This document shows, one piece after another, positions 1-37,788 of a DNA stretch of 37,788 nucleotides. Within the stretch, counting starts at the first letter, position 1. Each line of letters starts with the position of its first letter. The DNA is from a virus. The notes beneath the pieces are model-generated. The model was given only the letters and a program-made list of their open reading frames with translations, ran no database searches and was not told the DNA's origin. The translations under genes were made by a program, and so were the position numbers. The DNA is taken from IMG/VR virus record IMGVR_UViG_3300044911_003337, positions 1-37,788 of that record; one strand, 5' to 3'.

Positions 1-631
1 TCTGCAAGCGAGTCAAGCAGTCGGTAAGACCGTTCTGCGTTTCTTTGTCGCGGAAGTACAAGTCGGATTGTTCGGTGTCTCCGGTCACCACGAGTTTCGA
101 TTTCTCTCCGATGCGGGTAAAGATCATGCGCATCTGTTGCACAGTGGCATTCTGCATTTCGTCAGCAACTACAAAAGCGTTCTTGAACGTGATACCACGC
201 ATGTAGGCCAATGGAAGAATTTGGATATTGCCCTTGTCGATCAAGTCTGTCACGATGTTTTTGCCCAACTGATCGATACTGATTTCCATGAGAGGCATCA
301 TGAAAGGTGCGATCTTGTGGTTAAAGTCGCCCGGCAAAAATCCCATCTTCTCCCCGGCTTCTACATACGGGCGGGTCAAGATTAGGCGTTGATAATCGCC
401 GTTGAGGATGCCCATCAATCCGGCGACAATAGCCAAGTGGCTTTTGCCCGAACCAGGCACACCGTAAATCACAGAAACTTCATACGATTGGATAGTCTTG
501 ATGGCCTGCCGCTGTCCTTCGTTTTTACCGGCCAGAATCAATCCCTGATGCATGTGCTTCTGTTGAATTTTGTGCGGCGAGGAAACTTCCTCGACCAGTG
601 CCTTGCCCTTTTTGACGGATTTCTTGGACAT
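1..631 (-). CDS. phoH: PhoH-like ATPase (3' end cut by window edge)
   Basis: The ORF starts at ATG 631 and runs off the left edge, so only about the first 210 residues are visible. A Walker A motif GVPGSGKS lies near residues 57-64. A Walker B-like stretch VVADEMQN and the PhoH-typical VVTGDTEQSDL follow. PhoH proteins are P-loop ATPases related to the NTPase half of superfamily 1 helicases, and T4-like phages often carry one; a role in RNA or nucleotide metabolism is suspected but not settled. The N-terminus is lysine-rich. It begins 6 nt after the stop of the resolvase gene, so the two are probably cotranscribed. Confidence 0.93.
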   Translation of the reverse strand, partial: MSKKSVKKGKALVEEVSSPHKIQQKHMHQGLILAGKNEGQRQAIKTIQSYEVSVIYGVPGSGKSHLAIVAGLMGILNGDYQRLILTRPYVEAGEKMGFLPGDFNHKIAPFMMPLMEISIDQLGKNIVTDLIDKGNIQILPLAYMRGITFKNAFVVADEMQNATVQQMRMIFTRIGEKSKLVVTGDTEQSDLYFRDKETQNGLTDCLTRLQ

Positions 632-637
632 ACGAAA

Positions 638-1183
638 TTACTCCAACGTGCTTGTGAAGAGATACTTACAAAGATAGAAACTATCGACGATATCGGATAT
701 CGGGCTGGTTACATTGACTCCTTTACGTTTGAATCTAGCCATGAGATCAACTTTGGTCTCACCGAGAAACGCTCTATACATTGCATTTTTGTCCGAATTT
801 CCTTTGCCGGTGGCGTATTTCTTAAGGCTGGTTGGAGCCAGAGTCTTCCATTGGCGGTTGGCAACATAGAGAAAATACTTGAGTATCCCTGTGTTTTCTG
901 CGATGTGGAAGACCTTACCCCTTGCGCCCATGGCGTAGTCTTCCAACAGAATCATGTCTGCATTACTCACCAAACCACTTGCCCATTGGCCGATTCGGAT
1001 AAATCGTTCGATCTGATCCTTGGGTGGTTCAAAGTAGGTACCATTTGCATTTGCAAATGTCCCAGCATATTTGGGTGTGTCGGTGAGATAGTGGATACTG
1101 CATTTGTCGAAGCAGAAATCCTTTGTGTTTGCAATGGTAATGCAGGGACACCGCATCGAATAGTCAATACCGGCAATGATCAT
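638..1183 (-). CDS. RuvC-like Holliday junction resolvase
   Basis: The 181-aa product starts with an RNase H-fold beta strand carrying an acidic residue (IIAGIDYS, Asp7). A second acidic strand (LLEDYA) lies in the middle. The C-terminus has a lysine-rich segment followed by SPISDIVDSFYL, which supplies the last catalytic aspartates. This layout fits RuvC-like resolvases, which cut four-way DNA junctions before packaging; T4 itself uses the unrelated gp49. The start is well supported because the catalytic strand begins at residue 2. No ribosome-binding site is visible, and a late-type ATAAATA box lies only 6 nt upstream, so the message may be leaderless. Confidence 0.78.
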   Translation of the reverse strand: MIIAGIDYSMRCPCITIANTKDFCFDKCSIHYLTDTPKYAGTFANANGTYFEPPKDQIERFIRIGQWASGLVSNADMILLEDYAMGARGKVFHIAENTGILKYFLYVANRQWKTLAPTSLKKYATGKGNSDKNAMYRAFLGETKVDLMARFKRKGVNVTSPISDIVDSFYLCKYLFTSTLE

Positions 1184-1235
1184 ACCGGGTATTTATGAAA
1201 ACAAGCGATAGCGTTTGGGCTACCGCCTGTTGGAG

Positions 1236-4200
1236 TTAGGTCAGGCAACCGCCGCCACCACACGCAACTTCTTGCGTGCCAACGGTGGAATTCTGCTGCT
1301 CAATGAGCTTGCTGTAATCCACTCGCTTGTGGGTTTTGCTGATATCATACCACAATTTCCAGTTGTATACGTCTTTGAGCAAATATGTAGATTTTACCAA
1401 GTCGTTGGCATGGTAGTTCTTGGCAAATTTCTTCAATCTTGCAATCCAATCCAGTTTTCTTTGGCGATGCTGTTCTTCGTGGTCGAGAACTTTCTTCTCG
1501 CGAAGATCTTCTCCATAGCCCAGGGCCGTAGAACACGCCGCCCAGAGATCGCCGTAAACCACCATTGCGTCTTCGATGATACCCGAAGCCAAGATGCTAC
1601 TCGGTCCGTATTCCTTGACGATTTCTTCCGGCGTGAGAACTTCGGTAAAGGGTGCCTGAGTGTAATCCTTATCTCCACTGCTGCCGAGCAGACTCACACC
1701 AGCAAAGTACTGGCGATTGTCGTAAATGAAACTCTCGACGGCGTCCCACTCTTCTGGTTTGACCACAATGGTATTGCTTACGTTGTGGCTGAGCCAGGGT
1801 TGGGTGCATAGCGAGGGATTCTTTCCATACTCCACCCAATTTTCTTGAGTACTCTTCACGTGCATTAGCATCTGAATGGCGTTTACGTCTTTCTTGAAGA
1901 CCGCCTTGTCAGTTGGGATTTCGCACGCAAACGAAATACAGTAATCAGTCTTGTTGGCACTCCAACTGCTTTCTTCGACTGCCCGTGGATTATGCTCCAT
2001 GAAATACTGTGCCGGTGCTTCCATCTTGTTGGCCTGTACACGGCGAATGTACCGCTTGGCGTGGTGCGGATGGATACCACTACTGGTACCCAGCATGCAA
2101 CTTGTGGACCCCTCTGGCTTGATGCAAGTAATGCGAGCCGCTGGATTGATACCAATGATCGCAGATACGGCGCGATTCACTTCGATCAGGCTTTGGGCCA
2201 CTTCTTTTTGTAGTTTGGGATCTAGAAGAATAGACGGGGATTCCATTATTCCCGTGATACTCACACCCAGCAAAGCTTCTCGCTTGACAATCCGCTCTGT
2301 GACTTCTCCCAGATAGGGAAACGATGTGTATCCGGCTTGTAGAGTACCAATGATGGCAGCGGCACGGGCAGCCTTCCTGAAAAGGTTTGCCGAGGTGATT
2401 TTTCCACCATTCATCGACGAAAGATTGCAGAATTGCCATCCGCTGTTTCCACGGTCGTCGTAGCACCAGAAGCCGATTTCGACGCAATTGTGGCTCATGA
2501 AGCCGTTTGCGTCAAATGCCGAGATTCCCGGGATGGTGCAGTCATAGACAGCTTCGGGTTCATTCCGTGTGATGCTGGCGATTGTGGTTTGGAATTTGGT
2601 GCAATATGGTGCTCGAATTCGCGAAGCGACAATCTCATTGAGACGATTTTGCTTGTTGGCATCATGGAAGCCAATCAACTCGGCAAATCGCTCGATCATA
2701 TCCTTCGATACCACCAATTCATGGATCGCCTTGCAGTGATAAGGTATCCCCTTGATTTTACGGACGCCTTCGCATCGACGATTCTTGAAAATCTTGCTGG
2801 CGATCCCCAAACGAAGAAGCATGCGTTGTGTGGTTTGGAGATTTTCGAGAATGACGCTAGTCAGACGGATGCTGGTTCCTTTCTCGGAAGTGCCTTGCAC
2901 GCTGCCATCTGCGTCAAAATAACCACGCAAAAATCCACGATATGCATCATAACTCAAGCTTTCGACGCGAGAATCAAGAATTTTATTACCGTGTACAATT
3001 CCGTACGATTCGGCAAGATTTTTTAGTTTGCGAGACTCGACTCGAACTTTTTCAACGGTGGATGTTTGTGCATACCCATTAACATGTTCGGACGACAGAT
3101 CATTGGATTTCAGATATTCGAGGGCAACATCGCGCATGTCGTTGCAATTTTCATTCCAATAATCTACCACGGCGGTCTCTTCGCTAACAAATCCATCGCC
3201 GATTAGATTGCCAAGCAACCAACCAGTTTCAAAATTGAGATTTCCTTGCCATGAATGGTTACTGTGGTTGTTCAACATAAGCGTATCGCCGACATTGAGT
3301 TGATCGACAATGGTCCATGCGCCCGACGAGTCCAAGAACGCATGATTGTGAGTGGCGGAAATCTCATATCCTTCTTCTGTTCGGATGGTGAATGTTGGTT
3401 GATAACCCGTTTCCACAAATCCGGCATCCGTAGAGGGATAGATTTTTCCGTCAACAATGGCATTAAACTTCTTGCCCACCAAATCCTTGGCACGGAAAGA
3501 TCCACGATCGGTTAGAATCATGGTTTCCCCGGAAACGCATGGGTTTGGCACTATTTCGGTGCTATCAGCCCAATAGAATCCCGGTTCTCCGTATTGCTTG
3601 GTACATTGCATCAAACGGCGAAATTGCTCTGGCGTCGTTTGATTCTTGAGCAACAATGCGCTGTTGTTGCTTCGGCCTCGTTGAGGATTGTCGATGAACC
3701 AATTGCCAGTCTTGGCATTCATCATTTCTTCGTCATCGACCGAGAAAATGCAAATGGTCGCCGATCGCCGAATGCCACCCGAGAGGACGGCATCCGAGGC
3801 ATGCATCACAATGTCGTACGCATCGATGGGCCGCAATTTGGTTTGGCCGCGAGCCACGCACTCATCAAGCAGATTTCGAATTTTCTTGTGGGTGTTGCGA
3901 AGAGGTTCAAAGCCAGGTGCTCTACCAATTCCGTGACTAAACAGACTGCCTTTGGGGCGAATCTTGTTGTATACAAACTTGACTACCTTACCCTGATACT
4001 CTGGGTAGATTCCATTCTCGAAATATGAATTGACGAGAACGCCGATACTCTCGGCCCAACCTTCGATGCTGTCTTCAATCTCGTATGGAATGATTTCGGT
4101 TTTTTCGCCAAGATCAAGATTGGGTAGTTTGGCTACGTGGTGTCGCTGGACGCTAAATCCAACGCCAGTACCGCACAGCAAATTGTACATGGCCTCTTGA

Positions 4201-4508
4201 AAGAACCGAGGCCTGTCGCAGTAGCTACCGCAGCAATTGTAGCTACGAGCATTGTGCTGTACCACGGCATGCCCAGCAAACTGTAGGTTTCTTTGGCTGC
4301 CGATGGCCAATTTGTTGTGGTATGAATCGAACGCCTCGTCTAAGAAAGGCCGCAACTCCGCAATAGCATGGGAGTATTTGGCTTCGTGCATAGACTTACT
4401 GCGATCAATGCATTCACTCCATGTTTCTCTTCTTTCTTTTTCTGGAAGGTACTTCGCATACTTAGAAACAAATGTATAGTCTGCAAGTGCCTGAACTTGT
4501 GTATCCAA
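1236..4508 (-). CDS. nrdJ: Class II (B12-dependent) ribonucleotide reductase with intein
   Basis: This enzyme reduces ribonucleoside triphosphates to deoxy forms using adenosylcobalamin. The extein matches monomeric class II reductases: KYAKYLPEKERRETW near the N-terminus, the SGGIRRSA region, the radical-cysteine motif NPC-VE, FCNLSSMN, and a redox-active C-terminal CGGGGCLT. An intein splits NP from CVE (positions 2487-3539). The ORF stays open to TTG 4550. I prefer TTG 4508 because it lies 11 nt after the thyX stop, has AAAGGG 6 nt upstream, and avoids overlap. Extein length is about 739 aa, usual for the family. It sits between thyX and the resolvase in a nucleotide-metabolism run. Confidence 0.93.
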   Translation of the reverse strand: MDTQVQALADYTFVSKYAKYLPEKERRETWSECIDRSKSMHEAKYSHAIAELRPFLDEAFDSYHNKLAIGSQRNLQFAGHAVVQHNARSYNCCGSYCDRPRFFQEAMYNLLCGTGVGFSVQRHHVAKLPNLDLGEKTEIIPYEIEDSIEGWAESIGVLVNSYFENGIYPEYQGKVVKFVYNKIRPKGSLFSHGIGRAPGFEPLRNTHKKIRNLLDECVARGQTKLRPIDAYDIVMHASDAVLSGGIRRSATICIFSVDDEEMMNAKTGNWFIDNPQRGRSNNSALLLKNQTTPEQFRRLMQCTKQYGEPGFYWADSTEIVPNPCVSGETMILTDRGSFRAKDLVGKKFNAIVDGKIYPSTDAGFVETGYQPTFTIRTEEGYEISATHNHAFLDSSGAWTIVDQLNVGDTLMLNNHSNHSWQGNLNFETGWLLGNLIGDGFVSEETAVVDYWNENCNDMRDVALEYLKSNDLSSEHVNGYAQTSTVEKVRVESRKLKNLAESYGIVHGNKILDSRVESLSYDAYRGFLRGYFDADGSVQGTSEKGTSIRLTSVILENLQTTQRMLLRLGIASKIFKNRRCEGVRKIKGIPYHCKAIHELVVSKDMIERFAELIGFHDANKQNRLNEIVASRIRAPYCTKFQTTIASITRNEPEAVYDCTIPGISAFDANGFMSHNCVEIGFWCYDDRGNSGWQFCNLSSMNGGKITSANLFRKAARAAAIIGTLQAGYTSFPYLGEVTERIVKREALLGVSITGIMESPSILLDPKLQKEVAQSLIEVNRAVSAIIGINPAARITCIKPEGSTSCMLGTSSGIHPHHAKRYIRRVQANKMEAPAQYFMEHNPRAVEESSWSANKTDYCISFACEIPTDKAVFKKDVNAIQMLMHVKSTQENWVEYGKNPSLCTQPWLSHNVSNTIVVKPEEWDAVESFIYDNRQYFAGVSLLGSSGDKDYTQAPFTEVLTPEEIVKEYGPSSILASGIIEDAMVVYGDLWAACSTALGYGEDLREKKVLDHEEQHRQRKLDWIARLKKFAKNYHANDLVKSTYLLKDVYNWKLWYDISKTHKRVDYSKLIEQQNSTVGTQEVACGGGGCLT
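2487..3539 (-). mobile_element. Intein with LAGLIDADG homing endonuclease inside nrdJ
   Basis: The insertion is 351 residues, starting with Cys (CVSGETMILTDRG) and ending SHN before the extein Cys. Splicing block B is visible as the ATHNHAFLDSSG segment. Two LAGLIDADG-type motifs are present, GWLLGNLIGDGFV and YRGFLRGYFDADGSV, so the homing endonuclease looks intact. It sits exactly at the catalytic cysteine of the reductase, so the enzyme is inactive until splicing. Inteins are common at conserved sites in phage reductases; mobility is inferred from the intact endonuclease motifs. Confidence 0.93.
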
Positions 4509-4518
4509 TGTCGTCCCT

Positions 4519-5523
4519 TTACTTTGTGATATTTGAGATCTTTTGAGCAAATTCTGACAGCTCTCGGTTGCTCATGCCGATGCGTTTTCCTTCGGTTTCG
4601 GTGAACAATGTCAATCCGGTTCCGTTTGAAGACTTTAGCATATTACCCAGCAATTCCAATTCCATTCTAGAGAAAGTTACAGATTTCAGAATGTAGTCTT
4701 CAAATGCCTTGATACAGATCGGGTATCTTGGGGCCAGCAAGGTATATATCGCATTGGCATAGTCTCTGATCTCTTTTTGGGCATGCGAGTCCATTCGCAA
4801 GCGCATGAAATGCATCAGGTTATGCAAATCGCATTTCCAATACGCCATGGTATAGTGACTCACGGGCAAACAGGTGCGAGCCAGTTCGCGAGATACCCCA
4901 ACATCGATTCGACGTTGATATTCATCAAATCCCACCTCTTCGGCTCGCATATGCTTCTCGCTATCGCGAATGCGAATCAAGGCATTTGCAGCTTCATGAA
5001 TGTCTTCGGACTTTGTTCCATTTCCTTCTTCGATCAGTGTGTCAATGACCTGCTCGCGAATGGTAGCATCCCCGTAGTCGAGCAAAAGATAGTCGTTGTG
5101 CTCGTAATACATGGATTCTTCGCCGCCCTGCTTGTTTGTTGTGCTCTGTTTCCGCCATTCGCCAGGAGTTGGAGTGTAAAATTCGTTGGGCAATTCGCTA
5201 TAACGACCAGAAAGCTCGTTGACATTGGCTGTGCGGTGACGAATCCACTGCCGCCACACAAAAACTGGCACCTTGACCAAGAATCTGGCTTCGGCCATCT
5301 CAAGAGGACTAGTGTGGCCATGGCGAAGTAGGTATCTAATTAGGTGAAGATCGTCATTTACGGTCTTTGTCCCCTGCCCATAGCTTACTCTGGCACTTTC
5401 GGCGATGGTGGAATCGCTTCCCATAGTTTCTTTGAGCACAACAAAGCCATGATCAAGTACTTTGATGGCATTTGGGTCATCTTTGACGTCGTCCCAGGTG
5501 ATATTTTTGGTCAATTCGCTCAT
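4519..5523 (-). CDS. thyX: FAD-dependent thymidylate synthase ThyX
   Basis: ThyX makes dTMP from dUMP using FAD, NADPH and methylenetetrahydrofolate. The diagnostic motif is present as RHRTANVNELSGRYSEL (RHRxxSxNExSxRY family, with Ala in place of the first Ser). A second conserved stretch is REQVIDTL and the later SRELARTCLPVSHYT. At 334 aa it is longer than many bacterial ThyX (220-250 aa), with extra residues at the N-terminus and at the C-terminal end. The start at ATG 5523 has AAAGGA upstream. It lies between primase and ribonucleotide reductase and supplies thymidylate for replication. Confidence 0.93.
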   Translation of the reverse strand: MSELTKNITWDDVKDDPNAIKVLDHGFVVLKETMGSDSTIAESARVSYGQGTKTVNDDLHLIRYLLRHGHTSPLEMAEARFLVKVPVFVWRQWIRHRTANVNELSGRYSELPNEFYTPTPGEWRKQSTTNKQGGEESMYYEHNDYLLLDYGDATIREQVIDTLIEEGNGTKSEDIHEAANALIRIRDSEKHMRAEEVGFDEYQRRIDVGVSRELARTCLPVSHYTMAYWKCDLHNLMHFMRLRMDSHAQKEIRDYANAIYTLLAPRYPICIKAFEDYILKSVTFSRMELELLGNMLKSSNGTGLTLFTETEGKRIGMSNRELSEFAQKISNITK

Positions 5524-5537
5524 TTTTGGTCCTTTCT

Positions 5538-6563
5538 TTAGCGTTTCCAGTTGTTGACGGCCAAAACAGCCGCCAAACCCTGAAAAGTGTTGGTGTCTAC
5601 AAGATTTTTCACATCAATACCTACTTTGACCATGTCGTTTAGGTCTTTTTCGGTAACAGATGACGGAAAAACGCATATCCGAAAGCCTCTTTGGGCCACA
5701 TCCTGCATCGCACTTACGATTTGGGTGTTTCTGGGCTCGTTATCGTAAATGAAAACGGTGTTTTGTGTGTCAAACCCCATCTCGTCATAGTTTACCATGC
5801 TACCCGCGAGAGCAATAGCATTGGGTAGAAAGAGACTGTCGATGGGACCTTCTAGGCAATAGTTGCGGACGGCTGGGTTCAGACGCTCTAGGCCGTAGAT
5901 TTTCGTGATTTTGTGTGCCGGAGACCTAAGTGTCATGTATCTCATTCGAGATTCCGGATCATATGACCTACCTTGTATGGCAAATAGCTCGCCCGTCGCA
6001 CTAAAAAAGGGTATGACCAGTCTCGCTTCTACTGTCGAGCGAACAGCACACCCCAAATTTTGTGCGCAGGTTGCGTTGAAATCTTCACTGTGATACAAAA
6101 GATGCCAGCGTTCCTCTGGAATTCTTCGTGATTCTACATAAGATCTGGCATAATGATCACTAGGCAACTCATTGATAGATGTGCAATGCGTCAATGCTCG
6201 CATTTCGGTCTTCAAATTCTGCTGAGAATTTTGAACTTTCGAAACCAACTCCTGATATGCAGTCTTGGCGTCGGATGTTCCGTACTTTTCGCGCAGATTT
6301 TCGATGCGATAGTCCGCAAACAGAGAGTCGTCAAAGTCTTTCAGGAAGTTCTGAAAGGTATTTGTGAACCCACAATTGTGGCATTTGACAAAATACTTGC
6401 CGCTGTTTTCTTGAAAGAAGAAAAATCGTGTTTTGGTTTTGTTGGTTTTGCTATCGCCGCAAATGGGGCAGCGGCAGCAGGCAACATTTGATCGCTTCCA
6501 GGAAAATCGTTCGAGTTTCTGGGAGACCAAATTGATATACTTGGCGTCAATATAGTAGCTCAT
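5538..6563 (-). CDS. DNA primase (T4 gp61-like)
   Basis: A zinc-ribbon lies near the N-terminus (CRCPICGD, then FVKCHNCGF), typical of DnaG-type primases. A TOPRIM-like core follows, with YCLEGPIDSLFLPNA and the acidic VFIYDNEPRN strand. The 341-aa length agrees with T4 gp61, which makes RNA primers for lagging-strand synthesis with the gp41 helicase. I chose ATG 6563 rather than 6575 because GGAG lies 6 nt before it. It overlaps the end of the preceding small acidic gene, suggesting translational coupling. Confidence 0.9.
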   Translation of the reverse strand: MSYYIDAKYINLVSQKLERFSWKRSNVACCRCPICGDSKTNKTKTRFFFFQENSGKYFVKCHNCGFTNTFQNFLKDFDDSLFADYRIENLREKYGTSDAKTAYQELVSKVQNSQQNLKTEMRALTHCTSINELPSDHYARSYVESRRIPEERWHLLYHSEDFNATCAQNLGCAVRSTVEARLVIPFFSATGELFAIQGRSYDPESRMRYMTLRSPAHKITKIYGLERLNPAVRNYCLEGPIDSLFLPNAIALAGSMVNYDEMGFDTQNTVFIYDNEPRNTQIVSAMQDVAQRGFRICVFPSSVTEKDLNDMVKVGIDVKNLVDTNTFQGLAAVLAVNNWKR

Positions 6564-6792
6564 AGATATCTCCATTTACGGGAGGAGCACCAAATCCATT
6601 TCCGTAGGCATCTCCTTCTTCGCTGTCGCCTGTTCCGTCTGATTCTGCGCTATGTCTGCCGTTCGTTCCATCTTCTCCGGAACCGCTGCCATTTCCATAC
6701 ATGTCCTGAGTCCAATCTGCGCCGTGACCATCTCCATGGGACCACACATCACGCATCGCCAAGTAACCGAAGAAAATCTTCCTGAATCTCAT
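6547..6792 (-). CDS. Small Gly/Asp-rich protein of unknown function
   Basis: An 81-aa product. The first 15 residues are basic and hydrophobic (MRFRKIFFGYLAMRD). The rest is rich in Gly, Asp, Glu and Ser, with HGDGHGADW and SDGTGDSEEGDAYGNG, and looks disordered. The start codon overlaps the DNA polymerase stop as ATGA, and the 3' end overlaps the primase start, so it sits translationally coupled between two replication genes. I do not recognise a family. Confidence 0.7.
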   Translation of the reverse strand: MRFRKIFFGYLAMRDVWSHGDGHGADWTQDMYGNGSGSGEDGTNGRHSAESDGTGDSEEGDAYGNGFGAPPVNGDIYELLY

Positions 6793-9314
6793 CCAAAAAA
6801 TCCTGAAAGGCTCGGTCGTGCCACCGGACTCCAATTCGCGGCTTGCATCAATGTTTCGAGGGGCGTCAAAAAGGTTCTTTGGTAGTGTTCACGGTAGTCG
6901 ATGTATTTCTCAAGCTCGAATTCTCGTGGTGGGTTGCCAATAAAGGCTATCACCTTTTGACCGAATGGGTTGGGTTCGCGCAAATGAACATACTTGATTT
7001 TGTCTCCATTGGTAATGGGTGCGTAGAACTTGTCTAGACCCAACTTGACCAACCCGGCATTGTGTATCAACGCGGCTTTAACCTGGCATGGCGTGCCTTT
7101 ACGATAGATGGTATGCTTATCGGCATAGACGTCCATCTTGTTAGCAGATCGGGGAATAGCTACATCTTTCACGCTGCTAGAAAAGAACTGTTTCTTGAAA
7201 TTGGCAATGTACTGTTGCACGGTCGCTTCATCTTTGGTCAGCATCAAATGAATGCATTTCTTGAGATGTTCGCGGCACATTGCGGGTGTACTGGAACGCT
7301 GAGTCTCGATGCCCATGATCTTGAGTTCGGGAGTCTTTTTGCGAACGCCCTCGTTGTCATAGACGTTGAGGCAGTACATCTTCTTGGCTTTCCACAATCC
7401 TCGGTCGGCGATAGCCTCTCTCTTCATCTCCATTCTTTGCGCATAGGCGTTCATTTTGGTGGCAAGTTCTTGGAACGACGCTTCGATAAATGGATCGAGT
7501 GCCTTTCTGCAAAACTTGTCCAAGAACGTGACGACTTTGTCTGGGATGGTGGTATCGATACCGCTCAACTTCACGGCGTTGCTCAGGTTCAAATAAACGC
7601 TGTCGGTGTCGCTGGCGATGATGTAGTCGTGATTGTTGGTCTTGAGTTGCTTGTTCAGATACTCATTGAGTTTTTTCTGAATCCAGCGAATGGCCAACTG
7701 ACCACTGACCGTGATTGCTTCGGCTTGTCTCAAATCAAAGTAACGGAAATGCTCGTTACCAATTGCACCGTATGCCGAGTTGAGCGCGATCTTGTATGCC
7801 ATCTGCATGGTACCGTACATCGCCACATTTCGTTTGCAAATGGTGCGTTCGGCATCATCGATGTTGGTTTCCAGTTTCTTTTTGTTTTCTGTTTCGAGTT
7901 TCTTGAAATGCTTGCGCTGGTTGTAGAATTTGGTCATGAGTTCTGGCAAGAACCCAAGTTTATCACGAACAAAGACGGCACCATTGGCAGCCATTGCATA
8001 GTTGCGTTCTTTGACGTAACTGGTATCAAACTCCCCCGACAGCATCGTATCGACCGAATACTTTGGCGCAGAATGCTCGTCAACAATAGTGTCTGGGCTG
8101 ATGTTGTACTGAAGAATCAAGTGGGGATACAGGCTTGCGACGTCGTAACTCACGATCCAATCGTGGAACCCAATGATAGGTTCCTTGACGGCGGCACCCT
8201 TATACTGCTCGGTCTTGTTCTTTTTGACCTTGGGTGGAATGACGATGTTTTGCTTGCGCAGGTGATTGTAGATGATACAATCCCACATGCGAACCTGCCC
8301 GAAGACGTCGTTGTAGTTTGTTTTGGCCAAATAGGCCATGCTTATGTGCAAGCCCAACAGATTCAGTTTCTGGTCCAATTCGGCAACCAGATCGACGTCC
8401 ACGACGTTATACTCGACAAACTTCTGGAAGTTTTGCTGATAGAAATCTCGAATATGGTCGTATTCCGAGTAGTCGATCTTTTTCTTGCCTAGTTCCACTT
8501 CGGCGATATGGTCAAGTTTGTAACTCTCTCGCTTGTTGGGGCTGTACTTCTTGTACAACTCTAGGTAGTCGAGAATATCTACACCGTAGATCAAAAAAAC
8601 CTGATTGGGTTTGTTGTTGAACTCCACGGTCGTTTCTTTGATGCGACTCCAGGGGCTCAGTTTCTTGGCCTTGGCCACGCCCTGTTTACCAAACAGGCGG
8701 ATGATGCGATTAACCAGATACGGGATATCGTAGAAACGAACATTCCATCCGGTGATAATGTCAGGATCGATAGAGCACCACAAATCGATGAAATGCTCTA
8801 GCATGTCCTTTTCGTCGGAAAAGATGCGCTGGTCGATAGTGGTGTCGGCTAGAACAAAGGCATTCAAAGCCATGACATACCGTTTATCGCCGCACCGGAC
8901 CGTGATGACGTTGATGCGTTCGCGAGCATCTTTTGGCGAACTAAAGCCATCCTCGCATTCGGTTTCAATGTCAACATTGATGATGCGCAACAACTTTTGG
9001 TCGTATTCGATTTCCTGATGTTCTGGGTACAAGTCCGAAATGTACTGATATGCCCAGTCGGTGTTGCCGTAAATGGAGAAATTGCGCACGCCATCGTAGC
9101 GATCGACAAATTCTCTCGCATTATCAATGGAATCTAGCTTTACGGGCTCAACATACTCGCCCTCGATAGTTCGATATTGGGTCTGGGTCTTGCTGGAAAC
9201 ATAAAGAGTCGGCGAAAAGCCGACTTTCTTTTGCTCGCGCACACCATTGCGATAGCCACGATATAGGATATTGTTACCAGACGTCTGGACGTTGGTATAA
9301 AACCAAGTACTCAA
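6789..9314 (-). CDS. Family B DNA polymerase (T4 gp43-like)
   Basis: This is the replicative polymerase with proofreading exonuclease. Visible motifs are exo I VDIETE, exo II GWNVRFYDIPYLVNR, polymerase motif A YDVASLYPHLI, motif B NSAYGAIGN and motif C ASDTDSVY. The N-terminus WFYTNVQTSGNNI aligns with T4 gp43 EFYISIETVGNNI. I place the start at TTG 9314, where GGAGG lies 5 nt upstream, although the frame stays open to TTG 9332. The product is about 841 aa, slightly shorter than T4 gp43 (898 aa). It is followed by an ATGA-coupled small gene. Confidence 0.96.
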   Translation of the reverse strand: MSTWFYTNVQTSGNNILYRGYRNGVREQKKVGFSPTLYVSSKTQTQYRTIEGEYVEPVKLDSIDNAREFVDRYDGVRNFSIYGNTDWAYQYISDLYPEHQEIEYDQKLLRIINVDIETECEDGFSSPKDARERINVITVRCGDKRYVMALNAFVLADTTIDQRIFSDEKDMLEHFIDLWCSIDPDIITGWNVRFYDIPYLVNRIIRLFGKQGVAKAKKLSPWSRIKETTVEFNNKPNQVFLIYGVDILDYLELYKKYSPNKRESYKLDHIAEVELGKKKIDYSEYDHIRDFYQQNFQKFVEYNVVDVDLVAELDQKLNLLGLHISMAYLAKTNYNDVFGQVRMWDCIIYNHLRKQNIVIPPKVKKNKTEQYKGAAVKEPIIGFHDWIVSYDVASLYPHLILQYNISPDTIVDEHSAPKYSVDTMLSGEFDTSYVKERNYAMAANGAVFVRDKLGFLPELMTKFYNQRKHFKKLETENKKKLETNIDDAERTICKRNVAMYGTMQMAYKIALNSAYGAIGNEHFRYFDLRQAEAITVSGQLAIRWIQKKLNEYLNKQLKTNNHDYIIASDTDSVYLNLSNAVKLSGIDTTIPDKVVTFLDKFCRKALDPFIEASFQELATKMNAYAQRMEMKREAIADRGLWKAKKMYCLNVYDNEGVRKKTPELKIMGIETQRSSTPAMCREHLKKCIHLMLTKDEATVQQYIANFKKQFFSSSVKDVAIPRSANKMDVYADKHTIYRKGTPCQVKAALIHNAGLVKLGLDKFYAPITNGDKIKYVHLREPNPFGQKVIAFIGNPPREFELEKYIDYREHYQRTFLTPLETLMQAANWSPVARPSLSGFFG

Positions 9315-9344
9315 ATGAGCCTCCGAAGGCAACCGTCGAAGAAA

Positions 9345-9674
9345 TTACGCCGTCTTTTCTTCTTGCTTGCTTTTCACGTAACTGGCCAACAGGACAGCGT
9401 AGTTGATGATATCGATGATGGTGTCTTCGAGTTTTTCGTCGGGAACTTTGAATTCCCCAGAATCGGCAAACGAACTAAGGCGGCTCAACTTGTCGGTCAG
9501 TCGAACCAAAAAGCCCTTCTCGGTGGTCGTGATGCCCATGTCTTCACATCGAGTGAAATTGGCGAAGGGTTCGTCTGCCCCCTTTCCAGCATAGTCTGCA
9601 TTCTTCAACTTCATCAATTCCCGGGCCGCATTACAAAGAATCTGATGATTTGTGAGCAACTGTTCCCGTGTCAT
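9345..9674 (-). CDS. DUF1599 / nucleotide-modification-associated domain protein
   Basis: A 109-aa helical protein. The segment KLKNADYAGKG..EPFANF followed by FLVRLTDKLSRL and LEDTIIDIINYAVLL is the signature of the DUF1599 (Nucleotide modification associated domain 1) family, thought to be related to all-alpha NTP pyrophosphohydrolases such as MazG. Its place between dUTPase and DNA polymerase fits a role in dNTP pool control. The reaction is not known. The start ATG 9674 lies 9 nt downstream of the dUTPase stop. Confidence 0.75.
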   Translation of the reverse strand: MTREQLLTNHQILCNAARELMKLKNADYAGKGADEPFANFTRCEDMGITTTEKGFLVRLTDKLSRLSSFADSGEFKVPDEKLEDTIIDIINYAVLLASYVKSKQEEKTA

Positions 9675-9683
9675 AGCAATCCT

Positions 9684-10235
9684 TTATTTGGTACCGGTGC
9701 TGCCAAAGCCACCGGTTCTATCGGTTTTCTGTCCCGGTCGGATATTGGTCGGTACCAGATGATATGCCGGGTGCTCAACCAGTTCCAGTTGCGCCAACCG
9801 CATACCATGTTCAATTCGTACGGGTGCGTTAGACAAGTTGATAGCCGTGATGTAAAATGGTTCCACGTAATCACTGTCAATGATACCCTGACTGTTGCAA
9901 AGCGTCACACCATTCTTGAGAGCGATACCAGATCTCGGGTGGACGCGAACAGAATGCCCCTTCGGAATATCAAGAATGATGCCCGTTGGAATCATGGCTC
10001 GGTCGCCAGGGTGCAATACAATGAAATGGGGAGAATCGCTGACGTCTTGATAGGCAAAATACTTGATTTTGACGTTGTCTTTGTTGTACGCGGTAATTTC
10101 GCGTTCATGTGTGCCGAAATACACACGCACATCTGCACAGGCACTTTGTTCGGTGCCACGTACAATATCTTCGACGTCTGGGTACATCTTGAAGTATTTG
10201 AGATCGATGGGAGTCACGAATGCCAATTTGTTCAT
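9684..10235 (-). CDS. dut: dUTP diphosphatase (trimeric dUTPase)
   Basis: It hydrolyses dUTP to dUMP, keeping uracil out of DNA and feeding ThyX. All five dUTPase motifs are visible: ACADVRV, HPRSGIALKNG, GIIDSDYVEP, GMRLAQLEL and the C-terminal RTGGFGSTG. The length (183 aa) is above the usual 140-155 aa because of an insertion between motifs 1 and 2. A late-type CTAAATA box lies at 10279-10285, 43 nt upstream, inside the neighbouring gene. Confidence 0.95.
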   Translation of the reverse strand: MNKLAFVTPIDLKYFKMYPDVEDIVRGTEQSACADVRVYFGTHEREITAYNKDNVKIKYFAYQDVSDSPHFIVLHPGDRAMIPTGIILDIPKGHSVRVHPRSGIALKNGVTLCNSQGIIDSDYVEPFYITAINLSNAPVRIEHGMRLAQLELVEHPAYHLVPTNIRPGQKTDRTGGFGSTGTK

Positions 10236-10252
10236 AATGAATTCCTAGTTGG

Positions 10253-10447
10253 TCAGAGTTGATCGCGGACGTTTCGCTTATTTAGCCGACGTTCTTGTCT
10301 GGGAGACGGTTTGCCTCCAAAACTTTTGGCTCTTGGTTTACCGTACTGAAACTCGTGAGCCAATCTTGCTTCACGGCTGACCTTTTTGATCAGGTTCAAA
10401 TCTGGATTCTTCTTGGCTTCTACGAGAAATTTGCTGAACGAAAGCAT
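10253..10447 (-). CDS. Small basic protein with T4-like FxxFL-EA N-terminus
   Basis: A 64-aa basic protein beginning MLSFSKFLVEAKKN. Short proteins with this kind of N-terminus (hydrophobic-Phe, then L-EA) are frequent in T4-like phages, but their role is unclear. The C-terminus is strongly basic (SPRQERRLNKRNVRDQL), which could mean nucleic acid binding. The ATG overlaps the TAA of the upstream lipoprotein gene as TAATG. I do not recognise a specific function. Confidence 0.7.
   Translation of the reverse strand: MLSFSKFLVEAKKNPDLNLIKKVSREARLAHEFQYGKPRAKSFGGKPSPRQERRLNKRNVRDQL
10279..10285 (-). promoter_or_regulatory. T4-type late promoter motif before dut
   Basis: CTAAATA lies inside the 3' end of the small basic gene, 43 nt before the dUTPase start. 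The flanks (GGCTAAATA) match the copy before regA. Confidence 0.35.
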
Positions 10448-10695
10448 TAGTAGTCATTCCTGTTTCGGCGATTCTGGTCACCAAGAAGAGCACCGCCAAC
10501 ACCACCGATGATGGCACCGGCGGCGGCACCCTTGCCCATGTCACCGGTGAGGGCACCTAGGCCCAATCCGGCGAGAGCACCGAGGGCGGCACCGGATGCA
10601 CCACCCTGGAGGGCATTATTACACCCAAACAAACACATCGTAATGGCGACAAACAGTACTCGATTTGCAATTTTAGTTGCTTTGAGATACATCAT
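10447..10695 (-). CDS. Glycine-zipper lipoprotein
   Basis: The 82-aa product has a basic start, a hydrophobic segment and a lipobox-like LFGC, which predicts a lipid-anchored envelope protein. The mature part is a glycine-zipper (GGASGAALGALAGLGLGALT, then GAAAGAIIGGVGGALLG) like those of YMGG/SlyB-type outer-membrane proteins. The C-terminus is polar (GDQNRRNRNDY). The most likely start is ATG 10695, just inside the end of regA. In a phage it might alter the host envelope, for example in superinfection exclusion or lysis; that is inference. Confidence 0.75.
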   Translation of the reverse strand: MMYLKATKIANRVLFVAITMCLFGCNNALQGGASGAALGALAGLGLGALTGDMGKGAAAGAIIGGVGGALLGDQNRRNRNDY

Positions 10696-11104
10696 TTTTT
10701 GATTTCTTCCCAATGTTGTACTTGGGTACAAGGTTCCAAGCACCCTTTTCTTCGAACGACAATACCTTGATTGTGTTCATCAGAGCCACCGGTTCTTCGG
10801 TTTTGCTCTGATCAACTATATGCACTAGGCCCCAATCTTCTAGCAAATTCGCAATGGCATTTCGGCGAGATAGATCCTCTTCATCAAAGGTGATAGGCTG
10901 GCCGTCCAGCCCAAACAGTTCTTTGAAATGCACAATGTAGTATTTGCCTCTTTTGTGAAGAATGTGGCAACTTTGCCATAGGGTTTGTTCTTTGCGACTG
11001 GCAATGCCGATGCGAGTCAGGGTTTCTTTGATGATGAGAAAGTTTTGTGGGTTAGTGAGAGCAACTTCAACCAGACTCTCAAGACCCTTAAAGCTGTGGT
11101 CCAT
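10673..11104 (-). CDS. regA: RegA translational repressor
   Basis: RegA binds the start regions of early phage mRNAs and blocks their translation. The match to T4 RegA is clear: LIIKETLTRIGIAS, QSCHILHKRGKYYIVHFKE, RRNAIANLLEDWGL and LVPKYNIG correspond to the conserved T4 segments. The 143-aa product has a slightly longer N-terminus and C-terminus than T4 RegA (122 aa). As in T4 it lies between gp62 and the polymerase gene, although here several genes intervene before the polymerase. A CTAAATAT box lies 26 nt upstream of the start. Confidence 0.95.
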   Translation of the reverse strand: MDHSFKGLESLVEVALTNPQNFLIIKETLTRIGIASRKEQTLWQSCHILHKRGKYYIVHFKELFGLDGQPITFDEEDLSRRNAIANLLEDWGLVHIVDQSKTEEPVALMNTIKVLSFEEKGAWNLVPKYNIGKKSKNDVSQSN

Positions 11105-11130
11105 GTGTAAACATCCTATGAAAGTACAGG

Positions 11131-11138
11131 ATATTTAG
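11131..11138 (-). promoter_or_regulatory. T4-type late promoter motif before regA
   Basis: CTAAATAT lies in the 46-nt gap between gp62 and regA, 26 nt before the regA start. It matches the CTAAATA boxes at 10279, 16541 and 19279. Confidence 0.4.
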
Positions 11139-11150
11139 CCCACAGTAAAA

Positions 11151-11525
11151 CTACCCCTGGCGATGTTTGTATTCAGCCAGAATTTTCTTAACATCACCGG
11201 GATCTAGCAGTTTGGCCGTTTCTCTGGCTCTATTTTCGCTGTACTGGTAGATCCACATGATGGCTTGAATCAGGTCGCTGCTTTCGACTTTACTCCACTT
11301 GGAGAATCGGCGTTTTTTTGAGGTGGCGTAGAAGTAGTAGTCCCATTGCATCTCGGCACTAAGATGTGGGCACATGTTCATGCGATTTGCATGAAAGATG
11401 GTATCCGGGTAGTAGCTGAATGCACGATTTATGATGAAGGGATTGTATTCGGACGCAAGATCAGGATTTCCTTCAAGGAGGTTGTTCTTCTGATTGATGG
11501 CATTTACAAAGTCAAAAGGATTCAT
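11151..11525 (-). CDS. Clamp loader small subunit (T4 gp62-like)
   Basis: The gp62 partner of gp44 helps load the sliding clamp. Similarity to T4 gp62 is weak but in the right place: the segment FIINRAFSYYPDTIFHANRMN, then YYFYATSKKRRFSKWSK, parallels T4 ENALSQFPECMPAVYAMN and YLMAAVPRGKRYGKWAK. The 124-aa product is shorter than T4 gp62 (187 aa), as in other distant T4 relatives. The start overlaps the upstream stop as ATGA, and regA follows, as in T4. Confidence 0.82.
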   Translation of the reverse strand: MNPFDFVNAINQKNNLLEGNPDLASEYNPFIINRAFSYYPDTIFHANRMNMCPHLSAEMQWDYYFYATSKKRRFSKWSKVESSDLIQAIMWIYQYSENRARETAKLLDPGDVKKILAEYKHRQG

Positions 11526-12244
11526 GATAACTCGACGGTTTTACCGGTGCTGGTATTGATTATCCGACTAATCAGACGACATGGTACATATTCGTATTCG
11601 TTGGTATCGGCATTGAGAAATCCGTGCATCAAGAAACTGTCAAAGACGGTTTTGCCGACGAATCGATTGATGGGTGGTGCTATGACATAGTCTGCATCTA
11701 GCACAATTTCTCGCTTTTTGTAGTTGGCGGTGATCATCTCCCCTTTGAGATTTTCGTGCGTGATAGTTAGTGTGCCTGGTGCAATCTTGCGCAGAGCGCG
11801 ATCGACCCAACGAGCAATCATGTACTGCTCGGCATAATCCAGAGTTAGTTTGTCCAGAGGTTGCAATCTCTGCTGTCCAGTGTACACAATGAATTTGGAC
11901 TTGCTAAACGGATAGTCTTTGCGTTCAAGCATAAACTTCGTGCGCATGCGATGACCTTCGCGCACAAAATCATCATACTTGTACTCTTTCTTGAGATCGG
12001 CAAAGGCAGCCAAATTTGTTTCGAGTGCCTCGGGAGTCACTCGTATTGGTTCCTCTTCCTCTTGACGATTTTGCATCAGAACTTGTGGGTTCTTCATCAT
12101 ACTTTCGATGATGGCAGTTCCCATATTCAGTTCTTTCAAGATTTCATCACTTCGTTGAGAAAAAGTGGTGATGTCATACTTCTGGCGAAGAAGCTCTACG
12201 TTCGTGAACAAATCGACGAGGGTTTGCTTAGTCTTCATGCTCAT
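11522..12244 (-). CDS. Unknown protein inserted between gp44 and gp62
   Basis: The frame is open to 12298, but the first sensible starts are ATG 12244 and ATG 12238, both just after the gp44 stop, giving about 240 aa. The N-terminal third is helical and charged (LLRQKYDITTFSQRSDEILKELN; QNRQEEEEP). The C-terminal two-thirds is mixed, with PFSKSKFIVYTGQQRLQPLD and ADYVIAPPINRFVGKTVFDS. In T4 gp44 is followed directly by gp62, so this is an insertion into a conserved cluster. Its position suggests a replication-linked job; I do not recognise a family. Confidence 0.8.
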   Translation of the reverse strand: MSMKTKQTLVDLFTNVELLRQKYDITTFSQRSDEILKELNMGTAIIESMMKNPQVLMQNRQEEEEPIRVTPEALETNLAAFADLKKEYKYDDFVREGHRMRTKFMLERKDYPFSKSKFIVYTGQQRLQPLDKLTLDYAEQYMIARWVDRALRKIAPGTLTITHENLKGEMITANYKKREIVLDADYVIAPPINRFVGKTVFDSFLMHGFLNADTNEYEYVPCRLISRIINTSTGKTVELS

Positions 12245-12246
12245 AT

Positions 12247-13194
12247 TTATCGAAATTCGGCGTTGATCATCAATTCGGCGCAACAGGCGGCAAGGCAAAT
12301 TTCTCTGTCGGCCACTAGGCTCATGCGGTACAAATACTCACCCAACAAAACGACTACAGGAGGGATAGAACGATCTTCGATTAGCGTGGACAACTGGTCA
12401 TACAAAGAACGTATCACGGCAATTTGATCAATGTCCGAATTTTCACCAATCCACTTGCGTACTTCACCGTAATCCTTGCTCTTGATGGCGGCAACCAGTG
12501 CCTCGGTTCCCATGCCTCGCATGGTCGTACTCAAGATACCAACATCGATTGTGCCGGTCTTGGCGTATGACTGCAACTCGTTGATCAATTTTCTGAAGTC
12601 GGGGTAGTATCTAAAGACAAAGTTGACCAGCGTTTTCTTGTCAAAGGTGACCTTTTCATTCTTGAGAATTTGGCAAATTCTTTCGAATGCGGCAGAGAAT
12701 ACCGCCTTCTCTTCGGCCTTGGGAATGGTAAATTCGACCACGCTGCATCTAGAATGCAGAGGTTCAATTACTCTATTCTTGAAGTTGCACGTAAGAATGA
12801 ATCGGCAATTGGCACTGAATTCTTCGATGAAGCCCCGCAAAGCAGGCTGGGTGCTTTGCGCATTGAGATAATCTGCTTCGTCGAGAATGACCACTTTATG
12901 CTTGCCGCGCAAACTTACGCTGCTGGCATAATCTCTCAATTTTGTGCGCAGCGTATCGATGTTACCATTTTCGCTGGCATTGAGAAACAGATAGTCCAGA
13001 CCCATCTCTTCGCAAAGTGCCTTGGCAACCGTCGTTTTGCCGCACCCGGCTCCACCATGCAGCAGCAGATTTGGCATTTCGCCGCTGGCCACAATGTCGC
13101 CAAAGAGCTTTTTCAGGTGAGACGGTAGAATGGTTTCGGCGATAGTCTTGGGGCGGTATTTCTCGCACCACAACAGATTGTTATAGTTTGTCAT
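12247..13194 (-). CDS. Clamp loader ATPase subunit (T4 gp44-like)
   Basis: An AAA+ ATPase that opens and loads the gp45 clamp. The N-terminus LWCEKYRPKTIAETILP is typical. Walker A (HGGAGCGKTT, about residues 46-55), Walker B (VVILDEADYL, about 101-110) and the trans-acting SRC motif (about 148-150) are all present. At 315 aa it matches T4 gp44 (319 aa). The C-terminal domain carries the usual YPDFRKLINELQ segment. The stop TAA is 2 nt from the next start. Confidence 0.96.
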   Translation of the reverse strand: MTNYNNLLWCEKYRPKTIAETILPSHLKKLFGDIVASGEMPNLLLHGGAGCGKTTVAKALCEEMGLDYLFLNASENGNIDTLRTKLRDYASSVSLRGKHKVVILDEADYLNAQSTQPALRGFIEEFSANCRFILTCNFKNRVIEPLHSRCSVVEFTIPKAEEKAVFSAAFERICQILKNEKVTFDKKTLVNFVFRYYPDFRKLINELQSYAKTGTIDVGILSTTMRGMGTEALVAAIKSKDYGEVRKWIGENSDIDQIAVIRSLYDQLSTLIEDRSIPPVVVLLGEYLYRMSLVADREICLAACCAELMINAEFR

Positions 13195-13200
13195 TGTGTT

Positions 13201-13560
13201 TTACCAAGTCCTCGGGCTGTAATAAACCTTGACCCTACAGGAAAGCTTGAGTTCTTTTTCTATCTTGGTGTCGATTTCTTGCGCCATTTGTTCGAGTTCG
13301 GGTGCCAGTTTCATGTCGGCATACGAAATATCGATGTGCCCCACCCCATGATCTAGCGATACGTCAATTTCTGCCATAGAATTGGTAAATGGCAACCACC
13401 TCAATACAGGAAGTCGATATAGTTTGATGTTCAAACAGGATGTATAGGTCGTGATGCTCGTGGGATACTTTCGAGCCTTGCACGCCTCTAGTACACACTG
13501 ATAGCAAGTCAGTCGAATGTACTTGGAGTTTTCTTTTAGGGGCTGAATGTGAAGACTCAT
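13201..13560 (-). CDS. Unknown protein between gp45 and gp44
   Basis: The 119-aa product begins immediately after the clamp gene stop. It contains several cysteines (TCYQCVLEACKARK; SCLNIKLY) and a C-terminal region of alternating charge (ELEQMAQEIDTKIEKELKLSCRVKVYYSP) that could form a helix and strand. No known motif is visible. In T4 the gp45 and gp44 genes are adjacent, so this is an extra gene in a very conserved block. Confidence 0.75.
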   Translation of the reverse strand: MSLHIQPLKENSKYIRLTCYQCVLEACKARKYPTSITTYTSCLNIKLYRLPVLRWLPFTNSMAEIDVSLDHGVGHIDISYADMKLAPELEQMAQEIDTKIEKELKLSCRVKVYYSPRTW

Positions 13561-14241
13561 TTACTTCGTCTCCCACACACTGTCTGTTTCGCACATCACG
13601 TAATAGCGAAGTGTCTGAGCCTTGTTGGTAAAGCACGCCACACCGGCATTGGAAATTCTCACCACGTATTCGTCTTCGGGCAAACGAAGATTCTTCATCT
13701 TGAGATTTGCCTGGCATTGACTGACACACAGGCTAACTTGGTCGATATCAATGCTGCTGCTGTGGCTCGCGCTGTCCATCTTGTCGGTGACCGTTGCCTG
13801 AATGGCACCATTCTTGGCGGTAATCACCAGATCTTCCACCTGAAGGGCACCAGATGCCTTTGATAGGGCGTGCAGTTGAGTGCTGGGTAGGACAAACTCA
13901 AATTGCGACGGAGGCATGCGGATGCCGTCTGGAACTTGCGTCAACAGATTTGTACTGCTGTAGAAATAGACAAAGCGCACGCCGTTGGTGCCCACCAATT
14001 CGAGATTGTGCTCTTTGAAGTGAATGTCAAAATCTTTGGGCAGCATCTTCATCACGCCCAACAGTTTGCGCAGATCGTAGATACCAAAACCAACGGGAAA
14101 GTTTTCACTCACATTGGCCTCGATAAACACGTTGGTACTGGGGCTGGCCGTGCGCAACACATTGCCAGGCATGACCGTCAAGTGGTTGTTTACGCCACTG
14201 AACACTTCGAGAAAACGCATAGTTTCTTGACTCAATTTCAT
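13561..14241 (-). CDS. Sliding clamp (T4 gp45-like)
   Basis: The trimeric clamp tethers the polymerase and, in T4, also activates late transcription. The chosen start gives MKLSQETMRFLEVFSGVN, which aligns with T4 gp45 MKLSKDTTALLKNFATIN; the open frame upstream to 14280 lacks support. Other shared features are the FGIYDLRKLLGVMKML segment and the C-terminal LRYYVMCETDS, which parallels T4 YVVALEADS. Length is 226 aa against 228 in T4. A GGAG lies 12 nt upstream. Confidence 0.93.
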   Translation of the reverse strand: MKLSQETMRFLEVFSGVNNHLTVMPGNVLRTASPSTNVFIEANVSENFPVGFGIYDLRKLLGVMKMLPKDFDIHFKEHNLELVGTNGVRFVYFYSSTNLLTQVPDGIRMPPSQFEFVLPSTQLHALSKASGALQVEDLVITAKNGAIQATVTDKMDSASHSSSIDIDQVSLCVSQCQANLKMKNLRLPEDEYVVRISNAGVACFTNKAQTLRYYVMCETDSVWETK

Positions 14242-14261
14242 GATATTTCGCATCTCCATAT

Positions 14262-14314
14262 ACAAAGAAAAACTCCCCAAAGTGTGCCCGGAAGTTTCCG
14301 ACGCATGGGGAGTT
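14262..14314 (-). terminator. Intrinsic terminator on the minus strand
   Basis: A 9-bp perfect stem (AACTCCCCA with TGGGGAGTT) encloses a 26-nt loop. On the minus strand it is followed by TTTTTCTTT. It lies between the 56-aa membrane protein gene and the clamp gene, so it would end transcripts arriving from the structural genes. Confidence 0.7.
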
Positions 14315-14371
14315 TACTGGTCAGAGGCACACATACAATAGTATGCTACCGACACTGGATTTTCTTGGATC

Positions 14372-14542
14372 TTATTTGGTCTTGTACTTTTCGATTACTT
14401 TCTTGACTTCGTTTTCACCCTTGTGAGCCGCAGCCAAGATTTCTTCGCGCATACGAGCAATGGTATTTTTGTTGTTTTTGCTGACCAACACAACAAACAT
14501 TGCTCCTATCAAAAGTCCAACGACAAATGTGATGCTACTCAT
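14372..14542 (-). CDS. Small single-pass membrane protein
   Basis: A 56-aa ORF with a good ribosome-binding site (AAGGAT before the ATG). Residues 4-20 form one membrane segment (ITFVVGLLIGAMFVVLV). The rest is a charged helix (ARMREEILAAAHKGENEVKKV) probably on the cytoplasmic side. It lies between the low-complexity gene and the terminator before the clamp gene. Tiny N-anchored proteins are common in T4-like phages; this one has no assigned role. Confidence 0.8.
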   Translation of the reverse strand: MSSITFVVGLLIGAMFVVLVSKNNKNTIARMREEILAAAHKGENEVKKVIEKYKTK

Positions 14543-14565
14543 AGATTCTAATCCTTTCTATACAA

Positions 14566-16476
14566 TTAACCACCACGACGACTGATCAGATACTTCTTGA
14601 TCTTGCTGATGCGATCCTGAATTCTACCACGTTCTTCTTTGTCGGCAGTCGTCTTGAGTTTGTTCTGCAACTCGTCCAGACGGCTTTGGCTCTTTTGAAT
14701 CACTTCGCTGCGATGGTCACTCAATCTCTTGGCACTTTCTTCGCGTTCTTTGGCCCACTTGGCACCGTGTGTCTTTTCCTTCTCGCGGTGATCGCCGATA
14801 GCCTTTTGAACGGCACCATGTGCAGCCGTGCCTGTAGATTCGCTCACGGCATCTTCAGTTTCCTCAACTTCTTGATCTTCGGTCTCGTCAGAAGTATCCT
14901 GATTCTCATCTTCGATTTGCGCAGATTCTTCCTGGTAGTCGGATCCGGTGAAGTTTTCACCGGCAGATGCCTTGAGATTCTCGATCGCATTGTGAGCCAA
15001 CTGATCTAGACGACGCTGAACAATGTCGGCAAAATCGATGGCATTTTGATCGCGTGCCAACCCCGCCAAACTTTCATTGACAATCTGTGCTTCCGCATCC
15101 TGCATTTCAGTTTCTTCCTTTTTGGTTTTTTCTTGATTTCTCTTGTCGCGTTCGGCCTTGGCCTTGTCACGCAACGAATCTGCGCTGGCCATGGTGGCCG
15201 CTGCGGCGTTCTTCTGGCCGCTGCGCATAAGTGCCGCTGCCGCACGACGCAAAGCCTCTGGGTTACCCTTGGTTACGGCATTGCGATTCAAGTCGCCATG
15301 CACCGTGCTCTTGCCTTGGTGGGGATAGGGAGTAGAACTGGTGGCAATCTTTTCGCCCGTTTCTTTGCTTACGTGAGTGCCCAACTGACCACGGTGGGCG
15401 ACGTCGCCTGCCCACTTGGGCGAAGTGGCAGGACGATCGGCTCGGGCAGCCAACCCCAATCGCGTCTGCAACTCGGCCCGACGCTTGCTGTCTCCGTCGG
15501 TGTGGGTGCTGCTCTTGCGAATAGCCCTGCCTGTAGTAAAGTCAATCTTGTTGCCGTACTTGGCCATGCTCTTGGCAATTGTCTCATCGTCTGCTGTCTT
15601 GGGTGCGTCCTTGCCCAAAATAGCGTCGTTGTGTGCCTTGACCTTCTCGGGGTTACGATCGACGGTATCGCGCACAAACTTCTCGGCCTCGGCATCGGCC
15701 TTGGTGCCCGGCTGGCTGTGTCTGGCCACATAACGCATGGTACCAGATAGCGTCTTGCTGCCTTCTCGGGCCGGATTGTATGGAGCTTTGTTAGTGCGGC
15801 CAGGCTTGTTGCCACTGGCCTCGGCCAACAATTGCTCGATCACAGTCAACGTCAAATGGCGCAAATCGTCATCTAGACTTTCTACCACGTTTTCGTATTC
15901 TTCTTCGCTTTCGAGACCGGCCAGGCCGTTCAAAAACTCCAAAAACTCATCATAGTCGTACCCTGCATTTTCGACAAGATATTGAGTTCCGTTTGTAGAA
16001 GAGTCGCTGTTATCAACGGTGTTTGCTGCATCATCTGACGATGTTTCGGGGGCTAGATTATCATCCTGCATTTCAGTTTCTTCCTTTTGAGTTTGCTGCT
16101 GTTGTGAATCTTTGCTATCAAACGAACGTCTACCGGCGCGATTACCACTTAGTTTGGCGTGAGAACTGCCACGCTGTTCGCGGTAGGCCTTGGCGGTTTC
16201 GCCGCTATCGTTGGCCATGGGCTTGAACACCCCGGCCAAGTCGGATGGATTGGCAACAAACAAACTTGGTCCGGTCTTGCCACCGTCGATGCTGCCATGA
16301 GGTTCGACCAGAACGCTGCGTCCAGCCTGACCTTCGTACGGCTTGCTAACCTTGATGATGTTGCCTTTTTTGACTGTGAAAACTTTGCCGCCTCCCAGAT
16401 CGATCGTCGTATCTCGCACGGCAATCATGCGGCGAGTGGGAGGATGCTTGTGCTTGGTTTGTTGAGATTTGGCCAT
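14566..16476 (-). CDS. Long charged low-complexity protein, possibly virion-related
   Basis: The 636-aa product starts at ATG 16476. Residues 1-100 look folded (MIAVRDTTIDLGGGKVFTVKKG, a possible small beta domain). The remainder is rich in Glu, Asp, Lys, Gln, Ala and Ser and mostly disordered or helical. The octapeptide KEETEMQD occurs twice, each encoded by a 27-bp DNA repeat that contains a ribosome-binding site and an in-frame ATG (see findings). The C-terminus is a basic coiled-coil-like helix. A late-type CTAAATA box is 64 nt upstream, which suggests late expression. I cannot assign a function. Confidence 0.8.
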   Translation of the reverse strand: MAKSQQTKHKHPPTRRMIAVRDTTIDLGGGKVFTVKKGNIIKVSKPYEGQAGRSVLVEPHGSIDGGKTGPSLFVANPSDLAGVFKPMANDSGETAKAYREQRGSSHAKLSGNRAGRRSFDSKDSQQQQTQKEETEMQDDNLAPETSSDDAANTVDNSDSSTNGTQYLVENAGYDYDEFLEFLNGLAGLESEEEYENVVESLDDDLRHLTLTVIEQLLAEASGNKPGRTNKAPYNPAREGSKTLSGTMRYVARHSQPGTKADAEAEKFVRDTVDRNPEKVKAHNDAILGKDAPKTADDETIAKSMAKYGNKIDFTTGRAIRKSSTHTDGDSKRRAELQTRLGLAARADRPATSPKWAGDVAHRGQLGTHVSKETGEKIATSSTPYPHQGKSTVHGDLNRNAVTKGNPEALRRAAAALMRSGQKNAAAATMASADSLRDKAKAERDKRNQEKTKKEETEMQDAEAQIVNESLAGLARDQNAIDFADIVQRRLDQLAHNAIENLKASAGENFTGSDYQEESAQIEDENQDTSDETEDQEVEETEDAVSESTGTAAHGAVQKAIGDHREKEKTHGAKWAKEREESAKRLSDHRSEVIQKSQSRLDELQNKLKTTADKEERGRIQDRISKIKKYLISRRGG

Positions 16477-16540
16477 ATCTGTGTGTCGAACAAATGGTTT
16501 GGAAAATAACAAATACCGCCATTTGGTCTAGCGGTACCTG

Positions 16541-16547
16541 TATTTAG
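16541..16547 (-). promoter_or_regulatory. T4-type late promoter motif CTAAATA
   Basis: CTAAATA on the minus strand, 64 nt before the low-complexity gene, resembles the T4 late -10 element TATAAATA. Late T4 promoters have no -35. It lies in the gap after the upstream small phage gene. Confidence 0.55.
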
Positions 16548-16583
16548 CTTTTGAACGAATTGAACGCACAAGATCACCATCAT

Positions 16584-17105
16584 TCAGGTCCACAAAAATG
16601 GACTTAGAGTGACCAAAGAGTGCATTCTCTTTACGCAGATATTCTGAAATTTGTCTTCGGCGCGAATCCACTGATCCATGAGTTCGACGTATCTGGCTTC
16701 TTCTTCGGGATTTGCAAGTGGCGTCCACAAATTGGTGCGCTTTTTGTCAAGTTCGAGTGCTTCTTGGGGTACAGGCACAGGATCTTGCCAATTTACGCGA
16801 CGATACCAAATGTACAGTGCCAGAATTTTGCTTTCGTGATTGTAGGCCCGGCGTTCCCAAGAATCTGGTTTGCTGTTGCGATACAGCATGGCCAGCCTTT
16901 CGCGAAAGCATTTTTCTCCACCAATCTCAAGTTCGACATAGTCGCACAACAAACTGAACATGGCATGCAGCACGCGTCCACTGCGATCTACAAAGCCACG
17001 AGGAATGTTGCGAATGTGCAGTCTGTTGCTAGGAGTAAACAGAAAGTACTTCACTCGGGCAAACCAGGCTGTTACGTGGTCCCACGCATTAGCGATGCAT
17101 TTCAT
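16584..17105 (-). CDS. Conserved T4-like phage protein of unknown function
   Basis: The 173-aa product starts at ATG 17105 with AAGGA upstream; the open frame extends 27 nt further to a TTG. It is rich in Trp, Tyr, Arg and Glu (AWDHVTAWFARVKYFL; LYIWYRRVNWQDP; EEEARYVELMDQW) and ends in LWT. From memory this layout, with an LWT end, resembles a small family of uncharacterised proteins in T4-like marine phages. It lies between two putative late genes. No enzymatic motif is visible. Confidence 0.75.
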   Translation of the reverse strand: MKCIANAWDHVTAWFARVKYFLFTPSNRLHIRNIPRGFVDRSGRVLHAMFSLLCDYVELEIGGEKCFRERLAMLYRNSKPDSWERRAYNHESKILALYIWYRRVNWQDPVPVPQEALELDKKRTNLWTPLANPEEEARYVELMDQWIRAEDKFQNICVKRMHSLVTLSPFLWT

Positions 17106-17153
17106 GCGATGATGTTCCTTTTTGCGTATCAAGTATTGTATTCTACAACAATC

Positions 17154-19223
17154 TCAATTTCCATAGAATACATCTACAATTTGCTCAAATTCTTCGCGAG
17201 TATAGATGCGCCCACCAAACACAATGCGGCTTACGCTGGGATAGTAGTTTAGCATACCCACGCCATAGTCGCTGCTCAGGCCACCGCCGGTCTCACCGCC
17301 GCCAGTCTGCCCCCCGGTTTCGCTTTCGCTGTCTAGTATGAGCGTCTGTATTACGTCGTCCCAAAAGTCCATGGTGAGTGTGGGCGAAGTCAAATCTGAA
17401 CAAAACAGATAGAAATTGCTAACGTCGTAGTTTTTGATGGCATTCTTGATTACACTGACATTGAAATCGACCACCGTAGGATCGTAGCTGGGCACAGTAT
17501 AGCCTGTCAATCCATAGATGTCTGGATAGGGCGTCGGATCCGCATTCCAGTTGCCTGTGGGTCCAAAGATGCTGGTATAGCGAGGAGCATTGCTGCTCAA
17601 CCAAGGAATTACACTCTTGCCGTCGTTGTCGGCAAATTGATGCAGGGCACGATAGGCATTGCCCATTTTGCTGTCGGCCTTGGCCACCCACCATCTTCTC
17701 AGGTCGCTGAGATTGTTGCCGCTATAGCCGTCGGCTGTGGTGCCGCTGACCGTGGTCATACCGTCGGCACTAATGCGCTGCAACCAGTTTACATAGGTGG
17801 CTCGCAAACTACCACTGGCAAAAATACCGCTGCCAGAATAGGTCAAAATGCCGCTGGTGCCATAGGCTCCGCTGTGTCTATTTCTCAAAAACCCGCTGCC
17901 AATGCCGGGCAGAAAGTTGTTGTAGCCCACGCTGTCGCTGTCGCCCACCGGCACATACAACACAGGACAGGCATTGTCATAGGGAAAGGTGCCTGTTACG
18001 CCGCTGTTGGTGCCATGGCCACTAAGAGCCCGGGCCTGTCCTGTGGCGTCTACGTCGCATGTGTAGCTATGACGCAGCAACTTGCCGCTGGTGCGATCTG
18101 GATACAGCTTGCTGCTGGGTATGTCCTGATAGTTGCCTATTTTCAAATAGGGAATTAGGTTTTTCAGACCAAGGTAAGAAGAGTGAATGAGGTGCTGGCG
18201 ATGTCTGGTATAAAAACTGGCTGTCCAATTGTCCCAGTTGGGTTGATAGTCCAAAGTATTGCCGCGGCTGTTGTCCCAGACCACTTCCACAGAATGGCTG
18301 GTGGCTCCATAGTCAAAAGATCCTCGGTTGTCTACTGCCGACAGACCCATAGGAATGGTATATTGATAGCCGGGGCTGCGAAGGCTGCTGCTGGTGGGAC
18401 CGGTGGCACCCCACAAATCTAGCAAAGTGAGATTCTTGCCGAAAAATTTGTAGGTGCTTGCTCGGCTGTCGTTTAGACTTTGTATCCAGGTTCCCATTTC
18501 GGGGGCGTCGTTGGCTCCGTCGCCATTTTGATAAAGAGTGTAGGCACCCAAATACTGTTCGTTGGCTATGGCCAACAAACTGGGATAGCTGAGGCCCTGG
18601 GTACGTTCTTCCAAATCTCGGGCGGTCAACATGCCGCCTACCACTTCACTCAAAAAATGTGAAAATCCACCAGAAGTAAGATTGATAAAGGGGCTGCGCA
18701 GCAGCACTTCGTTTTGGTTGGTGGTTGCACCTGTCCAGGTGTACAAATTCAGTTTGTCGGCGGTAGGTCCATAGCCGTTCATGTACCACAGGGCCTGAGT
18801 GGCCATAAAACCAGGATTTTCGGCACCACTTTCTACGGTACCAAAGCCTTGGGGCCACCAGGCATAGTAGCTGTCGTGAGTAATGCCTCGGTCGGTATAG
18901 TAGGCATTGAACATGTCGGTAAGATAGATGACGGCTCGCCCATAGTCGCTGGATGTGATGCCGTCAAAGACCCAGTCGCCTACGGCGGCTTCGCCCAACT
19001 GACCTACCAGACCCCAATCGTGAAAATTGATGGCCACATTTCGCCAGTCTCGCAGCACCCCGGCGGTCCATTTGTTGGGCTCCATACGGACCATAGGAGT
19101 CACATAGTTCCATACACGGTGATTGTAGCTGGATGCTCCGGTGGCACCCAGTATCAATGGATGCATAAAGGGACCACTGTGAAATCTGACATCAGAAGTA
19201 TTGTACAAACTCAATTTGGGCAT
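17154..19223 (-). CDS. Large probable virion or receptor-interaction protein
   Basis: A 689-aa protein rich in Gly, Ser, Tyr, Trp and Asn with almost no charged runs, as in tail fibres or extracellular enzymes. Residues 1-620 form one long globular region with many aromatics (WTAGVLRDWRNVAINFHDWG; SYYAWWPQGFG). A Gly-rich linker (GGQTGGGETGGG) then joins a 40-aa tail domain ending REEFEQIVDVFYGN. No signal peptide is visible. It is the first minus-strand gene after the divergent region and has CTAAATAG about 55 nt upstream, consistent with a late structural gene. The family is not recognised. Confidence 0.8.
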   Translation of the reverse strand: MPKLSLYNTSDVRFHSGPFMHPLILGATGASSYNHRVWNYVTPMVRMEPNKWTAGVLRDWRNVAINFHDWGLVGQLGEAAVGDWVFDGITSSDYGRAVIYLTDMFNAYYTDRGITHDSYYAWWPQGFGTVESGAENPGFMATQALWYMNGYGPTADKLNLYTWTGATTNQNEVLLRSPFINLTSGGFSHFLSEVVGGMLTARDLEERTQGLSYPSLLAIANEQYLGAYTLYQNGDGANDAPEMGTWIQSLNDSRASTYKFFGKNLTLLDLWGATGPTSSSLRSPGYQYTIPMGLSAVDNRGSFDYGATSHSVEVVWDNSRGNTLDYQPNWDNWTASFYTRHRQHLIHSSYLGLKNLIPYLKIGNYQDIPSSKLYPDRTSGKLLRHSYTCDVDATGQARALSGHGTNSGVTGTFPYDNACPVLYVPVGDSDSVGYNNFLPGIGSGFLRNRHSGAYGTSGILTYSGSGIFASGSLRATYVNWLQRISADGMTTVSGTTADGYSGNNLSDLRRWWVAKADSKMGNAYRALHQFADNDGKSVIPWLSSNAPRYTSIFGPTGNWNADPTPYPDIYGLTGYTVPSYDPTVVDFNVSVIKNAIKNYDVSNFYLFCSDLTSPTLTMDFWDDVIQTLILDSESETGGQTGGGETGGGLSSDYGVGMLNYYPSVSRIVFGGRIYTREEFEQIVDVFYGN

Positions 19224-19278
19224 GTGGTGTCCATGTGTGTCTATGGGGTGGCGGCGGCGGTGTCGTTGTTGTTGTGAA

Positions 19279-19286
19279 CTATTTAG
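19279..19286 (-). promoter_or_regulatory. T4-type late promoter motif CTAAATAG
   Basis: On the minus strand, about 55 nt before the 689-aa gene, is CTAAATAG, which resembles the T4 late promoter box. It lies just outside the tandem repeat of the divergent region. Confidence 0.5.
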
Positions 19287-19312
19287 AACACAAAATGTAT
19301 GGTAGTGAGTGG

Positions 19313-19407
19313 GGGTAGTGGGGGATCCGTACTATAAAGAGGGGGGTCGTGTTTTGTATATGGGTAGTGGGGGATCCGTACTATAAAGAGGGGGGTCGTG
19401 TTTTGTA
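19313..19407. repeat. Perfect 46-bp tandem direct repeat
   Basis: Copies at 19313-19358 and 19362-19407 are identical, with 3 bp between them. Each contains GGGTAGTG, GGATCC, ACTATAAAG and a G6 run. The repeat lies in the divergent region between the two gene blocks, where origins or regulatory switches are often found. Confidence 0.95.
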
Positions 19408-19526
19408 GAATTTGTTTTTGTGTTTGGGTGTGCGTGTGGCGCATGTTTAGATGCAATCGGTACGGGCGAAATTAAGATTTTGCCATACCGGGGCTTAAGG
19501 GGCTTTTCAGAAATGAAAAGTTTTTT
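19408..19526 (+). ncRNA. Candidate structured RNA in the divergent region
   Basis: No plausible ORF occupies this stretch. It holds a small hairpin (GCAT...ATGC, 19441-19454), a larger one (GGTACGGGC pairing with GCCATACC, 19459-19489) and finally a perfect 7-bp stem with GAAA loop and T6 (19503-19526), a textbook plus-strand terminator. Since no plus-strand gene lies upstream, the terminator suggests a short plus-strand transcript starting in or near the tandem repeat, whose ACTATAAAG could act as a -10. Transcription is inferred. Confidence 0.45.
19503..19526 (+). terminator. Intrinsic terminator
   Basis: CTTTTCA, GAAA loop, TGAAAAG, then six T. It is on the plus strand with no coding gene before it. 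Confidence 0.8.
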
Positions 19527-19691
19527 ATATATACTGCCTTTTTCTCAAGTCCAGTTTTCGCAAATAGTGCATTTTGCTGTTTTCTCGATTTACCGTGCGT
19601 GCAGATAGCCGCAACCCGGCCCGCACACGCCATGCATTCAACTCGCACGCCATTTGATCTTGCCATTGGCCCGGGTGTCAAATGCCCGGAT
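19527..19691. other. Non-coding stretch before the first cassette
   Basis: This piece of the 634-nt gene-free region is AT-rich at first and then GC-rich. I see no ORF or promoter. It ends with short inverted segments such as GCCCGGGTGTC / ATGCCCGG. Confidence 0.5.
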
Positions 19692-19733
19692 GCCAGACCC
19701 GATGCCACCTCACACCTATCCATCGGGTCTGGC
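19692..19733 (+). repeat. AGACCCGAT box, full palindrome
   Basis: Copy 1 of a 13-copy element. CCAGACCCGAT is followed 18 nt later by the inverse ATCGGGTCTGG, making an 11-bp stem. It lies 78 nt before the first class 1 promoter. Confidence 0.9.
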
Positions 19734-19771
19734 GCGCCGTTAGGGTTCTGTACTTTTCTTGCGTCTGTGGG

Positions 19772-19800
19772 TTGACCCGGTGCGGGGTCTCGACTACCAT
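19772..19800 (+). promoter_or_regulatory. Class 1 promoter (variant)
   Basis: TTGACC, a 17-bp spacer containing GGTGCGGGG, and TACCAT. The -10 is weaker than in its sisters. An ATG lies 6 nt after the -10. Confidence 0.7.
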
Positions 19801-19809
19801 AATGGCATG

Positions 19810-19826
19810 CCGATCAACGTGATCGG
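19810..19826 (+). repeat. 17-bp palindrome at transcription start, copy 1
   Basis: CCGATCA-ACG-TGATCGG, a perfect inverted repeat beginning about 10 nt after the -10. Copies also lie at 20572 and 21364. It could be an operator or a 5' mRNA hairpin. Confidence 0.85.
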
Positions 19827-19857
19827 TGACGCAAACGAACGAAAGGAACGGTGTGGT

Positions 19858-20349
19858 ATGGGTGACATGGCAAACATTTATCTCAAGAACTTCTCGACGA
19901 TGTTCTCGACATTCGTGGACGACCTCGTCCACATGGGGGCTGTGCTTCAGGCGGTCGGCGGGGGCGACAAGGCCAACGATGTGGTCGAGAGCATCGTCGA
20001 TAGATCGCCCTTTGCTATCAAGGTGAGGGGTTGGGAGAAGCAGGACCGTCTGGACCGAATGATGGCCGACGCCGGGTTTTCAATGGCCAACGTCAGCGAC
20101 CACGACGGGGGAGCACTGGTCATTCTGACGCGGGACGTGGTGTCATTCGAGCAACTGACCCGCAAGGTCGATGCGGTGATGGGCGAGGGGTGGCTGGGTC
20201 CGTACGAAGGCCCTGACGACAGTTGCAGCCACGAGCACGACTGTTGTGGATGCACTCGGCGTGGCGGTTGGACGCCGCTGAGCCCCATGGCATTCAATGG
20301 AGAACTACTGAGTTGTGTCTGGCGACAGACCTGGAGCCGGAACGTCTGA
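19858..20349 (+). CDS. Unknown accessory protein, Cys/His-rich near C-terminus
   Basis: A 163-aa product. The N-terminal half is helical (MANIYLKNFSTMFSTFVDDLVHMG), followed by RGWEKQDRLDRMMADAGF and a beta-rich part (GGALVILTRDVVSFEQL). Near the C-terminus is SCSHEHDCCGCTRRGGW, a possible metal-binding segment. I take ATG 19858, which has AAAGGA upstream. The frame is also open in phase from ATG 19807, which sits at the predicted transcription start and would add 17 residues. It is a single-gene cassette. Confidence 0.75.
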   Translation: MGDMANIYLKNFSTMFSTFVDDLVHMGAVLQAVGGGDKANDVVESIVDRSPFAIKVRGWEKQDRLDRMMADAGFSMANVSDHDGGALVILTRDVVSFEQLTRKVDAVMGEGWLGPYEGPDDSCSHEHDCCGCTRRGGWTPLSPMAFNGELLSCVWRQTWSRNV

Positions 20350-20356
20350 AAAACTC

Positions 20357-20394
20357 AACTCGGGCGGTGTGAAACACCGCCGTCCGAGTTTTTG
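20357..20394 (+). terminator. Strong intrinsic terminator
   Basis: AACTCGGGCGGTGT pairs with ACACCGCCGTCCGAGTT (a 2-nt bulge), GAA loop, then TTT. It follows the first cassette gene. Confidence 0.85.
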
Positions 20395-20409
20395 GTCGGG
20401 GATTTTAGA

Positions 20410-20455
20410 GAAAGGACGGTGTGGTATGGGATGCGATTGGGAACTGGAACGGTGA
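20410..20455 (+). pseudogene. Truncated duplicate of a gene start
   Basis: Positions 20410-20452 repeat 20603-20645 exactly (43 bp), including the ribosome-binding site, the ATG and the first 9 codons of the next gene. In this copy the frame reads MGCDWELER and then TGA (20426-20455). No promoter precedes it, so it looks like a relic of a tandem duplication. Confidence 0.8.
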
Positions 20456-20497
20456 GCCAGACCCGATGGATATGTGAGGTGGCATCGGGTCTGGCTC
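20454..20497 (+). repeat. AGACCCGAT box, full palindrome
   Basis: Copy 2. GAGCCAGACCCGAT is mirrored by ATCGGGTCTGGCTC, giving a 14-bp stem with a 16-nt loop. Confidence 0.9.
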
Positions 20498-20533
20498 GCC
20501 GTTAGGGTTCTGTTCTTTTCTTGGCATTGCGGG

Positions 20534-20562
20534 TTGACCCGGTGCGGGGAACAGTCTAGACT
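20534..20562 (+). promoter_or_regulatory. Class 1 promoter
   Basis: TTGACC, 17-bp spacer with GGTGCGGGG, TAGACT. GTTAGGGTTCTGTTCTTTT lies upstream of the -35. Confidence 0.85.
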
Positions 20563-20571
20563 ATTGGCATG

Positions 20572-20588
20572 CCGATCAGCGTGATCGG
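20572..20588 (+). repeat. 17-bp palindrome at transcription start, copy 2
   Basis: CCGATCA-GCG-TGATCGG, same arms and same distance from the -10 as copy 1. Confidence 0.85.
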
Positions 20589-20618
20589 TGACGCAAACGA
20601 ACGAAAGGACGGTGTGGT

Positions 20619-20849
20619 ATGGGATGCGATTGGGAACTGGAACGGCGTCGGGCCAGAGGCTACAGTGTGGACCAACTCAAGTTTGCCATTACCGACGCCC
20701 GCGAGGCGTGGGGATGTGCCGAGGAACTGGTCAAGGCCGGGCATCGGGCCGATCCTGGCAAGTATGCCGATCAGATTTCGGTGTACAATCAAGAGTTGGA
20801 GCGTCGTCTGCGTGGTGGTCGTCGGTGGTCTCGTCGAAAGGGAGTGTGA
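20619..20849 (+). CDS. Unknown small charged protein
   Basis: A 76-aa helical protein, MGCDWELERRRARGYSVDQL onwards, ending in a strongly basic tail (LERRLRGGRRWSRRKGV). AAAGGA precedes the ATG. It is the first gene of a two-gene cassette with the gene at 20853. The basic tail might bind nucleic acid. Its first 9 codons are duplicated upstream at 20426. Confidence 0.7.
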   Translation: MGCDWELERRRARGYSVDQLKFAITDAREAWGCAEELVKAGHRADPGKYADQISVYNQELERRLRGGRRWSRRKGV

Positions 20850-20852
20850 TCC

Positions 20853-21236
20853 GTGGCTGATATCTTTTACCTCAACAAGCGTTTTTGTGGGCAGCGGTTC
20901 TTTGCGGTCGAGGAGCGGGCGGCATTGCAGTGGGTCGATATCGACCACCGCGAGCGAATGATGCAGTTGAGCCCGGGCGTCTATCGCCTTCGCAACTGCA
21001 ACTCGACTGTCGGCTATGCCATTCCGGACTGGATGGTCGATGTTCGCGAAGAGGTGGTCGTCGGTGATGTGGTGGTGATAGAGTGGCAGGGCAACCAGTA
21101 CACCGGCAAGGTGACATACGCCACGATGGACGATCAGTATCACATCATCGAAATGACCGCGACCGAGACGGGCAAGTGCATGTATTGGAAGCAGAGGCAC
21201 GACGGGGGACGGCTGGTGGGCATCGTGAAGAACTGA
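20853..21236 (+). CDS. Unknown protein, second gene of cassette
   Basis: A 127-aa product with GTG start 3 nt after the previous stop and AAGGGAG upstream. The sequence is beta-rich: GVYRLRNCNSTVGYAIPDW, then EEVVVGDVVVIEWQGNQYTG, which suggests a small barrel or SH3-like fold, and TGKCMYWKQRHDGGRLVGIV at the end. No catalytic motif stands out. It is cotranslated with the basic protein upstream. Confidence 0.75.
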   Translation: MADIFYLNKRFCGQRFFAVEERAALQWVDIDHRERMMQLSPGVYRLRNCNSTVGYAIPDWMVDVREEVVVGDVVVIEWQGNQYTGKVTYATMDDQYHIIEMTATETGKCMYWKQRHDGGRLVGIVKN

Positions 21237-21237
21237 G

Positions 21238-21272
21238 AGACCAGGCCCCGGGTTATCCCGGGGTCTTTGGGC
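21238..21272 (+). terminator. Terminator-like hairpin
   Basis: CCCCGGG-TTAT-CCCGGGG with flanking AGACC/GGTCT, followed by TTT but no longer T-run. Confidence 0.65.
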
Positions 21273-21277
21273 CGAGG

Positions 21278-21287
21278 CAGACCCGAT
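21278..21287 (+). repeat. AGACCCGAT box, half site
   Basis: Copy 3, CAGACCCGAT, 48 nt before the next -35. Confidence 0.85.
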
Positions 21288-21325
21288 GTGCCGTTAGGTT
21301 TCTGTACTTTTCTTGACATTGCAGT

Positions 21326-21354
21326 TTGACTGGATGCGGGGAACAGTCTAGACT
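21326..21354 (+). promoter_or_regulatory. Class 1 promoter
   Basis: TTGACT, 17-bp spacer with GGATGCGGGG, TAGACT. GTTAGGTTTCTGTACTTT lies upstream. Confidence 0.85.
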
Positions 21355-21363
21355 AATGGCATG

Positions 21364-21380
21364 CCGATCAACGTGATCGG
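21364..21380 (+). repeat. 17-bp palindrome at transcription start, copy 3
   Basis: CCGATCA-ACG-TGATCGG, identical to copy 1 and equally placed. Confidence 0.85.
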
Positions 21381-21408
21381 TGGCACGCACACACAGGAGA
21401 ATCGTAGC

Positions 21409-21768
21409 ATGGAAACTTTGTTGATTACCGATCTTCCCCGTACCGTGGCAACTGGTGTGAAGAAGATCAGCCGCAAGCGAAGCTGCTGGGTAACCTCATT
21501 CACCCCTGGTCGCACCGCCCTTCTGGGGTGGGACGACGGCAGCAGGGACGAGTACCACGGCATCACCGACACCGGGGATGTGGTGGGGGTTGCGATGACC
21601 CTCGACCCCGACCGACTCGGGGACCCGTTCAAGCAGAGGTACATCATCGACGAACAGCCCCCGAACGTGGTGGCCGTGGTTCGCAGCGGCACCAGCCGGG
21701 GCAAGCCCGCCACGCCTTACGTGATGCTGATCAACATTCCAGTGCCGACCGGCACCGTGACCATCTGA
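21409..21768 (+). CDS. Unknown accessory protein
   Basis: A 119-aa product from ATG 21409, preceded by AGGAG. The frame is open in phase from ATG 21361 at the predicted transcription start, which would add MPINVIGGTHTQENRS. The protein is beta-rich (SCWVTSFTPGRTALLGWDD; PNVVAVVRSGTSRGKPATPY; YVMLINIPVP). No family recognised. It is a single-gene cassette with its own promoter and terminator. Confidence 0.75.
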   Translation: METLLITDLPRTVATGVKKISRKRSCWVTSFTPGRTALLGWDDGSRDEYHGITDTGDVVGVAMTLDPDRLGDPFKQRYIIDEQPPNVVAVVRSGTSRGKPATPYVMLINIPVPTGTVTI

Positions 21769-21773
21769 ACAAC

Positions 21774-21818
21774 ACAAGCCGCCAAGATCCCAGGGATAGC
21801 CCTGGGTGCGGCGGTTGT
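21774..21818 (+). terminator. Terminator-like hairpin
   Basis: Two stacked stems, ACAA-CCGCC with GGCGG-TTGT and an inner CCCAGGG-ATAG-CCCTGGG. Confidence 0.65.
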
Positions 21819-21819
21819 G

Positions 21820-21860
21820 GCAGACCCGATGTGGTGTGGGCATTGCATATCGGGTCTGGC
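21820..21860 (+). repeat. AGACCCGAT box, full palindrome
   Basis: Copy 4. GCAGACCCGAT and, 18 nt on, ATCGGGTCTGG. Confidence 0.9.
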
Positions 21861-21897
21861 CGCGCGTTAGGGGTTTGTTCTTTCTTGATATCGTCGG

Positions 21898-21926
21898 TTG
21901 ACTGGTTGCGGGTAGTGGTCTAAACT
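21898..21926 (+). promoter_or_regulatory. Class 1 promoter
   Basis: TTGACT, spacer GGTTGCGGGTAGTGGTC, TAAACT. It drives the ArdC gene. Confidence 0.9.
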
Positions 21927-21988
21927 AATGCATCAGCGTCGCTCACCCACGTAGGGTGGACGTAACCAGTTTGCAAGGAGATTTCGCA

Positions 21989-22891
21989 ATGAAGACTGAC
22001 GTGTATGGTATCGTGACCGAGAGAATCATGGCCCTGTTGGCTGCCGGAACTGTTCCCTGGGTCAAGAGTTGGACGAATGGGGCGGCGGTCGAGGCCCTGA
22101 GTCTGGCCACCGGCAAGGCCTACCGGGGCGTCAACCGGTGGCTGCTCAACCCCCACGTTCACGGCTACGGTTCCCCGTTGTGGGGGACGTTCAAGCAGAT
22201 TCAGGGCCGGGGATGGAATGTCCTGAAGGGCCAGAAGAGCATGCCCGCCGTGTTCTGGCGGTTCCTCGAACGCAAGAACTCCACCACGGGGCGGGTCGAT
22301 CAGGTGCCGTTGTTGAGATACTACAGCGTGTTCAATCTCGACCAGACAGATGCCCCAGACGATGCCCGCCGCTTGCCGGTTCCTCCGAGCGGCGGCAATC
22401 ACACCGAGCCGGATGCCGTGTTGGCCAACTATTTCCGTCGGGAAAACATCAAGGCAATCCACGGCGGAAACATCGCGGCATACGCACCGAGTACGGACTT
22501 GGTCATGATGCCTCACAGCGAGGCGTTTACCACGGCGGATGACTACATGCAGACCTTGGCCCACGAGGCTGTTCACAGCACCGGCCACCCCAGTCGGTTG
22601 AACCGACCTCTTTGTCCGCTGGTCATGAGTCGGACCAGTTACTCGACCGAGGAACTGATCGCCGAAGTCGGAGCGTGCATGGTGATGCAGGCATGCGGGC
22701 GAAACCCGGCATACGACAACTCGGCGGGGTACATCGCCGGGTGGCTGAAAGCCTTGGGCAACGATACCCGGATGGTGATTCGGGCAGCCAGCAAGGCCGA
22801 AGCCGCCAGCGAGTACATTCTCAAGGGTCCTCAGTGGGGTGCCACCACCGTCGAGGAGGCAACCGAAGAAGTGGCCAGCGAAGAAGTGTGA
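21989..22891 (+). CDS. ardC: ArdC-like antirestriction protein
   Basis: The 300-aa product has the ArdC layout. The N-terminal ssDNA-binding domain (DUF1738) shows VPWVKSW, YRGVNRWLL, YGSPLWGTFKQIQGRGW and VLKGQKS. The C-terminal zincin-like protease domain has HEAVHSTGH (about residues 192-200) and the downstream glutamates in EELIAEVGA. ArdC proteins protect incoming DNA from host restriction. AAGGAG precedes ATG 21989. It has its own class 1 promoter, consistent with early expression against host defence. The tail is acidic. Confidence 0.92.
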   Translation: MKTDVYGIVTERIMALLAAGTVPWVKSWTNGAAVEALSLATGKAYRGVNRWLLNPHVHGYGSPLWGTFKQIQGRGWNVLKGQKSMPAVFWRFLERKNSTTGRVDQVPLLRYYSVFNLDQTDAPDDARRLPVPPSGGNHTEPDAVLANYFRRENIKAIHGGNIAAYAPSTDLVMMPHSEAFTTADDYMQTLAHEAVHSTGHPSRLNRPLCPLVMSRTSYSTEELIAEVGACMVMQACGRNPAYDNSAGYIAGWLKALGNDTRMVIRAASKAEAASEYILKGPQWGATTVEEATEEVASEEV

Positions 22892-22897
22892 ATCGTC

Positions 22898-22934
22898 TGC
22901 CATCCGCCCCGGGATTTCCCGGGGTGGGTCGGCA
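22898..22934 (+). terminator. Terminator-like hairpin
   Basis: CCCCGGGA-TT-TCCCGGGG with outer TGCC/GGCA pairing; no clear T-run. Confidence 0.6.
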
Positions 22935-22938
22935 GGGC

Positions 22939-22948
22939 CAGACCCGAT
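22939..22948 (+). repeat. AGACCCGAT box, half site
   Basis: Copy 5, CAGACCCGAT, 56 nt before the next -35. Confidence 0.85.
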
Positions 22949-22994
22949 AATCTACCCAGTCTGTTAGGGTTTTGTTCTTTCTTGGTGTTGTTGT

Positions 22995-23023
22995 TTGACT
23001 GGTTGCGGGTAGTGGTCTAAACT
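22995..23023 (+). promoter_or_regulatory. Class 1 promoter
   Basis: TTGACT, spacer GGTTGCGGGTAGTGGTC, TAAACT, identical to the ArdC promoter. Confidence 0.9.
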
Positions 23024-23059
23024 AATGCGTCGGCGATTGAACGACACAAGGAGAATAGC

Positions 23060-23308
23060 ATGAAAGATAGGATTGTTGATTTCGAGACGCTCGCGTGTGA
23101 CCGCGACGGGGATCACGTTTCGTTAGAGGTTCGTTACATCGACCACATGGACGGCAACTGCACCCTGGTTCTGCGGGGCCGTGCTGCCGATGCCCCCGAA
23201 ACGCAGGAAATACAGGCGTATCTGCTGGACGCGTTTCCTGACGCCGAACTTGACGCCATTTATGAAATGGCCCGGGGTCTGCTGCGGCACGCCTACCCGG
23301 AGAAGTGA
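23060..23308 (+). CDS. Unknown small acidic protein
   Basis: An 82-aa product preceded by AAGGAG. The first half is beta-like (DHVSLEVRYIDHMDGNCTLV) and the second a helix pair (ETQEIQAYLLDAFPDAELDA). No known motif. It is the first gene of a two-gene cassette. Confidence 0.7.
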   Translation: MKDRIVDFETLACDRDGDHVSLEVRYIDHMDGNCTLVLRGRAADAPETQEIQAYLLDAFPDAELDAIYEMARGLLRHAYPEK

Positions 23309-23339
23309 ACCTGGACACACAGCAAACTGGGAGACTGGA

Positions 23340-23609
23340 ATGATTACTACGAGGCTTGCCGCCGCCGTGATGCCTGGGCCAAAGAGTCAGCGAGGCGACG
23401 ATCGCGAGAGGGTTCTGATTCGGGCGTGGCTGCGGCGACAGCAGCAGGGAATCCGCAACAAGATCCGGCGTGAGGGCGGCGTGTGCGAGGATGAGGTTCC
23501 CCATCGGTGGATGGCTCTGCATATGTTGCTGAGAAATCCACAGGCCCGCTGGTTGCGTAACTGGTACGCTGGCAGTCGGGCCATCGACCTGAAGAACGGG
23601 AGAATCTGA
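23340..23609 (+). CDS. Unknown small basic protein
   Basis: An 89-aa product from ATG 23340 with GGGAG upstream. It is Arg-rich (RVLIRAWLRRQQQGIRNKIR; ARWLRNWYAGSRAIDLKNG) and probably helical. The frame extends upstream without a better start. It shares the promoter at 22995 with the previous gene, and a terminator follows. No family recognised. Confidence 0.65.
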   Translation: MITTRLAAAVMPGPKSQRGDDRERVLIRAWLRRQQQGIRNKIRREGGVCEDEVPHRWMALHMLLRNPQARWLRNWYAGSRAIDLKNGRI

Positions 23610-23616
23610 CAACACG

Positions 23617-23639
23617 CAACCCAGGAATATCCTGGGTTG
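23617..23639 (+). terminator. Terminator-like hairpin
   Basis: Perfect 10-bp stem CAACCCAGGA-ATA-TCCTGGGTTG, then TCTGG. Confidence 0.7.
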
Positions 23640-23646
23640 TCTGGGC

Positions 23647-23656
23647 CAGACCCGAT
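23647..23656 (+). repeat. AGACCCGAT box, half site
   Basis: Copy 6, CAGACCCGAT, 47 nt before the next -35. Confidence 0.85.
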
Positions 23657-23693
23657 GCCGTTGTTAGGGTTTTGTTCTTTGTTGTGGTGGCGT

Positions 23694-23722
23694 TTGACTG
23701 GTTGCGGGTAGCAGTCTAGACT
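23694..23722 (+). promoter_or_regulatory. Class 1 promoter
   Basis: TTGACT, spacer GGTTGCGGGTAGCAGTC, TAGACT. Confidence 0.9.
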
Positions 23723-23765
23723 ACTGAGTCGTTGGCACATCGCACTCAAACAGGAGATACCGCAT

Positions 23766-24047
23766 ATGACCAAGGATGAAGTTGTGGCCGAATACGTGAA
23801 CCTGGTTATCCAGGTCACCACGGGCAAGACCCTGCTCACACCCGAAGTTGAGAAAAGGTTACAAGATTTGTGGACCACGTTCGAGGGTCATCTGCTGAAC
23901 AGGTGGCCCGAAATGGCTCTCTGCAATCGCCGAGAGTTGGTGGCGAATATCGTGGAAGATCGTGGGTGGAATACTTACGATCGCATGCAGGCTCTGTGGA
24001 GTACGGTCGGCATGTTGCAGGCCCACTTCGCCGCCTACGAACAGTGA
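23766..24047 (+). CDS. Unknown helical protein
   Basis: A 93-aa protein predicted to be almost entirely helical (VVAEYVNLVIQVTTGKTLL; EVEKRLQDLWTTFEGHLL; QALWSTVGMLQAHFAAYEQ). A GGAG precedes the ATG. It is a single-gene cassette with promoter at 23694 and terminator at 24056. Function unknown. Confidence 0.7.
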   Translation: MTKDEVVAEYVNLVIQVTTGKTLLTPEVEKRLQDLWTTFEGHLLNRWPEMALCNRRELVANIVEDRGWNTYDRMQALWSTVGMLQAHFAAYEQ

Positions 24048-24055
24048 CATACAGG

Positions 24056-24076
24056 CCCCATTGGTCCACAATGGGG
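24056..24076 (+). terminator. Terminator-like hairpin
   Basis: CCCCATTG-GTCCA-CAATGGGG, an 8-bp stem without a T-run. Confidence 0.6.
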
Positions 24077-24081
24077 TGCGG

Positions 24082-24091
24082 CAGACCCGAT
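24082..24091 (+). repeat. AGACCCGAT box, half site
   Basis: Copy 7, CAGACCCGAT, 93 nt before the next -35. Confidence 0.85.
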
Positions 24092-24174
24092 AGTGTGCTC
24101 ATGTGCGTGCGGGTGTATCCATATGATGCCGATATCGACCGCAAACTATCGCCCGAAATAATCGGCAATGCAGT

Positions 24175-24203
24175 TTGACCCCGTGCGGGTAGGAATCTAG
24201 GAT
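24175..24203 (+). promoter_or_regulatory. Class 1 promoter
   Basis: TTGACC, spacer CCGTGCGGGTAGGAATC, TAGGAT. A leader of about 95 nt follows before the gene. Confidence 0.85.
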
Positions 24204-24303
24204 ATGGGGTCAGCCGACGACACCCACCAAGCAACACGCGGCAATGTGCCTATGTGTGCTATTCGTGGGGTCTACCGGCGACACCCGTTTGGAGTATTGA
24301 CGT

Positions 24304-24786
24304 ATGGCTACCGCCACCAAGAAGACCACCACCAAGAAGACCGCCATTGTGAACCCCGCCGTGGTCGCCGGGCTCAACCCCGCCGTTGTGAACGAGGTCG
24401 TTCGCTCGCTGAGCCTGAGCGACCGGGCGGCACTGGCCAACGTGGCCAAGCCCAAGAACAGCGACTTGGCCCCGGGGATTTACCCGGTGGACGTCACGGT
24501 CCGCATCCGTGGAACGGTGAGGAAGGGCGAGGACTTCAAGGCCACCCAACCCGCCAGCCTCAACCCGTGGGCACTCTGCGGCTTCCTGTTGAGCAAGTTG
24601 AACGCGACCACGGCAGACGCCGTCGCGGCCCAGGTCGCCGAGGCGTTCAAGAGCGGGACGTTGAACAGCGACTTTGACGCGTACAAGAAGTACGCCGAGG
24701 AAGCGTTGGCCACCATGGCCGCCGCGACCGAGATCACCAAGAGCGGCATGACCACCGTGGCGGCGGCTATCGAGGTCGTCGGCTAA
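24304..24786 (+). CDS. Unknown protein with Lys/Thr-rich N-terminal tail
   Basis: A 160-aa product. Residues 1-14 are a K/T/A tail (MATATKKTTTKKTA) like the one in the gene at 35744. A helical stretch follows (VNEVVRSLSLSDRAALANVA), then a beta segment (GIYPVDVTVRIRGTVRKGEDF) and an Ala-rich helical C-terminus. The basic tail suggests binding to nucleic acid or to polyanions. GGAG lies 10 nt before the ATG. The long leader is unusual for these cassettes. Confidence 0.75.
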   Translation: MATATKKTTTKKTAIVNPAVVAGLNPAVVNEVVRSLSLSDRAALANVAKPKNSDLAPGIYPVDVTVRIRGTVRKGEDFKATQPASLNPWALCGFLLSKLNATTADAVAAQVAEAFKSGTLNSDFDAYKKYAEEALATMAAATEITKSGMTTVAAAIEVVG

Positions 24787-24818
24787 TCCCATTCTGACGA
24801 GGCCAGCAGGCCGAAACG

Positions 24819-24836
24819 CCCGGGGTTATCCCCGGG
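24819..24836 (+). terminator. Terminator-like hairpin
   Basis: CCCGGGG-TTAT-CCCCGGG, perfect 7-bp stem; no T-run. Confidence 0.6.
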
Positions 24837-24986
24837 TGTAAATGGGTACAAGGACGAGAAGGTACTCCGGATAACCTACTCCGGAGGTCGCACTTGTGCT
24901 AGATTGGGCGGTTTCGCGACCGTTCAATCTATTTGTGATTCTCCTGCGATGGCCACCACCCGGAATGTTCCGGGTGGTGTGTCTTT
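24837..24986 (+). ncRNA. Candidate structured RNA between two terminator hairpins
   Basis: This stretch has no credible ORF. A 13-bp stem (24900-24931; TAGATTGGGCGGT with ACCGTTCAATCTA, two G-U pairs, loop TTCGCG) follows a CTCCGG repeat and precedes a second hairpin (CACCACCCGGAA / TTCCGGGTGGTG) ending in TGTCTTT. No class 1 promoter lies in front, so any RNA would come by read-through from the gene at 24304 and processing. That is inference. Confidence 0.4.
24954..24986 (+). terminator. Intrinsic terminator
   Basis: CACCACCCGGAA-TG-TTCCGGGTGGTG, a perfect 12-bp stem, then TGTCTTT. Confidence 0.75.
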
Positions 24987-24992
24987 GACTGC

Positions 24993-25002
24993 CAGACCCG
25001 AT
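24993..25002 (+). repeat. AGACCCGAT box, half site
   Basis: Copy 8, CAGACCCGAT, 43 nt before the next -35. Confidence 0.85.
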
Positions 25003-25035
25003 AATACCCTGCACTTTCTTTGCCTGGAAAGTTGT

Positions 25036-25064
25036 TTGACTGGTTGCGGGTAGGAATCTAGAAT
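25036..25064 (+). promoter_or_regulatory. Class 1 promoter
   Basis: TTGACT, spacer GGTTGCGGGTAGGAATC, TAGAAT. Confidence 0.9.
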
Positions 25065-25092
25065 GTAGGGTAAGCAAACAGGAGAACGCACC

Positions 25093-25344
25093 ATGCAAGA
25101 AATGACTGACGTCACTATCTGTGGGATTCCTTGTACGGTTCCACAATCATGGGTGGATATGGTCGAGGCCTGTGCGGCCATGCCCCACCACACAGTCAAC
25201 CCGGATGGTTCCTATCGAACTCTTCGGAGATACGATTATGGCGTTCAATGCCGAGTTGGCTGCGAATGTACCGATTGCAGTCTGATTCGGCGGTACTACC
25301 AGTCCGTCGATGCCTATCGCAAAGATAATGGTTTGCCAGTTTGA
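25093..25344 (+). CDS. Unknown small Cys-rich protein
   Basis: An 83-aa product with GGAG before the ATG. It holds a cysteine cluster, CRVGCECTDC, after YGVQ, and two more cysteines near the start (ICGIPCTVP), so a small zinc-binding fold is possible. Its stop codon lies inside the -35 of the next promoter, so the two cassettes are fused without a terminator. Function unknown. Confidence 0.7.
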   Translation: MQEMTDVTICGIPCTVPQSWVDMVEACAAMPHHTVNPDGSYRTLRRYDYGVQCRVGCECTDCSLIRRYYQSVDAYRKDNGLPV

Positions 25345-25369
25345 CCCCGTGCGGGTAAGTGTTTAGAAT
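25341..25369 (+). promoter_or_regulatory. Class 1 promoter overlapping a stop codon
   Basis: TTGACC, spacer CCGTGCGGGTAAGTGTT, TAGAAT. The TGA of the previous gene (25342-25344) is part of the -35. Confidence 0.88.
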
Positions 25370-25396
25370 GTAGGGTACGCAAACAGGAGAACGAGA

Positions 25397-25783
25397 ATGG
25401 CTAGCACATCCAACAAGAAGGGTACGGTCACCCACACCATCGGCGAGTTTACCGCGAGCGTCGAGGTACTGTACGACGTCACGTTCGAGTATGACCCCGG
25501 CGTGTGGCGTACCGCCAATGGCGACGGTTGGCCGGGTACTCTGGACGTCGAGTTTGTCATCATCACCACTTCGGCCAGTGAGATTCTGGCGACCATCCGG
25601 GAGATCTGGGAGAACACCTACGGCGAGGATGGTCCGTCGTGCCCGCTGAGTCTGGCCGACGTCGTGGACCTGAAAGAGAACGCGTGGGCCGAACAGTTGG
25701 CCGAAGAGTTTGAACTCGATTCTGGCGACGAAGAGGACGACGACGCCCCCGAGCCCGACTATGAACCCCGAGAGGAGGATTGA
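25397..25783 (+). CDS. Unknown acidic protein
   Basis: A 128-aa product. The first 75 residues look beta-rich (TVTHTIGEFTASVEVLYDVT; GTLDVEFVIITTSASEI). The C-terminal 25 residues are almost all acidic (DSGDEEDDDAPEPDYEPREED), a DNA-mimic-like or disordered tail. GGAG precedes the ATG. A strong terminator follows. The acidic tail makes an inhibitor of a DNA-binding host protein conceivable, but nothing proves it. Confidence 0.75.
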   Translation: MASTSNKKGTVTHTIGEFTASVEVLYDVTFEYDPGVWRTANGDGWPGTLDVEFVIITTSASEILATIREIWENTYGEDGPSCPLSLADVVDLKENAWAEQLAEEFELDSGDEEDDDAPEPDYEPREED

Positions 25784-25789
25784 TGACCC

Positions 25790-25821
25790 AACCCGCGAGG
25801 AAATCTTCGCGGGTTTTGTTT
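25790..25821 (+). terminator. Intrinsic terminator
   Basis: AACCCGCGA pairs with TCGCGGGTT, then TTGTTT. Confidence 0.85.
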
Positions 25822-25828
25822 GGTCGGG

Positions 25829-25869
25829 CCAGACCCGATAATGCCCACTACCATACACATCGGGTCTGG
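25829..25869 (+). repeat. AGACCCGAT box, full palindrome
   Basis: Copy 9. CCAGACCCGAT is mirrored by ATCGGGTCTGG at 25859-25869. Confidence 0.9.
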
Positions 25870-25936
25870 CGGCGGTAGGGGTCTGTATGGTAGTCGGTAG
25901 GCTATTGTTCATTCTGGTATTTCGTGGGCCGATTGT

Positions 25937-25965
25937 TTGACCGGTTGCGGGTAGCAGTCTAGGAT
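25937..25965 (+). promoter_or_regulatory. Class 1 promoter for a leaderless gene
   Basis: TTGACC, spacer GGTTGCGGGTAGCAGTC, TAGGAT. The gene's ATG begins 6 nt after the -10. Confidence 0.9.
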
Positions 25966-25971
25966 TATGGC

Positions 25972-26763
25972 ATGGCGAACACCACCACCCAAGCGTATCT
26001 CACCCGTCCGCACCACCGACTTCTCTCGGATAGCGAAGCGAATACCAAGTTGGCCAAGAATCTGGCCCCCACTTGGGGTCTGAGTCTGGCCCAGCACAAC
26101 CTCTCGGGCTACAACGTCTGCCCCTATGCTACCCCGGGGTGCATTGCATCCTGCGTGGGCAAGTGCGGCATGGCCGGGGTATTCCCCAAGGTGATGCAGG
26201 CCCGCATTGCCAAGACCCGCCTGTTCTTTCACGACCGCCCGACTTTCCTTGGGCAACTGGTGAAGGAACTTCGCCAGAAGGATGCTCGCTGTGAGCGTTT
26301 GGGCGTTGTTGGGGTCGTCCGGCTCAACGTGTTCTCGGACCTGCCGTGGGAGAACTGGATCGACTTGTCCGCTTTCAAGAATCTTCGGTTCTATGACTAC
26401 ACCAAGAATCTGGGCCGGGCGTTCGCCGCTCTCGCCGACCTTCGGTACAGCAACTACCGGCTCTGCTACAGTGTCAACGAGGACAGCGATATGGACGATG
26501 TTCGGACTCTGCTCGCCAGAGGCGGGACGGCGGCTATCGTGCTGAATGTTCGGTACGTGAATGCCAACAACAAGGGTCCGATGCCCGATACCATCGACAA
26601 CATTCGGGTGATTGACGGCGACGTCAGCGACGACCGGGGTCTGGATCCCCGTGGTGTCTATGTCGGATTGCGGTTGAAGGGTCGAAAGAGTTTCCGGGCC
26701 GAAGCTCTGGCCACCGGATTCGCGTGCAACGTGCGAATCACGATCGACCGCAAGCAGGTCTAA
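25972..26763 (+). CDS. GP88-family phage protein
   Basis: The 263-aa product matches the phage gene product 88 domain: LSLAQHNLSGYNVCPYATPG, then a cysteine set (CIASCVGKCG), the segment MQARIAKTRLFFHDRPTFLG, VVRLNVFSDLPWE and FYDYTKN. The family is widespread in phages of many hosts; its biochemical role is unknown. The Cys cluster could bind metal or an iron-sulfur centre. The ATG sits 6 nt after the -10, so the mRNA is predicted to be leaderless. It is a single-gene cassette. Confidence 0.88.
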   Translation: MANTTTQAYLTRPHHRLLSDSEANTKLAKNLAPTWGLSLAQHNLSGYNVCPYATPGCIASCVGKCGMAGVFPKVMQARIAKTRLFFHDRPTFLGQLVKELRQKDARCERLGVVGVVRLNVFSDLPWENWIDLSAFKNLRFYDYTKNLGRAFAALADLRYSNYRLCYSVNEDSDMDDVRTLLARGGTAAIVLNVRYVNANNKGPMPDTIDNIRVIDGDVSDDRGLDPRGVYVGLRLKGRKSFRAEALATGFACNVRITIDRKQV

Positions 26764-26779
26764 CTTTGGGTGTTCGTTA

Positions 26780-26816
26780 GGGAGAGCCACCGGCGTTCGG
26801 TGGCCTCCCTTTCTTT
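26780..26816 (+). terminator. Intrinsic terminator
   Basis: GGGAGAGCCACCG pairs with CGGTGGCCTCCC (one bulge), then TTTCTTT. Confidence 0.85.
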
Positions 26817-26823
26817 GCTGGGC

Positions 26824-26833
26824 CAGACCCGAT
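26824..26833 (+). repeat. AGACCCGAT box, half site
   Basis: Copy 10, CAGACCCGAT, 41 nt before the next -35. Confidence 0.85.
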
Positions 26834-26864
26834 GCAAGGGTGGAAGAATCTTTGTGCAGAATGT

Positions 26865-26893
26865 TTGACCGGTTGCGGGTAGGTGTCTAGGAT
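26865..26893 (+). promoter_or_regulatory. Class 1 promoter for a leaderless gene
   Basis: TTGACC, spacer GGTTGCGGGTAGGTGTC, TAGGAT. The gene's ATG begins 6 nt after the -10. Confidence 0.9.
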
Positions 26894-26899
26894 TATGGC

Positions 26900-27109
26900 A
26901 TGAAGAACATCACATTCAAGTCCGACGACACGCCACTAAAGGTGGGAAATGACGTCCGCGTGGAAGTCGAGTTGCCTGATGGGTTGATGCTGGTCGTCGT
27001 ATTGACCCACGAAGGAATCATCACCGATCTATGGGAGAATGAGGAGCACATTGCTACCTCCTCTCGCATGTATAGTGAAACAGCCGACGACCTTTTGGAT
27101 AACCCTTGA
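26900..27109 (+). CDS. Unknown small acidic protein
   Basis: A 69-aa product, mostly beta-strand in look (DVRVEVELPDGLMLVVVLTH). The ATG lies 6 nt after the -10, so the message is predicted leaderless. Its stop codon overlaps the -35 of the next promoter. No known family. Confidence 0.7.
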   Translation: MKNITFKSDDTPLKVGNDVRVEVELPDGLMLVVVLTHEGIITDLWENEEHIATSSRMYSETADDLLDNP

Positions 27110-27134
27110 CTGCTTGCGGGTAGGCGTCTAGGAT
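27106..27134 (+). promoter_or_regulatory. Class 1 promoter overlapping a stop codon
   Basis: TTGACT, spacer GCTTGCGGGTAGGCGTC, TAGGAT. The preceding TGA (27107-27109) is inside the -35. Confidence 0.88.
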
Positions 27135-27161
27135 ATCGAGAGTCATCAAAGGAGAACGAAC

Positions 27162-27467
27162 GTGCCGAAGATTCAACTGTCGGATTTGCCTGTCATTCGC
27201 CTGGAGCACTACCGCCTGAGCGACATTCTGGACCCCCTTCCCACCGTCAAGGTGTGGTTCAAGGAGGAGGACTGGCGTGGGTTCACCTACGGCGACTGTC
27301 GCCATTCGCTCATCAATCCATCGGCGATTCTCGAAGGGCTCGACTGCGACCACACGTCCGACGACCTCTACCCCGTTCCCGAGGACGTTGACGAGGACGA
27401 GTGGCGGGCTTTCACCGGAATGCTCATGGAAATGGGCCACGAAGACCTGATCGACCTGGATATCTGA
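27162..27467 (+). CDS. Unknown acidic protein
   Basis: A 101-aa product with GTG start and AAAGGAG upstream. It is strongly acidic in the second half (DCDHTSDDLYPVPEDVDEDE; GHEDLIDLDI). The first half contains LPVIRLEHYRLSDILDPLP. No family recognised. A gap of 158 nt with leader-like features follows. Confidence 0.72.
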   Translation: MPKIQLSDLPVIRLEHYRLSDILDPLPTVKVWFKEEDWRGFTYGDCRHSLINPSAILEGLDCDHTSDDLYPVPEDVDEDEWRAFTGMLMEMGHEDLIDLDI

Positions 27468-27606
27468 TCGTCGTCGGCATACAATCTGTGTTCTGCCAGT
27501 CGCTCGAATGCCCGCCGGGACTACACCCTGAAACCTGTAAAGTCTCGGCAAATCTTTGTCTAGCGATTGGCGGTTTGTGAAGCCCTGCGAAATCTCGCGG
27601 GGTTTC
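27468..27606 (+). promoter_or_regulatory. Possible leader with attenuator-like hairpin
   Basis: CGGCATACAATC at 27476-27487 resembles the -10 of the class 2 promoters but lacks their GAAAC box. A hairpin (CCCTGCGA / TCGCGGGG, 27583-27602) followed by TTTCTT lies just before the GGGAGG of the gene at 27626. A hairpin ending before a ribosome-binding site resembles an attenuator, or it may simply end the upstream gene. Confidence 0.35.
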
Positions 27607-27625
27607 TTATTTGGGAGGTAAGCAA

Positions 27626-27901
27626 ATGCCGGTTCCGCAGCCCAACAAGACCATGATCCGAGGCGTCGTCGTCATTTCCAGGCAACTTCGCAATCTGGGC
27701 AACAGTTGGGTAGAGCCCGAAGAGATTGACGCAAACACCGCAACCGTCTGTGCTGATCTGGGTGCCGGTAAGTCGATCAAGTGCTCTCTGCGCCTCGAAG
27801 GAAAGACCATCGACAATCTTTCCATGGAAAACATCGACAATCTGATTCAACTGCTGACTGACGCCCGCGACCATTTCTCGAATGTGCATACTGTGATTTG
27901 A
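27626..27901 (+). CDS. Unknown accessory protein
   Basis: A 91-aa product from ATG 27626 with GGGAGG upstream (a start at 27611 is possible but precludes that site). It reads as beta-strands then a helix (MIRGVVVISRQLRNLGNSW; SIKCSLRLEGKTIDNLSMEN; IDNLIQLLTDARDHF). No motif recognised. A terminator and box follow. Confidence 0.7.
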   Translation: MPVPQPNKTMIRGVVVISRQLRNLGNSWVEPEEIDANTATVCADLGAGKSIKCSLRLEGKTIDNLSMENIDNLIQLLTDARDHFSNVHTVI

Positions 27902-27911
27902 CCGGCGCGGC

Positions 27912-27938
27912 AAATGCCTGGGATTTCCCGGGCATTTC
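27912..27938 (+). terminator. Intrinsic terminator
   Basis: AAATGCC-T-GGGA pairs with TCCC-GGGCATTT, then CTT. Confidence 0.75.
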
Positions 27939-27946
27939 TTGCGAGG

Positions 27947-27956
27947 CAGACCCGAT
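27947..27956 (+). repeat. AGACCCGAT box, half site
   Basis: Copy 11, CAGACCCGAT, 44 nt before the next -35. Confidence 0.85.
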
Positions 27957-27990
27957 AACTGTAGAAAACCAAAGAATCTTCTGCCAGAGC

Positions 27991-28019
27991 TTGACGGGCT
28001 GCGGGGGCGGGGCTAGAAT
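27991..28019 (+). promoter_or_regulatory. Class 1 promoter, later subtype
   Basis: TTGACG, spacer GGCTGCGGGGGCGGGGC, TAGAAT. From here on the first spacer bases are GGCTGCGGG rather than GGTTGCGGG. Confidence 0.85.
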
Positions 28020-28039
28020 CTGGTGTAAGGAGAACACCC

Positions 28040-28339
28040 ATGCTCAAGAATGCCGTCTATTTCGAGGTTCATTGGCGAATGGAAAACGAAGAAGGCGATG
28101 TAATGGAAGAGTGCAACGGCATCTGGCTCTCGCTGGCCAAGGCCCGCGATTGGGCACAAAATCTTCTGGTAAACGATCCTCTTCTTCGCCGAGATGAAGA
28201 AGGCCGCACCCACAAAATCAGGCGGTGTTTTGCCAACATTCGCCCGGTTGGTCGGACAGGGCGAGCCAAAAGGTGTATGGGTGGTGCGTGGTGGGGAACC
28301 GGCTCTCCTCGATTGCAGTGGGAAATCTTGGATTATTGA
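28040..28339 (+). CDS. Unknown small protein
   Basis: A 99-aa product with AAGGAG before the ATG. It begins AVYFEVHWRMENEEGDVMEE, reads as two strands and a helix (LAKARDWAQNLLVNDPLLRR), and ends with a Gly/Trp-rich basic part (RAKRCMGGAWWGTGSPRLQW). The next promoter begins 2 nt after the stop. No family recognised. Confidence 0.72.
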   Translation: MLKNAVYFEVHWRMENEEGDVMEECNGIWLSLAKARDWAQNLLVNDPLLRRDEEGRTHKIRRCFANIRPVGRTGRAKRCMGGAWWGTGSPRLQWEILDY

Positions 28340-28341
28340 AC

Positions 28342-28370
28342 TTGACAGGCTGCGGGTAGATGCCTAGAAT
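28342..28370 (+). promoter_or_regulatory. Class 1 promoter, later subtype
   Basis: TTGACA, spacer GGCTGCGGGTAGATGCC, TAGAAT. Confidence 0.9.
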
Positions 28371-28390
28371 CTACCACAAGGAGAACACCC

Positions 28391-28963
28391 ATGTCCGACA
28401 CACTCAAGAAACTTCAAGATTCGATCGTTGCCATTCAGAATCTCGAATGGGAGCGGACCATCACCCGCCGCGAGTATCCCCGCAACAACGAGATTGTGTT
28501 TTTGCGGCGTACTTTGGGCGAGCCCTACTTTGACCAAACCGACGACCGCTATAACCCCGGCTATGCCGAGGCGGCCCAATCATTTCGCAACCAGTTGGAA
28601 GATCTGGAGAAAAAGGCCCACGAGTGGTACAGTTTGGAGTTGGTTGACGAAGTGTGTAGCATGGGCAAACTCACAGATAACTTCTGGAGTGCCATGGACG
28701 AGCACTATACCAGCGTTCTGGGGCCTGGCGTGATAGATATCATTCGGTTGCGGGTCGAGGTCCAACTGCGGCGACAGAACGATATCAGCCGAATGGCGTG
28801 TTTGGACGAACACGATCTCCGAAGCGAATATGCGTCCTACATCTCCAAGCTCGACAGCCGAATGGCCGAGGCGGCTATTCAGATGGCCGAACTTGCAAAG
28901 GACATTGCCCTCAACCGAAAGGTCGAGTTGGTTCAAGGCCCCACCGTGCAGATTGCTATCTGA
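28391..28963 (+). CDS. Unknown helical protein
   Basis: A 190-aa charged protein with AAGGAG upstream. Long helices dominate (DTLKKLQDSIVAIQNLEWE; YAEAAQSFRNQLEDLEKKAH; SRMAEAAIQMAELAKDIALN), suggesting a coiled coil or helical bundle. A segment RYNPGYAEAA lies between. It has its own promoter and no terminator; the next promoter starts 2 nt after the stop. Function unknown. Confidence 0.75.
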   Translation: MSDTLKKLQDSIVAIQNLEWERTITRREYPRNNEIVFLRRTLGEPYFDQTDDRYNPGYAEAAQSFRNQLEDLEKKAHEWYSLELVDEVCSMGKLTDNFWSAMDEHYTSVLGPGVIDIIRLRVEVQLRRQNDISRMACLDEHDLRSEYASYISKLDSRMAEAAIQMAELAKDIALNRKVELVQGPTVQIAI

Positions 28964-28965
28964 AC

Positions 28966-28994
28966 TTGACGGGCTGCGGGTAGCGGCATAGAAT
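28966..28994 (+). promoter_or_regulatory. Hybrid class 1 / class 2 promoter
   Basis: TTGACG, spacer GGCTGCGGGTAGCGGCA, TAGAAT. The spacer ends in CGGCATAGAAT, the -10 context of class 2 promoters, while the -35 is class 1. Confidence 0.85.
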
Positions 28995-29002
28995 CCTGCA
29001 TC

Positions 29003-29167
29003 ATGCAAAACGACAAAAATTTCATGGTTGTGTTGGGTTGGCGCAACCAACGAATGGCCCTGAGAATGAGTGCCGACAGCAAGCCCGAAGTGCGCCGTCG
29101 TCTGGCCAAGTTGTTGCAGCGCACCAGATACGACCGAATCGTGAGTATTTGCCGATGCTCCTCTTGA
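29003..29167 (+). CDS. Small basic protein
   Basis: A 54-aa product, MQNDKNFMVVLGWRNQRMAL onwards, with an Arg-rich helix (RRRLAKLLQRTRYDRI) and a Cys pair near the end (ICRCSS). The ATG lies 8 nt after the -10, so it is nearly leaderless. The gene at 29155 starts inside its end, which suggests coupling. Confidence 0.65.
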   Translation: MQNDKNFMVVLGWRNQRMALRMSADSKPEVRRRLAKLLQRTRYDRIVSICRCSS

Positions 29168-29553
29168 CCTCGTCTGCCATGCTGTATACAGGAACAACCG
29201 GACAAAAGCCTGGTTGGTTTCACCTGCGATGCGACGAGGCCATAGGTGACTATTACCGATGGCTCTACTCACGAGCAGGACGAACCTGGTATTCGTGCCT
29301 GAACTCTGTTCACATCACGGTCATATCTGGTGAAAAGGATGCACGCATTGTGCAGCCAGAAGAGTTGACCCCTTGGGTTGGCGTCGGCATGCAGTTTGCC
29401 TATGAACCATTGGTCATGACAAATGGCCGGGCTTTCTGGGTTACTGTGCAATCCCCCGACATTCAGGACATGCGGCGATCGTTAGGGTTGCCCGCTCACC
29501 CGCATCTGCACATGACCCTGGGTAACATCAAGGGTAACAGACCAAAAATCTAG
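29155..29553 (+). CDS. 2H phosphoesterase-like protein, candidate anti-defence enzyme
   Basis: A 132-aa product with two HxT motifs in 2H phosphoesterase spacing: HITV at residues 53-56 and HMTL at 119-122. Between them are the family-like EELTPWVGVGMQFAYEPLVM and GRAFWVTVQSPDIQDMRRSL, then LGLPAHPHLHMTLGN. 2H enzymes cut or open cyclic phosphodiesters; the T4 member Acb1 destroys cyclic nucleotide signals of CBASS. This one may do that, or act on RNA ends like LigT. The substrate cannot be told from sequence. It lies 12 nt inside the end of the previous gene and close to ArdC. Confidence 0.72.
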   Translation: MLLLTSSAMLYTGTTGQKPGWFHLRCDEAIGDYYRWLYSRAGRTWYSCLNSVHITVISGEKDARIVQPEELTPWVGVGMQFAYEPLVMTNGRAFWVTVQSPDIQDMRRSLGLPAHPHLHMTLGNIKGNRPKI

Positions 29554-29564
29554 GTCTGTTGGGC

Positions 29565-29574
29565 CAGACCCGAT
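29565..29574 (+). repeat. AGACCCGAT box, half site
   Basis: Copy 12, CAGACCCGAT, 88 nt before the sigma gene's -35. A weak hairpin (CAGACC / GGTCTG, 29538-29558) precedes it. Confidence 0.85.
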
Positions 29575-29652
29575 ATTAGCCATGGTTGGAAATGATGAGA
29601 TCATACGAAACACTACCCATCATGATTGATGAATGTTTCTGGATTCATTGAC

Positions 29653-29681
29653 TTGACAGGCTGCGGGGTGTGGTCTAGGAT
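29653..29681 (+). promoter_or_regulatory. Class 1 promoter of the sigma factor gene
   Basis: TTGACA, spacer GGCTGCGGGGTGTGGTC, TAGGAT. It is the last class 1 promoter in the window. Confidence 0.88.
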
Positions 29682-29726
29682 GTGGGGTCATCAGCGTTGT
29701 CACACACACACAGAAGGAAATGAGAA

Positions 29727-30269
29727 ATGACCAACGAGCAACTGTTTGCCGCCAATCGCTTTGAGGAACTTTACACCGCGAATCAGGGCCTCATCCTCGA
29801 CCGCATCAACAAGATGCCCAACCACCTGCGGGACGAGGGCTTGGGCAACATCGCCTTCATGCGAGCCATTCGCAGCTACCGGGCCGATGCCGGTATTCGT
29901 TTCAGCACGTATCTCGTGACCGTGCTGCTCAACGAGATTCGCATGCTCCTGCGAGCCGAGAGCAACCGCACCCGCAACACCCGGCAGTACGCCGAGGGCC
30001 ACCACGAAAACGACTTTGTGACCACCGAACAGCCCGCCGACGTCGAGGAGCGATCCAACCAGACGTCCGAGCTTCGCCGGGTGCTGAACAGCGATCTGCT
30101 CAACGCCACCGAGAAGCGCATCATCTCGCTTCGGTTCGGTCTGGATGGTTCTCGCATGACCCTCGAAGAGGTGAGCCGCGAGCTTTCCATTCCCCGTAGC
30201 AGCGTGGCTGCCATGCAGCAGCGGGCAATGGACAAGCTGCGTACCGCCGTCGTGTCCAGCGTCGGCTGA
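29727..30269 (+). CDS. RNA polymerase sigma factor (sigma70 family)
   Basis: A 180-aa protein. Region 2 spans about residues 9-75, including the 2.3/2.4-like AGIRFSTYLVTVLLNEIRML. Region 4 lies about 115-177, with LNATEKRIISLRFGLDG and the helix-turn-helix TLEEVSRELSIPRSSVAAMQ. Region 3 is short and there is no region 1.1, as in alternative or phage sigma factors such as T4 gp55. AGAAGGAAATG precedes the start. It is driven by a class 1 promoter, and every promoter after it is class 2, so it is the prime candidate for recognising them. Confidence 0.92.
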   Translation: MTNEQLFAANRFEELYTANQGLILDRINKMPNHLRDEGLGNIAFMRAIRSYRADAGIRFSTYLVTVLLNEIRMLLRAESNRTRNTRQYAEGHHENDFVTTEQPADVEERSNQTSELRRVLNSDLLNATEKRIISLRFGLDGSRMTLEEVSRELSIPRSSVAAMQQRAMDKLRTAVVSSVG

Positions 30270-30310
30270 GCAGAATCGTACACCAGAAAACAGGAAAGGA
30301 GTTTCGCCTT

Positions 30311-30814
30311 ATGGCCAGCATCTTGCTTCCCCGATATTCGCCCATGAAATGGGATGACCACTTCTTCGGCACAATCTTCATGAGCATCTTCTTTGTCGGA
30401 ATCTTCTTTGGCGATCCGACTGCCAACGCCATCGAGAATCCCAGGTTCGAGAAGATTCTCGACGCCATCGAACAGGTGGAAAGCAGCGGGCGAGGAAAGA
30501 ACACCCCGGACGGCGACAACGGCAAGGCTATCGGGCCATTTCAGATTCACATGGCCTACTGGAGGGACGCCTGCCAGTACGATATCACGCTGGCCGAGTC
30601 GAACTACGAAAGGTGCCGGGAACCCGACTATGCCCGCCGTGTTGTTCGGGCCTATCTGCGCCGCTATGCCAAGGGAAATCTTGAGAATCCCGAAGTGTTG
30701 GCGCGGATCCACAACGGCGGGGGCGGTATTATGAGCAAGAATCGCAATGGCCGGGCGTGGCGCAACACCACCGAATACTGGAACAAGGTCAAGCAAGAAC
30801 TTGAGGAGAACTGA
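30311..30814 (+). CDS. Secreted i-type (destabilase-like) lysozyme
   Basis: The 167-aa product has a hydrophobic segment (FFGTIFMSIFFVGIFFG, about residues 18-34) ending in a likely signal cleavage site after TANA. The mature part resembles invertebrate-type lysozyme: FEKILDAIEQVESSG with the predicted catalytic Glu57, then KAIGPFQIHMAYWRDA, YERCREPDYARRVVRAYLRR and LARIHNGGGG. Such enzymes split peptidoglycan glycan strands, so it may act in lysis or entry. No holin is seen nearby. AAAGGAG precedes the start; the gene lies 41 nt after sigma without a visible promoter. Confidence 0.85.
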   Translation: MASILLPRYSPMKWDDHFFGTIFMSIFFVGIFFGDPTANAIENPRFEKILDAIEQVESSGRGKNTPDGDNGKAIGPFQIHMAYWRDACQYDITLAESNYERCREPDYARRVVRAYLRRYAKGNLENPEVLARIHNGGGGIMSKNRNGRAWRNTTEYWNKVKQELEEN

Positions 30815-30817
30815 GCT

Positions 30818-31006
30818 ATGGGTCGGCCACCTCCTACCGTTCCCGTCTATGCCCCGTGGATTTCGCGCGGAAAGGTGAATATCATCAAGTGCGCGCATTG
30901 CGGCAAGCGCAGAAGAAACCCAGATCAATGCACCGGTTGCGGTTCTACCCAGACTGTGATGGTCCAGGTGGATCGTTCGCCAAACCAAAAGGATCAACGC
31001 CAATGA
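30818..31006 (+). CDS. Small zinc-ribbon protein
   Basis: A 62-aa protein with two Cys pairs, KCAHCGKRRR and QCTGCGST, spaced as in a zinc ribbon, and a basic central part. It starts 3 nt after the lysozyme stop and overlaps the next start as ATGA, so it is in an operon running from the sigma gene. Zinc ribbons like this often bind RNA or proteins; the partner is unknown. Confidence 0.78.
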   Translation: MGRPPPTVPVYAPWISRGKVNIIKCAHCGKRRRNPDQCTGCGSTQTVMVQVDRSPNQKDQRQ

Positions 31007-31419
31007 GCAAGAAGCATGAACAATTGGTGATGCGGGCATTGAGGGCGGCACGAAATGCGCTGCACTCGGCCCAACTCACCCACGAAGTGATGTTCGAGGA
31101 AAGGTCGCCAGTGAAATCATTCGGGCCTACGGCCTTGGATGTGCTGAGGGGTTGCTGGTTTGGTACGCCCGAGCAGATCGAGAACGCCCTGATTCTCATT
31201 AAGCAGGCGACGTCCAAGCCCAAGCCCAAGACATGGCGCATTGTGTTGGAGGGAAGAAAGGGTCCCGATGAGTTGGTGCTGACCTGCCGCGCATGCAACC
31301 TTCGAGAAGCAACGAACTGGGTTTTTAATGAAGCAGAGGTTGATTGGGACCGATGGCGGCATCCCACCATCACCGTGGCCAAGCCCAGGCCCAAGCCCAA
31401 GACCAAGACCAAACGCTGA
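31003..31419 (+). CDS. Unknown protein with Lys-Pro repeat tail
   Basis: A 138-aa product whose ATG overlaps the zinc-ribbon stop. A helix-rich N-terminus (LVMRALRAARNALHSAQLTH) is followed by TSKPKPKTWRIVLEGRKGPD and a C-terminal KPRPKPKTKTKR tail. The K-P tract suggests a flexible, nucleic-acid-binding or anchoring tail. A strong terminator follows. Function unknown. Confidence 0.75.
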   Translation: MSKKHEQLVMRALRAARNALHSAQLTHEVMFEERSPVKSFGPTALDVLRGCWFGTPEQIENALILIKQATSKPKPKTWRIVLEGRKGPDELVLTCRACNLREATNWVFNEAEVDWDRWRHPTITVAKPRPKPKTKTKR

Positions 31420-31424
31420 AAGAG

Positions 31425-31452
31425 ACCCCGGCATTGTGTCCGGGGTTTGTTT
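31425..31452 (+). terminator. Intrinsic terminator
   Basis: ACCCCGG-CATTGTGT-CCGGGGT, then TTGTTTG. Confidence 0.82.
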
Positions 31453-31461
31453 GTGTCGAGG

Positions 31462-31471
31462 CAGACCCGAT
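31462..31471 (+). repeat. AGACCCGAT box, half site
   Basis: Copy 13 and the last one. It lies 35 nt before the first class 2 promoter. Confidence 0.85.
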
Positions 31472-31496
31472 GTTTAGAAAGAGCCAGAAAAATCTA

Positions 31497-31523
31497 GAAA
31501 TTGGCGAACGAGCGGCATAGAAT
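31497..31523 (+). promoter_or_regulatory. Class 2 promoter
   Basis: TCTAGAAAT, then AGCGGCATAGAAT; GAAA starts 21 nt before TAGAAT. There is no TTGAC and no TGCGGGTA. Confidence 0.75.
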
Positions 31524-31530
31524 GGACACC

Positions 31531-31938
31531 ATGATCAAACTCTCTGAAGCCGATTCTCGAATTGTTCTCTACGCCAAGGGCCACAGTGGTTCGTGGGGTG
31601 GGCGTGAGAAAGATGTGCTGGGCAAGACTCGCGCCATTCTGGCCGAACGAGCCGGGGTGCCTGCTTGGGGTATTACCGGCCATGATATCGTGGCCGTCTT
31701 GACCGAGCTTCTGACCACTCTCAAGATGGACAAGCTCGACCCCAAGTTCATGCAAAGTGTGATCTTTGGGTGCTTTTGGAACGAAGATGGCAGCAACGCG
31801 CTGGTGAATTTCATCAATGCCGTGTTGGCCAAGATTCAGACCATGCCTGTTCTTGACATGGAAGGCAACGTGCTGGTCGAGATTGCGGGCCTCAAAACCA
31901 CCGAGGAATCTCAGGAAAACTCAACTCCCGAGGCATAG
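31531..31938 (+). CDS. Unknown protein, predicted leaderless
   Basis: A 135-aa product from ATG 31531, which lies 7 nt after the -10 of a class 2 promoter; in-frame ATG 31522 falls inside that promoter. The protein has IKLSEADSRIVLYAKGHSGS, a helix (DIVAVLTELLTTLKMDKL) and a segment FGCFWNEDGSNALVNFI. It ends ENSTPEA, encoded by the next promoter. No family recognised. Confidence 0.72.
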   Translation: MIKLSEADSRIVLYAKGHSGSWGGREKDVLGKTRAILAERAGVPAWGITGHDIVAVLTELLTTLKMDKLDPKFMQSVIFGCFWNEDGSNALVNFINAVLAKIQTMPVLDMEGNVLVEIAGLKTTEESQENSTPEA

Positions 31939-31941
31939 AAT
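31915..31941 (+). promoter_or_regulatory. Class 2 promoter inside a gene end
   Basis: GAAAACTCAAC, then GAGGCATAGAAT. It overlaps the last codons and TAG stop of the upstream gene. Confidence 0.72.
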
Positions 31942-31948
31942 GAGCGGC

Positions 31949-32398
31949 ATGAAAACCACCCCCAAAACAATCTCAGGCGTTTCGATCGATCAGATCCACG
32001 AGCGTCTGCTTCAGGCTGATCGTAGAATCCGCGAGGCGCATCGCAGCGCAATCCAACGCATGCGGGGCAACTCAAGATTCCGTGAACCGGATTTTTGCCG
32101 TCCCGAGGTCCCAACGGCCATTCAGAAAGTCAGTCACTGCCTCTGCAACACCGGTCATGTCGAGGTCAATACCGATGATCTATATCTCCACACGGGCATT
32201 GGTCCCAAAGAGATTGTCGAGGCCATACTCGCAGCCGATCGGTATGCCGACAAGTATGAAGAGTATGTGAAGAAGTGGCACGGGCGGTACGACCGAATCG
32301 AAGCGGCTTACGAAGAAAGGCAAAAACCCTTTATCGACCAGCTAAAGGAACTGGTCGGCAAACAGGAATCTTCGGAAAACTCGACTCCCGAGGCGTAG
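31949..32398 (+). CDS. Unknown protein, predicted leaderless
   Basis: A 149-aa product. ATG 31949 is 7 nt after the class 2 -10; ATG 31940 overlaps the -10. It is helical and charged (IHERLLQADRRIREAHRSAI; VEAILAADRYADKYEEYVKK) with a middle HCLCNTGHVEVNTDDLYLHTG. Like the gene before it, it ends ENSTPEA. Function unknown. Confidence 0.72.
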   Translation: MKTTPKTISGVSIDQIHERLLQADRRIREAHRSAIQRMRGNSRFREPDFCRPEVPTAIQKVSHCLCNTGHVEVNTDDLYLHTGIGPKEIVEAILAADRYADKYEEYVKKWHGRYDRIEAAYEERQKPFIDQLKELVGKQESSENSTPEA

Positions 32399-32401
32399 AA
32401 T
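32375..32401 (+). promoter_or_regulatory. Class 2 promoter inside a gene end
   Basis: GAAAACTCGAC, then GAGGCGTAGAAT, overlapping the stop of the upstream gene. Confidence 0.68.
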
Positions 32402-32606
32402 GGCAAAGAAACTCAAGAGACGCGAGTGGATTCTCACCATTCGCATCAGCACCCTCAGCAGCGATGCGCCAGATGTGCGCGTAATAGGTGGTGATACCAT
32501 CTTCTACCGCCTCAACGACCTCGAAGATGCACGGTACTACCTTCGCAGGTATCGCAAAAAGAAGAAGACCAAACGAAAGGAAAGAAATGCCACGTTGGAA
32601 CACTGA
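32400..32606 (+). CDS. Small very basic protein
   Basis: A 68-aa product, MAKKLKRREWILTIRISTL onwards, with a basic C-terminal run (YYLRRYRKKKKTKRKERN). The ATG overlaps the -10 of the promoter at 32375, so it would have to be read from an upstream transcript, or the true start is later. Its 3' end overlaps the next gene. The charge suggests nucleic acid binding; unknown otherwise. Confidence 0.6.
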   Translation: MAKKLKRREWILTIRISTLSSDAPDVRVIGGDTIFYRLNDLEDARYYLRRYRKKKKTKRKERNATLEH

Positions 32607-32940
32607 ACAGATGAAGGCCGCTCTTGCTCCCCTTGGTGATGTTTATGATGGGGATTACGGGGGCGACTACGACACGACCAACATCTCCGTTTACCCCAAG
32701 GGACGCGAGAGCGGAGATTGCATCTCTGTTGTTGGTTTCCGTCCCGAGAAGTCGCTGAGCGAAGCGGAAAGAGACGATGCCGACGATGTGGAATGCATCG
32801 AACTTCGCAACAACGAGTCGGATTCGGGCGGCGGGCTTCAGAGTGATGACGAGGAAATCTGTGTCCTTTATGGGCGCATCATGGCTCTGGTGCGCAAGAT
32901 GGGATTCTACACGATTCCGCATCATGACCAGCTCTTCTGA
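32587..32940 (+). CDS. Unknown acidic protein
   Basis: A 117-aa product from ATG 32587, preceded by AAAGGAAAG. It begins PRWNTEQMKAALAPLGDVYD and has acidic regions (YDGDYGGDYDTTN; SEAERDDADDVECIELRNNE). It overlaps the basic gene by 20 nt, so the pair is translationally linked. A class 2 promoter starts 10 nt after its stop. Function unknown. Confidence 0.7.
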   Translation: MPRWNTEQMKAALAPLGDVYDGDYGGDYDTTNISVYPKGRESGDCISVVGFRPEKSLSEAERDDADDVECIELRNNESDSGGGLQSDDEEICVLYGRIMALVRKMGFYTIPHHDQLF

Positions 32941-32950
32941 GAAATCTACA

Positions 32951-32977
32951 GAAACCTGAACTCGCACGGCATAGAAT
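32951..32977 (+). promoter_or_regulatory. Class 2 promoter
   Basis: TCTACAGAAACCTGAAC, then CACGGCATAGAAT. This non-coding copy shows the full motif. Confidence 0.78.
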
Positions 32978-32984
32978 GAACACC

Positions 32985-33224
32985 ATGAGCACCAACAACA
33001 AGAAAACACCCAAAGCGTTTGATGGATGCGGATACGTGGTATTTGTGGTGGCCCGCGCCAGACGCAACGGTAAGTTTCCTGGAGTTGAGAAGATTTGCGA
33101 CAAGAAGTTCTTTTGTGATCGCTTCTGCGCCGACATGGACGCCGAGGTTCAGTGGCGCATGGATGGGCGCAAAGGCCCTGCCAATCCCTATCGCGTGTGG
33201 CGTGTGGTGATGACTGCGGAATAA
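32985..33224 (+). CDS. Small Cys-containing basic protein, predicted leaderless
   Basis: A 79-aa product from ATG 32985, 7 nt after the -10; in-frame ATG 32976 overlaps the -10. It holds GCGYVVFVVARARRNGKFPG and KICDKKFFCDRFCADMDAEV, then VQWRMDGRKGPANPY. The three cysteines near the middle might bind metal. The tRNA-like region follows 6 nt later. Confidence 0.7.
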   Translation: MSTNNKKTPKAFDGCGYVVFVVARARRNGKFPGVEKICDKKFFCDRFCADMDAEVQWRMDGRKGPANPYRVWRVVMTAE

Positions 33225-33226
33225 AC

Positions 33227-33339
33227 ACTTGGGTGGAACACGGCGTTTCCCGGGACTTGCAAGCGGGGGTGTTGAAGAGGTGCAACTCTTCGGCACTGCC
33301 GAAAACCCGGTTGAGAGGGTTCGATTCCCTTCCCATCCG
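33227..33339 (+). other. Interrupted tRNA-like element 1
   Basis: A clear T-arm (GAGGG-TTCGATT-CCCTT, 33315-33331) is followed by CCCATCC and G. Upstream GGGTGG (33231-33236) pairs with the 3' acceptor strand (6 of 7), and CCGGG (33250-33254) pairs perfectly with CCCGG (33306-33310) at the anticodon-stem distance from the T-arm. Between them are 51 nt, not 7. The D-arm is short. It is too odd to call a normal tRNA; it could be an intron-bearing, remnant or mimic tRNA. Confidence 0.35.
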
Positions 33340-33346
33340 TTTGGTT

Positions 33347-33468
33347 TGCATAGTAAGTTAATGACAGACTAGGACCGAGAATAGGGTTCAATCCCCAGCG
33401 TCTGCTGTAATGGCGGGATGGTGTATGTAACACGCGGTCCAGTGTGGGGTCGAGTCCCACCTATGCAA
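33347..33468 (+). other. Interrupted tRNA-like element 2
   Basis: TGCATAG (33347) pairs perfectly with CTATGCA (33461-33467). TA follows as positions 8-9, then a D-arm-like AGTT...GACT. GGACC (33372-33376) pairs with GGTCC (33436-33440), as an anticodon stem. The T-arm is GTGGG-GTCGAGT-CCCAC. The loop between the anticodon strands is 59 nt and contains another T-arm-like GGGTTCAATCCC. No U33-anticodon can be placed, so decoding ability is doubtful. Confidence 0.4.
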
Positions 33469-33475
33469 TTGTGGC

Positions 33476-33548
33476 GCACTCGTAGCTCAGTTGGTAGAGC
33501 AGCGGACTTTTAATCCGCTGGCCGTGGGTTCGAGTCCCACCGGGTGCA
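33476..33548 (+). tRNA. tRNA-Lys(TTT)
   Basis: A full cloverleaf: acceptor GCACTCG with CGGGTGC (one G-U), D-arm GCTC-AGTTGGTA-GAGC, anticodon arm GCGGA-CTTTTAA-TCCGC with anticodon TTT, T-arm GTGGG-TTCGAGT-CCCAC and discriminator A. CCA is not encoded. The next gene begins 2 nt downstream. Confidence 0.96.
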
Positions 33549-33550
33549 TT

Positions 33551-34018
33551 ATGACACACAACTTCTTTGACGATCCCCGCAAAGCGCAAATTCTGACTCG
33601 CCTCAACTTCTATCGAAACCTCATCGATGACGCCGGATCCACGCAGTTGGCGGGCCTTCTCTCTTGGCGCATCGAAAAGTTGTATGACGTTGATGGGGAT
33701 GAGTTCAAGAAATTCGATGGCGTGCCATTGACCAACAAGGACGGGACGCCTATCGTTCTGGATGACGACACTTTTCCGTACCACATCACTGGTACAGAGG
33801 CCTTTGGTATGTTCAGCAAAGGCGAGGATGGCCGCGACTATTTCCTGGGTATTCGCGGGGACACCCTGCGCACGATTATCGAGCAGAAGTTCGAGGACAT
33901 CCGCACCATGAGATTTCCTGTTTCTTACTTTCAGGTGGAATACGAAGGCAAACCGCATAACATCTGCAACCAAAGCAGCGGCCTTTGCTTTTCGTCATTG
34001 ACTCAATCGAACAAGTGA
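33551..34018 (+). CDS. Unknown protein after tRNA-Lys
   Basis: A 155-aa product starting 2 nt after the tRNA, so its mRNA would begin within or right after tRNA processing. The N-terminus is helical (NFFDDPRKAQILTRLNFYRN). The middle reads DGVPLTNKDGTPIVLDDDTF, and the C-terminus RFPVSYFQVEYEGKPHNICN. No ribosome-binding site is clear. No family recognised. Confidence 0.75.
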   Translation: MTHNFFDDPRKAQILTRLNFYRNLIDDAGSTQLAGLLSWRIEKLYDVDGDEFKKFDGVPLTNKDGTPIVLDDDTFPYHITGTEAFGMFSKGEDGRDYFLGIRGDTLRTIIEQKFEDIRTMRFPVSYFQVEYEGKPHNICNQSSGLCFSSLTQSNK

Positions 34019-34030
34019 AATAGAGGCACC

Positions 34031-34243
34031 ATGACAAACGACAAAAATCTCCGCACCTACATCGTGGCTTTTCGTTACACCACCAACGACCCGGAACTCG
34101 ACCCGTCCAAGTTTGATTTCCACAGTCTCTTGGATATTGGTCCGGGTGAGTTCATTTCAAATGTCGCGTCTTACAAAGTATCTACCACAGAAGAGGATAG
34201 GGTCGCATTTGAGGCAGATCAGATGAACCTATGGAGTGATTGA
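34031..34243 (+). CDS. Unknown small acidic protein
   Basis: A 70-aa product 12 nt after the previous stop. It reads YIVAFRYTTNDPELDPSKFD, then a short helix-strand part (LDIGPGEFISNVASYKV). AGAGG lies 5 nt before the ATG. It is probably cotranscribed with its neighbours. Function unknown. Confidence 0.68.
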   Translation: MTNDKNLRTYIVAFRYTTNDPELDPSKFDFHSLLDIGPGEFISNVASYKVSTTEEDRVAFEADQMNLWSD

Positions 34244-34251
34244 GAAAACAA

Positions 34252-34404
34252 ATGGAAGATTTCACCACATGGCGAATCAGCGACCTTGAGCACGAAGCCG
34301 AGAGAATCTACAGCTTGCTCTACAGAATTGTGACCATCAGAAATCCACAAACCGAACTGCGAGCCCGACTGGCCGCAGTCAACGCCGAGATTGAACGAAG
34401 GTAA
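34252..34404 (+). CDS. Small helical protein
   Basis: A 50-aa ORF starting 8 nt after the previous stop. It is a single amphipathic, charged helix pair (LEHEAERIYSLLYRIVTIRN; TELRARLAAVNAEIERR). The next gene starts 7 nt after its stop, so it belongs to the same operon. Function unknown. Confidence 0.65.
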   Translation: MEDFTTWRISDLEHEAERIYSLLYRIVTIRNPQTELRARLAAVNAEIERR

Positions 34405-34411
34405 CAAGCCG

Positions 34412-34630
34412 ATGCAAGACGAACCCCGAATGTTCATTAAGGATTTCCCCAAGTCTCTGCTTGACAAGTGCCCCAGTGACCAGAGAATGGGCCAGTGGAT
34501 CATCAACAATCGCCACAAGACGATGAGCATGATGTTCAACGAAGAGGTCGAGTGGCGGCGCAAGCTCTGGTATGTCTCGAACCAGGATTTCTGGAAAGAA
34601 TTTGCGGCTATCGTGGACGTCACGAAGTAA
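34412..34630 (+). CDS. Unknown small protein
   Basis: A 72-aa product from ATG 34412 with AAGG upstream; a TTG 21 nt earlier is less likely. It holds MFIKDFPKSLLDKCPSDQRM and WRRKLWYVSNQDFWKEFAA. Aromatic-rich and probably helical. A class 2 promoter follows 7 nt later. Function unknown. Confidence 0.68.
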   Translation: MQDEPRMFIKDFPKSLLDKCPSDQRMGQWIINNRHKTMSMMFNEEVEWRRKLWYVSNQDFWKEFAAIVDVTK

Positions 34631-34637
34631 ATCTGTA

Positions 34638-34664
34638 GAAACCTCAACATCAGCCGCATACAAT
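34638..34664 (+). promoter_or_regulatory. Class 2 promoter
   Basis: TCTGTAGAAACCTCAAC, then GCCGCATACAAT. Confidence 0.78.
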
Positions 34665-34694
34665 GGCGAGAACCCAGACACTCAAGGAGTCCAA

Positions 34695-35006
34695 ATGGAC
34701 GACAAGACGCTTCGACTCACGATGAACTTTGATCTTGCCACGCATGCCAGTTCGTTGCGCGAGGCTCTGGAACAGCAACTGATTCGGGTGACCGAAAAGA
34801 TCCACTACCAAAGCTCGGTCGCCTGGGCAAACGCAAAGCAGAAGTATACCTCTACCGTGTTCACCGAGATGGATCTGCTGATTCAGCAGTACCGGGACAT
34901 TCAGGAGATGCTGGCTGCCATGCACACCATCGTTGAGCAATCGGCCAACGTCTACAGCGGCGAGACCAACTATGACGCGATCGAGGCTGTCGTGACGTTT
35001 AGTTGA
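34695..35006 (+). CDS. Unknown helical protein
   Basis: A 103-aa product with AAGGAG upstream. It is almost wholly helical (SSLREALEQQLIRVTEKIHY; FTEMDLLIQQYRDIQEMLAA; MHTIVEQSANVYSG), suggesting a coiled coil. It has its own class 2 promoter. Function unknown. Confidence 0.73.
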   Translation: MDDKTLRLTMNFDLATHASSLREALEQQLIRVTEKIHYQSSVAWANAKQKYTSTVFTEMDLLIQQYRDIQEMLAAMHTIVEQSANVYSGETNYDAIEAVVTFS

Positions 35007-35014
35007 AATCTGTA

Positions 35015-35041
35015 GAAACCTCAACATCAGCCGCATATCAT
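35015..35041 (+). promoter_or_regulatory. Class 2 promoter
   Basis: TCTGTAGAAACCTCAAC, then GCCGCATATCAT; identical to the previous one except in the -10. Confidence 0.75.
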
Positions 35042-35081
35042 CTTGTGTGTGGTAGATCAAAGACACAAACGGAGAACGAAA

Positions 35082-35645
35082 ATGGGTCTGGACATGTATT
35101 TGGTTGGCAAGATTCACCTGAGCACCGCCGAGTTCTATTCGGAGTCAGCCCGGACCACGGCGCAGACCATCATCGACACCACCGGCGTTGCGCCCGACAA
35201 AGACAGCCCGTTCATGGACGTCAGCGTGAACGTCGGCTATTGGCGCAAGGCCAACGCCATTCACAACTGGTTTGTGACGAATGTTCAGGGTGGCGAGGAC
35301 GATTGTGGGCATCACATGGTCGGTCGTGACCAACTGGTGGCTCTGCGCGATCTGTGCCAGAAAGTGCTGGACGAATCCAAGACTGCCCCCGGGCAGTTGA
35401 AAGCCGGAACCACGTTTCATGGCGATGGAAAGGTCGAGCACCACATGGTCGCCGGTGAGGTCATCACAAACTCCGAAGTCGCCGCGTCTTTGCTGCCCAC
35501 CACCGGCGGCTTCTTCTTCGGCGACACCGAATACAACGACTACTACATGCAAGACCTGAAGGACACCATTGGCATCGTCGATAAGGCCGTGAAGCTGATC
35601 GACGAGAAGAAGATCGACTATTGTGAATATCACGCCAGTTGGTAA
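35082..35645 (+). CDS. Conserved phage protein of unknown function
   Basis: The 187-aa product begins MGLDMYLVGK and holds YWRKANAIHNWFV, EDDCGHHMVGRDQLVALRDL, LLPTTGGFFFGDTEYNDYY and DLKDTIGIVDKAV. From memory this set recurs in many phages and some bacteria as an uncharacterised family of about 170-200 aa. GGAG precedes the ATG. The conserved His, Asp, Cys and Tyr suggest an enzyme, but no reaction is known. Confidence 0.85.
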   Translation: MGLDMYLVGKIHLSTAEFYSESARTTAQTIIDTTGVAPDKDSPFMDVSVNVGYWRKANAIHNWFVTNVQGGEDDCGHHMVGRDQLVALRDLCQKVLDESKTAPGQLKAGTTFHGDGKVEHHMVAGEVITNSEVAASLLPTTGGFFFGDTEYNDYYMQDLKDTIGIVDKAVKLIDEKKIDYCEYHASW

Positions 35646-35671
35646 GAAACTTCACGGCGTCGGCATAGAAT
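35646..35671 (+). promoter_or_regulatory. Class 2 promoter
   Basis: AGAAACTTCAC, then GTCGGCATAGAAT; spacing is 1 nt shorter than in the others. Confidence 0.65.
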
Positions 35672-35743
35672 CTCAAGAGAACTGAAATGTGCCCGAATGT
35701 TTCGGGTGCAAAGAAGAACCAAGCGACAAAGGACGACAGAATC

Positions 35744-36037
35744 ATGGCCAAGAAGACCACCACCACCGCCACCAAGAAGAAGACCTCCCGCAAGACCAGC
35801 ACCGACACCGCGCTGCGTTCGATGATCGGCAAGCCCATCTGCCTGTTCTGCGCGAACTACATCTACAACGGTGTGCTCGTCTCGGTGAGCGACAGCGATG
35901 TGACCCTGGCGAACGCCCACATCGTGTACGAAACCGGCCCCCTGACCAACCCCACCTACAAGGACGCACAGGCCCTCTATGGCACGTCGTGGAACGTCAG
36001 CCGTGGGGCGATCGAGAGCTTTGGCCCCGGCAAGTAA
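35744..36037 (+). CDS. Unknown protein with Lys/Thr-rich tail
   Basis: A 97-aa product from ATG 35744 with AAAGGA upstream (ATG 35687 in frame is possible but has no such site). Residues 1-17 are K/T-rich (MAKKTTTTATKKKTSRK), like the start of the gene at 24304. The rest is beta-like (MIGKPICLFCANYIYNGVLV; SDVTLANAHIVYETG), with CLFC as a possible metal site. A strong terminator follows. Confidence 0.75.
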   Translation: MAKKTTTTATKKKTSRKTSTDTALRSMIGKPICLFCANYIYNGVLVSVSDSDVTLANAHIVYETGPLTNPTYKDAQALYGTSWNVSRGAIESFGPGK

Positions 36038-36073
36038 GCAACGGGGGAAGAATAGTTCACCTCGGCATAGTTC

Positions 36074-36104
36074 AGGCCATACTTGTGTATGGCCTGTTTT
36101 CTTG
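36074..36104 (+). terminator. Intrinsic terminator
   Basis: Perfect 9-bp stem AGGCCATAC-TTGT-GTATGGCCT, then GTTTTCTT. Confidence 0.88.
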
Positions 36105-36105
36105 A

Positions 36106-36836
36106 AAGAGTGTCACGGCGATGATGCCAAAAAAACATGGCCAATGGTCTAGGTGTTGGTCTGGGTCCAATTCCGAATCTCGTTCTGTGTCCCCCTCTGG
36201 TTCCAAACCTTACCCGGGGTCTGGGCATAGGTCTTGGATTAGCTGGAGAACGCAGCAATGACCCACTGGAGAGGAAAGTATAGATCTTTGTCCAAATGTA
36301 GGTCTAGATGCGCATTTAGAACCGGGGCTTGGAGCGGATCCGCGTCTTACACTACGTCTTGGACTGGGGCCAAGTCTTGGACTACGTCTTGGACTGGGAC
36401 TCGAAGGCGCACACCAAAATGAAAAAACCACCCAAATCTGAATCAGGATGGCTGTCACCCATCAGGTGGGGACACCGAAGCTGCGGATGCGGATCGCACC
36501 ACGCGTCGGGATCCGGAACCAAATCTTTCACCCAATCTTGGTGCGTACGCACGATCTGGTCTTGGAGTGGATCCGGGTCGATGCGGGGGTCTATGTGGAA
36601 ATGAAGAAATACAAAAACAGAAGCAATGTCAGTGCATGGACTGGGTCGTATGGGTGGTCGCGGTCTTGGGGCGCGAGTTTGATTGGGTCTTGCGACAGAT
36701 CCGGATCTGGGCTTCGATATAGGACCAAATCCCGAAGCGGACGCCGCCCCAGAAATTGGTCCGTATCTGTGTGTTTGACCGGATTGAGATATAGGTCTTG
36801 GTGCGGCGTTCCATCTGGTTTCTGATGACAAAACTA
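36106..36836. repeat. Degenerate GGTCTTGG-type repeat region
   Basis: About 730 nt without a promoter-linked gene. GGTCTTGG/TCTTGGACT motifs recur, most densely at 36344-36400. Read on the plus strand, pieces encode Gly-Leu-Gly tracts (a 48-codon ORF at 36137-36283 reads NGLGVGLGPIPNLVL), but frames shift and stops interrupt. It may be a decayed repetitive gene or non-coding repeat. Long minus-strand ORFs here (up to 149 aa) are Pro/Arg-rich mirror readings and I do not call them. Confidence 0.6.
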
Positions 36837-36838
36837 TA

Positions 36839-36865
36839 GAAAACTACAGATGAGCCGCATACAAT
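36839..36865 (+). promoter_or_regulatory. Class 2 promoter
   Basis: TATAGAAAACTACAG, then GCCGCATACAAT. Confidence 0.75.
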
Positions 36866-36892
36866 ACGGCGACACATCAAAGGAAACTCACG

Positions 36893-37102
36893 ATGGGCAA
36901 GACTTTTCGTTCGGATGGTAATATGCGTCACGGTCAGCGAACCCGCCGCGAGCGCGATCTCAAGTGGCCCGGTGCTCGCCCCGATCGCCACGAGCGGCTG
37001 GATGATGGGGCCAATCTGCGGTGGGCGACCGAGCAGCGTCACTCGCGCCGCGCCGCCCAGATCGACGATTATGTGGACGAATACCCCGAGGAGATGCAGT
37101 AA
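36893..37102 (+). CDS. Small basic protein
   Basis: A 69-aa product with AAAGGAA upstream. It is Arg-rich (MRHGQRTRRERDLKWPGARP; RWATEQRHSRRAAQIDDYV) and ends acidic (DEYPEEMQ). It is first in a three-gene operon; its TAA overlaps the next ATG as TAATG. Function unknown. Confidence 0.7.
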   Translation: MGKTFRSDGNMRHGQRTRRERDLKWPGARPDRHERLDDGANLRWATEQRHSRRAAQIDDYVDEYPEEMQ

Positions 37103-37359
37103 TGCTCACCGGCGAAGAAACCAGCCGCATCTGCAAACAATACTGGTGGAGCAGGCAGTATTTGCTGCAAGCTCGTCTTGATTTGGCCACCAAGATCATT
37201 TGCTGCATGTATCAGGGGCCATACAACAAGATCGACGATCATGGTCCTTATCCGCACAGCAAAAACATCGTCAGCGAAGCCACAGCCGTGACCGACATGC
37301 TGTTGATGGAACTGATCGAAAGTGTACCCGACCGTTTTCCTCCCGTGGAGTCTGTATGA
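37102..37359 (+). CDS. Unknown small protein
   Basis: An 85-aa product overlapping both neighbours (TAATG at its start, ATGA at its end), which indicates coupled translation. It holds TSRICKQYWWSRQYLLQARL and ATAVTDMLLMELIESVPDRF, mostly helical. No family recognised. Confidence 0.72.
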   Translation: MLTGEETSRICKQYWWSRQYLLQARLDLATKIICCMYQGPYNKIDDHGPYPHSKNIVSEATAVTDMLLMELIESVPDRFPPVESV

Positions 37360-37784
37360 AGCGCAAACTTGGAGATGTGTTGATTCACCGCGAAGAGCGT
37401 CCTGCGTTGTCGTTTTGGTGGCGGCTGCGACTGGCAATCGGCGTACTGATTATGCCGCAGGAACCCTGCACCAAGCGCGAGGACGACGAAATCGCCTATA
37501 CGGCGCAGCGAAACATGCTGGCGCACCCGGACGCACTGGAGCGGGCTCGCAAGCAGCGCATCTTGGACGAAAAGGCGGCCAAGTTCCGGGATATGCTCGA
37601 CACGATGCCGCCATCGGATGTGCTGGTGGTCAATGAATATCTGCAAGAGAAGCTCGACAAGCTCTACTTGCGAGATATCGACACCAAGTGGACTGTCGGT
37701 GATGTGGTCCACTTCATGGCCAGCATGTACCTGCACCAGTATGCCGTGGCCAACAGATTCGATCTGATTCATCAAGAAAAGTGA
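37356..37784 (+). CDS. Unknown helical protein with short hydrophobic segment
   Basis: A 142-aa product, ATG overlapping the previous stop. Residues 19-34 (LSFWWRLRLAIGVLIM) form a hydrophobic patch, perhaps a membrane-associated helix. The rest is charged and helical (LERARKQRILDEKAAKFRDM; VVNEYLQEKLDKLYLRDIDT). It ends 4 nt before the window edge. Function unknown. Confidence 0.75.
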   Translation: MKRKLGDVLIHREERPALSFWWRLRLAIGVLIMPQEPCTKREDDEIAYTAQRNMLAHPDALERARKQRILDEKAAKFRDMLDTMPPSDVLVVNEYLQEKLDKLYLRDIDTKWTVGDVVHFMASMYLHQYAVANRFDLIHQEK

Positions 37785-37788
37785 ACGC

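Follow-up and report, generated by a model that had tools for sequence, protein, structure and literature searches.

The window, i.e. the whole stretch of viral DNA analysed here (37,788 nucleotides), encodes a small protein with two HxT motifs. 2H enzymes open cyclic phosphates by means of two histidines and without metal, which raises the question as to whether this protein is such an enzyme and, if so, which cyclic phosphate it would act on. The initial annotation had read it as a compact 2H phosphoesterase and proposed a role against CBASS or other signalling, in the manner of T4 Acb1. The features that bear on the question are the following:

29155..29553 (+): predicted 2H phosphoesterase gene, 132 aa, with H53xT55 and H119xT121 (PF22547, E 8.7e-6; phrog_12204, E 7e-10)
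29311..29322 (+): HITV, predicted first catalytic motif, residues 53-56 (His invariant in 24 aligned sequences)
29509..29520 (+): HMTL, predicted second catalytic motif, residues 119-122 (His invariant in 24 aligned sequences)
29003..29167 (+): 54-aa ORF 5' of the 2H gene, overlapping it by 13 bases (no Pfam match)
28966..28994 (+): promoter-like box TTGACG-N17-TAGAAT, one of an array of 14 (consensus match only)

The 132-aa frame is open from 29155 to 29553 and carries HITV and HMTL at residues 53 and 119, 66 residues apart, just as the annotation had described. Among shuffles of the protein's own residues, two HxS/T motifs 60-80 apart arise in 2.5%, and 0.06% have two HxT-hydrophobic motifs; such a pair is present in 1 of the 201 stop-to-stop frames of at least 80 codons in the window, which is the 2H frame itself. 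The motif pair thus exceeds chance, and its reality is settled by the invariance of both histidines across the 24 aligned sequences. The frame stays open 5' as far as a TTG at 29038, which would give an alternative form of 171 aa; the ATG at 29155 agrees with the start of the relatives.

The phage itself can be placed from other genes. Since the window DNA polymerase is 46-49% identical to those of T4-like cyanophages and a RegA gene is present (PF01818), the window comes from a T4-superfamily phage, of which it is a fragment. Around the 2H gene is a plus-strand accessory region in which 14 promoter-like boxes (TTGACNGGNTGCGGG...TAGNAT) are spread over 19772-29681 (+), mostly one per small plus-strand gene and 5' of it; the plus strand has 14 of the 15 matches to this pattern, for a chance expectation of 2.1 on both strands. 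The start codon of the 54-aa ORF is 8 nt past the -10 box, and this ORF is likely the first gene of the same small transcript as the 2H gene. With a strong promoter-like box at 28966, it is plausible that the 2H gene is an early gene. The ArdC gene with which it had been grouped was confirmed (21956-22891; PF08401 and PF18818), but is about 6 kb away and has its own box. Several cassettes of the region (25937-25974, 26865-26902, 28966-29005 and 19772-21363, all +) have an ATG just 6-8 nt past the -10 box, which would make leaderless transcripts, e.g. for the GP88-family gene at 25972-26763 (+; PF17338, phrog_1617), a family known mostly from mycobacteriophages and Pelagibacter phages; in other cassettes an AGGAG site is clear. 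The 2H gene is directly followed by genes for a sigma-70-like factor (29727-30269, +; PF04542/PF04545) and then a destabilase-type lysozyme (30311-30814, +; PF05497). Elsewhere in the window, an intein with a LAGLIDADG domain (PF14528, PF14890) interrupts the ribonucleotide reductase gene (1236-4550, -), and a tRNA-Lys(UUU) at 33476-33548 (+) is preceded by a tRNA-like stretch (33411-33548 region, +) with a sub-threshold match to YrlA (Y RNA-like; 23.9 vs 69 bits).

Which family does the protein belong to? Against Pfam PF22547, "2H-SAK" (Swiss Army Knife 2H phosphoesterase domain), it scores 26.4 bits (E 8.7e-6), 0.6 bits short of the curated cut-off of 27 bits, and it matches phrog_12204, a family of unknown function, with E 7.4e-10. 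PF22547 is matched by 7/7 members of our first alignment, and the relatives Kaldavass, XbC2, BF and GAP32 pass the cut-off. Most close relatives of the window protein also score low, and it therefore looks like a side branch of 2H-SAK. Searching by tblastn retrieved gp116 of Bacillus phage G (30% identity, E 2e-6) and, with weaker scores, proteins of other jumbo phages; with gp116 as query, 46 records were obtained, mostly RaK2-like phages together with Atu_ph07, Phosso and a Vibrio phage. Relatives thus occur in the jumbo phages G, RaK2, GAP32, 121Q and Atu_ph07, and also in planctomycetes, one of them encoded on chromosome CP043547; a profile search found the family in 3/294 and 7/398 sampled planctomycete genomes, the two samples overlapping. 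Across 24 aligned sequences H53, H119, W21 and R107 never vary; position 121 is S/T in all, and position 55 is S/T in all except one, which has C. Judging from these comparisons, the window protein is a divergent member of an already known phage 2H-SAK group, a subfamily whose members come mostly from giant phages, a few planctomycete bacteria carrying it as well. Other searches with the window protein gave no direct relatives in IMG/VR (peptide patterns), chance matches only among PDB sequences, no match in PADLOC or NCBIfam, and no LigT-type Pfam profile at E up to 1; a weak PF13563 match (E 0.056) was seen for one homologue only (L041). No plasmid copy was found with gp116 as query. In the LR756511 homologue (L003:2923-3330), an in-frame TAG falls within a stretch that is otherwise well conserved, as would fit TAG recoding in that huge phage. 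Two 2H proteins, Phosso gene 101 (L015:7953-8435) and T4 57B (L008:3953-4411), are publicly annotated as 'RNA ligase', a misleading name.

Structure prediction is consistent with this assignment. AlphaFold models were obtained for the window protein (13 sequences; pLDDT 75, pTM 0.70) and for a planctomycete homologue (18 sequences; pLDDT 80, pTM 0.75). In Foldseek searches of the PDB, the leading matches of the window protein are 2H enzymes, with weak E-values (best 0.034, Acb1, rank 1). VIA-align gives Z-scores of 6.5 for CNPase, 6.3 for MHV ns2, 6.2 for Acb1, 5.9 for Usb1 and 5.5 for Appr>p phosphodiesterase, and for the planctomycete homologue the top rows are again 2H enzymes (Z 6.3 to about 4), with other folds at 2.7 or less; all these values lie below 8, so that match strength is moderate. 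A two-lobed 2H fold, the structural check that the initial annotation had named, is present in the models and is supported for both proteins. Family, histidine conservation and predicted fold agree on a 2H phosphoesterase, the phosphoesterase activity itself being predicted. The modelled fold does not pick a substrate, given the tie between CNPase, ns2, Acb1, Usb1 and the Appr>p phosphodiesterase.

The gene neighbours of the relatives point, indirectly, towards RNA repair and NAD+/ADP-ribose chemistry. The planctomycete G083 homologue (138 aa, L045:10234-10650; L043/L045) shares 4 bases, ATGA, with an overlapping KptA/Tpt1 gene (PF01885, E 1.5e-50), and upstream are genes for an ADP-ribosylglycohydrolase, an isochorismatase-type (nicotinamidase-like) protein, a microbial PARG, NrtR, NAD synthase, a PRPP synthetase-like protein and NAPRTase. 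This NAD salvage/ADP-ribose island spans L045:744-11661 and ends with 2H, KptA and a nucleoside deoxyribosyltransferase-like gene. In the phages GAP32, BF, XbC2 and Munch, the order is RNA ligase, DUF2828-type gene and 2H, followed, as far as read, by a poly(A) polymerase/CCA-type enzyme, a Nudix protein and a macro or ADP-ribose protein; in 121Q and RaK2 this order is retained in part, from 2H onward. In phage G, a macro gene lies 3 kb from the 2H gene, and KptA is elsewhere in the genome. Across six lineages, the distance from 2H to the nearest macro gene is shorter than with random placement (Fisher p about 0.001), a test that leaves out lineages lacking a macro match (LR745206, Phosso, Munch, G002 and G003). 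Inherited gene order could explain part of this clustering, and the RaK2-like order represents one lineage, for which shared descent is an explanation too. Adjacency to KptA is not a general rule, as 80 viral KptA loci have no 2H-family gene within 6 kb (0/80); at one locus (L074), KptA has a LigT-like ORF about 1.5 kb away, which is unrelated. Around six more planctomycete homologues, no repair genes were recognised by eye in wider contexts, where antisense ORFs in GC-rich DNA made gene picking unreliable. We dropped the presence of an RNA ligase in 11/12 bacterial or phage genomes as evidence, for want of a background rate. Neither RNA ligase nor KptA was found in the window, which is a genome fragment.

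From these neighbours we infer, at roughly even odds (about 50%), that the substrate of this lid-less 2H-SAK enzyme is the cyclic phosphate of a broken RNA end or of ADP-ribose. By analogy with 2H chemistry, H53 and H119 would serve as general acid and base without metal, as described for Acb1 (PMC9117128), and the motif threonines would hold the phosphate while the cyclic phosphate is opened. One candidate substrate is a 2',3'-cyclic phosphate on a broken RNA (tRNA) end; the other is ADP-ribose 1'',2''-cyclic phosphate, the product of 2'-phosphate removal by KptA/Tpt1. During infection, the enzyme might prepare RNA that host ribotoxins have cleaved so that it can be repaired, or remove ADP-ribose by-products. 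Aravind and co-workers predict that jumbo-phage 2H proteins act on the 2',3'-cyclic phosphates that arise from tRNA cleavage and in NAD-dependent RNA processing (PMC7824862, PMC9503650), a reading that the neighbours described above favour. For other solo phage 2H domains, RNases or signal nucleotides were put forward as alternatives (PMC5512222); the domains in that study are not located with RNA ligases, which counts against the proposed reading, as do the lack of such neighbours at several planctomycete homologues, the 80 viral KptA loci and the absence of RNA ligase and KptA from the window fragment. Large phages often carry solo 2H enzymes. This family has a clear anatomy, one of its bacterial copies overlaps KptA, and the protein is small and easy to produce.

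Does the protein instead degrade a cyclic (oligo)nucleotide immune signal, with an effect like that of Acb1 but from another 2H branch? We consider this unlikely, yet deserving of attention. Acb1, itself a 2H enzyme, shares the tetrad (H44/T46/H113/T115) and ranks among the best structural matches of the window protein and the homologue (Foldseek rank 1, E 0.034; Z 6.2); 2H enzymes have repeatedly been adapted against immune nucleotides (PMC11410667), and the accessory region is shared with ArdC. However, the structural match is a tie with CNPase, ns2, Usb1 and the Appr>p phosphodiesterase, and the solo copies on bacterial chromosomes speak for a reaction of housekeeping type. In addition, Acb1 has aromatic residues Y12, W74, F107 and W147, and its C-terminal lid (145-152) closes over cGAMP with E141 and W147 (PMC9117128). 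The window protein has 13 residues after H119 vs 39 after H113 in T4 Acb1; its homologues stop about as early, a few unaligned tails aside, and no counterpart of the lid, E141 or W147 is present. The Acb1 profile PF23474, which matches T4 57B with E 2.7e-60, does not match the window protein at E up to 1, BLAST gives no alignment with T4 57B, and hhalign (17 vs 6 sequences) gives no colinear alignment, the one match being a 34-column, cross-lobe pairing of the second with the first lobe at 41% probability. We therefore reject identity with Acb1: HxT motifs and compact size are insufficient for naming an Acb1. The anti-CBASS role suggested on that basis is not supported, while a broader role against signalling is conceivable. 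Trimming of RNA or ADP-ribose ends is more likely than destruction of a CBASS signal in the Acb1 manner. A narrower version, for which we hold out less hope, is that the lid-less large-phage branch destroys a non-Acb1 immune signal, for example an NAD-derived or ADP-ribose-based cyclic one; if true, this would tie counter-defence to the ADP-ribose chemistry of the neighbours.

A Usb1-like role as RNase or exonuclease, trimming RNA and leaving a cyclic phosphate as part of host takeover, seems quite improbable: it has been proposed for solo phage 2H domains (PMC5512222) and the structural matches include Usb1 (Z 5.3-5.9), but there it is tied with other 2H enzymes, and no neighbour lends support. 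Very doubtful is a decayed, non-catalytic protein that binds only nucleotide or RNA, as might be read from the long branch in the family tree, the score below the Pfam cut-off and the loss of an arginine after the first motif (S58; R in most relatives), since the frame is intact and the four tetrad residues are kept together with invariant W21 and R107.

How, then, does a putative enzyme that opens cyclic phosphates on RNA or ADP-ribose compare with known systems? With LigT/ThpR, CNPase, Trl1-type and plant Appr>p cyclic phosphodiesterases it shares the predicted fold class and the proposed chemistry, whereas there is no detected sequence similarity and the proteins or domains of known structure are bigger, at about 165-220 aa. 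Acb1 (T4 57B) has the same 2H fold, the HxT/HxT tetrad, a similar motif spacing (69 vs 66 here) and a compact size, but differs in its E141/W147 lid and in its own set of conserved residues, those of the window protein being others. PF22547 and phrog_12204 agree with the protein in sequence, in both histidine motifs and in length, from which it departs by its long branch and a score below the Pfam cut-off. The proteins gp116, RaK2 ORF028, GAP32_178, BF_0183 and 121Q gp531 are homologous to it over most of the length and have the same invariant residues; gp116 and the RaK2-like proteins reside in phages of 340-500 kb, where several have RNA-repair and macro genes close by, whereas the window gene belongs to a T4-superfamily phage.

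Follow-up and report, generated by a model that had tools for sequence, protein, structure and literature searches.

A probable two-step transcription cascade at a sigma factor gene in a T4-like phage

In the middle/late cascade of phage SPO1, phage sigma factors (gp28, gp33/34) switch promoter classes in order; its motifs differ from those described below. A literature search found nothing closer to the present locus than phages 7-11 and phiEco32, in which early genes use sigma70 and a phage sigma factor then steers the host core polymerase to phage promoters. In vitro, 7-11 gp47 and phiEco32 gp36 both read promoters of this kind; those of 7-11 have two parts, GTAAtg-16-aCTA (PMC8948821). Studied members of the T4-like group switch with MotA/AsiA and gp55, or without a new factor. 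T4 middle promoters retain the sigma70 -10 and replace the -35 alone, with a MotA box, (a/t)(a/t)(a/t)TGCTTtA, 12 bp from that -10 (PMC2988021). Phage sigma cascades are already known from phiEco32, 7-11 and SPO1; the probable cascade described here would add a variant from a T4-like phage.

The stretch analyzed here (the window) comprises 37,788 nucleotides of viral DNA. Matches in PHROG to gp43, gp44, gp45, gp62 and RegA, all on the minus strand, place it among the T4-like phages, with closest protein identities to known members of 47-51%. A tRNA was the sole above-threshold match in an Rfam scan.

A weight-matrix scan of both strands for the class 1 pattern, TTGACN-GGN-TGCGGGTAG-N2-GTCTAGAAT, finds 16 promoters, every one on the + strand:

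19772..29681, + strand: class 1 block, 16 promoters, TTGACNGGNTGCGGGTAGNNGTCTAGAAT
19772, 20534, 21326, 21898, 22995, 23694, 24175, 25036, + strand: class 1 sites 1-8
25341, 25937, 26865, 27106, 27991, 28342, 28966, 29653, + strand: class 1 sites 9-16
29653..29681, + strand: last class 1 promoter, TTGACA-17-TAGGAT

These sites score 26-45 bits; the next-best site on either strand reaches 4.3, and the top class 1 score in 40 shuffled windows is 10.9 bits. All 16 share TTGAC, TGCGGG and the TA...T of the -10 without variation, the spacer is 17 nt throughout, and TGCGGG sits fixed inside it. In five promoters an ATG lies exactly 12 nt from the start of the -10 (P 9e-6 for one preset offset). Judged by their sequence, class 1 sites are host-type promoters (TTGAC-17-TAnnnT), predicted to serve the first block.

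The sixteenth is followed by a four-ORF unit that opens with a sigma factor gene. A first-pass annotation of this DNA had stated that this promoter reads the sigma gene; its predicted start site is 39 nt from the sigma ATG. The unit ends at a terminator-like hairpin, and the first class 2 promoter comes after it.

29727..30269, + strand: phage sigma factor, 180 aa, with regions 2 and 4 and without region 3
30311..30814, + strand: Destabilase-domain (lysozyme-like) ORF, second in the unit (Pfam PF05497, 2.5e-9)
30818..31006, + strand: 62-aa ORF, third in the unit, with a weak zinc-ribbon resemblance below curated cut-offs
30856..31419, + strand: fourth ORF of the unit, 30856 being its earliest in-frame start; no Pfam family
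31423..31448, + strand: terminator-like hairpin

Beyond this unit the promoters are of a second type. The fixed class 2 pattern, GAAA-N12-15-SGCRTAnMAT, returns exactly eight sites (31497-36839) and no others on either strand; shuffled sequence gives a mean of 0.04-0.055 and a maximum of one.

31495..31523, + strand: class 2 promoter 31497; -10 at 31518; leaderless ATG at 31531
31906..31941, + strand: class 2 promoter 31915; -10 at 31936 on the stop codon of the preceding ORF; leaderless ATG at 31949
32366..32401, + strand: class 2-like site 32375, -10 GGCGTAGAAT; doubtful, a coding duplicate of 31915
32942..32977, + strand: class 2 promoter 32951; -10 at 32972; leaderless ATG at 32985
34629..34664, + strand: class 2 promoter 34638; -10 TACAAT at 34659
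35006..35041, + strand: class 2 promoter 35015, a 32-nt identical copy of 34638; -10 TATCAT
35644..35671, + strand: class 2 promoter 35646; -10 at 35666; spacer shorter by one nt
36830..36865, + strand: class 2 promoter 36839; -10 TACAAT at 36860

The scan recovers all eight sites where the first-pass annotation had placed them, each beyond the sigma gene. The consensus proposed there (GAAA(A/C), then GGCA or CGCA before TAGAAT/TACAAT) describes most of them, the departures being GAAAT at 31497, TATCAT at 35015 and GGCG before the -10 at 32375. Sites 31915 and 32375 each fall at the 3' end of an ORF, and the two ORFs have the C-terminal residues ENSTPEA in common, so the likeness of the sites may be partly coding; 32375 also has no fitting start codon. 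We count about six independent sites. In three promoters an ATG lies exactly 13 nt from the start of the -10 (P 4e-4 for one preset offset). In these promoters of both classes, the start codon and the predicted transcription start agree. The upstream box is AGAAACCT, preceded by AATCT. The GAAAC element ends in AC at four of the eight sites, 14 nt from CATA (13 in 35646). The trinucleotide GCA occupies -15 to -13 in 7/8 class 2 sites versus 1/16 class 1 sites (for CA at -14/-13, Fisher 2e-4), indicating that the -10 itself differs between the classes. A CATAnnnT -10 is present in seven class 2 sites, with CGTAGAAT in the eighth.

Neither array recurs among the relatives examined. Protein searches with the sigma factor, the 17154-19223 ORF and the DNA polymerase returned distant relatives only, and those of their loci that were scanned contained no class 1 or class 2 arrays; protein and motif searches found no relative with both the sigma gene and class 2 promoters. 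Among viral contigs, the class 1 core gave 18 single matches, unrelated by weight matrix, and the class 2 core gave one isolated match in each of two near-identical contigs, which we judged to be chance.

Within the window the two classes are not freely mixed. All 16 class 1 sites lie at or before the sigma gene, as first proposed, and all precede the eight class 2 sites, an order expected once in 735,471 if sites are independent. The switch had also been placed exactly at the sigma gene. That gene does fall inside the boundary interval (29682-31496); the interval also holds the Destabilase-domain ORF and two further ORFs, so the switch spans a stretch of sequence rather than a single point. 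Local duplication offers another route to the same layout: small genes would have multiplied together with their promoters, so that each block keeps its ancestral promoter type, the host polymerase reads both, and the sigma gene stands at the border by chance. Evident copies exist (19772/20534/21326, 21898/22995, 34638/35015 and 31915/32375), and, at about 1 in 25, the odds of the sigma gene landing between the two classes are not astronomically small. However, the order remains at about 1 in 5,000 once probable local duplicates are collapsed, TTGAC and TGCGGG are kept in every class 1 site and absent from class 2, and what stands at the border is a gene for a sigma factor. We consider common descent a rather unlikely account.

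The border protein belongs to the sigma-70 superfamily, with above-cut-off matches to Pfam Sigma70_r4 (5e-10) and Sigma70_r2 (2e-6) and to the NCBIfam sigma-70 family (TIGR02937, 7e-19). Its AlphaFold model shows two helical domains with a low-confidence linker between them at about 91-103, and Foldseek matched this model to primary sigma factors. The nearest named subfamily in NCBIfam is SigK (2e-15), with scores far below the curated cut-offs (57 vs 252 bits for TIGR02846, 56 vs 299 for NF004471). Region 2.4 keeps the SigE/SigK residues N69, E70, I71, M73 and R76 and is also similar to SigF/SigG (EIR). The protein sits on a very long branch in a tree that decides nothing, and, given this branch and the resemblance to SigF/SigG, the SigK link is loose. 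In region 4.2, the phage protein reads PRSSVAAMQQ where sigma70 types have TRERIRQIE, and most sigma70 contact residues are missing from the -35-reading helix, making it unlikely that the phage sigma reads TTGAC. The protein shares with SigK/SigE of Bacillota the N-E-I-x-M-x-x-R of region 2.4, and class 2 shares the CATA-type -10 of their promoters; the protein differs in its -35 helix, its lack of region 3, its long branch and its low score. In the consensus, the sigK -35 (AC) is separated from CATA by about three more bases than GAAAC is. Promoters of sigE and sigK have closely similar CATA-type -10 elements, a sigK example being CATATAAT with AC at -35 (PMC3789822).

T4 gp55 is likewise a sigma factor encoded by a T4-like phage. 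It is a member of phrog_234 and matches region 2 weakly and region 4 not at all. The present protein is not gp55: it shows no BLASTP similarity to gp55 and does not match phrog_234, and the T4 late -10, TATAAATA, is absent from both strands of the window. The closer parallel is with 7-11 and phiEco32, whose genomes also carry a second promoter class that is not of the sigma70 type. Here the sigma factor, the motif and the phage group are all different, and the class 2 block continues straight from the sigma unit.

Class 2 also resembles T4 middle promoters in swapping the -35 contact for a box near -30, and this likeness underlies a further explanation, sigma appropriation, which we think unlikely but the strongest of the competing accounts. 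The host sigma would read the class 2 -10, a phage activator bound at AATCT..AGAAACCT would replace the -35 contact, and the phage sigma would serve other (late) genes outside the fragment. T4 middle promoters operate in this way (PMC2988021), TAnnnT is common to the -10 of both classes, and TAGAAA-17-TAGAAT matches 9/12 sigma70 consensus bases. The conserved upstream block, which runs from about -41 to -23, is also long at about 18 nt; it is wider than a sigma factor alone usually needs, and this counts against direct reading by the phage sigma. Appropriation does not, however, predict the change in the -10 flank. None of about 25 small ORFs gave a match to MotA or AsiA or a convincing HTH match, although proteins of these kinds can easily escape detection and the genome is not complete. 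Nor does class 2 contain a MotA box, its own box being different and differently spaced. T4 middle genes use no new sigma factor and a sigma70 -10; here the -10 flank differs and the gene at the boundary encodes a sigma factor.

At -15 to -13 the class 2 -10 departs from that of class 1, and it matches the CATAnnnT of the sigma family closest to this protein, which favors the phage sigma over a MotA-like activator. With SigK the nearest subfamily, GCATA(G/C)AAT as the class 2 -10 and a -35 helix without sigma70 contacts, it appears likelier that the phage sigma reads class 2 directly than that such an activator does the switching. An alternative host sigma could instead read class 2, with the phage sigma as an accessory function that turns host genes to a different program, a role that has been proposed for sporulation sigmas carried by phages; sigma factors of phage origin that change host dormancy have been described (PMC9429907). 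We regard this as improbable, as class 2 promoters lie in the phage's own genome directly after the sigma gene, and there is no sign that the host sporulates.

We return to a two-step transcription cascade as the probable reading of this T4-like locus. The 16 class 1 promoters would serve the first block, the last one standing before the sigma unit. The phage sigma would take the place of the host sigma on core polymerase, with region 2 reading the CATA-type -10 and the altered helix of region 4 reading the GAAAC box; because it would read both elements, the second block, served by about seven class 2 promoters (GAAA at the -35 position, GCATA(G/C)AAT -10), would come on after the sigma accumulates. 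The first-pass annotation had offered either this sigma or a MotA-like activator as the switch. The cascade stands as the best reading of the layout (a host-type promoter, a hairpin and class 2 beyond it), and the MotA-like option is less favored. A fuller version is more tentative: MotA/AsiA middle transcription may have been replaced or supplemented by a region-2-plus-4 sigma of sporulation-like specificity acting at a GAAAC/GCATA promoter, with another factor, of phage or host origin, binding the TGCGGG element of early promoters and many mRNAs starting at their AUG. If the cascade is real, a single metagenomic fragment would be enough to read off a phage transcription program and what a new sigma factor recognizes; it would also supply a defined pair of sigma factor and promoter, together with an internal hybrid promoter, that could serve for orthogonal expression.

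The model covers + strand genes only. The minus-strand replication genes, which lie outside its reach, have neither class 1 nor class 2 promoters on scanning both strands; a weak class 2-like site before gp45 (14366, minus strand, 13.6 bits) does not reach the shuffle maximum and was left out of the count. Two elements inside the class 1 block carry class 2 features:

27457..27485, + strand: class 2-like -10 (GGCATACAAT) at 27480, without GAAA
28966..28994, + strand: class 1 promoter with a class 2-type -10 (GGCATAGAAT), from the weight-matrix scan

The first, a ninth candidate, scores 20.7 bits against a shuffle maximum of 18.1 and lies upstream of a terminator at 27579-27606; its position in the first block counts against the cascade model. 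The second had been called a hybrid of the two classes, which is true of its -10 and not of the upstream region, where the GAAA box is absent. This promoter may be read by host-sigma and phage-sigma holoenzymes alike; a 54-aa ORF at 29003 is predicted to be near-leaderless.

Judged from its sequence, the window, 37,788 bases from a virus record, is a fragment of a T4-like phage, with no near relative available given that the best identities of its proteins to known phages are only 47-51%. Small plus-strand ORFs, in which family matches are nearly absent, follow one another through the right half (about 19.7-37.8 kb). The following features were located.

Left half, minus strand: gp43 (B-family DNA polymerase), primase, thymidylate synthase, RegA, gp62, gp44 and gp45
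1236-4550, minus strand: ribonucleotide reductase interrupted by an intein that has a LAGLIDADG domain
27579-27606: strong terminator, downstream of a -10 element at 27480
31423-31448: terminator-like hairpin, at the end of the ORFs between the two promoter blocks

Host-type promoters (class 1), with the consensus TTGACN-GGN-TGCGGGTAG-N2-GTCTAGAAT, occur in 16 copies on the plus strand only, from 19772 to 29653. All 16 have a 17-nt spacer, and TTGAC, TGCGGG, and -10 bases one, two, and six are invariant. In a weight-matrix scan of both strands they score 26-45 bits, compared with 4.3 for the next-best site. The fixed spacer position of TGCGGG in all 16 (19772-29681) exceeds the needs of host sigma70 and may mark the binding of another factor. 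A further element, AGACCCGAT, is present in 13 plus-strand copies between 19695 and 31463, possibly as a regulator site or RNA element. Twelve lie 41-107 nt upstream of class 1 promoters and the other 35 nt ahead of the first class 2 promoter (31497), with no later copies; an inverted ATCGGGTCT partners four of them. Several class 1 promoters are also preceded by a stretch resembling GTTAGGGTTYTGTTCTTTCTTG, with copies at 19739-23663 and 26776.

Class 2 promoters have AATCT at about -41, AGAAA(C/A)CT occupying the -35 position, and a -10 of (G/C)GCATA(G/C)AAT. A fixed-pattern search recovered exactly the eight sites of the first-pass annotation (31497, 31915, 32375, 32951, 34638, 35015, 35646, and 36839) and no others in the window; shuffled sequence yields 0.04-0.055 matches. 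With the predicted start site placed 7 nt after the -10, an ATG lies at or adjoining the first message base for five class 1 promoters (12 nt from the -10 start) and three class 2 promoters (13 nt), a separate sign that both classes are promoters. In both blocks, other genes are preceded by a normally spaced ribosome-binding site. Both promoter classes are real, and class 2 perhaps continues past the fragment end at 37788.

Every class 1 site precedes every class 2 site, as originally described. The probability of this strict order is 1 in 735,471 assuming independent sites and about 1 in 5,000 with probable duplicates collapsed; order alone is no proof of a switch, because blocks also arise by tandem duplication. 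Between the blocks, the interval 29682-31496 contains the sigma gene, then an ORF with a Destabilase domain and another two ORFs, and last the terminator-like hairpin. The proposed switch exactly at the sigma gene thus coincides with the sigma unit, but not with that gene alone, as three further ORFs share the interval. One given gene would fall there by chance about 1 time in 25.

The 180-residue sigma protein matches Sigma70_r2 and Sigma70_r4 and lacks region 3. Its structure model shows two helical domains separated by a low-confidence linker, and a structure search matches primary sigma structures across both. T4 gp55 was considered as its identity and rejected. Among named subfamilies the protein matches the sporulation sigma SigK best, with a score well below the subfamily cut-off, and it sits on a very long branch of the sigma tree, making it SigK-like in parts but not SigK. 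In region 2.4, N69, E70, I71, M73, and R76 are common with about 90 SigE/SigK-type sequences, and R72 resembles SigF/SigG. The -35-reading helix, PRSSVAAMQQ, has R157 and S158 in common with SigE/SigK and is without the E, R, R, and Q found after R157 in sigma70-type factors.

Class 2 could be read by this phage sigma or by host polymerase with a MotA-like activator. T4 middle transcription retains the sigma70 -10, with the -35 contact alone replaced (PMC2988021). Here the -10 flank also differs between classes: class 1 reads GTC at -15 to -13 in 9 of its 16 sites and GCA in one, whereas class 2 reads GCA there in seven of its eight. This difference favors the phage sigma over an activator as the likely class 2 reader. 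SigE and SigK promoters share a CATA-type -10 (sigK example, CATATAAT, -35 AC; PMC3789822), for which the class 2 counterpart is CATAGAAT or CATACAAT; the sigma family, with SigK nearest, therefore agrees with the class 2 -10 type, the two having been found separately. A helper protein might act at class 2 besides the sigma, since the conserved upstream block exceeds the length usually needed by a lone sigma.

Phage-encoded sigma factors of 7-11 and phiEco32 read phage-specific promoters in vitro (PMC4331800, PMC8948821). MotA/AsiA and T4-like middle promoters are absent from T4-like cyanophages, and Ma-LMM01, without gp55, has only SigA-like promoters (PMC5780444). A literature search of partial coverage found no T4-like phage that combines a bipartite promoter class of its own with a region-2-plus-4 sigma at the border.

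Some sites depart from the pattern. The promoter at 28966, previously called a hybrid, does carry a class 2 -10, but its -35 and spacer are both class 1; one class 2-type -10 flank among 16 class 1 sites is not very unlikely by chance. Within the class 1 block, 27480 is a perfect class 2 -10 without GAAA, and a start there would possibly yield a short transcript, about 115 nt long, terminated at 27579-27606. Between that -10 and the terminator (27480-27606) is another class 2-like site, GAAACCTGTAAAGTCTCGGCAAATC, of degenerate sequence. The site at 32375 may not be a true promoter; it is a coding duplicate of 31915.

Three tRNA-like T-arm sequences, not called as tRNAs by ARAGORN, lie at 33225-33475, ahead of tRNA-Lys at 33476. 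About 700 bases at 36100-36835 have no clear ORF and abound in GTCTTGG words.

Neither class was found for the minus-strand replication genes in the window. The divergent intergenic region (19313-19407) contains a perfect 49-nt tandem duplication bearing, on the minus strand, TATACA/TCTACA-18-TATAGT pairs that may serve these genes. Before gp45, the minus strand has a weak class 2-like GAAAA-N16-TACTAT (14344-14366) with GCA ahead of the -10.
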